DNA of 64,000 nt from Serendipita indica DSM 11827 (lineage: Eukaryota; Basidiomycota; Agaricomycetes; Sebacinales; Serendipitaceae): assembly GCA_910890315.1 (NCBI GenBank), contig CAJVGD010000042.1, positions 1-64,000 on the forward strand, read 5' to 3'. Shown here one piece after another: positions 1-64,000 of this stretch; positions within the stretch are counted from its first letter, which is position 1, and each line of letters begins with the position of its first letter. The translations under genes and the position numbers were made by a program. The notes beneath the pieces were generated by a model that saw only the letters and a program-made list of their open reading frames with translations, searched no databases and was not told the origin of the DNA.

Positions 1-861
1 ATGCTGGTTGAACTGTCACACCTTTCAACAACCACAACTCCGCTTTTCGATATTATCCAATCTATTGTGGCGTCTGATGCACGACTCGTCGGATCAATCA
101 ACAACCCACCAGGGGGCAGTACATACTGTGCGTTGGCCGCTCTTGACCTGTTGCCAGCCTCGCATCGTTCCTCGTCCGTCCAAACGGAGGGAGAGGCGCC
201 AGGTACCAACCAGTGCGTGCTCTCGCCCAAGCAGCGAGCGCAGACGGTGCGTTGGTTACTGTATCACCAGAGGAGCGGGTTTGCAGGACGTACGAATAAA
301 GAATCAGATGCATGTTATTGCTTCTGGTGCGGTGCGTCTTTGGCGGTTCGTCGTCCGTTCTCTCGAGTATGAGTCCAAGACGGTTAATATTTCGACATGA
401 CTCTTCACCTTTGCCGTGCGTAGATTCTAGGACACGGTGACCTGGTGAATACGAGTGCAAACGCCGACTTTCTCCTCAAGTGCCAGTTCAAGTTTGGTGG
501 TATTCGAAAGGATCCAGAGTCATCACCAGGTATGTACAAGTCGCAGAGAGGCAAAGGGGACGACTTATGGATCACCTATAGACCCCTATCACACCTATCT
601 CGGCCTCGCGTCCCTCACCATCCTCTCCAGAGAGGAAATGAACCTCTCCGCATTCGAGACACTCGACGCGTCCCTAAACACCACGTTCACGACGAGAAAG
701 TGGCTACGGGATCACCTTTGGAGCAACACTTCATCGTAGAATTGGAATTGGCTCTATCGTTTTCCAAGATGAAAAAGATGCTCGCTCAGAATAAATCCTC
801 TACTCTACAGTCTAATGCACAGAAATGGGAAAGTCAATGGGTTCCAAGACACGACAGATGC
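1..861. other. No recognisable gene
   Basis: Short overlapping open frames occur on both strands, but none shows a known motif, a convincing start or splice structure. I see nothing I can support before the 3' end of the carrier gene at 862. Confidence 0.5.
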
Positions 862-2123
862 TCACGCAAGATAGCGCATGAGAGCTTCGTATCTGGTACC
901 ATCCATCAGAACATGAGCATTAAACAAAGACGTAGACTACGCACGTGAGCATGGTGACGGCACTGCTGGGGACCGTCCGGAAGAGGTTGATCGACAAGCC
1001 CTTGTAAAGCCCGCGCCACGTCTCCTCTTGCAATATCCTCGCAGCCGTCTGTACGATGCCGTGATAATGCACCTGCGGATTCACGCTCCCGGGGAGCGAG
1101 GGAGCCCTCAGCGGTCGCTTTTGCATCTGCAGCCGGGTGCGGATGACTTCGTGCGGATACGTCGCGATGGAGGCGACCATCTTTGAGCCACCAGAGCATC
1201 CGAGGATAGTATAGTATGGCAAGTCTTCTCCTGGGTGGGCTTGCTCTGTAAATCATGTGAATATCCTGATTTCACGACCGGGAGGAAGGCGCGTACCGGC
1301 CCATTCCTTGAGTTGCTCGTACAAGGGGAATTGTACGGCGACATGTGTGATGCCGAGGAGCGAGGTGAGGAGACCTCGATAAAAGGCCTTGATGCCCTCT
1401 GCGCGGTAGATGGTGAGAAAGCAATCGAGCGTGTGTTTATATGGTTTCTCGTGCAAAGGTTGTGCCTTTCAATTTGTTAGTTTGTGGATTCTAGTGGTCA
1501 CGATACGCACCATGATTCGTGTTTTCACAACCCAGAGCGGGCTTGTACACACTGTGCTGACCGCTCCTGCAGACATTGCAGAAAAGACGTGTAGAGCGAG
1601 TGAATGTCGCTTGTCTAGAGCATGGTCGGCTGTTTATTGCATATCGTCAGCCCTTCCGAGTTTGCACACAGGAGAGATGACGCACGGTCCACGACAGGTC
1701 GCGTACCGCCGAGAGCAGCTTCTCCAAAATATGCTTTTACGGAATCGTAGACCGTGAAATAGATGGCCCATGTCGGTAAATAGCCCAATATTGTAGGACC
1801 CAACCCTCTATAAAATCCACGGATCCCCTTTTTCTCATACACGTAGCGTGTTGTTTCTATTGTAATTTGAACGAAGAGTGATGAGCAAAAGGCGCACACG
1901 ACAACAAGGTCGTACCAATCACACCACGGTATCCGAGCGTCCCGTGGGCAAACTCTTGAGCCTGGAGTTTTGTCTTGATGACGTCGAGAGGACATCCTGC
2001 AATGGATGTAACGAGTCCTGCGCCTGCGCCTGCGAGTGCCGAGCGATTAAAGACGTGCGCCTTCGTCGAGTTTCTGCCCGACGTGGCAGAGTCGCGCATC
2101 AGATTGGTGTCACTGCGACACAC
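862..2123 (-). CDS. Mitochondrial NAD+ carrier (SLC25, YIA6/Ndt1-like)
   Basis: Inner-membrane solute carrier of the SLC25 family, closest by eye to yeast YIA6 (NAD+ import into the matrix). Exons on the minus strand: 2123-1916, 1856-1707, 1614-1511, 1465-1297, 1245-945 and 892-862. The introns are 45-92 bp, all GT-AG, and every phase agrees. All three SLC25 repeats are visible: CPLDVIKTKLQAQ followed by GIRGFYRGLGPTILGYLPTW, then SPLWVVKTRIM followed by GIKAFYRGLLTSLLG, then TYPHEVIRTRLQMQ followed by WRGLYKGLSINLFRTVPSSA. The TYPHE.RTR form and the IYF.VYD and QFPLYE..K motifs favour the YIA6/RIM2 branch. The last exon is 31 bp and encodes the end of VTMLTYEALMRYLA. A start at 2099 is also possible. 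The gene is divergent from the DUF427 gene, with 176 bp between start codons. The family is certain; the substrate is inferred. Confidence 0.88.
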
Positions 2124-2299
2124 AAAGTCCCGCCAATACCTCTGTCCGCTTCCCTCGTCGTCGGCGTCGGCGTCGGTTGGGATGCCCGCAAAGGCAGGGG
2201 GTCAAGGTCGAATCCAAGTGATAGAGCTCGCCACTTTAGCACTTGACGCCGCCCACTACCGCCCGTTTATCGCACAAATCTCAAACGAAATCAGCAATA

Positions 2300-2754
2300 A
2301 TGGTCAAAGTCTATCTGAATGATGTTCTCGTCGCAGAGGGAGAGAATCCACCCGTCGTAGAGGGAAACTACTACTTTCCCCCGAGTGCAATCAAAAAGGA
2401 GTACTTTACAGACTCCCAGACACAGTATGCACCCTATAGCATCCATTATAATGTCTGATGACTCTCCTTTAGCACGACATGCCCTTGGAAGGGGTAATAC
2501 CCTTTCTGCCATACATACGTTTGCTGATCCCACTCCCCCGTTTACTAGCAAGGCATCCTACTACAATCTCAATGTTGGAGAAACAAACGTCAACGACGCA
2601 GCTTGGTGAGCAATTACTCATTCCTCACGTGACTGCTGATCACCAACGACCATCGGGCTCGGATATTAGGTACTATCCTGCTCCCAAGGACGCTGCAAAG
2701 AATATCGAGGGGCATGTCGCATTCTACAAGAACAAGGTCGTCATCAAAGAGTAA
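2300..2754 (+). CDS. DUF427-domain protein
   Basis: Small protein of about 90 residues made almost entirely of a DUF427 domain (beta-rich, function unknown). Exons: 2300-2424, 2473-2493, 2549-2605, 2670-2754. The second exon is only 21 bp, but it supplies the conserved THTTCPWKG signature. Splicing then joins it to KASYYNLNVG and to DAAWYYPAPKDAA, followed by the terminal strand AFYKNKVVIKE. Every junction is GT-AG and in phase, so the microexon is well supported. Basidiomycete homologues commonly stand alone like this. It shares a 176-bp intergenic region with the divergent mitochondrial carrier. Confidence 0.88.
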
Positions 2755-3078
2755 CTTCTAGAGTTAATTGCAATAAAGACCAACGTTTACTAGTTTATTA
2801 GTCGTGGCCGTAAGAAAGCTGGCCTTGAATGAGATGGCTTGCTGGGTCGACCAATGAGTATAATAAATTGGGTATAATCTCTTGTGGACTATTATATAAC
2901 TTTGGATTCCCTGCCCACAGTTGTACAGCACTTCAGGAGCAAAGCCAGAGGACAAAGCAAAGCTCAACTCAGAGTCGTCCACGACAACCTGTTGGTGTTT
3001 TGCAAACCACGCATCGAGTAGGAATACTGAAACGACGCATAATTCTACAGACAACCCTCTGAATATTCCGCATTCAAC

Positions 3079-4057
3079 ATGACCGAACTCTGCCCCGTCT
3101 ACGCGCCCTTCTTTGGAGCTCTCGTACGTCCTTGTCCACCCCACGCTTTTGAAAATTACCTTTTTCACCAACACGCATTTTATTCCGTTTTATAGGGCTG
3201 CACAAGCGCCATCGTCTTCACTTGTACGTCTACTTTCGTAGAACCCACGCTGCAACCCTCGTTCTGGCGCTGACAATCCGTCTTTTCGACTCTGAACAGG
3301 CTTTGGTGCTAGGTGAATATCATTATTTGGGTGATCTCATCGTGTGCTGACGAGCCTTGACACGGCTAGTTATGGAACCGCAAAGTCGGGTGTTGGTGTC
3401 TCTGCCATGGCCGTCTTGCGACCAGATTTGATGATGAAGTGCTGTATCCCCGTCGTCATGGCTGGTATCATTGGTGTACGTCGTCTCCTTTCGCTCTGCC
3501 CGCGCGCAGTCCAGCTGACGTGGTCTGTAGATCTACGGCTTGGTCGTATCGGTCTTGATTGCCAATACCCGTGCGTATTCATTCCGTTTGTGTCTTTGGT
3601 CTGGCCTATCGGCCACCAGAGACTCGCATTTTACATATTGCTGACGGAGTTGCTTGCAGTGTCGATGCACATGACTCTCTTCCAAGGTGTTGTACAACTC
3701 GGTGCAGGTTTGGCCGTCGGTCTTGCTGGTCTTGCCGCCGGATTCGCCATTGGTATCGTCGGTGATGCTGGTGTAAGGGGAACAGCACAACAGCCACGAT
3801 TGTTCGTCGGAATGGTGAGTTTTCTGTCTCTTACACAGCCTATGAAATCTGACTTGCCCTTTAGATTCTCATTCTCATCTTTGCCGAAGTCTTGGGTCTT
3901 TACGGTACGATTATGCCCCGAGTTCTTTACGAGCTAACTCATCTCTTCTAGGACTCATTGTTGCGCTCATCATGTCGTCTGCCACCGGCAGTGCCAGCGT
4001 ACGTATCTCGTCCCTGTTCCTCTGTTCACGACGCTCATCCCCCCTTAGTGCTCCTAA
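3079..4057 (+). CDS. VMA3: V-type H+-ATPase proteolipid subunit c
   Basis: 16-kDa proteolipid that forms the rotor ring of the vacuolar V0 sector and carries protons across the membrane. Exons: 3079-3123, 3196-3223, 3300-3312, 3370-3475, 3531-3570, 3660-3814, 3865-3904, 3952-3998, 4049-4057. The frame holds throughout, giving about 160 residues, the usual length. Visible hallmarks are the N-terminal [30 protein letters not shown], the second-repeat [34 protein letters not shown], and [12 protein letters not shown], whose Glu is the proton-binding carboxylate. Two exons are tiny: 13 bp, and a final 9 bp encoding Cys-Ser-stop. The 3' end converges on the DUF6593-like gene. Confidence 0.93.
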
Positions 4058-4302
4058 GCTTGACGAGAAGAAGTGTCGCTCCATCCACGATCTGCTTCCG
4101 CATTCTCGTACGGCTGCGGCGTCCGACTCTCAACAAGACGAGCTTGACATGCCCGACGGCCCTAGTTTATGGATGTTACGTCGTCTCTGCCACTCTGTCT
4201 GAATTATATTTTCCTCTTCCCCACAGACACATGATACATGGGCATAAAATTGGCTACAGTGAGGGTATCATCTCTAATGGTATAACGTGACGGCAGTGGA
4301 GG

Positions 4303-5226
4303 CTAGATCGTCGACTTGCGGTCTATATAGAGTCGGCGGTCCCGTTCCATGATCACCCAAGAGACAATGACTTGATCTATCATTGACAGGAGAGACGTCG
4401 ACACGTGCAAGCACGCTGCCGTCCCTTCTTCCGGGTTCGCTTCTTGGTAGGTAACGAGAGGAGTCGAGACTCTTCGACCTCTCTCGCATTGAATGAGCTC
4501 GACGGGTGCGTTGCCGTTTGCCTTCCACTTGAATATCCGGCCGTCCGCCGCAGCAAACATGGTCGACTGACCTCTGCACGCAAGGGGCCAATTGTCAGCA
4601 TTATCCATCCTATCGACAGTATTTGGGAATTGTGAATTGTACGCACCTCCCTTTGGTATTCTTCAAAAACTCGTCGATGCGCACGTCGACAACGTCGTGT
4701 TTGGGCGAGCCAAGCCGCCTTCCGAATCGAATACGCGACGACCTCGTCTTCTCGAGCCATTCCATCTCGGCAACCATCAACCCTATTTCTGCAGCCGCAG
4801 AAGTCGTGGCATGCGAGCTCCCGTTTCCCGCTCCTCCCCTTCGCTTGCTGGCTTCTCTCGCGGCACGTGCAGTGTTGCCGTATAGGCGTGATACGCGCGT
4901 AATGTGTGGAGGCTTCATAGATGATGCGGTCGAGGGTCGGGACCCGATGGGTTCTTGGAACGAAACGGTTCTGTAGAGCGTTTTGCCGGTTTCGGTCGTG
5001 AAGCTTGCGTTTGTTGGATCTGGTAATGGTGAGTATTTTGGATTGGGATTGGAGAGTGCGTACCTTCAGAGCTAATGTCGATCCTAAAGTAGTCTGTTGG
5101 CTCAAACCATGGCTCGTCGAAAGAGTCGAGTGACGAGCGCGGGGATTGTCGAGATGAAGACGATGGGGATTCAAATGAGCTTCCAAAGTCGTCGCAGTCC
5201 ATCACACACAGAGAGGGGTGTCGCAA
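4303..5226 (-). CDS. DUF6593-like protein
   Basis: Three-exon gene on the minus strand: 5226-5064, 5019-4647, and about 4573-4303. The N-terminal 60 residues are Ser- and Asp-rich and probably disordered. The second exon carries TLYRTVSFQEPIG, an Arg/Ala-rich basic stretch, and AEMEWLEKTRSSRIRFG. The third carries FAAADGRIFKWK and VIVSWVIMERDRR. This beta-strand pattern (a 'DG.x(Y/F).W+' motif followed by a hydrophobic strand ending in E+.RR) matches the basidiomycete DUF6593 family of unknown function. The second intron has two possible acceptors in the same frame. The one at about 4574, after a CTGAC branch-like site, gives a 73-bp intron; the nearer one gives only 37 bp, so I prefer the longer. 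Confidence 0.7.
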
Positions 5227-6600
5227 ACCGTCGAAGGAGGTGGTGGTAGTTGCAGATCAAGTCAGGAGGCAAGACGGTGCCGGGTTGTTTCGGTTTGGTA
5301 TGGTACAGTCTTGCGACTTATGTAGTCGTGAAGCGCAGCGCCTCGCTTATACCCCTTTGTGTGCTGTGCCAGCTGATCCCGTTTATATAGGCGCTAATAG
5401 CTGCGTGCTGGGTAGGGTGTCGCGACGTCTCAGCTTGTCGCGACAGTCTGTTTTGATATGTCGTTAACGCGAGAAAAAGTAAGAAGCGCAACGTATCGAT
5501 TCCCGGGGGGATGCCCATTGGACGAGATGACGGTGGCACCGAGATAGATTCCACGAATTTGCCTGTGGTTTCTAGCCTGCGGTCGGTTGTTGGTAGGGGC
5601 GTATTCCCAAGAGCATGTACACGTCTATCGGAATCGGAAATCACGGTCCCAGCCTACGAGCCACTTCCCTTCGGTGGCTCAGCTCCTACTTCTTCCCCGC
5701 CGGCAGACGACTTCTCATCTTCGTTATCAATACCCGTTGCATCGAGGAGGCGACGTCGTCGGATATTGTCGCATAGATTACTATTGTACTCGTCCCCGTA
5801 CTCGACCGAGTCGCGCAGCCTAGAGTCTCGGGTCTTGTGAAACATTTCGCATCGGCGTTAGTTGACCCGTCGGAGTTGACAGACCTTGTGAATACTGATA
5901 ACCTCCCCCAATGATTCACCGCAGGTCGGTTGCCATTGCGACCCGTCAACACGACTAGGTGCCGCGGGAAACGCTGACTGACACATGGTTTGATCGTCAG
6001 AGTCTAAAATACTTTAGATATCGACCTGGTCTCGCCTAGGTGAGTACTGGTTTCAATTTACGGGTGTAAAAATCCAAGGCAGTTTCCATGTAGTTGGGGC
6101 TTGAACCTGGTCAGAAAAGGAACTGGTGGGTCATTTCTCCGTCAAGATTATGCGTCCCCTCGAAGAAGCCCCAGATAATACAGAGAAGAGTAAATGGAGA
6201 TAGTGGTCGTAATGAAATCATAAGTCAAGGCACGGCGTGTCAACTATTAATGGGGTTTGCAAGTTTGCCTCGTCACGAGAACGAGTGGACTTTCACCGAC
6301 GGTTGAAGTCATCGCAATCCGTGTCGCGCTCCCTGGAGATAGAAGAGCCAGCGGAGAAACACATCAGGAACTCCCATGACACGGTAAATGGGTCGTTCTT
6401 ACAGTGTGACCCCATTCCGAATAGCGGGTAGAGCTGTGTTTATTGAGGACTTGTATAGACACGCTAGATATTACGAAACGGGCATAATGGTTGTTAATCT
6501 ATCATCTAGTGTTCAGAGTGCGCGAGTCTCCTCTTCTTGCGTACGTGCAGGCTATAGCATAAGTCGCGCATTTTTCACCTCCAAATTGCGTTGAGAGCCG
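5227..6600. other. Gene-poor stretch
   Basis: No open frame here shows a family motif, convincing splicing or low-complexity coding features. The first 200 bases are presumably promoter for the DUF6593-like gene. I see nothing else that I can support. Confidence 0.4.
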
Positions 6601-6660
6601 AAACAGGTTCTGTGCCTATGTAAAAGGCCATTTTTTACGACCGCTTTCATTTGGTCCGCA

Positions 6661-7031
6661 ACGTTGTGCGAGGTTCTCGGTAGAATTAGAAGCTCACCTG
6701 TACGTGGGTTATGCGAGACCAAGTAACACTTAGCGAGCGCGAGCGAGTTCACCAGTCTAAACCCGTTTATTGATGGGGCTATCAAATTGGGAGGAGTACA
6801 GGAGGTTCTGCTGGTTAATACATGTACATATCGTCTCATATAGTACATTTAAACATCAGAGAAAGAAAATGGCGATGAGAAAGTTAGGCATGTGCCAATG
6901 CCGTCGCTACAACGGTACAACAGAGGCCATGAGGAGAAGAACGGTGAGAATGATATAGAATAAACAATGAATATCACGGGTGCGGTTTAGACGTGCGTCG
7001 CGAGGAGGAATCCTCGAGACCTTACACGTTG
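6661..7031. mobile_element. 359-bp insertion flanked by ACGTTG
   Basis: Copy B is continuous across this point, reading CTACGTTGAGTC on its own strand. Copy A has ACGTTG at 6661-6666 and again at 7026-7031, with 359 bases between that are absent from B. A duplicated 6-bp target is the signature of a small transposon insertion (a nonautonomous DNA element or a SINE). The ends show only weak inverted similarity (GGTTCTCG against GGTCTCG), so the class is undecided. Confidence 0.5.
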
Positions 7032-7269
7032 AGCATGAGTGGCTGGCTGGTGTGGCTTCGTTGCGCATGGTTGCTGGCTTGTTTGAGGATTCGAACAAAA
7101 TAACCCGCAAAGACTCTTCCATACGATGCATATGTATTACTGGCTTAGTTTTCTAGACATCTTCAGACCGCGGGTCGTGACACCGTCCCCCTGGCTAGCA
7201 TAAGCCTCCAACAGGGGCTACAGGCTAACAGATCAACCAACTAACCATCCGGAATCAAAGATATAGATC

Positions 7270-8435
7270 CTGTTTCTGCCTCCGTGGGAATTTCGCTTTT
7301 AAACGACAGTTTGCAAAAGTGGGCTGGCAGGACTGTGTTGCAAACCTTGATTACCACGCCAACTTGCTCTGACATTTGGAACGCACGAATTGGCCTAATT
7401 ATGAAAACAGACGTCGCTGAGGACGAGAATCATCCCTCCAAGAAGCGAGTTAGGACCAAGATCGGGGCTGTGGTCTCCGAGAGGCATTCCCTCCTGGTAG
7501 TCCTCCACGAGCTAATAATCCTCCACTTCTACAGTAAGCACTCGTGAATTCCATGAGATGGGCCGCCATGACTCTTCAATGCCACCGACGTCGCCACACC
7601 TTGTCCAGCCAACCGTGATAACGTCGCTTTTGCTTTACAGGAAGCAGTTTACGCGAAGAATGGGTCACTTCTAGATGCATCCAGTGTTCTCCCAGCTGGA
7701 GAAGAGTCTTCTGGCGGCGATGGCAGCGACAATGTGCATCTGGTGAGCAAGTGCCGTCCTACTCATCTTCGTTATCTCCATCCCTTTTATCTACTCGTTC
7801 GTTAAAGGGGACTCTATACCTCTCGCGTAGTTCAATATTTTGCTGACGACACGCCTTTGTACTACCTGCAGGCTGGGGAGATTAATCCTTCAACGAAGAA
7901 GCCTAAGGAGAGTGAAGAACAGGAAGGCAAGGAAGCCGAGAGTGGAGAACCTCACGTGGAAGGCCAGCCACTAACTGATAGCTGCCACAACCCTCCAGTG
8001 AGCATTGACGCCAGCCCGTACTCAATGACTAACTTGTGCATTAGTTTGCCTCGACATCTATCCTGGCTGTATTAGATTCTGAAAAGGCATCCGAGGGGAA
8101 GGTTAAAGCATCGGATACTTAGCTATACCACGTTAACTGCTCGGCAGACCGACGGTGAATCCCCTGCGAAGGATCACGGCCCAGAGTTACAAACCAGCAA
8201 AACAGAGCCAGCACAAAAGCCAATGCTTAGAGAGGCGAAGAAGCCGAATAAGGCCAAGCGTCTCGAGATTGCCTCGACGATGCTGGCTTTGGATAAGACA
8301 TCTCTTGCGAAGGAGTGTACTAGACTTGGGCTTCCAGTCGATTGGCTCCCAATGCCAAAGGATAAAAATGAGGCCGGGAGAATTGTGGATTTGCGAAAGG
8401 ACAGAGGTCCCAGAGTAACCGACCCGAGTTTCTAA
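7270..8435 (+). pseudogene. Decayed copy of the unknown Lys/Glu-rich gene
   Basis: This is copy A of the gene at 40469-41700. Matching protein stretches include TLITTPTCSDIWNA, PSKKRVRTK, YYLQAGEI, STKKPKE, LTDSCHNPPVSIDASPYS, KRLEIASTMLALD and PKDKNEAG. Against B, two single-base losses near 7490-7530 break the frame at SERHS, so this copy is probably not functional. Its 3' end (GPRVTDPSF, stop) is probably ancestral, because in B the same point is interrupted by an insertion. Confidence 0.6.
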
Positions 8436-8722
8436 ACTCCGCCATTACTCACGACCTCACGTGCCGTCGCAGCTTTCAATAGATAATGACTAGAAAATCT
8501 TCGATATCTGTGAGGAATGATAACAACTAGAACAGTGACTGATATCCAAAGGCGGTCATATATAAGGCACATCAGCGAGCTTTATGCGAGGACCTAGCGA
8601 AGAGCAGCAAATTGGAGACACGTTTGAAGAGGTACTAATTGTGCCCAACTTGCTTCTTGAACCCTGCCACGATTGCTCCTTGCAATCACCACTCGAGTCC
8701 GCAATCTTTTCCTAAAGGTAAA

Positions 8723-9110
8723 AAGTGAATAACCGACCGCTTGGACCTCCTGATGTCCCGACGTCCATCCGTCAAAGATGCTCGGAGAACTCATCTCGTA
8801 ATCACCAAGGAGCTCTACACCAGAAGATGCAATCTGAGCATCGAGCATCTCCCCAACCCATCAAAATGTATCTCCCAGTTAGATTCGCCGACACCTTAAC
8901 TACTGGTAGAACCAAATGAGGAGCAAGAAATGGATATTCGGAAGATGCTACCCCAAACGTGGCGTTTTGCACTGATGAGCTCTGCTGCCGCTCTCCTCGT
9001 TGTGGACGCCGCAAACAGTCTGGAGGAAGGTGGGCGATTGGCTAGCGCTTGAAATGCGTTCTGTTCGTTGGAGACTGGGATAGTTGGCAATTCGGTGCAG
9101 TTCCTCTCGA
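8723..9110 (+). pseudogene. Gutted relic of anthranilate phosphoribosyltransferase
   Basis: Positions 8723-8895 match the first about 65 codons of the intact trpD gene at 35315-36534 (DVPTSI.Q, LGELIS, EHL). Positions 8918-9085 match its last about 55 codons (LMSSAAALLVVDAANSLEEG). About 700 bp between them, including the PRPP-binding GTGGDG region, are gone, and the remaining frame has stops and shifts. It lies in copy A at the same relative position and orientation as trpD in copy B, so it is a dead duplicate. Confidence 0.8.
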
Positions 9111-9188
9111 CAAGTTGGAGAGCGGAGTACTGCATCATATACAACATCATAATGAAGAATACATAAAGCCTAAATGCTACTTCTATCT

Positions 9189-9782
9189 TCAAGCAGGAAT
9201 CACCAACGAGAGTTTTGGCCGAGGCAGTTTACGTGTGGCTATTCGGCAAGGTGTGACCGGTAAACCGCAATTTATATGGAAGAGAGACGGCTGAGATGGC
9301 ATTATCGTTGGATCTATCGGCTGGTGTGTTCGCCTCGTGGTAGACATTTTGACTGCGGACGTGGGCTGCCGCGAGCGAGCTGTGCCTGCTAAAGGTCCGA
9401 TGGGTCGGAGTTGGACTGGAATGGTCGGGTAGTTGTTGGACTGGAGATCAATGTGGTCCAGCGGCGTGGCATTAGCGCGACTCAGTGTCTCGCACCGATC
9501 ACGGCTTGTCATCGTCATGTCGCTTGTATAGTCTCGGTCAAGGCCGATGGGAGATGCAAGAAGATCCAGCTTAGACTGCATCTTCCCAGGTCGAAGGATG
9601 CTTGTGACCGTATTGTCACGGCCGTCCGCAGACGATCCCTCGCCGCGAATGAACGCCGCCTTCTGACCTGAAGCAGCCGCTCTATGTCCCATAAATAGCA
9701 AAGGTTTCTTCCATAGGCCGCCTTTGCGCGACTTTGTGCGATAGGAGCGTTGGGAGATGTCGGAAATAACTTGGAAAGCCAT
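9189..9782 (-). CDS. KLSL-tail family protein (copy A member)
   Basis: Intact intronless ORF of 197 residues with no known domain and no signal peptide. It is paralogous to the 230-residue ORF at 34534-35226. They share SKLDLLASPIG or TKLDLLASPIG (residues 71 onward here), FIR.EGSS upstream, PTIPVQLR, PIDPTI, and an almost identical C-terminus: PSLFHINCGLPVTP followed by RKLPRPKLSLVIPA at the very end. About 30 residues of the middle are missing relative to the paralogue. The reading frame has survived while the neighbouring genes of copy A decayed, which suggests it is still under selection. Two more distant relatives lie at 27001-27720 and 28777-29562. The function is unknown. Confidence 0.6.
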   Translation of the reverse strand: MAFQVISDISQRSYRTKSRKGGLWKKPLLFMGHRAAASGQKAAFIRGEGSSADGRDNTVTSILRPGKMQSKLDLLASPIGLDRDYTSDMTMTSRDRCETLSRANATPLDHIDLQSNNYPTIPVQLRPIGPLAGTARSRQPTSAVKMSTTRRTHQPIDPTIMPSQPSLFHINCGLPVTPCRIATRKLPRPKLSLVIPA

Positions 9783-9930
9783 TCGGGGGAAGATTTTTGC
9801 GAAGTGGTGAGGCGCTAAACAGTGGGATGATATACCATATGGGCATTGCAGCGTGTTTGATACGCAGTGAAAGGCAAATCTCGGCCATAGCCATCTGGTT
9901 GCATCCTGTGCAAATTCGCGCCTGCACCCA

Positions 9931-12369
9931 CGCTATTAAACAGTATCGGCGCTACCCGAGTTAGGCTTCATCGGTGTATTTCATTCATTATTTTAGTTCG
10001 TGCGCTTAGAGTGCATTCTCTGGCACTTCGTTGGGAACGGCGGCTCAGCCCGGGGCTCAGAGAGAGCGTGGAGCATAAACTGTTATGAAGAGGTCAATTT
10101 CACTCATGCTGGTGATACGGTGAACGGGAGATGGACCGAGAAGACCATGGCGTGTTCAGGAAGAATACCTAGAATTCCGCACGGGAGAGACAAAGCTTCT
10201 TTCTTGGGACTTTTCTCGGGAGGAATAACGAGAGAATCAGGAATGATGTGCTATGTTGTCCGATGGCCGGCCTACCTGCAACTGTATCAAAGTGATCACT
10301 CCCTACTGTCATTATTAGGAGTCTTAAATATCCGTATACAGTCTAGATGCCTAATTAGCTTCAGAACATCCCCCCAAAGGAAGAGCGATGCAATGCCGAC
10401 TGTGCACATCCGAGCCATTTCTATTTCCAAGGTAGTGGCCGACAATAGATAGGCAGGTTTGATACAATTATTGTAGCGCAATGCGCGGCTGGTGTAGTGG
10501 TCAAGTCTCACGACTAGGACCGCGCAGACGAAAGTTGCTGGGTTCAACTCCGTCTGGTGGCGGATTGTACGCTTAATGGCGCACTCCTGCCCAAACAATG
10601 CTCATTGGGCTTAGCCACTCTGAAATCTTATATACCCCAGAGTGAGCAAGCCCCGCCGGCTTTTTGCTTCAAGGAGCGCAGTTCCTTGAGTGCTTGGCCC
10701 GTTCACGCGTAGCTGCCGGCGTTGGGTAGTATGCATACGAAGAGAGAGGCAAGATAAGGAAATCAGACGCAAGATGAGCCAGAAGCTTTGGCGCTTCGAT
10801 GCATTCGGCCTCCTAAGTTGTGAAATATCGCCATTCTTGATAGTTTTATCCACTTCCACTTTATAGGGTTCAGAGAGGTCGTCAATTGTGTCCAATGGTT
10901 GTATCAAGGCTTGGCTTTGCAGCGATAACCGTTTCCGCATAGGAGCGCTCAGAACAAACCACCTCGACTGTGACATTGCCTTGAATAGTATCTTTGAGAG
11001 TCTTGGTTGTGTAGGTCTTCATCGCAGAATCTAAATATCATATGCTAAGAGTTGACACCTTCACCGCTCGAGCACACCAGGCCGGGTCGGTTTACGTCTG
11101 CTGACTACCGCAGCAACTTTGTAGGGAAATAATTCGACCGGCATTTGGTCGGAAGCGCATGCACCACACTGCGTTCTGCCTCACGGAAAGATGCCAAGGG
11201 CCCAGGGATATGCATAGACCCGCCAGCCACACCAGCCGCTACTCAAAGGAACTCGAGATATTCCGCTGGGTCTGAAAAGCGGTGAGATTGTCCCTCTGAA
11301 ACACTGAAGTATAACGGAACTGGTCTGAATGGTCGCTATAAACGGTTACCACTGGAATGCTCGTCGAAGCCACAAGTTGGCGCTAGGGAGCCACCGAATG
11401 CTCAGGGCCATCTCGGGATCATCCGGCCAGCGGTGATCGGTAGCGATACAGCTAAATGAATCTTTATGCGACCGAGTTAGGCCTCGTGTGCCCGAGCATC
11501 AGGGACTGAAGCCAGGATCCTGTCCTTGACAATCATGCCGAAAGATGAATGCAGCATCTTTGGAAACATAGACCAATTATTCAGTACTAATGGACTGTCT
11601 CAACAGACTCGAACTGCGTTCGCTCACAGATGTAGCATGGGGCAAGCCACTGCTCTGCCGTGCAGAGAAGTGCGGTCCCTGGTATTGACCGAAAACGCGT
11701 TAAATAAATCCCGTACAAGTCTTTGGGCTGAGCCATTCATGGCTGATCAGGAAGAACCCGCACGCAAGCGCACAGGTAGTATTGAGCGAGAAAACGTGAC
11801 GATAAAGCAGTGCCTTCTAGGCTCAAGTCCAAGGGAGTCATTAGCGGGACAGCCACCGAAGAGTGTCCAATTTTGGCGTGGTGCCTGGCTGGCGGGCTAC
11901 GACCAAGTTTGTCTTTCCCAGTTTCCTCCTCACGAGCCAACCAAAAATCCGAGCAAAATAGACAGACACCTGCCGTATATTACGTATAATAGAGCCTGAG
12001 CTGAATCATACAGAGTGAAAATTCTGGTTACAACCACCTTTGATCACTGCCCAATTGCGAGCAACAGAGATCCGGCGATACTTGATCCTGCACTTTTGGC
12101 AGCTGCGTCGACTCCACGTGCCCTAGCGTATCGTATTTGATAGCTGAGGAAGCTTGTCCGGCGCTGTCAAGCCTGGCCAACGGACATCTCCACCTCCCAG
12201 CACGAGACGGCCTCATGCCCCCCCTTGACAAATCGATGCGCCCGCTTAGCGAAGAAGCAGCTCTTGGGTTGCCGCCTGGCCCTGCGACTGTTCGCCGGTT
12301 TTGGAGCTGTTATGGTTTCTGAACTTCCTTTGTCCCGGCGAGATATAAAACGAAGGAAAACGAAGCGGG
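9931..12369. other. Gene-poor stretch with one tRNA-like segment
   Basis: Several open frames of 60-157 codons occur, but none has recognisable motifs or splice logic. One at 11526-11999 (+) is the longest. Apart from the tRNA-like segment near 10486 and the promoter of the next gene (a TATA-like motif near 12341), I see nothing here I can support. Confidence 0.4.
10486..10566 (+). ncRNA. tRNA-like / possible SINE head
   Basis: The segment holds an A-box-like GGTGTAGTGGTCA (about 10490-10502) and, some 36 bases on, a B-box-like GGGTTCAACTCC (about 10540-10551). This is the spacing of an internal RNA polymerase III promoter. A clean cloverleaf does not form: the T-arm pairing is poor and no T-run terminator follows. 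A degenerate tRNA gene or a tRNA-derived SINE is therefore more likely than a working tRNA. Confidence 0.35.
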
Positions 12370-13836
12370 TTGAGCATCATCAGCTCTTCCAACTCGTCCC
12401 CATTCTTCTCGAACAAATCGCCTCCCATGTCTTCATCCTCGTCGAATCCCGCCTCCATCAAGCGCGCGACAACTCCAGAGTCCCAGTCGCGTACTCTCAC
12501 CTCCGAGACGTATGTCAAGTCTAGTCTGCGCACGCTTGTTGACATTAGATAGGCCGACGACATCGCTCATGCGACAGTGGACGATTTTCTCGCCGCTGCC
12601 AATACACACCCCACAGGGGTCGTCTACCATCCAACAGGTGGCTTTCGATCCATTCGGGGAACTGGCAGCGAGCCTAGATTCCACGGTATGCATGTCGATC
12701 TCTTGTCTTCTCTGACTGATTCTCTACGCGACAGCTCCCGAAAACGTCCCATTCCCCAAGACGAGCGTCGAGCACGCTTTTATCTATCGATAGGTGCGTG
12801 CCTCCTTCAGGGTTGCACGACACTTGACCTGGATCACAGCAGCAACTTTCGATTCCGAGGGTATGGATTACCATGGACCCGCGAAACCAGCCCGGTAGGT
12901 TTGATCCATCTGTGATCTGTTCAAATGTTGATCGCCCTGACTAGGAATTAAGCCACACGCCATCACTCGACGAGATTGCTGCGTCTCTACGCGTCGATGG
13001 TGGGACATGCGATCCAAGAGACGTCTGGGTCATGCCGCGTCGCGAAGAGATTTTAGTCGATATGGGAACATTCGACACTCTCCTGCGGAGACCCATATCT
13101 TCCGCGCCGGTGAAGCGCACGCACGCGGATTTGGACCTGCCACCAAGAAAGAGAGCGAAAGTATGTCATATCCGCCATGATCTACATCATGTCTGACTAT
13201 GTGTTTAGGCCACTCGCTCTCGAGCTCAGTCCGTGGACTTGGCGAGGGCGTCGACTTCCGAGGATCCGTCACCCACGTCGGGGTCATCCAAAGCTTCTAG
13301 TGAAGCTTCCAATGAAGTCGCTGACATCGATGGTGAAGAGGCGTTGGAAGACAGCCAGGAGACAGCCCGGGGCTCAACTTCGGGAACGACGCCAACTGCA
13401 GAGGGAATTGAGGCGGCGTTGGGCGAACCAGGCGTTTTTGTGCCAGGTATGTCTCTATAAATCACGAGAATCCACGACTCACACATTAGCAGCCAGTTAT
13501 CCCGACCACGAACTTGATTCGTGGAGAGACCACCTCGCGGGTCGGCGCTCGGCAGAGGCGTTGTTCCCACATCTCAGGTCGACGGCGTCTTATGCTTTCC
13601 GCAAGACGTTGAGGAGCCCTCGGTACTGCTGTCAGGCGACAAGCCGATGGAACGGTACGGGGTGGGAGGAGATCCCGATGTGTGGTGAGAAGATGAGCTC
13701 CTCCGAGTCGTTCGTACGACATGTAAAGAGCCATCTGGGGCTCTGTCGGGAACAGACACTGGAGGAGGCTTTTACTGGTGAGCAAAAGCCATTAGAAACT
13801 GCATTGGATCTGACGGTAGCCAGCGAGGGCAAATAG
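12370..13836 (+). CDS. Uncharacterised protein with C-terminal C2H2-like finger
   Basis: Seven-exon gene: 12370-12509, 12553-12685, 12735-12793, about 12840-12894, 12945-13161, 13210-13446, 13493-13836, all GT-AG and in phase. The N-terminus is a Ser-rich low-complexity region. The centre has an acidic and Ser/Thr-rich segment after a basic patch (PPRKRAKATRSR) that looks like a nuclear localisation signal. The C-terminus contains a C..C stretch and MCGEKMSSSESFVRHVKSH, spaced like a degenerate C2H2 zinc finger. A nuclear DNA- or RNA-binding role is plausible but inferred from the basic patch and finger only. I do not recognise the full-length family. Confidence 0.6.
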
Positions 13837-14381
13837 ATGGGCGGGGGGAGCAACAAAGCAGACGGCAGCGAAAGGGAAGAAGAGCAAGCGAGTCTAGAGA
13901 GATTGATATAATCCGTAAATGCATCTTCGTTCTCCAGTAACATCCATCTAGTTGGTCATTACTCTCGCCGCTTTGTCCGATCGGCGTTGATAGCTCGTTG
14001 TATGATATTTTTGTACTTGGTTTCTTGTCCTCTGCCGGCGCCAGGTCAGCCATGGTGAAGCGGTCAGAAGTAAGCTTTGGGCAATAAACTCGTCCACCAC
14101 CTTGCTGAGTAGTATGAGCTAATCCACCAAAAAAATCAGGTATTCTCTCATATTTGAAAACCGCTCAAATGGCGAATACCATTGTCCGAGGAAGCGAGAA
14201 CTTCAGACCATTGGCTATAACAGCGTTCGGGAGATAACTATAAAGGTGCAATATGCCGTATATCAAGGCGTAGTTTGACGTTGTTATCGTAAGGATTCAG
14301 TGAGTCCAGGTTTGTGGTACACAAACTTGGAGTCTTCCTTGTCGGCGTAGCTACTCGAGCGTGCGAACCGGGATACGTTGA
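13837..14381. other. Intergenic
   Basis: Tandem intergenic region between the zinc-finger-like gene and the WD40 gene. Presumably 3' UTR then promoter; no feature I can support. Confidence 0.4.
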
Positions 14382-16462
14382 ATGCCGCAAGACCTTCCGG
14401 GATTCTACTTTGATGTAACAAGAAACCGTTACTTTCCCCTCAACTCCCGTCCAGCAACTGGCACATCCGATTCTGTCAGCGATCAAAATCAAGCCGCAGC
14501 GCTATCCTCGAGCGCAGCTAGCACTTCTACGCAAACAAAAAATATCATTAAGGCATCTTCCCACCCAGGTTCTGCCAGACCGGTACGAACCAGCACCAAG
14601 GGCGAATGTACGGCTGCGGCACGGCGGCGCCTGGCCGGGAAACTGAGCCTTTCTGATATCCATGATGACCTATAGTAGGTAAATTTTCTACGTAAAGGCC
14701 ACTTTTGAACTAGAAGTAGCTCCTTGCAACATTCCAACCTGGCTCATCGAGCTCGGTTTGTATCATCAACGCATGCACCATTCGATCATTACGGAGTGGA
14801 TCTGACGAGTATATTCGTCTCAGACTTATCGCGAATACCCAAAGATATGGCAATGGAAGAGGACACGACGCATGACCAACCTAGGTCGAGACCTGGTTTA
14901 ATCTTTGCAGGAGACAAAGCTGGAATGCTCTATGCTACCTCGAAGGAAGATCCGTATGATCCTTGGGTGCCTGTTCATCACCTGGGCTCCCAGGTAAGCA
15001 CCCCCCGTACCCTATCATCGTCGTCTAAACCCTGTGCTAGATTTCGAGTGTGTATATTCATAACAAAACTATGTAGTAAGCTCCTTCAAACGGTGTCGTG
15101 TTCTCAAGGCTCACGTAAAGTGCCGTAGCGCGGCTTCGCTAGGTCCGAAGCCGCAAATCTTCATATCTACCAGCGAGTGAGTTGAACGGGAAATTAAGTA
15201 GAGAGATATGACACTTTTGATAGATTCATGTCTAGCCTTAGCATGCATTCCTTTCACGACATGTGGACGGTACACTGGCTGATGCCGTCACCTGAAAGCG
15301 ATGCATCCAATGCAAGTGCTGTTATTGGTGTGTTCGACCATTTGCAATTCAGATACTGTACTGACAGCCAGGTCCAGGGATGAAACAACGCGCAGTGTAT
15401 ATGCCTTCCCTCGAAACGCACCGTGGTGCATATATCATGCCCACAAATTCCGACGTGTTCTCTGTCTATAAGCACCATGTAAGCCTCTATTACCACCTTT
15501 CGACGTTTTCTAACCGGTTCGCCTGCCAGTGGACTGTCCTTACTGGTGCTCGTAATGGATCTGTAAAACTCTTCGATGTGAGAACACCTCCCACATCTCA
15601 CGTGAATATATTTCCGCCATGCGTTCGTGCATCTCGCACACTGGGCGTACCCGTTGCGGATCCCATACCACGCCGTGGGCTCAACCTAGCACCTACAAGT
15701 CGTGGAACAGCAGGGAGTAGATGGAATGCCCTCTCTAAATCACCAACTAGACGTCCATTGGCACTAGGAAACCCCGCACATGACGATCGATCTGCGGGAG
15801 GAACCACACTTGAGGAGGCCAAACCAATGCATACGAGCTCAGTGACAAATCTTCGCGTCCTAGATGAATGGGGACTTCTTCTAGCGTCGATGGACGGGAC
15901 GGTATGGACCTTGAGATTGCTCGAACGTTGCTGACCATAGATCAGCTTAATGCCTATGATATGCGATTCTGTGGCTTCGCATCTCGTTCACAAGCTGAAA
16001 TGGGGACGTTTGTCATTCGGTCAACGAAAGCGAAGCTCGGAGAAGTGGCGACGCTGCCACGACCCGTCTTCAATTTAGCTGGTCACGTCAACACTTGTAG
16101 CCAAGGACTGGTTGGTCCCGCCGTCGTTGTCTCATTCTCTGTTGACTCTTTTCCAGGGCTTCTGTGTGAACCCGTCTGCCTCGATCCTGCTCGCCGCCGG
16201 AGAGGATAAGCGGATCCGGGCCTGGTCCTTGCGCACCGGCGATAATGTTACCAATACGTCTACTTCGAATTCGCCTGGGCCTTCTGGAAAAGCTACTCCC
16301 AACCTGTCATCTTCGCCACGTAGTACCCCTCAAGCTGGCCTCCTGTCTCGCACCTTCTCAAGGCCGGTCAATTCTATTGTGATGGCTGAAGATGGAAAGG
16401 AAATCTGGGTCGCGAGTGGGCGTGAAGCTCTTTGTTTCGAGGGTACTCTCTCGTTTAGATGA
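14382..16462 (+). CDS. DCAF4-like WD40 protein (CUL4-DDB1 substrate receptor type)
   Basis: Nine exons: 14382-14674, 14717-14993, 15041-15072, 15129-15176, 15236-15327, 15372-15478, 15530-15901, 15946-16110, 16157-16462. The N-terminus LPGFYFDVTRNRYFPL is the hallmark start of DCAF4/WDR21 proteins. WD-repeat remnants follow: FAGDKAGMLYA, WTVLTGARNGSVKLFDVRTP, LLLASMDGTLNAYDMR, GHVNT, and LLAAGEDKRIRAWSLR. In animals the family docks on DDB1 in CUL4 ubiquitin ligases; that role is carried over by family. Some introns use less usual sites (an acceptor ending CCGTAG at 15128, a donor GTTGGT at 16111), but phases agree throughout. Spacer inserts between blades are long and Ser/Pro-rich. Confidence 0.75.
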
Positions 16463-16567
16463 GGTAAAGTCATATCTGGACTTTCGACCTCATCTCATCC
16501 TTTACAGTCTTCCTTCCGCTTGTACTTCTTCAAATTCATGTTACTTTGATGCATCTCGAATACGACA

Positions 16568-17379
16568 CTAAGCATCAATCCCTTTGATTCCTCCCTTGGC
16601 TTTCTGCCAAGACTCTCGCGACGACAGCTCCTTCCACCAACGAGCGACGTGCGGGTATTTCTCTTCGTTCGTCAAGTAGTCGTATCCCAACTTGATGAGG
16701 ATTTCGCCGTAGGGCAAAAAGAAGAAGTCGGCATAGGTCAGCTCCTGTCGAAAACGGTGAGTTATTTTGCTTCCCTAATGCAGCGTGCGACGTACATTTC
16801 CCCCAATGTACTTTTGTTTACTAAGGATAGCCTCGAATCCATCCATCCTTCCCGCAAGGGTTGTCTCCCACTTTTCAACAAACTTTGGTTCGGCTTCTGC
16901 GCCCCATGACCTGCAACTATTGTCAGTATTGCATTTTATTGGAAGAACAAGGAGCTACTGTTTGAAGATGCGTTCCAAGGCTAAGCCTTCAGCCCCGGGG
17001 TTAAAGTTGTTGTTTTCGATGCTGACGCCCTGTTCGACGAGCGCCATTGTTTGAGCGTCGATTGCTCGAAGGCAGGAGTGGGGTGCCAGAGGAGGCATAC
17101 TTCGTTGCAATATACTTTCCAATTGCGCGGGATTCAAACAAGATAAATCCGTCATCCTGGTACGTTTACTGTTAGTATTCACCAAATAGACACAATTTTT
17201 CTTACATCAAGATAGGGAACCTGTCCGAATGGCTGGTTCTTCGTCCACGCTGGAGACTTGTGCTCGTGCTTAGACCAGTCCATCTCAACCATGGTGAAAG
17301 GCACGTTCTTCTCGTATAAGATTACAGCAGCGCGCTGCGTGCAAGTTGATATGCTGCTTCCGTGAAGTGTAAGTACCAT
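16568..17379 (-). pseudogene. Glutathione S-transferase, frameshifted copy
   Basis: Same four-exon layout as the intact GST at 30927-31738: start at 17379, first exon to 17206, then DDGFILFESRAIGKYIATKY, the IENNNFNPGAEGL helix, KQKYIGG, and a last exon beginning ELTYADFFFLPYG and ending at 16568. Between the LLPS segment and the .AQTMALVEQG segment (about 17058-17070) there is one extra base compared with the paralogue, which shifts the frame in the middle of exon 2. As read, the protein stops early. Otherwise all splice sites and catalytic-region residues (HGSSISTCTQR) are intact, so it is either a very young pseudogene or a one-base sequence error. The promoter retains TATAAAA (17438-17444). 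Confidence 0.75.
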
Positions 17380-17927
17380 TCTGGAGAGGCTGTTCGGGAG
17401 TCGAGTGGTATCGAACAGTTTCAACGCAGCCGATTCTTTTATAGCAACAGTGCTGACAAACCCTTGGATAGGCTCTTCCCATGAACTCGCTAATGTGTCA
17501 CGGACGGGCATGCGGACGTCATTGATGAAAGCTTGCGATTGGATCCTACAACCACGGAGCTTACATGGTTTGCTAAGCATCCGGGGCCACGTTATCTCCC
17601 TCAGTCATCATTCCTGGGTTCGGACATAGCGGGGCATCGCGATACCATCACTCCAGTCGTGGATTAAACTCGACTCAACCTTCTGCACCCTGATGGTCTT
17701 TGATTGCCGAGTTTCCAAGTCGAGAGGCAAGAGTATTCTAGAGCCCTATTCATGGATACCCGTGTGACCCAAATAGGCAGTTGAACTCTCAGGAAGGAGG
17801 GAAGTAAATAGTAGGGGTCAACTTTCATCCTTCTGTCCGGTGCTACGCTCATTGTCCAGGTTTGATCTCAGTCCAACGATTATAGTGCCTACATGGCCCA
17901 TAAATGACCTTGGTCGCGAATCGTCCT
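17380..17927. other. Upstream region of the GST copy
   Basis: The part next to the GST matches the promoter of the intact GST in pieces (GCTTAGCAAAC, a CCAAT box, a TTCATG..A.GAGCCT block, TATAAAA), but only as a single copy. The remainder shows nothing I can support. Confidence 0.45.
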
Positions 17928-18025
17928 TGCATTTCTGCCAGACCCCTCGCGATGAGACCTCCTTTACCAACGAGCGGTGGGGGATACTTCTCTTCGCTTG
18001 TCAAGAGACTTGGCGTTGATTTCGC
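17928..18025 (-). pseudogene. Relic of a third GST C-terminus
   Basis: About 100 bases resemble 16590-16675 (the final GST exon): shared strings include TTTCTGCCA, CTCGCGA, CCAACGAGCG and ATACTTCTCTTCG. They encode remnants of the ...KYP.VA.WWKE..SRESWQ segment. No other GST part is recognisable nearby, so this is a fragment of an old tandem duplicate. Confidence 0.6.
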
Positions 18026-19600
18026 CTAAAAGTGGAATGCAACAGGCTCAATCTAACCCTACCGTGATGAAGGGATCTACTTCCGCTACAGGATGGTTTC
18101 AACACTATGCGTCAAGCCTGATTTACTGTTGCCATGGAGTTCGGGACTACACTGGGTAGTTATACGTGAGCCTCGAGTTCAAGTGAGTTGAAGAGTTGGT
18201 ACCCACTGCATCGTTATAGCCAAGCTACTGACTTGTAACGGGCAGGGGCTTCACATGAGTTCACCAAGGTGGATATCTGGAAGCCTGAGCCACGACTCCG
18301 GAAAGCTCCTGAACACAATCTGTATCGGTTCCTTATTCTGACTGGTAAGTTTGAATCGTTCGAGGTGGGAAGCATCGACGATAGGTATCCACGTCCTCTG
18401 GAGAGCTCGAGGGCCGACCAGAATGTCACTCATATTATAATATCTATAACGAGCGCATTGTGACTGGAGGAGCTTTGGCCGCATGAGGGGAGTGAATGCT
18501 GTAATTCTTTCAGTCGGACGCAGTAGCACAGCGGTAATATCATTTGAGTCATGGTACATAGATAGCTCTATAAATCTCAAGAGAGACACGTGAAGATCAA
18601 TTTCATAATCTTTTACTCAACACCGGGTAGTAGAACCTGTCGAGCGGCGCGGTCTGCTCCTCACACAGCTATAGAAGATGACTGGTTGTGCACAGTTTGA
18701 GGAATACGCTTCAACCTCGTCCAGTTTTGCCAATTGAGGACAACTCATGGTCAAGAAACTTGGACCTGACTACACTCTACCGATCTAATATATGGCAAGA
18801 AGCGACTTATGATAATCAAAGAACAGATGGAATTTGCTATTAAATCATTTATCGCCGGACTTTGGCTCATTTGTCCATGGAAAATGAAGCTCGGGAACTC
18901 TGCTACGCATGGGTCTCACCGATTGAGGGACTGGGCGGCACATAGTTCCCCGAAGTTATGGGAAGACATATGTATCAACGGTGTCGCTGAGTCCAGATCT
19001 GGTGAGTCGGTCGCGCCTTCCCTCCCTTGCAGTGTAAAACTTGGACTAAGTTCGCATCTAGCGGCGCAGGTTCACATGATAAGCGACCAGAATCCCGGTC
19101 TTGAGCTCTCTTTGCTTTCAAATCTCGGGTTTCGCTCGAGGGAGAAGACCTAGGCGAAATGTCGGTCTGGTCAGCACTGACGGCTCGCCCAATGGAAATA
19201 CGGTGGGATGTGGGCACGTCTCGGGGAATGAGATGCTGCCAGTTCCTGGGTTACATTCACCCGCGCCAGCATCAAGTTTCGCCGACTCGATTGCGACGGG
19301 CGGCGCACTCACCGTGGCTTTTTCGTGGCACGCTCGCTCCAACACCAACCTTGGATTCTACCTCGTTCTTAACCACGCACTGGACTACTCCAGCGGCTCT
19401 CCTGGCGGCCCGCCTGCACCTCTGCGGCTTTTCTTCACCCCCTTCAAGCTTGCTGTCCGAGCCGGGTCAAATCGAACAGCCCTTGGAGCCTGTAAAAACA
19501 GACCTAAATTGGAGCAAGAAAGGGAGCTGGCTGCAATCTCCTGTACAAGCCTGGAGTAGTTAGTTACCTTGGTCCTTTGTCTCGTTCGGCGTTCCCCAGC
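18026..19600. other. Gene-poor stretch
   Basis: Open frames occur (for example 18251-18589 minus, and two overlapping frames at 19101-19563 plus) but none shows a domain, signal peptide or convincing splice sites. The last part should contain the promoter of the membrane-protein gene. Confidence 0.4.
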
Positions 19601-21826
19601 ATGCAGACGCGACGCTCCACGCTCTTTTCCAAGACTGCCACGCTCTTTTATATCTTAGGGTCGTTACTCCAGGTCGCTTATGCCCAGCATTGGATAATGG
19701 TGGACGATAGGGATCCCGCACTGTTTTACAAGGGCCTATGGTCATCGGGACCCTGTGGAGAGTCATGTCTCTATCCAAACCAGACAAATGTCTACAACCA
19801 AACCTGGCATGCGTATGTCTCCAACTCTCGTACAATGTCGCTCGCTGACCCACAGCCAGAACGCAACCAGGTCGTTCTTCCGGGGAGACCAGTGTAAGCT
19901 TGACGTTTCAAGGTACCTCAAATGGTCTTAGATACGGTATTCTTAATTAACACTTTACAAGGATATGCGGTTGTTGTTGGGGCGCTCCTCGACAATGTTC
20001 ACCCTGATTTGGTCACCTCTGTCAAGATTACGCTCGACCAGGAGACTCTGATGTACTATCACGCCTCTACGAATGATGGAACGGTACAGACGGGAGCAGT
20101 CATTTATTATCGCGATGGACTCCAATATACAACTCATACCATTCGAATCGACGTCAGTGCTCAAAGCATATTCCTTGTATGTACTTCCTAGATCTACGTG
20201 CATCGGCTCACGTGTTTGCAGCTGGATTATATTGCGATTCAGGATCAACCCGCTGACACTGGCGAGAACCCGGGAGGGGGATCAAATAGCCCATCATCTC
20301 CAGAGAGTCCACCGTCGTCGAGGCCTCCCACCACAACGTCTTCTTCTGGAAATGCGTCGCCGTCTGTGAGCACTGCAAGCTCGTCAAGGTCTGGCAATAT
20401 GACCACGACGCCTACGATCACCTTGTCGACACTGGATCCATCCGGGCGTCCAACGACATCATTCGACCCATCCACGTTCATGGTCAACAATCTTCAGTCT
20501 ATGTCCGGCTCTGTCTTTACGACAAGCTCAGTGGACAGTTCTGGGCGTACAATCTTTTTCCCGGCGACTGTTTATGCAGATGGGTCCGACCAAGGAGGGC
20601 ACTCTGGCGGATCTTCTCATGAATCTTCTCACTCGTGAGTAATCTAGCTGTCGACTTCTCGCCTAGCGGTGATACGTCGGCCGTCCCTGTTCCTCAGTAT
20701 CTGACCCATGTATTACAGGTCAACAGCATTCTCTCCGGCGTTGGCAGGGGCAATTGGCGCAGCAGGTGCAGCGATTGCAGCCGTCGCCGTTGTCATCCTG
20801 ATGTTCTGCCTTCGCAGAAAGCGAAGGATTCAGCTACGTCCGCAATCTGCCGAGCCATACATTCTGGCCAACGAGACGCCAACAACTCAGAGCTCCAATC
20901 TTAGTGCTCCGACGTCTCCTATCCCATACACGCCCGTCTCCGCCTTGGGTCTCTTTTACGCACACCAGCCGCCCACTGCTCCCCGACCTCAAATGCGTCT
21001 TCAAACTGATTTATTATCCTCCCCGCCTCCGAATACACTCTTGACTCCCATGACACCGACCCACGGGCCTTCGACATATCACCTTCATCCCGGATTCCCG
21101 CCATCTCAGCAGCAATCGCCCGCAACACCTCACCCGAATTCTCACATGTATCTTCCTTACATCAGCCCGGCGGAGAAGCTCAGCCGTCACCAGTCGACAG
21201 CGCCTCAAAGACGTGCTTCGAATCTGGCCGATATGCGCTCGCCGGTGACAGCCTTGTATCCTCGTCCAGCCGACTGGGACATTGAATCCGAATCCGAGCG
21301 CGAGCAAGAGCCTCCTTTACCGATCCCACTCCATCTCCCGCCTGAAGAGCCGCAATCCGCATCGACACCGCTGGCCAGTGTCCCACCTTCGCCAGCTGCA
21401 CTCACCCTCCCCTCCCCACATCCTTCGTCACGGAGACGAAGTGCGCGGCGAAAAGAGTTCCTCGAACTCCCTCCCCCACCACCTATGCCCATGCAAATGC
21501 AAATGCAAATGCAGATGCAGATGCAGCCTTCACCAATGTCGATGCTAGATCCCAATGTGCCCGTGATACGACACCCCAGTCTCCCGAGACGATCACGGCG
21601 AGGCACGACAGGGTCGATGCCTATGTTGCAAGACGCGAATGGAACATACTTTGTCGCCGTCCCGGTCCTGGCACGTCCAGAACACGGTGCACGAAGTCCT
21701 GCGAGTGACGAGGAGAGCTTGCCGCCTGTTGTGCGACGACAGTCACTGAGCCATCCTGCGCCACCAGCGTATAGCCCTCCTAGATTGGTACGAAATGCGG
21801 ACTTGCATGACGGCGTGTACAGATAG
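19601..21826 (+). CDS. Mucin-like single-pass membrane protein
   Basis: Exons: 19601-19812, 19860-19912, 19962-20176, 20222-20634, 20719-21826. It starts with a signal peptide (MQTRRSTL, then a hydrophobic run ending LLQVAYA, before QHWIMVDD). A beta-rich ectodomain with N-glycosylation sequons follows (including ALLDNVHPD). Next come a long Ser/Thr/Pro-rich stalk and one transmembrane helix (about AGAIGAAGAAIAAVAVVILM) with a FCLRRKRR stop-transfer. The cytoplasmic tail is long and Pro/Ser-rich. This is the layout of a large, poorly characterised Agaricomycete family, possibly wall or stress sensors (inferred from the layout). The tail has a hexanucleotide repeat (21487-21526) encoding alternating Met-Gln. 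The second intron's acceptor is the least certain join. Confidence 0.7.
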
Positions 21827-22159
21827 ACGCATTTTGTTTCTTTCCCTGTTTACACGTCTGCTTATCGCTACTTTCTTCCCTCTTGTGTCCCTTGGGGCCG
21901 AGCTAGGCTCGTTAGTCTATCATTTATCCACACGTTCGCTTCCTACTCAACCCCCTCCCACCATGTATCCATCTAGATATCCCGTAGTGCCTTGGAGTTC
22001 TCTCCTATACCTCGTGCCTGTCTTGTATACGTCGATGTATACCAGTGCTCGGACGCAATGGACGGATGATTAACACCGTATTCATTCTGATAAGCGTGAA
22101 GAAGGCGATAGCATTGAGATAATATACATCAAACAAAGGCCCGTGGACGGACGGTCGAT
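21827..22159. other. Convergent intergenic region
   Basis: 3' flanks of the membrane-protein gene (+) and NOP56 (-). No feature I can support. Confidence 0.4.
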
Positions 22160-23987
22160 TCATTCTACACGTTTCTTCTTCTTCTTCTTTTCAGCGACCT
22201 GTCAGATTATAAACAGACTCACGTAACTAACGAGATATGATACGCACCGGCTCGTCAAAGACATCGACATGCTTCTCCTTTTCTCGTCGTTTCTCTTTAT
22301 CCTTTTGTTCCCTCGATTCACCCTTGTCTTCTTTGCTCTTTTTCTTCTTCTTCTTGACAGGTTGCTCCTCTGCGCCACCGTCGACTTCCATCGCGTCTTC
22401 GAGCTCCTTGTGTTTTCGTTTGCCCTCTTTGGACTTTTTCTCTTTGGATTTTACCGGTACAGCAGGTGCCATTTCCTCGTCTGAACCCTGTTCGTCGGCC
22501 AGAGCTTCGAGGACTTTACGCATGGTGTCAGAGTTCTTGCTTCGGGGGTTGCCCAGTCTGTAAATGGTGAGAACGATGGTGACGAGAACTATGAGATGTC
22601 TACCTCGAAGAAATTTAGTCGCTCCTCCACCTGCTCGCGGAGAGCTTCTCCAAATTTGGCAGATGGTGTGTCTGAAGAGCATAAGGTGCCGCCATAACGA
22701 GGTAGGAGTCAAGCGTACCTGCAAAGCAATCTATCCTCGAGGCGATAGAAAGTTTATTGGCGAGGAAACGAGAAATGCGACCCTTGAACTTTGGACCAGC
22801 TTTGCCGATGAACGACGAGTGATAGATGAGTCCATACTAAAAGGCAACGTTAGACAGATACATAATACACACTTTACATGCCTTTGGTGTATTTCCCTTG
22901 GTTTTCAACGCTCGGAACAGCGCCTTTTCCGCACCAAGGATTTGGACAGTACTGGCGGGATACTTGCTCAGATTTGTCAAGCTACCCGCATGGCTAATGA
23001 GACGCGCTCCAATACGCTCTCCAATCAACGCCGTCAACGACGGTGCGACTTGGTTCATCTTTTCCGCCAAATAGGCCGTCAAGCTCTTTCGGTACTCTGC
23101 GAGTGAAATGACACGCTCGGCAAACATGGAAATGTTAATCATGTCCACATCACTGAGCTCGCCACCCATCGAAGTTCTGGCAGCGTCCAAAATGTTCTTG
23201 GCCACGACCTCGTCGTTGCCAACAATCTCGATCAAGTCGGGCAACTTTTCCTCAGTCAACGTGTCCTTGGAGCCAATAAACTTGGCCGCACGCGCATACT
23301 GGTGATTATCTGCGACGAGACGGACGAGTTCGGGGAAATGGTACCCATACCACTCGCGGACGCGCATCGCAAACGTATTCACGTCTTTATCAAGCTGGTC
23401 GAGGAGCGCAATTGCCTGGATGATCATATTATCCGACCGGTTGACGTTAAACTTGATTTTCGCGCGCGAGTAGCTGTGGCCGAGGCCCAATTGCGCCTTT
23501 TCAATGTCGCCGGCTTCAAGTCCCTTGAGGAGTCGATCCGCATGCAGACGTACGCCGCGGATCAGGTCGAGTCCCTCGTCAATTTCGCATTGGATGCCCA
23601 GCGCCGTCTTGATCGAGGTCGCGAGCGTCTTGTCGGCTACAGCGAGGACAATCTTGTTCTTTGCACTCGACTGTGTCAATACCATTTCCAAGAGCGAGCG
23701 TAAATGGTCGTTGAGGATGCCTGTACAATTCGCGTCGCGATGAGCCCCCTCTTCTTCCGTTTTTTCGAGAGCTAATTACCTTCGGAAATATCATTGGCGT
23801 TCTCGAGAGCATGCGCTGCACTTTTAAAGGGCAGAAACGAGATGAGAGTGACCATTTTCGAAAACTTTGCAAAGTCGTTGATCGATTTTTGGACTTCTCC
23901 TGTCCTTGAACCAATCTCCTCGTATAACTTTGACTGAAAAACGGCATATCCGCTCGCAGACTCGAGCAGGACGTGCGTTGGCGCCAT
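22160..23987 (-). CDS. NOP56: Nucleolar protein 56 (box C/D snoRNP core)
   Basis: Core protein of box C/D snoRNPs that guide 2'-O-methylation of rRNA in the nucleolus. Exons on minus: 23987-23780, 23720-22882, 22836-22719, 22671-22604, about 22557 or 22535 to 22248, 22198-22160. Hallmarks: [13 protein letters not shown] start, [41 protein letters not shown], the Nop-domain [49 protein letters not shown], and a Lys-rich tail ending KKKKRVE. The intron at 22837-22881 begins GC (AAG then GCATGT), a GC-AG intron. At the fifth exon the expected ETG.PP.KN segment is out of frame by one base near a run of five G (22540-22552). An acceptor 22 bases further in (exon from 22535) restores the frame at the cost of seven residues. 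Confidence 0.9.
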
Positions 23988-24568
23988 TGCGAATATCCGA
24001 CTGTCGAGACGAGCACCAAGGTTTGAGTGGCCATCGAACTCGTCTCTCGCATCCATAGACGACGAATACAGGCCAGCTATACAACTAACCTCCAGTCCCT
24101 TCACGCTCAATTTACGTTCACACGACTGTCCAGGAGAGCGAGCATAGTATTACGGTTACAAATCTGCACAAGGAGTTGATCCTTCCAAGCCCTATTGACA
24201 TAGGATGCAAGGACGACGTCGAATTGTGGTAGAGGCAGTCAAGAACCATGACAACCAGGTAGGGCGTGCGCCTGCTGAGGGAGGAGCAAGTCGGATTGAG
24301 CGACGAGCTCGTAATGAGGAATGGGGAGTGTAGAAACGTTTCCGAGTCGACAAAGCACATCCGCGTCGTAATCCAGCCAATAGAGCCGTAGTAGAGCGGA
24401 GTTGGAGTGAAGAAAGGGGAATCGGAGGAAGGGTGGGGGGCAAGAAAAGAATAATTAAGAGAAATGGCAAGGCGAATTAATCTGAGCAAATCACTTGGAA
24501 CACTGGTGCCGACGATGTCCATGTCGAGCCTATTTGATCGAGGTATGTCTTTGGTGGCTATCGAGGGC
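23988..24568. other. Intergenic (NOP56 promoter)
   Basis: Contains open frames on the minus strand (24118-24522) with no recognisable motif. Presumably it holds the NOP56 promoter and the 3' flank of VTS1. Confidence 0.4.
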
Positions 24569-26661
24569 TTATGCGTCCTCTCCAGGCATCTGAATGTTCA
24601 TCTTGGCACGAACAACCTCGAAAGTCTTGAGCATCTTGCGTCTAGCTCCAAGCGCTGCAACGCCCTTTGCCTCGAGCGCGTCCTCGTCCATGACAACCAT
24701 GTCGCGCCAGGTCATGCCTTCAAAGTTGGGCGTATACTTGTGCAACCTGAGACTTCTCAACCAAGCCGGCACGTCGTTCAAAAGCGCCGGATCGACATCT
24801 TCATCCTTGTCCTTGTTCCCTTCACGTCCATTTTGCGAGCCACCTTTACCAGGCATACCGCGTGGAGCACCACGTCCACCGCGACCCATCATCATCTGCT
24901 GGTTTTGCATACCAGCGAGCTGGGCACCGAATTGACCAGCGGCAATCTGAGCGGCGAGGTACTGTGCCTGGATAGGATCCATGGGCATACCAAGATTCAT
25001 CATATTGAAGCCACCGAGGCCACCCATGAGAGGGCTCATCGCAAGTGGCATGTTAGGGCTTCCGGCCATTCCCATTCCAAACGGCAACCCAGCAGCAGCA
25101 GCGGCGGCGAGTTGCTCCTCTTGCGTAGCAAAGCGATTCGAGGATGCATTGGACAATGCTGGGCTACGAGCTTGCATGCCTCCCCACGCCTGGTTGAAGC
25201 CAGACCCAGCTCCAGATGCTGGCTTGTTCGTCTGGCTACGCGCTGAGGGAGGAGCGAGGAGATTTCCATCATCGCCGTAGACACTCGTGTTGGCATCGGG
25301 GCTTTGAGCAGACGACTTGGAAGTACGTCTGAACGCTTTGGCATCGGCGAGAGCGATACGTCCATTGGTGCTGTTACTCTTGTTCCAAGTGGCGAGTTTT
25401 CCGCTTGCACTGTCGAGATTGGGCTTGTTTTCGCTAAACATGGGCACGAGTGGTGTGTTCACCATGCTAGCCCAGTTACCACCACCCATGGGCGAAAGGA
25501 CATCTTGACCAGGCGCATCTGCCTCGGTGACAGAGCCTGTGCGGTTCTTAAACTGATTGGCGACACCCGTAAAGTCGGTGCTCTTCGGGCGGGCAGCGCT
25601 GGTCGTATTTGTGGGTCCTGGAGAGGGGGGTGTCTGCTCAACGACGGGAGAAGGAGCGCGCTCTGTGACCTGGCCGAGCTGAGGTGGCTGCCAGACATTA
25701 CGCCCATCCCCCGCATTCGAGAGCGTACCGGGCGCGGAGATACGCCGGGATGCGGCGTCGGCGTTACTCGCTTTGAGTCTTGCACGCTGTTGGGCGAGCG
25801 TGGCGGCGGCATCAGGTGCTGGAGAGGCCAAGGCTGCGTCGGGCGTAAGGAAGTTGTTGCTGGGAGTGGACGAAGCAGCCGCGGCAGTAGTGTTTGCTGG
25901 GGCGTTGTTGAATGTACGGGCAGACGGAGATGCCGGAGCCTTGATACCAGGTGACTTCAAACCCATGCTCAGAAGCTTGGCCTCCATTTGGGCTTGCATA
26001 CTGCCACCCATACCTGGGCTGAGAAGTGCAGTCATCGGGTCGGAACGTGCCATCTGCTGAAGGACGGTGATAAAGAATCGAATCTGAACTTGAGTAGAAT
26101 GTTGAAGGAGACTGTACAAAGCCGCGGTGCGCTCTGCCTCTGACAAGACGCGGAACCCTGCGAACGAAAATCCATCAGTAAGCACGCAAGAGACAATCAA
26201 CTGAAGCTTACATTGCTCAATGGCGCTCAATTCTTCCTTAAAGTTGACATCGAGAGAAGCGGCAGCCATTTCCTCCTACATCGGCGGTAAGTAAGCGGCA
26301 AGGCGGTGCTCGCATATACACACCAGCGTAGCCTCGTAGTTTTGGAGATTCTCAAACCATTGATCGATGGCCTCGGCTGTACACAGAAAAATTAAGTATT
26401 AATGAGCGCTCGCGGGAAAGAGGCGTGGGAGGGCGGGGGCGACGTACACTCTGGCGTCTGGAACGAGGTGCTATTTGCAAACATCTCGCTCCTAGGACGA
26501 CTTGAAGGGGACTGAGGACGTGGAGAGAGCGGTGCGAGTCCTGCTGGGGGACGAGCCGAGGGCCCCATGCTCTGGCGCGTCTTGCTTGCGGGCGCAGGAC
26601 TCGTGGAGCCATTTGCTTGAGGCGCAGGGCCTGGAGAAGGAGAAGGACTGGGTCTAGACAT
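24569..26661 (-). CDS. VTS1: Vts1-type SAM-domain RNA-binding protein
   Basis: Post-transcriptional repressor of the Smaug/Vts1 family, binding stem-loop RNAs and recruiting deadenylases. Exons on minus: 26661-26448, 26376-26324, 26275-26212, 26157-24569. The N-terminal block EAIDQWFENLQNYEATLEEM and [20 protein letters not shown] is the conserved VHS1-like region. It is followed by QIRFFITVLQQMARSDPM, a long Ser/Ala/Gly/Met low-complexity linker, and a C-terminal SAM domain. The SAM domain reads VPAWLRSLRLHKYTPNFEG, WRDMVVMDEDALEAKGV, LGARRKMLKTFEVVR. Its basic LGARRKMLK helix is the RNA-contact surface in the family. An in-frame ATG upstream at 26730 exists, but the 26661 start gives the usual N-terminus. 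Confidence 0.88.
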
Positions 26662-27000
26662 GGATTCAAGTGGATTTGCTGTTGCTGTTTTAATTCGCTG
26701 CCGATAGAACTTGTGTTTTACGGTGGGCACTTGGCCAACAAACTATCGCGTCGCCGACGTCGAGCGTAGGGGAAGAAATAGGCAACCTGGCGGCTGTTGT
26801 TGGTCGCGTCCAGCGATGGCAATCAAAGCAGACCGCGCTGGCGGATCGGAGAGGTCGACTCGAAGTTCCTGGCTCTACCCGTCACCATCTGCCGGCCTTA
26901 TTTATGGTCAGCTTCTATTGATCAGCGCATCAGAACAGCCACTTTAAATCCAAGACATAGTCGCATTAATCCTACAGTACAAATCATACATCTCTCTCTC
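26662..27000. other. VTS1 promoter region
   Basis: Upstream flank of VTS1 and 3' flank of the next minus-strand ORF. No distinct feature seen. Confidence 0.4.
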
Positions 27001-27720
27001 CTACGTCGGTATAATGATCGACAGATGCGGCCGTGCAGTATTAGGTCTCTGAGTGGCTGCCCCAGGGCTTCTGCTAACACGAGGTGCCTGTTGTGGGCGT
27101 CCGCCACCGTGGGAGTCGAAGACGTGGGACAATCGCTGTCCTGACGATCGCTCCTCCTCCGGGCGTGAGTACGACTCGGACGCAATGCGCGAGCGCGCAA
27201 AAGGTGATAAATCCAATCCACGAAATCGCATACGACTATTGGAATCGCCCCACCCGTCCATGTCGGAGGTTGGGCGGCGGTGCTCAAACGGCGGTGGAGA
27301 TGCTGTCCTTTGCCAGGCGAGTCGGCCAGATGAGACCGTCGGCAGGTCAGAGTTTGAAATGTTTCCTCCATTTTCCAGGGTTTGGAATCGTGCTCGGGGT
27401 GGCGATGGAATGTGAGCTTCGGGTTTACGAGTTGGAAAGACAAGGGGAACCGAAGAATTGCGCCAGCGTTCGACACGTTGGATATGAGGTGGTATTTCTC
27501 CCTGTTGGGTGGATTGTGAGGTGCCGGGAGACTCTAAGAGGTCTAGTTTGGTCAACCGTCCTGGCTGTCCCCTCCTGAGACTCTCGGATGAACTCCTCCG
27601 GCCAAGGGCTGACGGAGCACTCTTTGGTGTAGACGACGAGACGCCCTTTAGCATTTTCACAAGGCTCTTCCACGACCTACTCGTCCGCCGTTCGTTCACT
27701 TGCGCTTCTGTAGGTCGCAT
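27001..27720 (-). CDS. KLSL-tail family protein (member C)
   Basis: Intronless ORF of 239 residues, basic and Ser/Pro/Arg-rich, with no known domain. Near the N-terminus SRSWKSLVKMLKG could form a short amphipathic helix. LTKLDLLESPG (residues 56-66) matches the TKLDLLASPIG motif of the members at 9189 and 34534. The protein ends RPHLSIIIPT, a weaker version of their KLSLVIPA tail. The space between is rich in Pro and Ser and probably disordered. It sits head-to-tail with another member (28777-29562), with which it shares TKLD and the terminal tail but little else. Membership rests on motif position at both ends. Confidence 0.55.
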   Translation of the reverse strand: MRPTEAQVNERRTSRSWKSLVKMLKGVSSSTPKSAPSALGRRSSSESLRRGQPGRLTKLDLLESPGTSQSTQQGEIPPHIQRVERWRNSSVPLVFPTRKPEAHIPSPPRARFQTLENGGNISNSDLPTVSSGRLAWQRTASPPPFEHRRPTSDMDGWGDSNSRMRFRGLDLSPFARSRIASESYSRPEEERSSGQRLSHVFDSHGGGRPQQAPRVSRSPGAATQRPNTARPHLSIIIPT

Positions 27721-28776
27721 TGCTGTGAGGGCTCAAGGGGAGGAAGCACGTCATGAATCCTCCTGGGTGGCATATATAGCGCGCCCTTCCATCGGCGATC
27801 AAGCCTTTGCGCGTGAACAGAATCGGTGCATGCCACTCATCGCCTCAGCCCGTTAGCCAGCTTCGCCATATGCTGTCTCCCAGCCGATGCCAGCCGCCCG
27901 CATTGAGTATTACTTCTAGGATCCTTGTCAAATACGTAGTCGCGACTTGAAATATCTCCGTCCTTCCCGTCCCTTCTGTTTTACACTGCTTGACCAAACG
28001 AGGCTAGACATCGCTATATCGAGCGCGCGAACGACGTTCTCCGCGACCTGTAATTGAAATGCTGTGCAAAGGGGTCGACTGTTGACATTGCACTGGGACA
28101 GGCCATGACACGCGAGGACGGTTCGATGAGCGCTCCGATTTATTGGAAACCTCGTATAGCAGCCTCCTCCGTTTGACTGGTTTGTTCAATTACTGTAGAG
28201 TTTCAGTTTCAGGGCGTTATTCATACAGTGATGCTTCTTTGCTGGAGTAGCCCCGACCCGTCCTCTTCGCTCAAGGAGAACCCCGGTGGCTAGATGTATC
28301 CAAATGCACTTCTATATACTCTGGTTATTGTTTCAGCGATTTTTGTGCCCATACATGTACGAATTGCTGAATAAGATGGGCAGAGGCGACCGGAAATAAC
28401 ACATAATACGCCTGCAGGGCAGTATACATGTGGAAAGCGTGTTGTAAACGCAAATTACTACGTCCTCATTGGATATAAAGAATTCTTGTCCTCGTTTGGG
28501 GGATCTTGTCTGACCTGGAAGTGACGAGTGTGCCAGTCATCTCCAGATAATTAAAGTGGGTGCGTTATAGATTCCGAACGAGGTACGATCCAGCCATTTG
28601 GAAATTAATGACGAAGGGTGTCGGCTCCAAAGGTTTATGCTCGTAGTGGCATTACTGATTAGCGGAACCTCTGCAATTTCAGATGGAGTATATATGTCGT
28701 CTGCTACATAAATCTCTTGAACACCAGGTAGTTCTACTCGCAAGACCCCCCTGTTTCGCCAAAGTAGAACAATCCT
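27721..28776. other. Spacer between two KLSL-tail ORFs
   Basis: About 1 kb without an ORF I can support. A TATA-like GGCATATATA motif near 27769-27778, about 50 bases upstream of the 27720 start, could drive that ORF. Confidence 0.4.
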
Positions 28777-29562
28777 TCAATCAGGTATTGAAAGAGAAAG
28801 TTTCGGTTTTGGAAGTCTTCGTACTTTTGGTTCAGGTTCCACGGGCATTGGCTGCTCAGCATAGCGGGGGAAAGGCACCGGCGACCATGGAGGGAGGGGC
28901 ACCGTTGGGAACACCGGCGAGTCGCGGCGCGCCGAAACACCTGGCTCTCTCCGCAGAACTACACGTGGTTGATCATCAACCGTGCCTGGCTTCGCTCCCT
29001 CTTTCGGAGGACGGTAGGCCCGAGGGAATGACAGAGACCTCTGTCTGTGATGGATTTCTTTCTTCTTATCACGCGAAGGCAATGCTAGGCGTGGTCCTTT
29101 TGGCGGGGTCGGCCGCACAGACGTGTCGATAATAATCTTCTTTGGTGTGGGCTTTGTGGGCTTTGGACGAGGAGGCGGAGGAAGGGAGACATTAGATTGC
29201 GTCGTGCCATATTCCAATGCATCATGGAGATAGAAGTGCCGGTATTCTGCTTGCTTTCTGCTCCAGTATGCTGGATCCCACTGATCCCCTTCGCGCACGC
29301 GTATAGGCGGCATTGTTGCTTCTGTAGACGGATTAGATGGAGGTATGGATGGATCTAATATGTCTAGTTTCGTTAGCTCGGCTGGTCGTGAGATTGCGCG
29401 CAAGCGAGGTTTTTCTGCTGAGGATCGGCCTGCTTTTCCCTGGGAGGGAGGGTCTGACTCTCCTTGTGAGGAGTCTAGGCTCTTGGTAAAGGTAGTGAGT
29501 TGCTGTCTCCAGCCGAGAGTTTTGTCTTGTGTCAGGTTTTCAGGAATTTGAGACGCGGACAT
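28777..29562 (-). CDS. KLSL-tail family protein (member D)
   Basis: Intronless ORF of 261 residues. Motifs in order are a WRQQLTTFTKSL helix near residue 18, ELTKLDILDPS (residues 62-72), a WDPAYWSRKQAEYRHFYLHD aromatic block, repeated Pro-rich PPPPRPKPTKPTPKK, and the C-terminus VRRLPKPKLSLSIPD ending exactly at the stop. The tail is nearly identical in pattern to RKLPRPKLSLVIPA of the copy A and B members. Basic residues, then Pro, then LxL resemble a MAP-kinase D-site. No signal peptide or membrane segment is visible. Function unknown. Confidence 0.6.
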   Translation of the reverse strand: MSASQIPENLTQDKTLGWRQQLTTFTKSLDSSQGESDPPSQGKAGRSSAEKPRLRAISRPAELTKLDILDPSIPPSNPSTEATMPPIRVREGDQWDPAYWSRKQAEYRHFYLHDALEYGTTQSNVSLPPPPRPKPTKPTPKKIIIDTSVRPTPPKGPRLALPSRDKKKEIHHRQRSLSFPRAYRPPKEGAKPGTVDDQPRVVLRREPGVSARRDSPVFPTVPLPPWSPVPFPRYAEQPMPVEPEPKVRRLPKPKLSLSIPD

Positions 29563-30640
29563 GGAAAACTGGAGACCATAGAGCAGTGGACCTGGCTAAT
29601 AAGGAGCATTCGGCTGACGGCTGATGGTCTTCTGCTCAGTCAATGCCCTCGCCCGGCTGATGGCTGCCTTCAATTCAAATTACCGGCAGACGGTCTTTAC
29701 TTTATAACATCCGTTCGTCTGCACATTGAGAACAAGGAGGTGGGCACATGAACGAGAGAAATCCATTTATTAAAAAATCTAGATGAACAAGAGGAGGGTG
29801 GATCCAGGATTAGTCACGGACTTCTTAGAATTACAGGGGCCATCGCAGCCGACGAATCACAAATTCACGGATGCAGCGCATATCAACTCGGAATGTCCTT
29901 CTATAGTGTACCGTCGATGAGCCTTTATTTCCTACCTTATATGTATTACGCTGCCACAGAGCCAAATCAATAGAGTCGCGGGAGGCTGCGTCTCCTCTGG
30001 TTTAGCCTTGAAGATTCGCTATTGATACGACCACCTCTCAAGCTGTGATTATGTGAGACCTGCAATACTCCAGGATGCGGCGGTGCGCCTCTTTGTGGAC
30101 ACCACTTGCTGTGATACTGGCTGCACACAGGACAGAACAAGCTCCGTATTACGTCCAGTGCACGTAGATTGCTGAAGACCATCGAGCTGTCACGGAATGT
30201 GATGGCTCACTTCTCTCTAGGTTCGACCTCTCAAGAATGGTTGACAATATAGTCGCTCTGTCACCTGATGAACTAGTTACACGTACAATAGCTATGCGTA
30301 ATAACGCACTCAAACCTCTCAAATGCGAATGTACGACCGACGTGGCTTGGTAAACGCATTGGCCGATCATCAGAGATTTGTGATTTGCGGAACGAGCATA
30401 TTATCTCCAGATTGACCGTATCTAGCAGGCTTGGCATCCAAATCCCAAAGCGCGAACACGCCCAAGGGAATACGTTAAGGCTGAAGCCAGGAAAACTTGG
30501 CCACGAGTACCAAGGCAACTAGAGACCCGTAAAAAACATTAATTGCTGAAGTTCGAAGCTTTGTCTGGTGGCCGGCGCCGAACCTTTCGGAGTGTCATCA
30601 CGCTGATCGGTTGAATGGATATGGCTTAGCAAACACCCGA
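29563..30640. other. Gene-poor stretch
   Basis: Divergent region between a KLSL-tail ORF (-) and the intact GST (+). Small open frames on both strands lack motifs. The tandem promoter repeats start at 30644. Confidence 0.4.
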
Positions 30641-30643
30641 GTC

Positions 30644-30814
30644 TTCGTGCCACGTCCAGCCAATAGAGTAACCAAACCATCACGAATGTCTGATTACGAT
30701 GTGAGCAAATTTTGCTCCTTCATGACCGGGGGTTCGTGCCACGCCCAGCCAATAGAGTGACCAAACCATCACGAATGTCTGATTACGATGTGAGCAAATT
30801 TTGCTCCTTCATGA
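30644..30814 (+). repeat. Tandem 82-bp promoter duplication (89-bp period)
   Basis: Units 30644-30725 and 30733-30814 are almost identical, differing at only a few positions, and lie about 110 bases upstream of the GST start. Each carries a CCAAT box (30660-30664 and 30749-30753) and a perfect inverted repeat GAGCAAA-T-TTTGCTC (30703-30717 and 30792-30806). The frameshifted GST copy has a single diverged version of the block, so the doubling is specific to this gene. Confidence 0.9.
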
Positions 30815-30850
30815 GAGGAGCCTGCCGAACAATGGGTAAGCAGACGGCTC

Positions 30851-30859
30851 TATAAAAGG
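30851..30859 (+). promoter_or_regulatory. TATA box of the intact GST
   Basis: TATAAAAGG lies 76 bases upstream of the start codon and just downstream of the duplicated CCAAT and palindrome units. The paralogue keeps TATAAAA at the equivalent place. Confidence 0.65.
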
Positions 30860-30926
30860 CGGGTTCAAGTCTCCACAATATCTCTACTCTCATCTCGCAC
30901 TCTTTTTCACACCTAGAGAACTTACT

Positions 30927-31738
30927 ATGGTTTTGAAGCTCCACGGAAGCAGCCTTGCGACATGCACTCGTCGTGTCGCGGTTATCCTGCACGAGAAACA
31001 GGTTCCCTATGAATTAATCGAAGTAAACTGGGCTGTTGGAGAGCACAAGTCCGCGGCATGGAAGCAATATCAGCCATTCGGTCAAATTCCCTACCTCGAT
31101 GTAAGTACCTTCTAATACCCAACGGGACGCATGCTGATATTCGAGCAAACCAGGATGATGGATTCATCTTGTTTGAATCTCGTGCCATCGCCAAGTACAT
31201 CGCGACCAAATACGCGTCGTCCGGCACTCCGCTCCTCCCTTCCAAAAACGACTTGCAGACGCTAGCGCTCATTGATCAAGGCGCAAGCATTGAGAATAAC
31301 AACTTCAACCCGAGCGCAGAGGGTTTGACCTGGGAACTCATGTTCAAGAAGTAATGCTTTTATCATTTCCATAAGCCATGCTCATTGAAATCTCTAGACT
31401 GAAGGGCGAGGAAACTGACCCCAAGGCTGTTGAGAATTTCGAAAATACGCTGCAGGCAAAGATGGAGGGCTTCGAAGCCGTTCTCAGCAGGCAGAAGTAT
31501 ATCGGCGGTAATGTGCGTGGGAGCATCACTGCAAGTCATTGGTTACTGACAATCTTCATAGGAGTTGACCTATGTCGACTTCCTCTTTTGCCCTTATGGA
31601 GAGGCCATCACCGCGTTGGGTTACGACTACTTGACGAATGAAACCAAATATCCTCATGTGGCTCACTGGTGGAAGGAAATCTCATCGCGAGATTCTTGGC
31701 AGGCAGTGAAGGATGGTGCGAAGGGGTTACCTGCTTGA
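30927..31738 (+). CDS. Glutathione S-transferase (phi-like)
   Basis: Cytosolic detoxification enzyme that conjugates glutathione to electrophiles. Exons: 30927-31100, 31154-31350, 31398-31512, 31562-31738, giving about 220 residues, normal for the class. The thioredoxin-fold half has HGSSLATCTRRVAVIL, whose Ser/Thr next to TRR is the usual activating position in phi-type GSTs. It continues with QPFGQIPYLDDDGFILFES (cis-Pro and the glutathione-contacting E-S). The helical half has IENNNFNP, KQ or RQKYIGG, and a terminal WWKEISSRDSW. The phi assignment is by eye. Its promoter has a doubled CCAAT and palindrome module and a TATA box, which suggests inducible strong expression. A frameshifted paralogue lies at 16568-17379 in opposite orientation. 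Confidence 0.88.
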
Positions 31739-31879
31739 GAAAGTCGATTGTCCAAATCGTCCATTGTATTCAATAAGAGCAATAGGTTGTCTGGAAACCA
31801 TTAACAGGTGCCGGGTTATGGAATGTGAACCATACCTGATCAAACTAGTCTAAACATGGACTAAGATGTCAAGCGTGAC

Positions 31880-33479
31880 TCAGAACGGCGGAAGAGGTGG
31901 TAATGGCTTCTTTTCTTTCCATGGAGTTAGGTCCGCCGTCTTGTACGTCGGATCTGGCGTTTGCGGAGACGCGAGTGCCCGCGGTGCGAACTTGTCGGCG
32001 CCATTCTCAAAGGATCGCATAGTGAAGCGGGATAACTCCCCAACAGGCTGAACGTCCTCTGGAATGGCGGAGAGCGGGACTGAGATGATGGTACTGAGTG
32101 GTGCTCTGCTCTTTCCGTCATGACTTTCGTGCATTGTCGCGCCATCAGATGAGAATCTCGTTTTAGATTCAGACTCATTGTGAGTCGCCATCGTTGTCAC
32201 GGGGAGAGTCTCTGGGTTGCGGGCAGCGACCTGGCGCAAGTGAAGGAAGAGACGCGACACCATCAAAGAACTCAGTGAGTACTCAGTCCAAGACGCCATA
32301 TACCAGAGAGATGGACCCATGTAGGCGACCTATCGACTGTTAAAAACAAGGACCCGCGGCTGACCTCCACGTACAATGAATCCAGCTGATAGCCTAAGCG
32401 CTACAACGACAAGAAAATATAGCGACCCATCGAAGTATATTGTCCGCAGAAGATGGGGAAGACTAGCTGCAGCTCGAGTCTGAGTAGTCGCCGTCGCGGC
32501 CTGAGGCCGTAAGAGGTGCTGATGGCGAATGAGATGATTAATTTGAAGCGCAACGAGGAGAAATTCAAATGGAATCTATAATCTAGATCAGATTCCATCT
32601 CCGCTGGTATGCAGCGTACGCGTACGAGAGAAAAGTAAACGCCCGCAAAGTACTTTACGTCGTCAAAACTGCATATCTTGAGAATCTTCGAGTAAAAAAC
32701 AGCATCTATAATTGTTCAGCGTCATGATATGCACGGATTTAGAGGACACACCCCAGTTGGGAACGAGGCCGCTAACGACGAACACCAAAGCAGAGGTGTG
32801 CGAGAGGACAAATGCAGCGTAAAGTATGCACTGCAGTATTACTTGCCCTTGGTACAGTGCAACGACACGCAGCAAGAGTAGCCATGAAGCTGCAAGATAT
32901 GAAATGGTCTCCCCAATTGGTTGGCTCAGCACAGCTGTATGACAGCTAATCGAGAGTAAGTGCGTCGTATAGGAGTGATAGATTTCGAACGAACAACTAT
33001 TGGGATGTGAGCGAGATCAATTAGAAACAGAATCACGTACTAAGAGAGACTGAGGAGCGTGAAAGGGCGATACATCTAAGCAATAAGTTAAACCTCGTTG
33101 TTTTCACAGCTTATTACTCACGAAAGACGCCCAAGAGAAGAACGGGCATAGGCACATAGCGGTTCTAAGATGTCTTCAGTGAGGCTCTTCCAATTCTGAA
33201 CGACCGACCACGTAGAAAAGAACGGTAGGAAGAGAAAGTTTAGCGCTCCAGACATGTTCAATTTCTGACATCTTGGTGAGCTAGCATGACTACGGTCGTT
33301 ATGAACATACCGCCTGGCAGCGTGAGGAGATAGTCATAAAGGAGCAAAACTCCCGATGCCGCAGTGAAATAGGTGGAAATTCGAAGGTTATATGCAATTT
33401 GTAGTAAATCTGCGATAGTGAACGTCTTTTCGAGCATGGACGTCGCTGCCCAGGCAGACCCTCCATCAAACGCCACCAT
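31880..33479 (-). CDS. DUF6533 multi-pass membrane protein
   Basis: Multi-exon minus-strand gene with several hydrophobic helices. The N-terminal part reads ...LRISTYFTAASGVLLLYDYL, then LTLPGG, then (spliced) IEHVWSAKLSLPTVLFYVV and NRYVPMPVLLLGVF. This is the signature of the basidiomycete DUF6533 family (LL.YDYLLTL..E...W..K.S...LF..NRY). Further helices follow: ASWLLLLRVVALYQGQVIL and LYAAFVLSHTSALVFVVSGL.. The last exon has WYMASWTEYSLSSLMVSRLF and a polar Ser/Thr/Pro-rich cytoplasmic tail ending PLPPLPPF. Exon borders between about 32320 and 33240 are only approximate. The function of the family is unknown. Confidence 0.75.
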
Positions 33480-34479
33480 AGTGTCTTCTCTTGACGGAAC
33501 ACTACCAATTTAATGGATATTGGAAGGTCAAACTTCCATCCAAAAGGGTGATGGAGGTGAGGAAAAGTCAGAAAGGGGACGGGAGGAGACCAGCTGAGGA
33601 GTTGCGACGGCTCGAGTTGCCTAATATCATGTGGGTCCTCGGAGCGACTAGACCAATTGGGCGATGTTGTATATGTGAGAGCCAAGGCATCCAGGGCTTC
33701 TTGTATTGTCGCCAAAACTGAAGCCCGTCCCCGCCCTTTGGTCGTGAAGAACCACAAATTGAAATGTAAGGGAAGGCACCAAGCCAGCTATAATGAGGTT
33801 GAATCAGCTATGAATAAACGAGGTGATCATATACATACCTCGAGGGTTCAACTTGGCTTGCTAGCCTTGGACGCTACCGAAGACGGCGTTGGTTGCCATC
33901 AACGGGAGTGGCAGCAAGCTGTCGCTGGGTATCCGAGAAACCCTCGAGGCTCGCTGAATCCCAAGAAGGCGATCTTTCATTATGCCACCGAGACACGTTG
34001 GCGCTCTTGTCCCGTTGCTCGAGTTGGTTTGACCCTCGTGCGTTTAGCTGAGTTCCAGACATTGCAAAAGCGTTTAAAAGGTTCCAAAAAAAAAACTAAT
34101 ACAGTCATATGACGGAAACAACCCGTACGCTTTGTCGACGGGTGTGAGGCCAAGTTGCCCCTACGATTGACCCTGGCGGCATCCTTGAATCGCTCCAGCC
34201 CAACGCCGTAGAATGAAGCTCGAAATGTACCATAACGTCTCTCAACATAGAAGAGCTCTACAGCAAAACTATCCTTCCAGGTCTCGCGTTCAGCGCACCG
34301 CACGGAGATTATCAAGGCGCAGAACCATAAATATGAGACAGATAGGCCTCTAGTCTATCAACGGTGATGCTGTTTAGAGGCGTGGGTATGGGCGCGATGT
34401 TGCACTGGATCCAAGCAGACGGCTATAGCCAAAAGGACTAGCTTTCGCCGCACGTTATGCCCATTCATCTCCCCAAAAG
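33480..34479. other. Gene-poor stretch
   Basis: No supported gene. Open frames on both strands lack motifs. A run of nine A lies near 34087. Confidence 0.4.
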
Positions 34480-34533
34480 CTATAATAACCGCCGTTTGAT
34501 TGACAGCTATCGCTTCACAAGCACCCTCCTCCG

Positions 34534-35226
34534 ATGGCTCTCCAACTCCTCTCTGATGCCTCTCAGTACTCTTATCGTGGAAATACTCGCAAAAGCAGCA
34601 CATGGAAGAGCTCCTTGTCATTTCTTGGGCAGAAGACTGCCTCCCCAAGTCAGAAAACTTTCTTCATCCGCAGCGAGGGGTCGTCAACAGAGAAACGCAG
34701 TGGGGGGACCAAAGACGTTTTGACACCCGGGAGGACACAAACTAAGCTGGACCTCCTTGCATCTCCCATCGGCTCTCCTAGAGACCGATCAACCGGTTCG
34801 GCCATGGCACGCCGTGGTCGGTGCACGTCGACGAGTCAGACCAAAGATACGCGTGCGAACTATGGCACTGTACAGCGAGACTATTTCCCAGTTATCTCGC
34901 GTCACCTCCGATCCAACAGACTTTCACCAGTCATGCCAACGGCGCGTGGTGTCTCTGGCCACGACAAACCACGCCGCAAGGCAATCAATATGTCGGATAC
35001 TCTTTATGGAAACATGCCAAGCGTTGGGCTGTCGCGGCAGCCAACGCCCGCAGTGACCTCGACTGCAAAGTCCACCGTCCGGAGGATACCTCCGCCAATA
35101 GATCCAACAATTATCCCACCAGAGCCATCTCTGTTCCATATAAATTGTGGCTTACCAGTGACTCCTGGTCGAATAGCCACACGTAAACTGCCGCGACCAA
35201 AGCTCTCATTGGTTATTCCCGCCTGA
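34534..35226 (+). CDS. KLSL-tail family protein (copy B member)
   Basis: Intronless ORF of 230 residues, preceded by a TATA-like element (about 34478-34486). Motifs in order are RKSSTWKSSLSFLGQK, FIRSEGSS, TKLDLLASPIGSP (residues 70-82), a Ser/Thr/Arg-rich middle, then PPIDPTIIPPEPSLFHINC, GLPVTPGR and the tail RKLPRPKLSLVIPA ending at the stop. The closest relative is the copy A member at 9189-9782, with more distant members at 27001 and 28777. It is convergent with trpD (88 bp between stops), and the same pairing is preserved in copy A. Low-complexity composition suggests disorder apart from the end motifs. Function unknown. Confidence 0.65.
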   Translation: MALQLLSDASQYSYRGNTRKSSTWKSSLSFLGQKTASPSQKTFFIRSEGSSTEKRSGGTKDVLTPGRTQTKLDLLASPIGSPRDRSTGSAMARRGRCTSTSQTKDTRANYGTVQRDYFPVISRHLRSNRLSPVMPTARGVSGHDKPRRKAINMSDTLYGNMPSVGLSRQPTPAVTSTAKSTVRRIPPPIDPTIIPPEPSLFHINCGLPVTPGRIATRKLPRPKLSLVIPA

Positions 35227-35314
35227 AGATGATTCGGTCCCTATGTATTTTTATTTATTATCTTGTATATGACGCAGTACTTCGTTCTTCAAACCCTTGA
35301 TGTTATTTGTTACG

Positions 35315-36534
35315 CTATGAGCTGTTATCCCAATCCCTAAATGAACAGAATGCATCCCAAGCGTTTCCGGATACCACGCTCTCTCTCGCCAATCGCACAC
35401 CTTCCTCCAGACTGTTTGCGACGTCCGCGACTAGGAGAACGGCAGCAGCGTTCATCAGCACAAACTCCAGGACAGGGGTGACATCCTCCGAAGGACCCTT
35501 TCTTGCTCCCCACTTCTCCGGGTTGATTAGATGCATAAACGTCTCGGCATTCTCCTCTGGTCCCTTGCCGCCTTTGACCATGTCCAGCGAATGTGCTCGC
35601 AGTCCAAACGAGCTTGGCTCGATGGAAAACTCCGCAAACTCTCCATCTGAACGACCGCGCATGTACTCCCATACATGAGTCGGTCCTGCACACGAAATCT
35701 CGTCTAAACCTTCTTCCCCACAGACCACCCATGCTCGTTGGACCTTTTCGTCGCAGCTGAGTGCCTTGATGAACGTCGGTCCAAGCGAAGCGTGTGCGAC
35801 GCCAATCACAATCGCAGCTGGACGTGAGGGGTTGACGAGTGGTCCAAGGAGGTTGAGGATGGTTCTATGAGGAAGAGTGCGACGAATAGGAGCTAATGGT
35901 GCTAGAAGAGGGTGATGGTGGGGGGCGAGAAGGAAGCGGAATTTGGGATCTGGTACCGATCGAGGTGAAGATATGTGTGGCGAAAGCGGACACCCGAGAG
36001 TGATCAAGAGGTCTGCTGCTCCAGAAGAAGACGTCGAAGCGCGGTTCCCGTGCTGCTCATCATCAAACCGTGGTGAGAAGTAAGTACACAAATGCTCACT
36101 TTATAAACCCTCGCACCGGCTCCAGCTGCGATGACGGCTGCAGTCGTGCTGACATTAAAGGTATTGTGTCCATCTCCACCGGTGCCAACGATATCGACGA
36201 CCATCCTTGGTTTCGAGTTCGTCTCCTCCTCGGGAACGTCGACTACGATGGCATATCGGCGTAGAACTTCTGCACCGCCAGCCAAGATGTCGACATCGCC
36301 CTCTCGACCACTAAGATGTAGCGCAGTCAAGAAGCTACCAATCTGACTCGGAAGGGTACTCGACGGATCGAGGAGATGCTCGAATGCTAGGATCGTATCT
36401 TCTCGTGTAAAGCTCTTTGGCGACGAAATGAGCTTTCCGAGCACCTTTTTGAAGGTCTCGGGTGTGAGGTGCGGTTGAGTGGCTTGGTGTATCGACGTCG
36501 GGACATCGGAAGGTTGAAGAGGTGATTTATCCAT
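35315..36534 (-). CDS. TRP4: Anthranilate phosphoribosyltransferase
   Basis: Second step of tryptophan synthesis: anthranilate plus PRPP gives phosphoribosyl-anthranilate. Two exons on minus, 36534-36100 and 36052-35315, joined by a 47-bp intron, give 390 residues, slightly longer than bacterial TrpD. Signatures: VDIVGTGGDGHNTFNVSTTA (the PRPP/Mg-binding glycine loop), then across the splice VYKHGNRASTSSSGAADLL, then NLLGPLVNPSRP and the acidic DE pair in EEGLDEIS. The C-terminus contains LEFVLMNAAAVLLVAD. Only this copy is intact; a gutted relic lies at 8723-9110. It converges with the KLSL-tail ORF. Confidence 0.93.
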
Positions 36535-36897
36535 TTTCTACGTCTCACTTAAATGCCTTGCTTTCAAAAAGGATTGCGGACTCGAGTGGCGATTGCAAGG
36601 AGCAATCGTGGCAGGGTTCAAGAAGCAAGTCGGGCACAATTAGTACCTCTTCAAACGTGTCTCCAGTTTGCTGCTCTTCGCTAGGTCCTCGCATAAAGCT
36701 CGCTGATGTGCCTTGTATACGACCGCCTTTGGATATCAGTCACTGTTCTAGTTGTTATCATTCCTCACAGATATCGAAGATTTTCTAGTCATTATCTATT
36801 GAAAGCTGCGACGGCACGTGAGGTCGTGAGTAATGGCGGAGTTTAAATACTTCTGACCCGACGAGCCGCCAACCTGCCACAAAAGAAATCTGAAAAA

Positions 36898-37326
36898 ATG
36901 GGAGCTGCATACGAATACTGTCCTAGACATTTAAACGTCTCTTTATCGTCGTCAAACTCCAGGGAATCATCACCTAGCGCCGGGTCCAGTGGCTCGTCCC
37001 ATGGCCAGTCACCTTCTCCCTCTGTATCCTCAGACGCGTCATGTTCATCACCTCCTTCAATTGTGTCAACCATATCCGAGACGATGCACGCGTTCGGTCA
37101 TGCTTCGACTTCGTTTGGCGTTACGACGCGGAGCCGTAGCGCGTGCGGACGCTGTCTCCCATGCAAGAAAGGAACGCGTCCGCCAGCGATCTGGTCTTTT
37201 CATTCGCGAAAGGATCCAGAGGTCTCGTGCTCGACCTTACGATGCACCTCCACCGCGCCGGGAAACTCGTCGGCTCAAACCAGTCGTAGACCTCCCAGTT
37301 ATTCCACCAACTATTCTCGACATTGA
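36898..37326 (+). CDS. Ser-rich open frame, doubtful
   Basis: 142 codons, opening with MGAAYEYC and then Ser/Pro-rich sequence, ending in a Cys-containing ACGRCLPCKKG stretch. The Cys spacing is not that of a known Zn cluster. The reverse strand is also open and acidic, so coding on either strand is uncertain. It could be the first exon of a gene reaching the ORF at 38041. Confidence 0.25.
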   Translation: MGAAYEYCPRHLNVSLSSSNSRESSPSAGSSGSSHGQSPSPSVSSDASCSSPPSIVSTISETMHAFGHASTSFGVTTRSRSACGRCLPCKKGTRPPAIWSFHSRKDPEVSCSTLRCTSTAPGNSSAQTSRRPPSYSTNYSRH

Positions 37327-38040
37327 TCAAATTTGAGCAGCTTCTCATCCCATTATCTTGTTGCTAACGGGTCAAGTTTCCTGGAAAGATCGGTTGGCGA
37401 ACATGCGATGGATATGACGACCAAGTTTGGCAAGACCTTACCCAACTGATTTCCCAGTATGCAGGATCATGTAACCTTCGATGACTTACCCTATTTCAGG
37501 CAAGCAATGCGACCTCGGGCACTAGCACACAATATTCAGTCCCACATATTGGACTTCGAGGGGGCCATATACAACGACCCAGACCTCTTCATCCCATCTC
37601 ATTGACAGGTACATATATCCTCACGATAGCAGCAATATCGCTGATCCGACTTACAGCTGCTTCGAGACTGCCCACTGAGTAGTGGCGGGTATCTAAAAAT
37701 ACCCGAGCAATTCGTAGATGATGGCGACTACCAAGCCAAAGTTCACTGTCGACCGAGCGCAATGACAGACCAGATCCACCGAAGCCAATGGGCGTTTGCT
37801 CATGCAATGCAACTCGACCTCACACACATACACTGGAAAGTTTGCAGCACGAATGGCTTCAATGTGGATTCCTGCTGCTTCGAGGCTCAGGAGTAGCATC
37901 AAGAGACGCAACTCGGGCCAAACAAGGATAGTTGGATGCAGTCCTCGATAACTCACTTCAACGACCTCAGTCCTCGGCGGAAGGAGAGATACCGCGAGGA
38001 TTGGACACATCGTAGCTCAGGGAGTGAGATTGCAAACATC

Positions 38041-38657
38041 ATGTCTCAGGAGATGATTCCCGTGAAATGGTAAGAAGGAGCCCTCTATCTGAAACGGGCT
38101 AATGTCAACTTGTCAGGCACCAGCCACTGCTTCCGGGCCTTGAATCTACCTCGCCGACTGTGGAGCTATCCACACGTCCTCCACCACTTTCATCGCATTG
38201 GGACAATGCAACTTCCCCGCTCCTATTCGCAGCGCAACCGTATTTGGAGGATGACGCTGAGAGCCGATCTCGAGCGATTTCTATTCTCTCTGCGGCGTTT
38301 CATCCGATGATCAACATCTTTGTCCACTGTCACCTTGCAACTCGGCAGTCTCAGACCAAGGAACTCCCACCGTGGATGGTCCTATTCGGCGTGATATACG
38401 ACAAGTATATGGTCGAAATAATTGCCTTCTACCCAACTTGGGACGGTAGCTGGCAGCCTCGAGCATTGACCTCGGGTGACTTGCGAATGACTCTCTGGAA
38501 GGATTCCCCGCGGGGTCAGTTACCTCTGGTGATGTGTCTGCGCAAGATTCAAAACCATTACACGTCAGTGATGCGTCATCTACAGTCGTGGCCCGGCTAC
38601 GATGCTGCTGCGCGCAAATGCTCAAATCTCCTACCCATTCCTTCGGATTTAGCATAG
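38041..38657 (+). CDS. Hypothetical protein, two exons
   Basis: Exon 38041-38069 (MSQEMIPVKW) joins through a 47-bp GT-AG intron to 38117-38657. It encodes a mixed hydrophobic/charged protein with FHPMINIFVHCHL, PPWMVLFGVIYDKYMVEII, FYPTWDGSW and MCLRKIQNHY. The pattern looks like a globular alpha/beta fold of the sort found in lineage-specific basidiomycete hypothetical proteins, but I do not recognise the family. It lies inside the 3.65-kb insert. Further upstream exons are possible. Confidence 0.5.
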
Positions 38658-38765
38658 TAATTGTACATGTATTGACATAGTGTTTTGAGCATAGATCTAC
38701 ATACGTATCCAAGTCTGTATATTTGTAATTGAACAGTTTCCCTTGCTACCTCCGACACCGCCAAT

Positions 38766-39987
38766 CTAATCCGAGAACAGGTGTGGATAATTCTCATCAA
38801 AGAACTTCACATCCCCTGCTTCGAGAAAGCCCAGAGCGATAAACTTGTGGGCCAGCGACGTCCCAGAAATGCCGATATGATCAAGCAAGAGGTGAAACTG
38901 GCGCTCCAGAAATCTCGAATGGCTCTCCATACGAGAGAACCAAGGAAGAACTTGGACACGCAGTTCGTCCGTGTCCCTAGAGGCGAGCTTAGGGTCCCAT
39001 ATCTTTCTTGTAGCAGTCACTGAATTGGGTAACCACGCACGTCCAACGTTTCTCCGAATGGATGTACTTTGGATGAAATGAATAAAAAGTCAACCCGAGG
39101 GGAGTCTGGATGAAGCCAGTGATGAACATCCATGGCAAAACGGGGTGTTCCGGATCGTTGAATATCGTGAGGTGAAGAATTAGCCATATTATGGCCGGGA
39201 ATGCTGCTAGTGCAAGTTGGGCTACACCTTCATCCTCAGCAGAGTTGCTCTTCCTAGACCCGCTTTCACCAGATTTCTTTCCGGCAGACTTGTTCTCCCC
39301 GACCACCAGTGGAGGAGCAGCGCGCCCCATTCGAGCGATGAGTGTCTTGGATCGAGCCAGGAAATCTGGTTTGGGAATCGTATCGAAGAGGAGCATCACC
39401 CTTGGATGCGTCATATTCAGGTTCCTGCTCACGGTCAGCCGTCGTGGTTAACTGGGCGTATGACTCCGGATTACTCACGATGTGACCTCCATTTGACTCG
39501 TGCGGAAAATCGTACAGACACCATGAGCATTCTGCTGCTCAACGGTCATCTCCGACCTCAGCTCCTCTGGATGGTGGGGGTGCAATCGCGTTGGGCGTAT
39601 CCAAGCAAGAACGAGGTCCCATCCAGACATTGCGCCTTCTCGCTTCGAGAATAGGTTCCCGAGTCTGTGCTTGTCATCCTCTGCTTCAATCTCTTTGAGC
39701 AGTTTACATTCAACGTTGTAGACCCAATTCTTGGACCCTTGCACGGGAATCGTATTCTGGAATTGCCACAGGGTGTTAAGGCGGACCCACCTCTCATAGC
39801 ACAGTCGAAGTTGCTCTTCTACTTTGCGTACTTTGTCCATGGCTTGTTCATGTGGCTCATCGGGACCGCTTAGCATTAAAGAATCTCCTATGAGCTTGCG
39901 GTGATGGTCGAGCATCGGACGCTTGATGTTGGACTCAGTGCTCGGTCCCTGGGCAGGCTTCTTCTCCGGTGACGGGGAGCAGCTCAA
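38766..39987 (-). CDS. Hypothetical membrane-associated protein
   Basis: First exon from 39987 encodes a Lys/Glu-rich, probably helical region (MDKVRKVEEQLRLCYERWVR, WDLVLAWIRP). A GT-AG intron (about 39430-39485) leads to a second exon. It has a long Ser/Lys linker and two hydrophobic helices (VAQLALAAFPAIIWLILHL and PWMFITGFIQTPLGLTFYSF). Beyond KRWTCVVTQF the model is ambiguous. An intron of about 40 bp gives a second hydrophobic tail; a different join gives a soluble tail ending NYPHLFSD at 38766. Not recognised. It lies inside the 3.65-kb insert. Confidence 0.45.
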
Positions 39988-40468
39988 TGCTTTCCCTTTG
40001 GATGGTGAAAGCTGAAATCGGAGGTAGTCATCCCTCTTCCTGACCTCGTAATATACTTACGGGAGGGTTGAAAGAGCTAATGCATCATCGACGGCTTGTT
40101 GATCGACTCTAAACTGTTGGGTTTCAGCATTGCTTCTCGTGCAAAAAAATTGATCTCGCCTCCTGATCTGAAGGAATTGCCACGGTGAGACCGCGGTCGA
40201 GCATGAGGTTGTTTAGATACCATAGGTATCTCACAAGGACAGAGTTGGACCCCATGCTAGATACACCACGAGATTCGACCGCAATAGTGCTTGGCGAAGA
40301 GGAGAATGACAAGTCTGTATGGGCATTTTCAGGTAGCTTCGCCATACCCCTCTCCCGCTCAGTGGCCATACAAACCGTGAATTTCCAGACGCCCATCCCT
40401 TCTAATGGCAATGTTTTCATACTCCTATGGGCTGATCAATCTAGGTAATGTCAGAATTAGATTTGGGC

Positions 40469-41700
40469 TCACGATGCATTGTGATACTCTGGACGACCCG
40501 AGTTCGCGTGTGGGTCGGTTACTCTGGGGCCTCTTTCCTTTCGCAAATCCGCAATTCCCCCGGCCTCGTTTTTATCTTTTGGTATTGCGAGCCAGTCGAC
40601 TGGAAGCCGAAGCCTGGTACACTCCTTCGCAAGAGATGTCTCATCCAGAGCCAGCATCGTTGAGGCAATCTCGAGGCGCTTGACCTTATTCGGCTTGTTT
40701 ACCTTTCTAAACTTTGGCTTTCGCCCTGGCTCTGCTTTGCTGGCTTGTAACTCTGGGCCGTGGTCCTTCGCAGGGGATTCACCGTCGGTCTGCCGAGCAG
40801 TTAGCGTGGTATAGCTAAGTATCCGATGCTTTAACCTTCCCATCGGATGCCTTTTCAGAATCTACTACAGTCAGGATAGATATCGAGACAAACTAACGAA
40901 CAAGTTAGTGATTGAGTACGGGCTGGCGTCAATGCTCACTGGAGGGTTGTGGCAGCTATCAGTTAGTGGCTGGTCTTCCCCGTGAGATTCTCCGCTTTTG
41001 GCTTTCTTGTCTTCCTCTTCTTCTCTCTCCTTAGGCTTCTTCGTTGAAGGATCAATCTCCCCAGCCTGCAGGTAGTACAAAGGCGTATCGTCAGCAAAAT
41101 ATTGAACCACGCGAGAGGCATAGAGTCCTCTGTAACGAGCAAGTAGATGAAAGAGATGAAGACAACTAGGACGAGTAGGACGACACTCGCTCACTGGATG
41201 CACATTGTCTCTGCCATCGCCGCCAGAAGACTCTTCTCCAGCTGGGAGAACATTGGATACATCTAGAAGTGACTTATTATCCACGGAAACTGTTTCCTGT
41301 AAAGCAAAAGCGACGTTAACACGGCTCGGCTGGAAAAGGTGTGGCGACGTCGGTGGCATTAAAGAGTCATGGCGGCCCATCTCATGGAATTCACAAGTGC
41401 TTACTGTGGAAGTGGAGGATTTACTAGCTCGTGGAGGACTACCAGGAGGGGAATGTCTCTCGGAGACCACAGCCCCGACCTTGGTCCTAACTCGCTTCTT
41501 GGAGGGACGATTCTCGTCCTCAGCGACGCCTGTTTTCATAATTAGGCCACTTAGTGCGTTCCAGATGTCAGAGCAAGTTGGCGTGGTAATCAAGGTTTGC
41601 AAAACAGTCTGCCAGCCCACTTTTGCAAACTGTCGTTTATAGGCAAACTTCCCACGGAGGCATAAACAGGACCTATATCTTTGATTCCGGATAGTTATTT
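40469..41700 (-). CDS. Unknown Lys/Glu-rich protein (copy B)
   Basis: Multi-exon minus-strand gene, with start not visible (probably in a short exon upstream of 41640). Segments in order: TLITTPTCSDIWNALSGLI, PSKKRVRTKVGAVVSERHS, a GT-AG intron, VDNKSLLDVSNVLPAGEES, YYLQAGEIDPSTKKPKE, an acidic-basic run, LTDSCHNPPVSIDASPYS, and finally RKFRKVNKPNKVKRLEIAST, MLALDETSLAKECTRL and PKDKNEAG. The last part looks like a short helical domain. I know no family. The C-terminal residues after RVTDP differ from copy A because the insert begins there. Copy A is broken; this one appears open. Confidence 0.45.
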
Positions 41701-41990
41701 GGTTTATCTGTTAGCTTGTAGCCCCTATTGGAGGCTTATGCTAGCCAGGGGGCGGTGTCACGACCCGCGGTCTGAAGATGGTCAAGAAAACTAAGCCAGT
41801 AATGCATATACATCGTATGGAAGAGTCTTTGCAGGTGATTTTGTTCGAATCCTCAAACAAGCCAGCAACCATGCGCAACGAAGCCACACCAGCCAGCGAC
41901 TCAACGTAGCCGACCAAAAGGAGAGCGGTCGTGAAAAATGACTTTTTACATGCAGATATAATGTATCTTGACTGTCAAAACAATATGAAC

Positions 41991-42683
41991 GGGAGAAGGC
42001 AATGACTTGGAGTCAGTACTGCTGGATCACTGGAGGGCTCGGGCGCTTTGACTCTAGGTGGTGATATAGGGACTTTTAAAGCCAGTTAAAAGTATCTATA
42101 CCACTTATTCAGGTCCTTAATTGACCTCATAACTTCATCTGTCATTCTGATTCGGACCAGGGCTGAGACCACCAGCTTAGTTCCATCTAGTACTACTTAA
42201 TTGAGCTTATAATTACTCAGTCCTCGGCTCAGACATAGAATGGTATGAATACACTGCATACGATCATGCCACTGTTGATAATAGCCTCTCCCGGATGGAG
42301 TTCACGAACTCGGGATGATTGGTCCTGAGAGAAATGGTTTCAAACTGATGTTCATCACTGATATTTGTGCCTTGATGCTCTCTACCGATTTTCTTGACAA
42401 CCAAAGCGCGGTTACCGTGTATGCCTACTTTCCCAGCTGCCATCCGTGTCTTACTGATGAGCAGCTTCGGTGCTTTCTGGTGCGTTTTACGCCACTTTGG
42501 CGTCTAGCGGGCATATCAACCCGCGATAGGTCGTAAGTCTGATTGTGTGCATGTATGGATAGTTGCATTATTGATGCATTTCTGTCAACAGCGATGGTAT
42601 GCAGTCCAGTCATTTTTTGTGCGTAAATTCGACCTAGAGAACAAGTGACCACCTGCCGAACATTCCGCGTTGACGACTCGACC
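41991..42683. other. Intergenic (LAG1 promoter side)
   Basis: Region beyond the duplication boundary and before the ceramide synthase start. No supported feature. Confidence 0.4.
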
Positions 42684-44446
42684 ATGAGCTACCAAGATGG
42701 CCAGGCCATCCGTCGTCGACCAGGATACTTTCAAAGGACACTCAGAGACAATGGGTACGTCTATTTCACGTCGTAAACACGCTCTATCGACACGCTGGCA
42801 TGAGTTGGAGATCATGAGATCTTTCCTACAACGTCCGGCTTCTCTTCGTTTGCAGCATATGTACTCTGCTGACGCGTTTTACTCGTCAAAGGTCTGATAC
42901 AGATGCGCCAGACGCGCCCAAGGCCAACGAGGAAAACGAACCGGTCCTCCAAGCCATATGGCGCGTTTTGTTTGGGATTGATTGGATGTATAATCCATGT
43001 GAGTCGCTTTTCATTCATTCAGATATCCTAAATGCTCACTAATTTTCTTCTGAAAGCCGCTGCACTCCGAATAATGCTTTCCCCTATCGTCTTTTACATG
43101 TTGCGGACCAGCTTCGTACCTCCTCATCTTAATAAACAATACCCTTCAATATTTTTGCCGTCAAACAGGATTGAGGACTCTCCTCAAGGGTTTCGACAAT
43201 ACGCAAAGAGTTACTGGGTACGTGTCCATACTTTTGCGCCGTGATGTCCTTATGAACTAACTCACAGGACATCGCTTTTGTGGCTTACTATGTTGTCGTC
43301 TTCGCCTGCATAAGGCAGACCCTGTTCAACTACATTCTGAAACCTATGGCGCGCCGTTACGGAATCCGTAAAGAGAAAAAGGTCGACCGGTTTGCGGAAC
43401 AAACATACTCTATCCTATATTTTTGCATCTCATCGCCTTTTGGTCTGGTAAGTCTATACCGGCTGTATTCGTCCAGAATTTACGCAACCTCTAGTATACA
43501 ATGTACAAATACATGCCAACGTGGTACTACCAAACGAAGAACTTCTGGATCAGTGCGTTTTCTTTCCTGGTTCTATATTGTCTGATGTCGGCTCTAGACT
43601 ATCCACATTGGCAATTACCGGGCACACTCAAGTATTACTATCTCGTCCAAGCCGCGTACTGGACACACCAATTTCTTGTCTTGGCTCTGAAACTCGAAAA
43701 GCCGCGAAGTGATTACGCCCAACTGGTCGCCCACCACGTCGTCACTCTGTGGCTCATCTTTTGGAGCTATACCACGAATCTTACTTTTATCGGAAATGCA
43801 GTGTTTATCACCATGGACGTATCTGACATCTTTTTGTCGGTCAGTTCCCCCTTCATCAGAGGCGGAGGGTACTCACGTCGCCCGTAGACCTCATTGACGT
43901 TCAACTACCTCAAGATGCAAAAGACAAAGACCGCCTTCTTTGCATTACTTTTTGGGGTGTGGACGTACGTCGCCGCCTACAAGTTCGTCTCACAACTGAC
44001 CAAATGTTTCAGATATACTCGGCATTACTTGAACCTGCGTATTCTGTGGTCTATCTGGCATGAATTTGATCTCATCCCGTAAGCGTTTACACCTCCGCAC
44101 CTCCTGGCTTCTGACGTCCGCAGCCGAGAGAGTCAAGTCTGGAAGCCTGAAGAAGGATCATGGATGGTATCGTGGTAAGTGGGATCTTTGGTGATGTTTG
44201 TGCCACTCGGTTCATTCCGGCGATCAAAGGATGAGATACCAAATCTTCACGCCGCTCTTTTTACTCCAACTTCTTAATATCTACTGGTACATACTCCTTT
44301 GGCGGGCATTACTACGGTTGGTAACCTATAGTTCGTAACGAGGATACATGCTAATGTGCACGAATATCAGGGCATTGTTTAGTTCCAAACTCGATGATGA
44401 ACGATCTGACAACGAGGAGGAGGGTCAGACTAAGAAGGGGCAGTAG
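42684..44446 (+). CDS. LAG1: Ceramide synthase (TLC domain)
   Basis: ER enzyme that N-acylates sphingoid bases with acyl-CoA. Eleven exons: 42684-42754, 42892-42998, 43057-43217, 43268-43447, 43495-43552, 43598-43839, 43888-43964, 44013-44078, 44124-44174, 44230-44316, 44371-44446, all in phase. The Lag1 motif is clear: YPHWQLPGTLKYYYLVQAAY, then DYAQLVAHHVVTLWLIFWSY with the catalytic His pair, then FIGNAVFITMDVSDIFLS. Several transmembrane helices surround it, and the C-terminus is acidic and Lys-rich (DDERSDNEEEGQTKKGQ), typical of fungal Lag1/Lac1. Which acyl chain length it uses cannot be told from sequence. Confidence 0.92.
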
Positions 44447-45354
44447 TCAACTTCTGGGTACCTTCACAAGGACACATTTCTACTCTCGCTTCTGGCTCGA
44501 TTGCTACACGACTTCTTTAGAAAGTATAATTCTATCTTAATTGGGTATCAACGCTCGGTTATGGCTTAGCGTCGTAATGTCTCGGAATCAGTACGGTGCC
44601 TTCTAAGAGGTTTAGCTTATTGCTCTGTTAACCGTTATGCGTCACTGTCTATTCCACAAACTACAGTTCAGCCCTACAGTAGTTCCAGGACATGGGAGGT
44701 CGTGGGTGGTCGGTGAAGTTTGAAATATCTTGAACCCGCCCAAGAGAAATGACAGCCCAAGATAGCGACTGCTGTGACCATTCAAATCCCGATTGGAACA
44801 TCAGTAATGGAACCTCGTCGGGCGACAGTGGCTCGTCTCTCGTACCTTCTAATTCCTTAGACACTTCAATATCTTCCGTTCTTTTCAATTCTTTCGACCT
44901 CAGTGATACATCGACCTCACACAGTTTATCTATGAAACTGCAGACGATGAGCAGCCAGCTATAGCTGCAACCTGTCCGGAGCGACAACGGAAGTGGGGTA
45001 TCCTTTGACTCGCTAACACACGCCGGAAATTCGTGCACCCGTCGTCGAAAACGTTCTTGGTCTGCCAACAAATTGATCGACCACCACTCGCAAGTCTGAA
45101 GAGCTTCGGTGTCAAAAAATGAGATCTAATGACTGTTTGCGAACATCGTGAGGTTGTCATTTCGTAGAAATATCAGAAATCTGGGCTGGATGGTCGACAC
45201 GCGTGATCCTCCAAGGGTTGAACGCGCCTTATCTGGGGACGAAAACCAGGCCGTCTTCAATATTCATGAATCTTATGTCTACAATTGCATGCTAATATAA
45301 CAACCTGACCTCGCTCTCCTCGCCAGACGAGTCCATTCGTCAGTGTGATGGTGC
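44447..45354. other. Convergent intergenic region
   Basis: Between LAG1 (+) and the alpha-actinin gene (-). Short Ser-rich or acidic open frames near 44749-45071 lack motifs. Nothing I can support. Confidence 0.4.
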
Positions 45355-47951
45355 TCAGCTGGGCTGGAAGGCCTCGTCGAGCCAACGCTCATAATCAAAC
45401 TTGGGTTCAATCGCACCATTCTCCGTCCCTCGACCGCCACCATCCCCATCGACATAGGCACCCTCGTTCAACGAGGGCATCGTCTGCGTGAGAAACGCAA
45501 TAGTCCCGTCGGATAGTTGTGCGAGTTGGAGATCCATCTCTGTAACAAAGTGCTTTTGTGTCGCAACAAGTCAGGAGCATGTCTAATAGCTCAGAAGGCG
45601 AGGGTCTAACCTTTTCTTGTGCGATGCCTCGAAAGGCTTCCCGTAGCTGCTCTGCGGACGTCTGGTCTTCTGTGATCTCAACCTATTGCATGCTAATCAG
45701 TTCATCGCCGCGACATCTCGGGCATCATACGTACGAGGAGGTTGATAAATGCCTCGAACGTTGTGGCGCCATATTCTTGTTCCAGTTGCTGGCTGATCAC
45801 GTCTATGTCCTCCTCCTAGATAAATATGTGAAGTTAGAGACGAATGAAAGGAAGCGACGACGACCCACCGAGTAGACGATGCCCAAACTCGCAAGGGCGG
45901 CCGCCAATTCGGACACTGAGAGCGTATTTGTCTCGTCCTTGTCAAAGTACCTAAAAGTGCTCTCGAATTGCTCCAACTGCGCTGGAGTCAGATTCGTCAT
46001 ATTCCGCGACACAATCTATCCCATAAAGTCAGTACGACGATACAACAAGAAATGAAACGACGCACTTGGTTATCGATAAAGAGCAAGCGCTTTGCGATAG
46101 CCTGTTGGACGAGCTCGAGCTCAAACTCGAGATCCTGTCGCGAGAAAATTGTATAATCGTTCTCCTCCACATTGGCGTCAATGCATTCTTGTTCAGCTGC
46201 CATGATGGCTTCGAGGCGCGTGGACATGGGTTTGAGGTCCTCTGCGAGCGCCTGAACCGCTGCTTGCTGAGTCTATGACGGTGATCGTCGGCGCTTGTCC
46301 GTGTAGATGATGGAAGGCTACAAACCTCGAGAGTTCCCTCTATCGCCGCCAAGTCTGACGAAAACTCCCGTATCTGAGACTCGAACTCGTCGGCGAGCTC
46401 TGCGAATCGTTTCTGAAGACGGTCCTTGATACTGTACCCCGAATCAGCCCACAACGAAATCGGAATCGCAATGAACTTACCTTCGAATTTCTGCATTAAT
46501 CTGTCTGGAGCGCTTCGCTTCAGCCGCTACGAGTGCCTCCCACTGACTCTCGAGAGCTTGCGGACTATGTTCCGGTAGAGGTGCATACGGCTTGAGGCCA
46601 TACGTTCGCAACTTTGTCTGGATATTCACAAAAAGCGACACGAGGTCTTGTCGCTCTGTGACCCAGGTGCGCTTCGTAGACAATTTATAGTCGTTGAAGA
46701 GGGCCGACTGCGTCTTGGCATAGTGATATGTGCCGTCGAATGTCGCAGAGGACCATGTGACGATTTGGGTTCGCATCGCCTCGAGTAAGGCCTTGACGCG
46801 CTTTTCGTAATCGTTTCGGCTGATCCAGACGCTCTGCATGAGGTCTGCGAACTTTTCGACTCGTCTTGATACGGTTTCTGCTTGGTCCATGCTGGAAAAA
46901 GCGTGGAAATAACTGGCGATATAGGTCATTACGCTCCGTTCGTCTGGTTTGTCGACGGCACACAAGTCTTCAACTTCGAGGATTTGCTATCAACGCGTTG
47001 GTCACATATCATGTTAAGTCTCGGACATACAGGAATACCGAGATGGCGATCCGCGACTTCGAATGCGAGTCGAGTGTTGCCAAATGCGTCACCCTGGATG
47101 TGGTTTAGTACACATTTCGCATTTTTGTGGTACGAACCTTATCCAGTGAGTCATAGTCGATGAGGTCTGGTCGATGTCGATGGATGAGGGCACATCTATT
47201 GAGCGACGTTAGCCACTGGGTGAGCCTTGACACATGGACGCACAGCGCAAGACCGTCTTTCCAGCTATACGAAAAGTCTTGAACGTCGACCTCTTTATAC
47301 GGTGCAGTCTTTCGTTGACACCACAAGAGGAGACCTTCCTTGGCGGAGAGGCCTTCTTCACTGAGCTGAATGAGTGAAATCATAGTAGGGAGAGAATCGC
47401 GTCGTACGTAATGTCGGCAATGGTAAATCGGAGGACCAGTGTCCAGATCATGCCGAGGATGAGCTTGAGGTTGCCGTCGATAATGTCTGGCGGGTGATCA
47501 GAACAATGTAGGATGACGAATCGAGAGCTAAATACCCTCTGGACCGATATTTGTGAGTTTGACACCACGACTGGTGATAAACTCGAGAGCCTTGTTGACG
47601 TTTTCTGCCTTTTGGACGCGCATACGGGGAACCCTGTTGTATCTTCCGAGAGAGGTATCTCCTGTCAAGATATGAGTGACCCTATCTCCTCTTCAAAGTA
47701 AGGCAGCGATGACCCATAATCTCCTGGAATACCATGTCAGTGGTTTCGCCAGCCAGCTAGGTACCCGTACCATGAGTTGGATGAGCCTGACTCCATCTGA
47801 CAAGTCCGTTACGAGCGAGTTCATTGGTGGGAGTCCATTGGCCTCTAGCTTTGCATTGAGCCTGTTAGAATGTCAGAATGTTAAGTGAATGACCGATCAA
47901 AATAGACCATTTGCAAAATGTCTTTTCCTGAATTTCGTCTGGAGTCGCCAT
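45355..47951 (-). CDS. Alpha-actinin-like actin crosslinker
   Basis: F-actin bundling protein of contractile rings and cables. Many short exons on minus starting ATG at 47951 ([15 protein letters not shown]). Two calponin-homology domains form the actin-binding region: [97 protein letters not shown] and [20 protein letters not shown] spectrin-like helical rod follows (about 46960-46040). The C-terminal EF-hands include [20 protein letters not shown], with ligands at positions 1, 3, 5, 7, 9 and 12 and a terminal Glu. It ends at 45355. The layout matches fission yeast ain1, with a shorter rod than animal alpha-actinins. Individual small exons were joined by phase. Confidence 0.88.
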
Positions 47952-48195
47952 TGTGGCCGAGACCAAGAGACAACAAGATAATTGCCTCGCCACTTTGGAT
48001 CCTGTGACTTGGAGCCGACCGCGTCCCGTCCCATCTGCCGCCCACAGCGTTGAACACGAGTACCCATAGGCCATATATCTCATCTAGGATGATTCCGGCT
48101 CAGAGGAAAAAGGTCGATTTGACGGTGCGTGGTAGCGTCATGGAGGATTGATTCGACGAGCGCAAAATTGACGAGTTGCTGCGGCCACGCAGACG

Positions 48196-48955
48196 ATGAC
48201 AGAAGAGGAGAAGAAGTTGTTTAGACTCTACGGGAAACTTCCAACGCACAAGAATGTCTTGACAAAGGTCCAAAAGGTACCCACTGGTCTCTGCCTCGTG
48301 TTGCGATCATGCGCGATGGCTGACCTGCTCTTTGCACAATAACAGGATAGAAAATACTTTGATTCAGGCGATTATGCTCTCTCCAAAGCAGGCGTCGCAC
48401 CCCCGAGCAACGTCGGGACCGCGATTCCCAGTCCAGAAAAGTATGTACACGTATTATTGATCTACGTGGTTTCTAACGTCTAATAGCATCCCACATGCTT
48501 CACCCCCAACACCATTGAGCACCTCGACGAGCGGGACTCCCGCTGCCACTCCAGGGATCCCCATCGCAGGTGCCCATGGCCACGGCTCGTCCCCCGTACG
48601 AGAATCACCACTCGCATCCGCAACAAGCTCGCCCCTCGTGACCGAAAACCTCGCCGAAACCTCGTCGTCCTCGCCTTCGTCTTCAGAAATCCCACCGTCC
48701 TCTTCACCCACGAGCTCGTATCCAATCTTCACGGCCGAGGGTGCGCATCATCATCATTCACCGCTCAACCCAGCCTCGTCTGGCTCGGCTACCATTACCG
48801 CAGACGACAACGCAGAATCAACCAAGGATGACCAGACGACAAACCCTCCGTCCTCAATCGACCTCTCCAAGGTTGTTCCTGGTGTCAACAAGTCAGAGCT
48901 GCCCAATGCCGCTACCCCGATGAGCGGCGAAGAGGCCGACACAGAAATGGCCTGA
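48196..48955 (+). CDS. IGO1: Endosulfine-family protein (PP2A-B55 inhibitor)
   Basis: Rim15/Greatwall substrate that inhibits PP2A-B55 when phosphorylated, controlling quiescence and mitotic entry. Exons: 48196-48276, 48346-48440, 48487-48955. The core KLFRLYGKLPTHKNVLTKVQ followed by RKYFDSGDYALSKAG contains the invariant FDSGDY motif with the kinase-target Ser. The tail is long, Ser/Thr/Pro-rich and disordered, with an acidic end. Basidiomycete members are commonly this extended. It is divergent from the alpha-actinin gene, with 244 bp between starts. Confidence 0.93.
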
Positions 48956-49191
48956 AGGCAAATAGACCGTTATTCGAGATAATCCCCTTGTACAGTAGCG
49001 AATGCACATTGCGAATCAACTGCGCTTGATCAATTCAAGTTTGTAACCAAAATGTGGTGTATATATCAGGAAGCACATAAAACGAGTGGGAAGACAAAGA
49101 TATAACACTGGTCGACAGAGTCCGAGAGACGACGAATACAAAGACTGTGACGATGCGAAATTGTGATAAATGAATTTGCCAGGAGACCAAT

Positions 49192-51918
49192 CTAACTGAG
49201 CCTCCGTCGCGTCGACGAAGTGGGTTTCGGCGAGGATGACGACGGGAGTGGCTTATCCTCGAAATGAAGGAGATCATACAACGACGCAATTTGATCGCCC
49301 TAGGTTTCAACATGAGCAATCGACAACCAACAATCGTTCGAGCCCAATACACACCTTTTGCTCAAGCACATCAATCACTTCTCGCAAGTGATTTGCCAAC
49401 AAGTTGCGCTTTGACATGTCCGACGCGGCGTCCATCGCTTTGTATTCGTCTGCAAGCTCGACGTAGATCCTAGAGTGTCATCAGCAATCACATCCAACAG
49501 CCACAGAAAAGCATAACTCACGCCTTGTAATGCGTAAAATCATCCTCGAGCTCTCTCAACACCCTTGCGAGCACCGTCTGTGGCGGAATCCCCCTTCGTC
49601 GGGCAATGTCCGCAATAAACCGCTCATCCCCATTCACAAACTGGCACTCGCCCGCATCCCCATCCAACAACCTCTCTTCTTCCTCCACGTCTTCTTCTTG
49701 ATGGTGATGCTGGCGCGCAGAAGAGTGTCGTCGATGAGGATGGGAAGACGAATGGTGCTTCGAGCTCCGTTTACGTCGATGACATACACCACACGTCCGT
49801 TCATTGTGCGCAGGCGCAGCGTGGAACAATCGCTCGAGTCGTTCGCCCCGAATCTGCGGCATTGGTACCGGCGACTCTCGTCCTTCCCTCTCGCGTCCAT
49901 GCACATCCCCAGCCGATGACGCCAACATGGACTTGGGTCGCTGGGAACCGATGCGGGGTGACGGCCGTTGACTATCCGAATCCGGCGTCAACGGTCGTGG
50001 AGGTGTGTTCTGAACCTGCGCTTGTCTCGGTGCGCGTTTGGCAAACGTGGTTTGTTGATGGAGCTGGGGTGGTGGCGAACCGGCGGCGCTTCGTTCAATG
50101 GACCGAGAGGAAGACGCGTTCATGGAACGCATCGACCTTCGTTCTTCCATCTCTGCTCGAACGCGCTCCAGTTCTGCATCCTGCACAAACCGGTTCCCAT
50201 TCGACGCCGTCATGGGTACCGTAGGTTGTGGTTCTGCACTGCGCACCGTCGTTGCCGATCTCGACAGGGGTTCGTCTTCTTCCATCACGGCACTCAGCAC
50301 TTCATGTCGTTCAGCCCTTCGTGGTACCGGCGCAGGCCGTCGGAGAAGAGAATTGTCAAATGTACTTTCCTCTTCTTCAGCGGTCACGTCCACTTGTGGT
50401 CGTTCGATGACAATGAGACTCGGTTCATCTCGTTTACGCTCCTTGAGTCCATCTTCGACAACTTCGCGTAAACGAACAACGTCTTCTTGAAGTGTGTCAA
50501 CGTCAGAACGAAGGCGGTCAATCTCCAAACACTTCATGCGCAACTCGTGCGCATCTTGCTCGCGTGTGGTTCGAAGAGTGTTGATAATGTCGTGGTGGTT
50601 GGAGACCTTTTCAGACATGCGCGTAAGGTGCGCCCTTAGACTGGTGACGAGGTCTTCCAGCGCTGTTCTCTCCATGAGTTACCGCCAGAAACAAGAGTGT
50701 TACTCACCCTTCTTCTCTTCGACAGCCTCGCGATACCGTCTCTCGCTCTCTCGCAGCGAAACATTCCCTTGGTTGACAGTCGCAGGTGTAATCGTCTTGG
50801 AGCCCAAACTGTTGGAGCGAGCACCACGTTCATAGACGTTGCCGTTGCGCGTCAGCTCCATGAGTTTTGTCTTCTCCTGCGCGACCTCTTCTTTGCATGC
50901 TTCGAGTTCCATTTCAAGCTCGTTGACTCTTCTCCGACTCGTGGCATTCTCCCGCTCAATGAGGCCCAAACGCTTTGTGAGGTCTTCTAGGGCCTCGGTA
51001 TTTTTGTCCGCATCACGCGGACGCTTGCTTGTCGACTGGGAGAGCGAGTCCTTTCGGGAAGACGACGCCGAGTGGAGTCTAAATTGCACGCCTTGTTTGC
51101 TTGCTGAGGACGAGAATCGTTTAAAAGACGCATCACCCTTGTGGGGCGTCGCGACAGCAGAAGTGATGCCAGTGACATCAGGAAGCTGGACACGCGCAAA
51201 TGCAGGGAAAACGCGTGCAGGGGCCATGTTCGCTGCTAGATTCTTTGAGAAGGCAACAGCCGGGGCCGGTACTGTCGCTCGAACAGAGTCTTCGTCTAAA
51301 TCATGTACGACTGGATAACGACGCGATTTTTCTTCGTCAATTTGCTTTCCTAGTCCCCGCGCACGTTTAGTGAATTCGCTGCGACTATGCGATGAGGATT
51401 GTTCCTTGTTGGTGCGCTGCAAACACGCCATGCGTCAGCTGGCCATTGTCGAAAAGGCGCATAGTAAGACGTACAGGAGAGTCCCTCAGGATGGATAGGT
51501 TTGATGTACCACGGAGGAGTGCGTCCAATGGCCGGTCTGGGTCATACTCGACATTGCTGAGATCGTGCGATTGGTCGCGTGCGCGACCTCGTAGACCTGT
51601 ACGAAATGTCACAGCGCTTGCGTGATGCGCCATGCTGCTCTTTGTCTCCCCGTCGTCTGCGTCGTCTGCTGGATACAAATGGTCGGGGACGCTGTAATCG
51701 CGTGAATGAACGTGGGGATTCCGTGGATACTCGATGGAGAATCGAGAGCCATCTTCTTCTTCGTCTTCCTCGTCGTATGGCTCGAGACCAAGACGGTGGC
51801 CGCTATCTTCTGCAACGTTGTCAAAGGAAATGTTGCTAAACAGCTGATGTTCAAGTCTGAGGCGCTCTTGCTCGCGGTCGTCACGTGGAATGCCTGTCCA
51901 AGACGTCGACGCGTTCAT
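49192..51918 (-). CDS. Spindle pole body scaffold protein with Cep57-type microtubule-binding domain
   Basis: Exons on minus: 51918-51475, 51416-50708, 50662-49522, 49469-49355, 49299-49192. The N-terminus is acidic and disordered. A long coiled coil follows (LTKRLGLIERENATSRRRV and onward, with heptads). A Cys pair CGVCHRRKR precedes the conserved C-terminal helix IPPQTVLARVLRELEDDFTH through KRNLLANHLREVIDVLEQKG and ASLYDLLHFEDKP. This C-terminal block is the Cep57/PPC89 microtubule-binding and SPB-anchoring module, so a spindle-pole role is inferred. The ATG at 51918 lies only 62 bp from the start of the divergent phosphatase gene; an upstream in-frame ATG at 51945 would leave 35 bp. Confidence 0.82.
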
Positions 51919-51980
51919 GGTCGTGGCCAAGTTGGAACACAACACGTGAACAAACTCCGCGCACCACTCGTTCCCCCACC

Positions 51981-53070
51981 ATGCTCGTCACTTTTGTAAG
52001 CATTTCGTTAATTCTGCATAATTCATACCGATAATATTCAGATTCGCCATGGGGAATCCACCGATAATCTCCGTCCCGTGTGGGCTGGTGGGTCATTGAC
52101 AATTAGTGGTATATGCAGTGGATTGACGATGAATTAGGATGGCTAGATGCTCCACTTTCTAATCATGGTCTGTGTTTTCTTACGGCGTGGTCGTCTGACT
52201 CACCCCACCAGGCATGAACCAAGCACGCGCACTCGGAGAACATTGGGCTACGACTCCAATCACTGCAGTCTACTGTTCAGATCTCAAACGAGCACACACT
52301 ACCGCCCAGCAACTCGTCGCACCCCGCAATGCCGCCACCGCCTCGGAGCTCGCACCAGGCGTTGTGCCCATCACGCTTGTCGTCAATCCACTCCTCCGCG
52401 AGCAAAACTTTGGCGTCGCGGAGAACAAACCCTGGGCGGCTCACAAGCCAACATCCGCACACGAGACAGAGGAAGAGGTTTATTACTCTATCTATACCCG
52501 CCACGAAAAGTTTCCAGAGGGCGAATCCCTCGATGATCTAGCTGAACGTGCAGAAAAAGCCCTCGACGAGACGGTGTGGCCCCATGTGCAGCAAATCCTG
52601 GATGACAAGGGTCCGGGACTCGGAAAGGACAATCACATTGTCATTGTCAGCCATGGACTCGCCATTTCCGAGCTTGTCGCTGCCCGTATGTCGACCTGCC
52701 CGTTATACTATCATGCTGACCAACCCCGCCTAGTTCTCCGTCGAAGCCCCATCCCACCACCAATCGGAGTATCGTACAGAGGGCTCCAGAACACCGCATG
52801 GACGCAGCTAGAGATCACCATCGAACACCGTCCGCCACCAAACGAAGCAGAGAAAGAAGTCTCGAGCATCCACCTCGTCTCTGCCAATAACCATCCGCAT
52901 CTTGCTCGCGTGGTATGTCATTCATTCCCTTACATGATCTCTCCTGACAAAAGGTATAGAAAAGACAAGCAGGAGGCATCGGCAGTGCCGCACACGATGA
53001 GAAACAAACGAGCATTCGTGACTTTTTTGGTGGAGCAACTACAACGAGCCAAAGCTCTTCTTCTCTATAA
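51981..53070 (+). CDS. Histidine phosphatase (phosphoglycerate mutase-like, TIGAR type)
   Basis: Exons: 51981-51995, 52042-52087, 52138-52167, 52212-52685, 52734-52912, 52960-53070. The first three are 15, 46 and 30 bp and together rebuild the catalytic start VTFIRHGESTDNLRPVWAGW followed by LDAPLSNHG, whose RHGE His is phosphorylated. Downstream are YCSDLKRAHTTAQQL, the acid/base region LREQNFGVAEN, and the second catalytic His in IVIVSHGLAI. It ends IRDFFGGATT and a Ser-rich tail. The 48-bp intron at 52686 is a multiple of three with no stop, so retention would only add 16 residues. The substrate is unknown. Confidence 0.87.
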
Positions 53071-53128
53071 TCACCGTCTAAAAAAGGACCACTCAGAAAC
53101 CCTGTATTTATGTTCAAACACGGATAAC

Positions 53129-54087
53129 TTACCCGCGCTTCTTCTTGGTCGTCCCCCTGACAGGAGGCACATTTGTCTCTCTCGTCGCCGTGCGCGCATG
53201 ACGAGTCGACCTTCTCGTCCCGGTCTGCTCCGGCTCAGGCTCTTGTTCCTCAGTCACACTCTCCTTTGTCTCATCTTCTTCTGCCTCTTCTGCATCCGCC
53301 GACCCGTCCTTGTCTTTCGACGTCTCGTCGGCGCCTTCATCGTCCGTTAGATCACTCTCACTCTCCTCTTCGTTTGTCGTCGTCGTGGGTGCCGGTGCAG
53401 TGGGAGCACTGGCTTTGGCAGCTTTACCCGCACGCGTCGTACGTCCACCAGAAGAAGCAGCAGGAGCAGCCGAGGTTGTCGACGTAACCGCAACAGACTC
53501 TTTTCTCGCATGTCCCCTCCCTCCTGTCGTCGTTGTTGTTGCACTCGCAGCCCCAGTCGTCGTGGAGGGTGGTGCAGGCGGCCAACCAGGTCCTGTTGGC
53601 AGTTCGAATTCCATTCTGAAAAAAGGGTGATGCTCGAGATCGTCCCATGGCTTGGGATCATCTCGTGCGTGTAACCGCCGCGTCGTCGTCGATCCATTCT
53701 CTCCATCCTCATCTTCCTCCTCTTCCTCCTCCTCTTCGCTCTCGTCGTCCTCGTCAGACGAAGATGCTGCGCTTCCTAAAGTGTACCCGGGCTTTTCCTG
53801 TCATGTTCGATGAATAGACGAGTCTCTAAGACAAGGAAATGGAAACGTACAAAGCCCTCGAGTATCTCTGGGTTATAAAACGTCTCAAACTTTGTCCACA
53901 GTTCCGCAACGGGGACATAGACACCCGTAGTGCCTTGGATATGGTTCGCAATCGCCAACATATGAAACTCGCGATGCAGTCCAACAGGTCGAATATCACA
54001 CAACGCGCGGAAAAAAGCAGATTCTCCTTGCAACGTCTCGAGAAAGCCCGCAGGAGACTGCGTCGTGTCAGCCTTTTCCACCTTCAT
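53129..54087 (-). CDS. EAF7: NuA4 histone acetyltransferase subunit Eaf7 (CT20/MRGBP)
   Basis: Subunit of the NuA4 complex that links Eaf3 to the rest of the complex. The first exon from 54087 carries ESAFFRALCDIRPVGLHREF and ELWTKFETFYNPEILEGF, the CT20 domain signature (RPVGIHRHFH...LW.KL...Y). After an intron of about 60 bp come EKPGYTLGSAASSSDEDDES, a Glu-rich run, HHPFFRMEFELPTGPGWPPA, then a long Thr/Ala-rich and acidic tail with basic patches (RRSTRHART, KKKRG). The tail is low-complexity and longer than in yeast. An upstream exon is possible. It converges with the phosphatase gene (58 bp between stops). Confidence 0.82.
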
Positions 54088-54426
54088 CGACGAGTCCGGG
54101 TCCAAGTTTATGTCGCCACCTTAGATTCTGTTTCAAACAGACAGTCGTGCATATAAACACATAGATAGGTCACATTCTATAGCCCGCATACATGCCTAAG
54201 ATCAAACCAAGACAAGGCTGGTTGACGCCGCGAGCACTACAGACGACAGAAGGGTGGAATTAATAGTCGCACATGGATGTATGGGAGCGGTAGACGGTCC
54301 GAAACAAGAGAAGGTGAGAGTGCAGCCGCGGGGGGTTTTATTTCGTTTTGGCGACCACCAAGTCGGAGAGCGATGTGTGAAACCGACCAAGGGCAAAGGA
54401 AAAAGAATGCGGAATGGCTCGCATCT

Positions 54427-55775
54427 CTAGAAGAAGAGATACGTAATGACAAACACCAATACGCTGACCATGGCCACTACGTTGAGCGGTACGCCGTCCG
54501 GTCGTGTCACGGTGCCAATGACACTCGCACTATCATCGAGACCAGCATCCGTCACACCATCCTGTACGCTCGTCCCGTCGTCGGAAAACACTGGCCGCCG
54601 CCTGATACCTTGCGTGTTCGAGTTGGCAAGGAGGGCTTGCAACCTAGCAATCTCCGCATTCGCTTCAGCCAGTTTAGCTGCATATTCAGCGCTATGGTCA
54701 TACGAAACCCGGGGGATCGTCGTCGACATGCTACCAACACCAACTTGGGCCGTTGACGAGGGCGAGATGATGGGTGTTGGAACGGATATAGCAACGGGTT
54801 CGTGTTCTTCATGTGATTGCTGTTCGTGTGCGTTGGCGAATTCGGCACCGTCTGGCGTATGTGCGCGGGGCTGATTACCAGAGCCTGCACCGAGCGAGTT
54901 TCGGGGCTCATTATCAAAGACTGGAATTCCGATCCCTGGAGCGTCTGCCGCGTGTCCATTATGCTGCTTGACGGTTTGATATCGGTGGAGGGTCTGCATC
55001 GCAGGATGAGTAGACTGGCACAAGAAAACGAATGGTATCCCTCACCGAGTCTCCCTCTGTCATAATACTGGCCTGGTTCAAGTCGTGCTCATCCTCCTCT
55101 TGCAGTGCACCTTCTGCTGGGAGGTACACGACACGTAGCTTTTGTTGGTTGAGTTTGATGTGATCGTCTCCAGCCACAGAAGCCCACTATAAGGGATTAG
55201 AGTGAATATTAATGGCAACTGTAACATACAAAGTCGTTGGCGTTTAGGTGGTCCTTTTCATCTGGAATCATGGTGCTCTGGACGAGAAACTTGTCCTTGC
55301 ATTTGAACGAGAGCGGTGGATCCTCCTTCATAGGCTGTAGGAGAACTAGACAGTCTTGTAAGCGAGCCTGGAGACGGCTTGTGCGGACAACGGACGGCGA
55401 CACGCACCGGAAACATCGACACTCTCCCCGGGCTGGACTCTGCCAGAATTCGGACGCACGCAGTAGAGCTAAAGGCGAATAAATAAACGACAGTCTGGGC
55501 ATGCAGCGCGGACGAGCTCGTCGCCAACAAGGGCCTAGAGGATGACGAAACAAACCTTTGGTGCCGTCGTCTTGACTTTGAAAGCGATTGGCTGTTCATG
55601 AGGATTGTGTACGGTGAGTGTTTGTTTCACAAGCTGGGTGAATGGCTCTAACGGTGCGCCCGTCAGCGAAAACAAGATTCCAAAGCCGGCCGTTGCTCCG
55701 CCCGTGGGAGCACGATAAGCAGGAATACTGACTGCGAAATGCAAGTTGCGAAGATGGTTCAAGGTTGACGCTCAT
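54427..55775 (-). CDS. SCS2: VAP/Scs2-type ER membrane protein (MSP domain)
   Basis: Tail-anchored ER protein that recruits FFAT-motif proteins to contact sites. The first exon 55775-55733 (MSVNLEPSSQLAFR) joins a second at 55647-55556 (PFTQLVKQTLTVHNPHEQPI, AFKVKTTAPK), then LYCVRPNSGRVQPGESVDVS, VLLQPMKEDPPLSFKCKDKF and a .NANDF segment. The MSP core with K(T/V)TAPK.YCVRPN is unmistakable. After a linker come a coiled coil (YAAKLAEANAEIARLQALLA) and a C-terminal hydrophobic anchor (LNVVAMVSVLVFVITYLFF) ending at 54427. The linker is Ser/His-rich. Splice phases agree across the domain. Confidence 0.92.
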
Positions 55776-55920
55776 GACACAGTCAAAGAGGGCGGCGTGC
55801 CTGCCTGGTGGTATCGGTTCAAGGTGTGGTTCCCACTCCGACGCCCCTCTGCACCCCGTTCATTCGCACTAAAACCAGCAATATTTCTGGAGAATAATAG
55901 TATGATTTGTGATAGTATCA

Positions 55921-57201
55921 TCAGTCTAGCCACAGTAGACAGTCCTCTTCCTCCAGTCCTTGTTTACCTTGCGCCGCATCTGACATGTCAAGCTCTTCGT
56001 CCATCATCGACCACACGTGCTCCTCCGGCGCCGAAGGAGTGACCTAGACCATTCAACGTTGAACCTCGCTGTCCTCGAGGCGCTCACCGGCATGGTGCTT
56101 GCATAGTCAGACAGCGTTGCGTCGCCCAAGACATGATACGCATCCAACCCAGCCCCGCTTGCTGCCCATCCTACTGGTAGGTCGCCCAAGTCATGATCAA
56201 TTACTCCCTCGTATTCGTCCATATCCAAGACGTCTTCGTCAAATCCATACGACTCTTGAGAAGCAAGATAGCCAGGCCCTTGCTCGTCCTCCACAAGCTC
56301 GAGGGTTCCCAGAGACGGTGAAGTCGTTTTTGACCTTTTCTACTCCGTTCTAGCAGGATGACGATGATAGCCACAGGACCTACCACTGAAACCTTTGGCT
56401 TGAGAGTGCTTTGACAGATCCTCGTTACCGCAAATTGTAATAGCTCAGAGGTGGTAGAAGGAGATGAGAGTGAGTCGACATCAGTCAGCTCAAATTGTTC
56501 GCGAATGAGCGCTTGAGAAGCGTAGGCTTGCTTCCTGATTCTCTAATGTACGGTTAGAAGCTCTGGAAATCAAGATATGCATCACTTTGAGTTGTTTCTT
56601 GAGCCTGGTTTGGAACACTGCATCTTGCGAAAGCGAGAGCAATCGGTCCACATATCCTCCCATGCGGAGTGCCATGTCCATTTCCCGCGGTATGACCTAG
56701 ATCGCTCTTGTCATAATAGGAGACGAACGTGAGCACAGACCTCTTTGAGTTGACTAAACCCGAGGGGGAGATTCCTAAGGGAGAAGCTGAGAACGCGCAT
56801 GGCCCAATGTGATTCCGGTACCTAGGAAGATGCAAGAACAAGAACCTGTGCACTGCATCGTCCAATAATGTGCGAAGCGGGAGAAAGAGCTCTTGGGATT
56901 CGGGAAAGGCGATCGGTTTGATGCGATAGTCCAGTGCAATATAGTCCAACGTAGCGTAAGGAGGATGAATAGTGCAAGGAGCGCCCTTCATTTCGACTGT
57001 GGGACCGATAAGCGGGTGTGATCAAAGGCAAGAGGTGACCGCACCTGTGAGATTTGTGTCTCCTGTGGGTGTAACAGTCGATATATTCAGAATGTCTGCG
57101 TTCTGTGGGAATTTAGAGTTCATCCACTGCGTTGAATCGCAACCCACGGCCAGCAAATGCTGCAACAAGTGATCTCTAAACAGAATAGGTGTGTTTTGCA
57201 T
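55921..57201 (-). CDS. Unknown multi-exon protein
   Basis: Likely start at 57201 (MQNTPILFRDHLLQHLLAV). The next parts are FPQNADILNISTVTPTGDTN, then VEMKGAPCTIHPPYATLDYI, FPESQELFLPLRTLLDD, VPESHWAMRVLSFSLRNLPL, EMDMALRMGGYVDRLLSL, and IRKQAYASQALIREQFELTD. The C-terminus is acidic: GFDEDVLDMDEYEGVIDHDL and EEHVWSMMDEELDMSDAAQ. Looks like an alpha/beta core plus helices and an acidic tail. One intron (about 32 bp near 56830) would be unusually short. The upstream open frame to 57369 reads into the PKC1 start region and is probably not coding. I do not recognise the family. Confidence 0.5.
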
Positions 57202-57399
57202 GAAAACTATGCGAAATGAGCGTGCAACGGTGATTGGAAGCTGCTTTGGCGCGGATTTCGACGGCATCAGGGCGACGCCACCGAGGACGGCGAGAGCATT
57301 TGCAGCAAGAGTAAGCTGTGCAGTCTCTGATTTGAGAATAATCCTTGGGAACCGACGCGCGACGGTCATGGGGCGGTCCAAATCTTGAACTCTGCGACA

Positions 57400-61344
<3,945 letters not shown>

Positions 61345-61555
61345 GCAATGGACCAGAACCAACTGTGTGGAGAGGACGCTGGGCGACCGTACGCTTGCCG
61401 CGATGTAGCATTCTACGACTATTTCCTTTATTTACGACTCTTGAATATGACTTGATTCACTACGTATCGAGGCAGGTGGAACTGCCATCTTCTCCTGACC
61501 GCGTCTGCCATTATTGTAACAATGCTCGTGTGGCTATACTGCTGAACAGGCATAA

Positions 61556-62506
61556 ATGAAGCGAGCATTGGTGGCTTATTCTTCTGACTCGGAAACAGAG
61601 CCTCCGCCAACAAAAAGGTTGACAATCGCCTTCTCATGGGTTGTTCTTTCCTGACGCGCAGGTAGAAAGAAGGCACTCCCTAAGCTCTCTGAGAGTCTTA
61701 CCATCCCCGCACCTGTCGACGATCCAAGTAAACACCAAGGCCGCAAACGCAGTCAACCATATGTCGAAGGTCAATTCGCTGGATATGTTTACATCCCAAT
61801 TCTCCTAGACGCGCCATTCAAAACGCTTCTCAACCAGGTAATGCAAGATGTGCATGCCCAAGTTCAAGGCGTTCATACGCTCTTCAATTCTGGCGCTGTA
61901 AGGATCGAGAATGAAGAAGACAACACAAAGAATTCACGCGACGATACGGGAATGGAGATGGATGAAGAGGAGCTGCATTTGAGTCTCTCGCGACCCATTT
62001 ACCTTCGTGAACACCAACGCGACATGGCGAGGAGACATGTGAAGCGACTCGCGGATACCTCGAATGCGTATGACCTCTTCTCCATTCTTAGATAGATATT
62101 GATGCGCACTCTAGGTTCAAGTTTTCACTTGCCTCGTTTACAATCCTGACGAATGATGAGAAGACACGATCATTTCTGGCAGTCGAGGTCGGTGCGGGTC
62201 ATGCAGAAGTAAGTTTAGCACCATTTACCATGAATCTACTAACAATCAAAGTTTGAAGCCTTCTCTAATGGCCTGAACCCGCTTTTGACAGAACTCCGAC
62301 AACCATTGTACTATTCTTCAGCACGCTATCACATCTCATTTGCTTGGATACTAAGCGAATCTGAATCTGGAAATGGTGGTTTGTCAGAAGACCTGGCAAA
62401 GCAGCTGGATGACAAGTATGGCTCAAGGCTGCGGGACATTATCATGGATGTAGACAAGATCAACCTCAAGATTGGGAAACAGATCCAAAAGTGTCGATTA
62501 AAGTAG
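61556..62506 (+). CDS. USB1: U6 snRNA 3'-5' exoribonuclease Usb1
   Basis: 2H phosphodiesterase that trims the oligo(U) end of U6 snRNA and leaves a 2',3'-cyclic phosphate. Exons: 61556-61617, 61666-62067, 62115-62208, 62252-62506. The two catalytic HxS motifs are visible: LHLSLSRPIYLREHQ and YHISFAWIL. The family context is FAGYVYIPILLDAPFKTLL and SFLAVEVGAGHAEFEAFS. The N-terminus RALVAYSSDSETEPPP is the usual short acidic start (YSSDSE). It ends 33 bp before the stop of the opposite METTL25-like gene, so the two 3' UTRs must overlap. Confidence 0.92.
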
Positions 62507-62539
62507 ATTAGTTGACGGATAGACGAGGGCGTTGTACAG

Positions 62540-64000
62540 CTATACTTTCCACACGAGCGCCGTGTTTCTGAGACTTCCCGTCGATTGGTCAAACAAGTTG
62601 ATCAGCTGTACATTCTCCTTTCTTCCAGATAGGGTTTCGCTTGGCTGCTCGGACAAAGCTGAATGGACAGCCTCAAAGAGGAACCAATATCGATCGAGCA
62701 CAAGTAGACTCTCGACAAGTGGTCCCAAAAAGCACCGCAGCACTTGGAACACTTGGATCTTCTGCACCAGCTCTGTCTCGTATGGGCATAAATCCGATTC
62801 CATATCTCCCTCTCGTGTCAGGAGTAAAGGTTGGACCCCGTTTGTTACCGATGAGAAAGTGTGTTGTTGTGCAATTCCGAGCTTGATTCGTGCTGCTTTG
62901 AGAAAAGTTGGAAAGTCCTTGTATACAGACGTCGCAAGTCTACCGATCCGTCGCGTACGCCAGTCGACATCGTCAAGATTTGGTGGCCACTCTTCTCCCA
63001 CTCTAGTCACTCTGTCCGCGGTCGCCACACTGTCGGACTTGGACTGCGTTTCCGCCCGATATGCCACAGGTAGCCTGCGGGCGAGGAGAGCACGATAGGC
63101 AATTTTACGCATCGATAACGCTGTCGAAGATGGGATCTCAAAGGGCAAATTTGCCCTCTCAGGAGCTGGAGGTGTTTCAAGGGACCACGTCTTTGGTGCC
63201 TGTGCAGCCAGATGCAGATGTTGCGTGTCAAGTCTGAAGGGTTCTGCGTCAGCTCTAGCTCCATCTGCATTTCTGCATATCGAGAGTTCGCTGGCGAGTT
63301 TGTTGGAGAGCGGGAAACCTGGATTTTCATCAGTTTGGGTAGAATAGGCGACGATGGCTTACTCGAGGTTGTCATCATGTTGTAGCAACATCCCACAACG
63401 ACGCACCCTACCAGTTCGAACAGCTTTGTACTTGAATTTGACTGAGAAGGTGAGAGCTGACGGCGAATAAAGCTGAGAATAGCGGGAGTCAGGTCTCCAC
63501 ATGCGTGTAAACCGACGACAACGATTGGAAATAGTCCACCATGTTGGGGAAGCAATGTTTGTGATCGATCGTGTTCTTGAATCCATTCATTGATTGTATT
63601 TGTCAATGCATCCGCGTCGTCGATGAACACAGTCCGATTTGATACGCTCCCTTTTAAGTCTTCTTCTTTGCCTTTCCCGATTTCTATGGTATCGCGTTTT
63701 GCACTTGTGGTCGTTGCGTCGATGTCTGTGGTCTTTGAACCTTGCTCGTTCGTCACCTCCTTCGGCTCATCAGATTCTCGTCCTTTTGAACGCTCCTTTC
63801 TTCTCTCCCCCACAGCAGCTGTTGTAGAGTCCAACCAATCCGTACGAGCCAGTGAACCTTTGGTCTGGTTCTCATCCCTATCGAGGGCGAGGACGTGAAA
63901 GCCATACGCGGCAAGTGCACGTGAGAGATAACCCTGCATTCCACTCGTTATTTTTCATTCATGCGCGCGTTTCTTGGACATCCTACCTGACCTGCACCAA
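62540..64000 (-). CDS. METTL25-family methyltransferase (partial at window edge)
   Basis: SAM-dependent methyltransferase of the METTL25/RRNAD1 family, with its N-terminus beyond the right edge. The SAM loop GAGQGYLSRALAAYGFHVLA is rebuilt across an intron just before 63939. Downstream are VVVGLHACGDLTPAILSFIR, the characteristic VGCVVVGCCYNMMTTS, then GFPLSNKLASEL, LHLAAQAPKTW, SMRKIAYRALLARRLPV, and a helical C-terminus. The stretch between GYLSRAL and GLHACGD carries a long Lys/Glu/Thr-rich insert. The biochemical substrate in fungi is not established (METTL25 proteins may act on RNA or histidine). Confidence 0.85.

Follow-up and report, generated by a model that had tools for sequence, protein, structure and literature searches.

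Gene families without annotation are common in fungi. For the family described here, the closest comparisons are with the docking motifs of MAP kinases and of calcineurin. As given in PMC4670726, the loose MAP-kinase docking motif (D-motif) consists of one or two basic residues followed by x(0-5), phi, x(1,2), phi, x, phi, in which phi is a hydrophobic residue. For calcineurin, the definitions set out in PMC5156906 are P-x-x-x-[IV]-[TDH] for the PxIxIT class and [NQDESRTH]-[YTDFILV]-L-x-[VPL]-[PK] for the LxVP class, and the same source places the two docking sites of the phosphatase about 30 Å apart.

The window is the whole stretch of DNA that was analysed, 64,000 nucleotides from Serendipita indica DSM 11827 (contig CAJVGD010000042.1), and it contains eukaryotic genes, some with introns. 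From the sequence alone, a first-pass annotation had proposed an unnamed intronless family with four members, a central (T/S)KLD(L/I)L motif and a fixed C-terminal tail. The open reading frames (ORFs), the KLD motif and the tail are real, and all four frames have exactly the coordinates and lengths that were claimed. The motifs below were located by a six-frame pattern search and the tails by a pattern that includes the stop codon.

9189..9782, minus strand: member A, ORF of 197 aa, a duplicate of member D
27001..27720, minus strand: member B, ORF of 239 aa
28777..29562, minus strand: member C, ORF of 261 aa, in tandem with B
34534..35226, plus strand: member D, ORF of 230 aa, adjoining a trpD-like gene
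9558..9575, minus strand: motif of A, SKLDLL, residues 70-75
27535..27552, minus strand: motif of B, TKLDLL, residues 57-62
29356..29373, minus strand: motif of C, TKLDIL, residues 64-69
34741..34758, plus strand: motif of D, TKLDLL, residues 70-75
9192..9221, minus strand: tail of A, RPKLSLVIPA
27004..27033, minus strand: tail of B, RPHLSIIIPT, the weakest of the four
28780..28809, minus strand: tail of C, KPKLSLSIPD
35194-35223, plus strand: tail of D, RPKLSLVIPA
35080..35223, plus strand: last 48 codons of D, dN/dS 0.06 in comparison with A

The central motif thus begins at residue 70, 57, 64 and 70 in A, B, C and D, respectively, and is followed directly by SP in three of the four (A, B and D). 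In every member the stop codon comes exactly one residue after the IP of the tail. The longer consensus first put forward, (R/K)xLP(R/K)PKLSLxIP, is found in three members; what all four share is [RK]PxLS[LI]xIPx. The members had also been described as otherwise dissimilar, which is correct for B and C, joined to the rest by the motifs alone, but not for A and D, which are 55% identical in alignment (blastp 47% over 232 aa, E 4e-52). Each member is a single exon as read from its open reading frame; the neighbouring glutathione S-transferase (GST) gene has four exons by eye.

The likeness of A and D is explained by an inverted segmental duplication, in which these two frames lie in opposite arms. 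It includes A/D, the GST gene in two copies, the trpD-like gene, and an open frame without a name, here called X (7.0-8.4 kb and 40.5-41.9 kb), two stretches of which had no Pfam match. The arms and the recognizable genes of the window are as follows; the joint presence of Vts1 and a Pkc1-like HR1/C2 protein indicates a fungus, and gene content and intron style suggest a basidiomycete.

6618..17379, no strand assigned: left arm of the inverted duplication (limits within which the matching blocks lie), carrying A
30927..41951, no strand assigned: right arm (limits within which the matching blocks lie), carrying D
22837-23685: Nop-domain protein
24569-26269: Vts1/SAM protein
30927 to about 31738 by reading: GST (Pfam match on the first exon)
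36004-36534: trpD-like gene (Pfam match on this interval; the frame continues to about 35.32 kb)
57792-58784: HR1+C2 (Pkc1-like) protein

Since A and D are segmental duplicates, the four frames represent at most three independent lineages, and four independent members are ruled out. The arms may be of mosaic age, with an old duplication overlaid by a more recent exchange (gene conversion) or second copying, because X and 284 bp beside trpD are 92-97% identical between the arms (dS 0.19 in 117 codons), whereas most other blocks, in A/D, GST and trpD, are 64-78% identical (one 50-bp piece, 84%). The GST pair differs at 100.5 of 128 synonymous sites, with dN 0.18 over 198 codons; these sites are saturated, and the pair therefore yields no dS and is unusable as a clock. 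The left-arm copies of GST and trpD look decayed. The GST copy (16570-17379) has a one-base frame shift inside its second coding exon, which could be a sequencing error. The trpD copy (8769-9045) is reduced to short pieces of its two ends, the last of which contains a stop, and the roughly 860 bases that separate the two matched blocks of the right-arm gene are represented by only about 60 in the left arm. Unlike these two neighbours, the frame of A is still open.

Two further features belong to the right side of the locus. A stretch of 3.66 kb (36852-40511) is present in the right arm only and contains open frames of up to 193 aa; two of these were scanned and gave no Pfam match at E<=0.01, and the first and last 15 bases of the stretch do not match as terminal repeats. 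At 30637-30814, two head-to-tail copies of an 89-bp sequence, 94% identical, precede the GST start by about 110 bp and are possibly a doubled promoter element.

Selection on the proteins was estimated from the A/D pair by the method of Nei and Gojobori over 197 aligned codons, with 1000 bootstraps from which replicates with saturated dS were dropped (964 to 1000 kept). The estimates come from one pairwise comparison with dS near saturation, and B and C lie outside the test. Over the whole alignment dN is 0.352 and dS 1.031, a ratio of 0.34 (bootstrap 0.22-0.49). A ratio near 1 had been named in the first-pass annotation as evidence against the family, and it is not what these duplicates display. 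The ratio is unevenly distributed: omega is 0.41 (0.18-0.78) in the N-terminal part through the KLD motif, 0.54 (0.28-0.91) in the middle part and 0.06 (95% bootstrap 0.02-0.15) in the last 48 codons. Among the last 40 aligned residues 36 are identical, with 16 silent codon changes, as compared with 73 identical among the other 157. The sequence FHINCGLPVTPxRIATRK, which precedes the tail (35080-35223 in D, 9192-9335 in A), is alike in the pair save for one residue and is absent from B and C. In the tail itself, a comparison of D, B and C shows three different codons each for the invariant L and S, two and three for the two P, and two for the I. Purifying selection together with silent codon changes therefore indicates conservation at the level of the protein and argues against chance frames; with ratios of 0.34 overall and 0.06 at the end, these are real genes in which the C-terminus is strongly conserved.

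The tail is common to the four members to a degree greater than chance allows. In all six frames of the 64 kb window, [TS]KLD[LIVM][LIVM] and [RK]Px[LIV]S[LIV]x[IVL]Px-stop match A to D only, and the tail-stop pattern had no match in 100 mononucleotide shuffles of the window. A looser tail pattern gave two extra matches, at 17152-17175 (minus strand) and 18047-18070 (plus strand), which appear unrelated. In a three-way test with D, B and C, from which A was omitted as the duplicate of D, the anchored last 10 residues scored 94 against a shuffled mean of -23, and none of 100,000 shuffles scored as high. The best free 9-residue block in these three proteins is the tail (0/300 shuffles). The best free 6-residue block is TKLDLL, whose score was reached in 2 of 300 shuffles, and the significance of the KLD block on its own is moderate. 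A third common motif, W[KR]xxL near the N-terminus, seen by eye and in the four-way alignment, was discarded when 102 of 500 shuffles reached its score.

The proteins are strongly basic (pI 10.2-11.7), and S, P, T, R and K make up 43-50% of their residues. They are predicted to be mostly disordered, and their products are most likely cytosolic or nuclear, to judge from the lack of an obvious signal peptide by eye. None of the four matched Pfam at E<=10. Against the PDB, D had no match at E<=1 and the four-sequence profile none at E<=10. Among the papers searched, PMC10949477 included, none deals with the family or contains any of the six tail and KLD strings looked for.

The simplest role for a motif fixed at the very end of a disordered chain is that of a docking peptide, as the first-pass annotation had suggested, and its suggestion is supported by the omega of 0.06 at the C-terminus versus 0.41 and 0.54 elsewhere, by the silent codon changes and by the predicted disorder. 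On balance we lean, though by no means firmly, towards a fungal family of disordered proteins in which the tail is a docking peptide; that it binds a partner we infer. The genes A to D would then belong to a fast-evolving family expanded by local duplication, in which the constant part, [RK]P-x-L-S-[LI]-x-I-P-x-COOH, would serve for docking. The tail would occupy, in extended strand form, a groove on a folded and conserved partner, and a KLDLL-type motif at residues 57-75 would provide a second contact, with a variable spacer from there to the tail. It counts against this reading that the putative kinship of B and C with A and D is based on 6 to 10 similarly placed residues. Should the tail prove to be a docking peptide, the C-terminal pattern and the second short motif would give a search key for a fungal family that is otherwise unalignable, and the tail itself would lead straight to the hub that it serves. 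The nearly fixed C-terminus beside a drifting body is a clean case of selection on a short piece of a protein predicted to be disordered. Without a partner, A to D amount to an ordinary family of unknown function, though a well-supported one.

The leading single candidate for the partner is a MAP kinase, with the tail in its docking groove, a proposal drawn from pattern matches that we regard as tentative. The loose D-motif in the form given in PMC4670726 fits all four tails, with or without Pro allowed in the first phi place; shuffled copies of A to D contain a mean of 3.2-4.7 such motifs per protein (overlaps counted, Pro allowed). The MEF2A-type pattern also fits all four tails, and the chance of a match starting in the last 15 residues is 1.8-3.6% per protein. 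Because the tails probably share descent, their four fits should be counted nearer to a single event than to four separate ones. The tail may be a MAP-kinase D-site, as the first-pass annotation proposed; two stricter classes do not fit, the NFAT4-type pattern matching none of the four tails and the JIP1-type pattern none of the four proteins. S/TP sites number 3 in A, 7 in D, 6 in B and 4 in C, which is not above shuffles (P 0.71, 0.28, 0.50 and 0.96, respectively), and A to D contain no DEF site (FxFP). As a proposed second D-site, KLDLL fits the loose pattern in B and C but not in A and D. A broader conjecture, to which we attach a low probability, is that these are locally expanded, disposable disordered proteins with a common kinase- or phosphatase-docking end, and that they compete for a single signalling hub or tether it; their bodies would drift and copies would come and go while the handle stayed fixed.

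It is unlikely that the C-terminus is instead part of a small fold, or a strand in a homotypic assembly, and not a peptide for another protein. The conservation of about 40 residues in A/D, beyond a short motif, speaks for such a structure, as does the climb of pLDDT towards the C-terminus in the models of D and C; the wider conserved block is, however, absent from B and C. In AlphaFold models no fold is seen there in either protein, a weak test with alignments of four sequences for D and one for C. The model of D has a mean pLDDT of 48.6 and no secondary structure, and the only ten-residue block above 70 is the last (73). The model of C, with a mean of 54.7, has helices at 11-30 and 97-117 only, and its blocks above 70 are 101-110 (74) and 251-260 (71, in the tail). 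Tail values of 71-73, in the absence of secondary structure, carry little weight as evidence in either direction.

Distinctly improbable, in our judgement, is a family limited to A and D, with B and C as unrelated disordered proteins whose ends are alike by chance. In its favour, all-against-all blastp (E<=1e-3) linked neither B nor C to any other member, the stretches of D, B and C before the KLD motif or between the motifs gave no three-way alignment above shuffles, and the tail of B is the weakest. On the other side stand the anchored tail of D, B and C, the second motif at similar positions, and the location of B and C, which adjoin each other and both lie within 8 kb of D. As a control for the picking of ORFs, the last 10 residues of all 3,828 pairs among 88 ATG ORFs of at least 100 aa were compared; the pairs among A to D took ranks 1-5, and the sixth (B-C) tied at 26 with an unrelated pair.

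Docking of the tail on calcineurin, with PxLSLx as a PxIxIT-like strand overlapping LxIP as an LxVP-like motif, is highly unlikely. The invariant P, the alternating hydrophobic residues and the terminal IP do resemble a fusion of the two motifs; the tail of C agrees with a loose form of PxIxIT, and three of the four tails agree with L-x-[VIL]-P. With the stricter definitions given in PMC5156906, P-x-x-x-[IV]-[TDH] matches no tail, its matches being one elsewhere in A and one in D, and the pi-phi-LxVP pattern matches none of the four proteins. Given the distance between the two calcineurin sites in that source, one 8-mer cannot fill both. Other C-terminal or IP-containing signals were set aside: no tail matches the EB1-type SxIP, and a PDZ ligand, PTS1 or prenylation signal was dismissed, since the final position is variable (A, A, T, D) and neither an SKL nor a CaaX end is present.

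The codon usage of A to D is weakly gene-like. The full codon score was best in the true frame in all four, but the synonymous-only score was not, and synonymous usage is unlike that of the training frames; the training set was small (8 open frames picked by eye) and scored on itself, which makes the test weak. Viral contigs were scanned with the alignment, B, C and D, and prokaryotic genome contigs with D only; both gave pattern matches and no relative. That A to D are young or spurious frames near the end of their life and without function is very improbable, for although the weak codon signal, the broken look of GST and trpD beside A and the lack of homologues in the collections searched (Pfam, PDB, viral and prokaryotic) favour it, the collections scanned for DNA relatives were viral and prokaryotic, so that missing homologues say little, the A/D ratios of 0.34 and 0.06 were reached at dS of about 1, and the window has 13 ORFs of at least 230 aa and 19 of at least 190 aa versus totals of 1 and 4 in 20 shuffles.

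Like the unannotated gene families of mushroom-forming fungi, A to D are without known domains; Snowball differs in that it carries DUF6533, which is found in membrane proteins, while A to D have no Pfam match at the threshold used here. The calcineurin motifs PxIxIT and LxVP share with the tails a Pro followed by alternating hydrophobic residues and a hydrophobic-Pro end, but the patterns published in PMC5156906 are unmet at all four tails. MAP-kinase D-motifs of the MEF2A class and of the Far1/Ste7 type share with them one or more basic residues, a short linker, a hydrophobic-x-hydrophobic-x-hydrophobic core and a disordered setting, the likeness to Far1/Ste7 being at the level of the pattern class. 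In contrast, the exact C-terminal place, the invariant Ser and the terminal Ile-Pro are features of the tails only, and the constraint in A/D, which takes in FHINCGLPVTP, spans about 40 residues and so exceeds the length required for a D-site.
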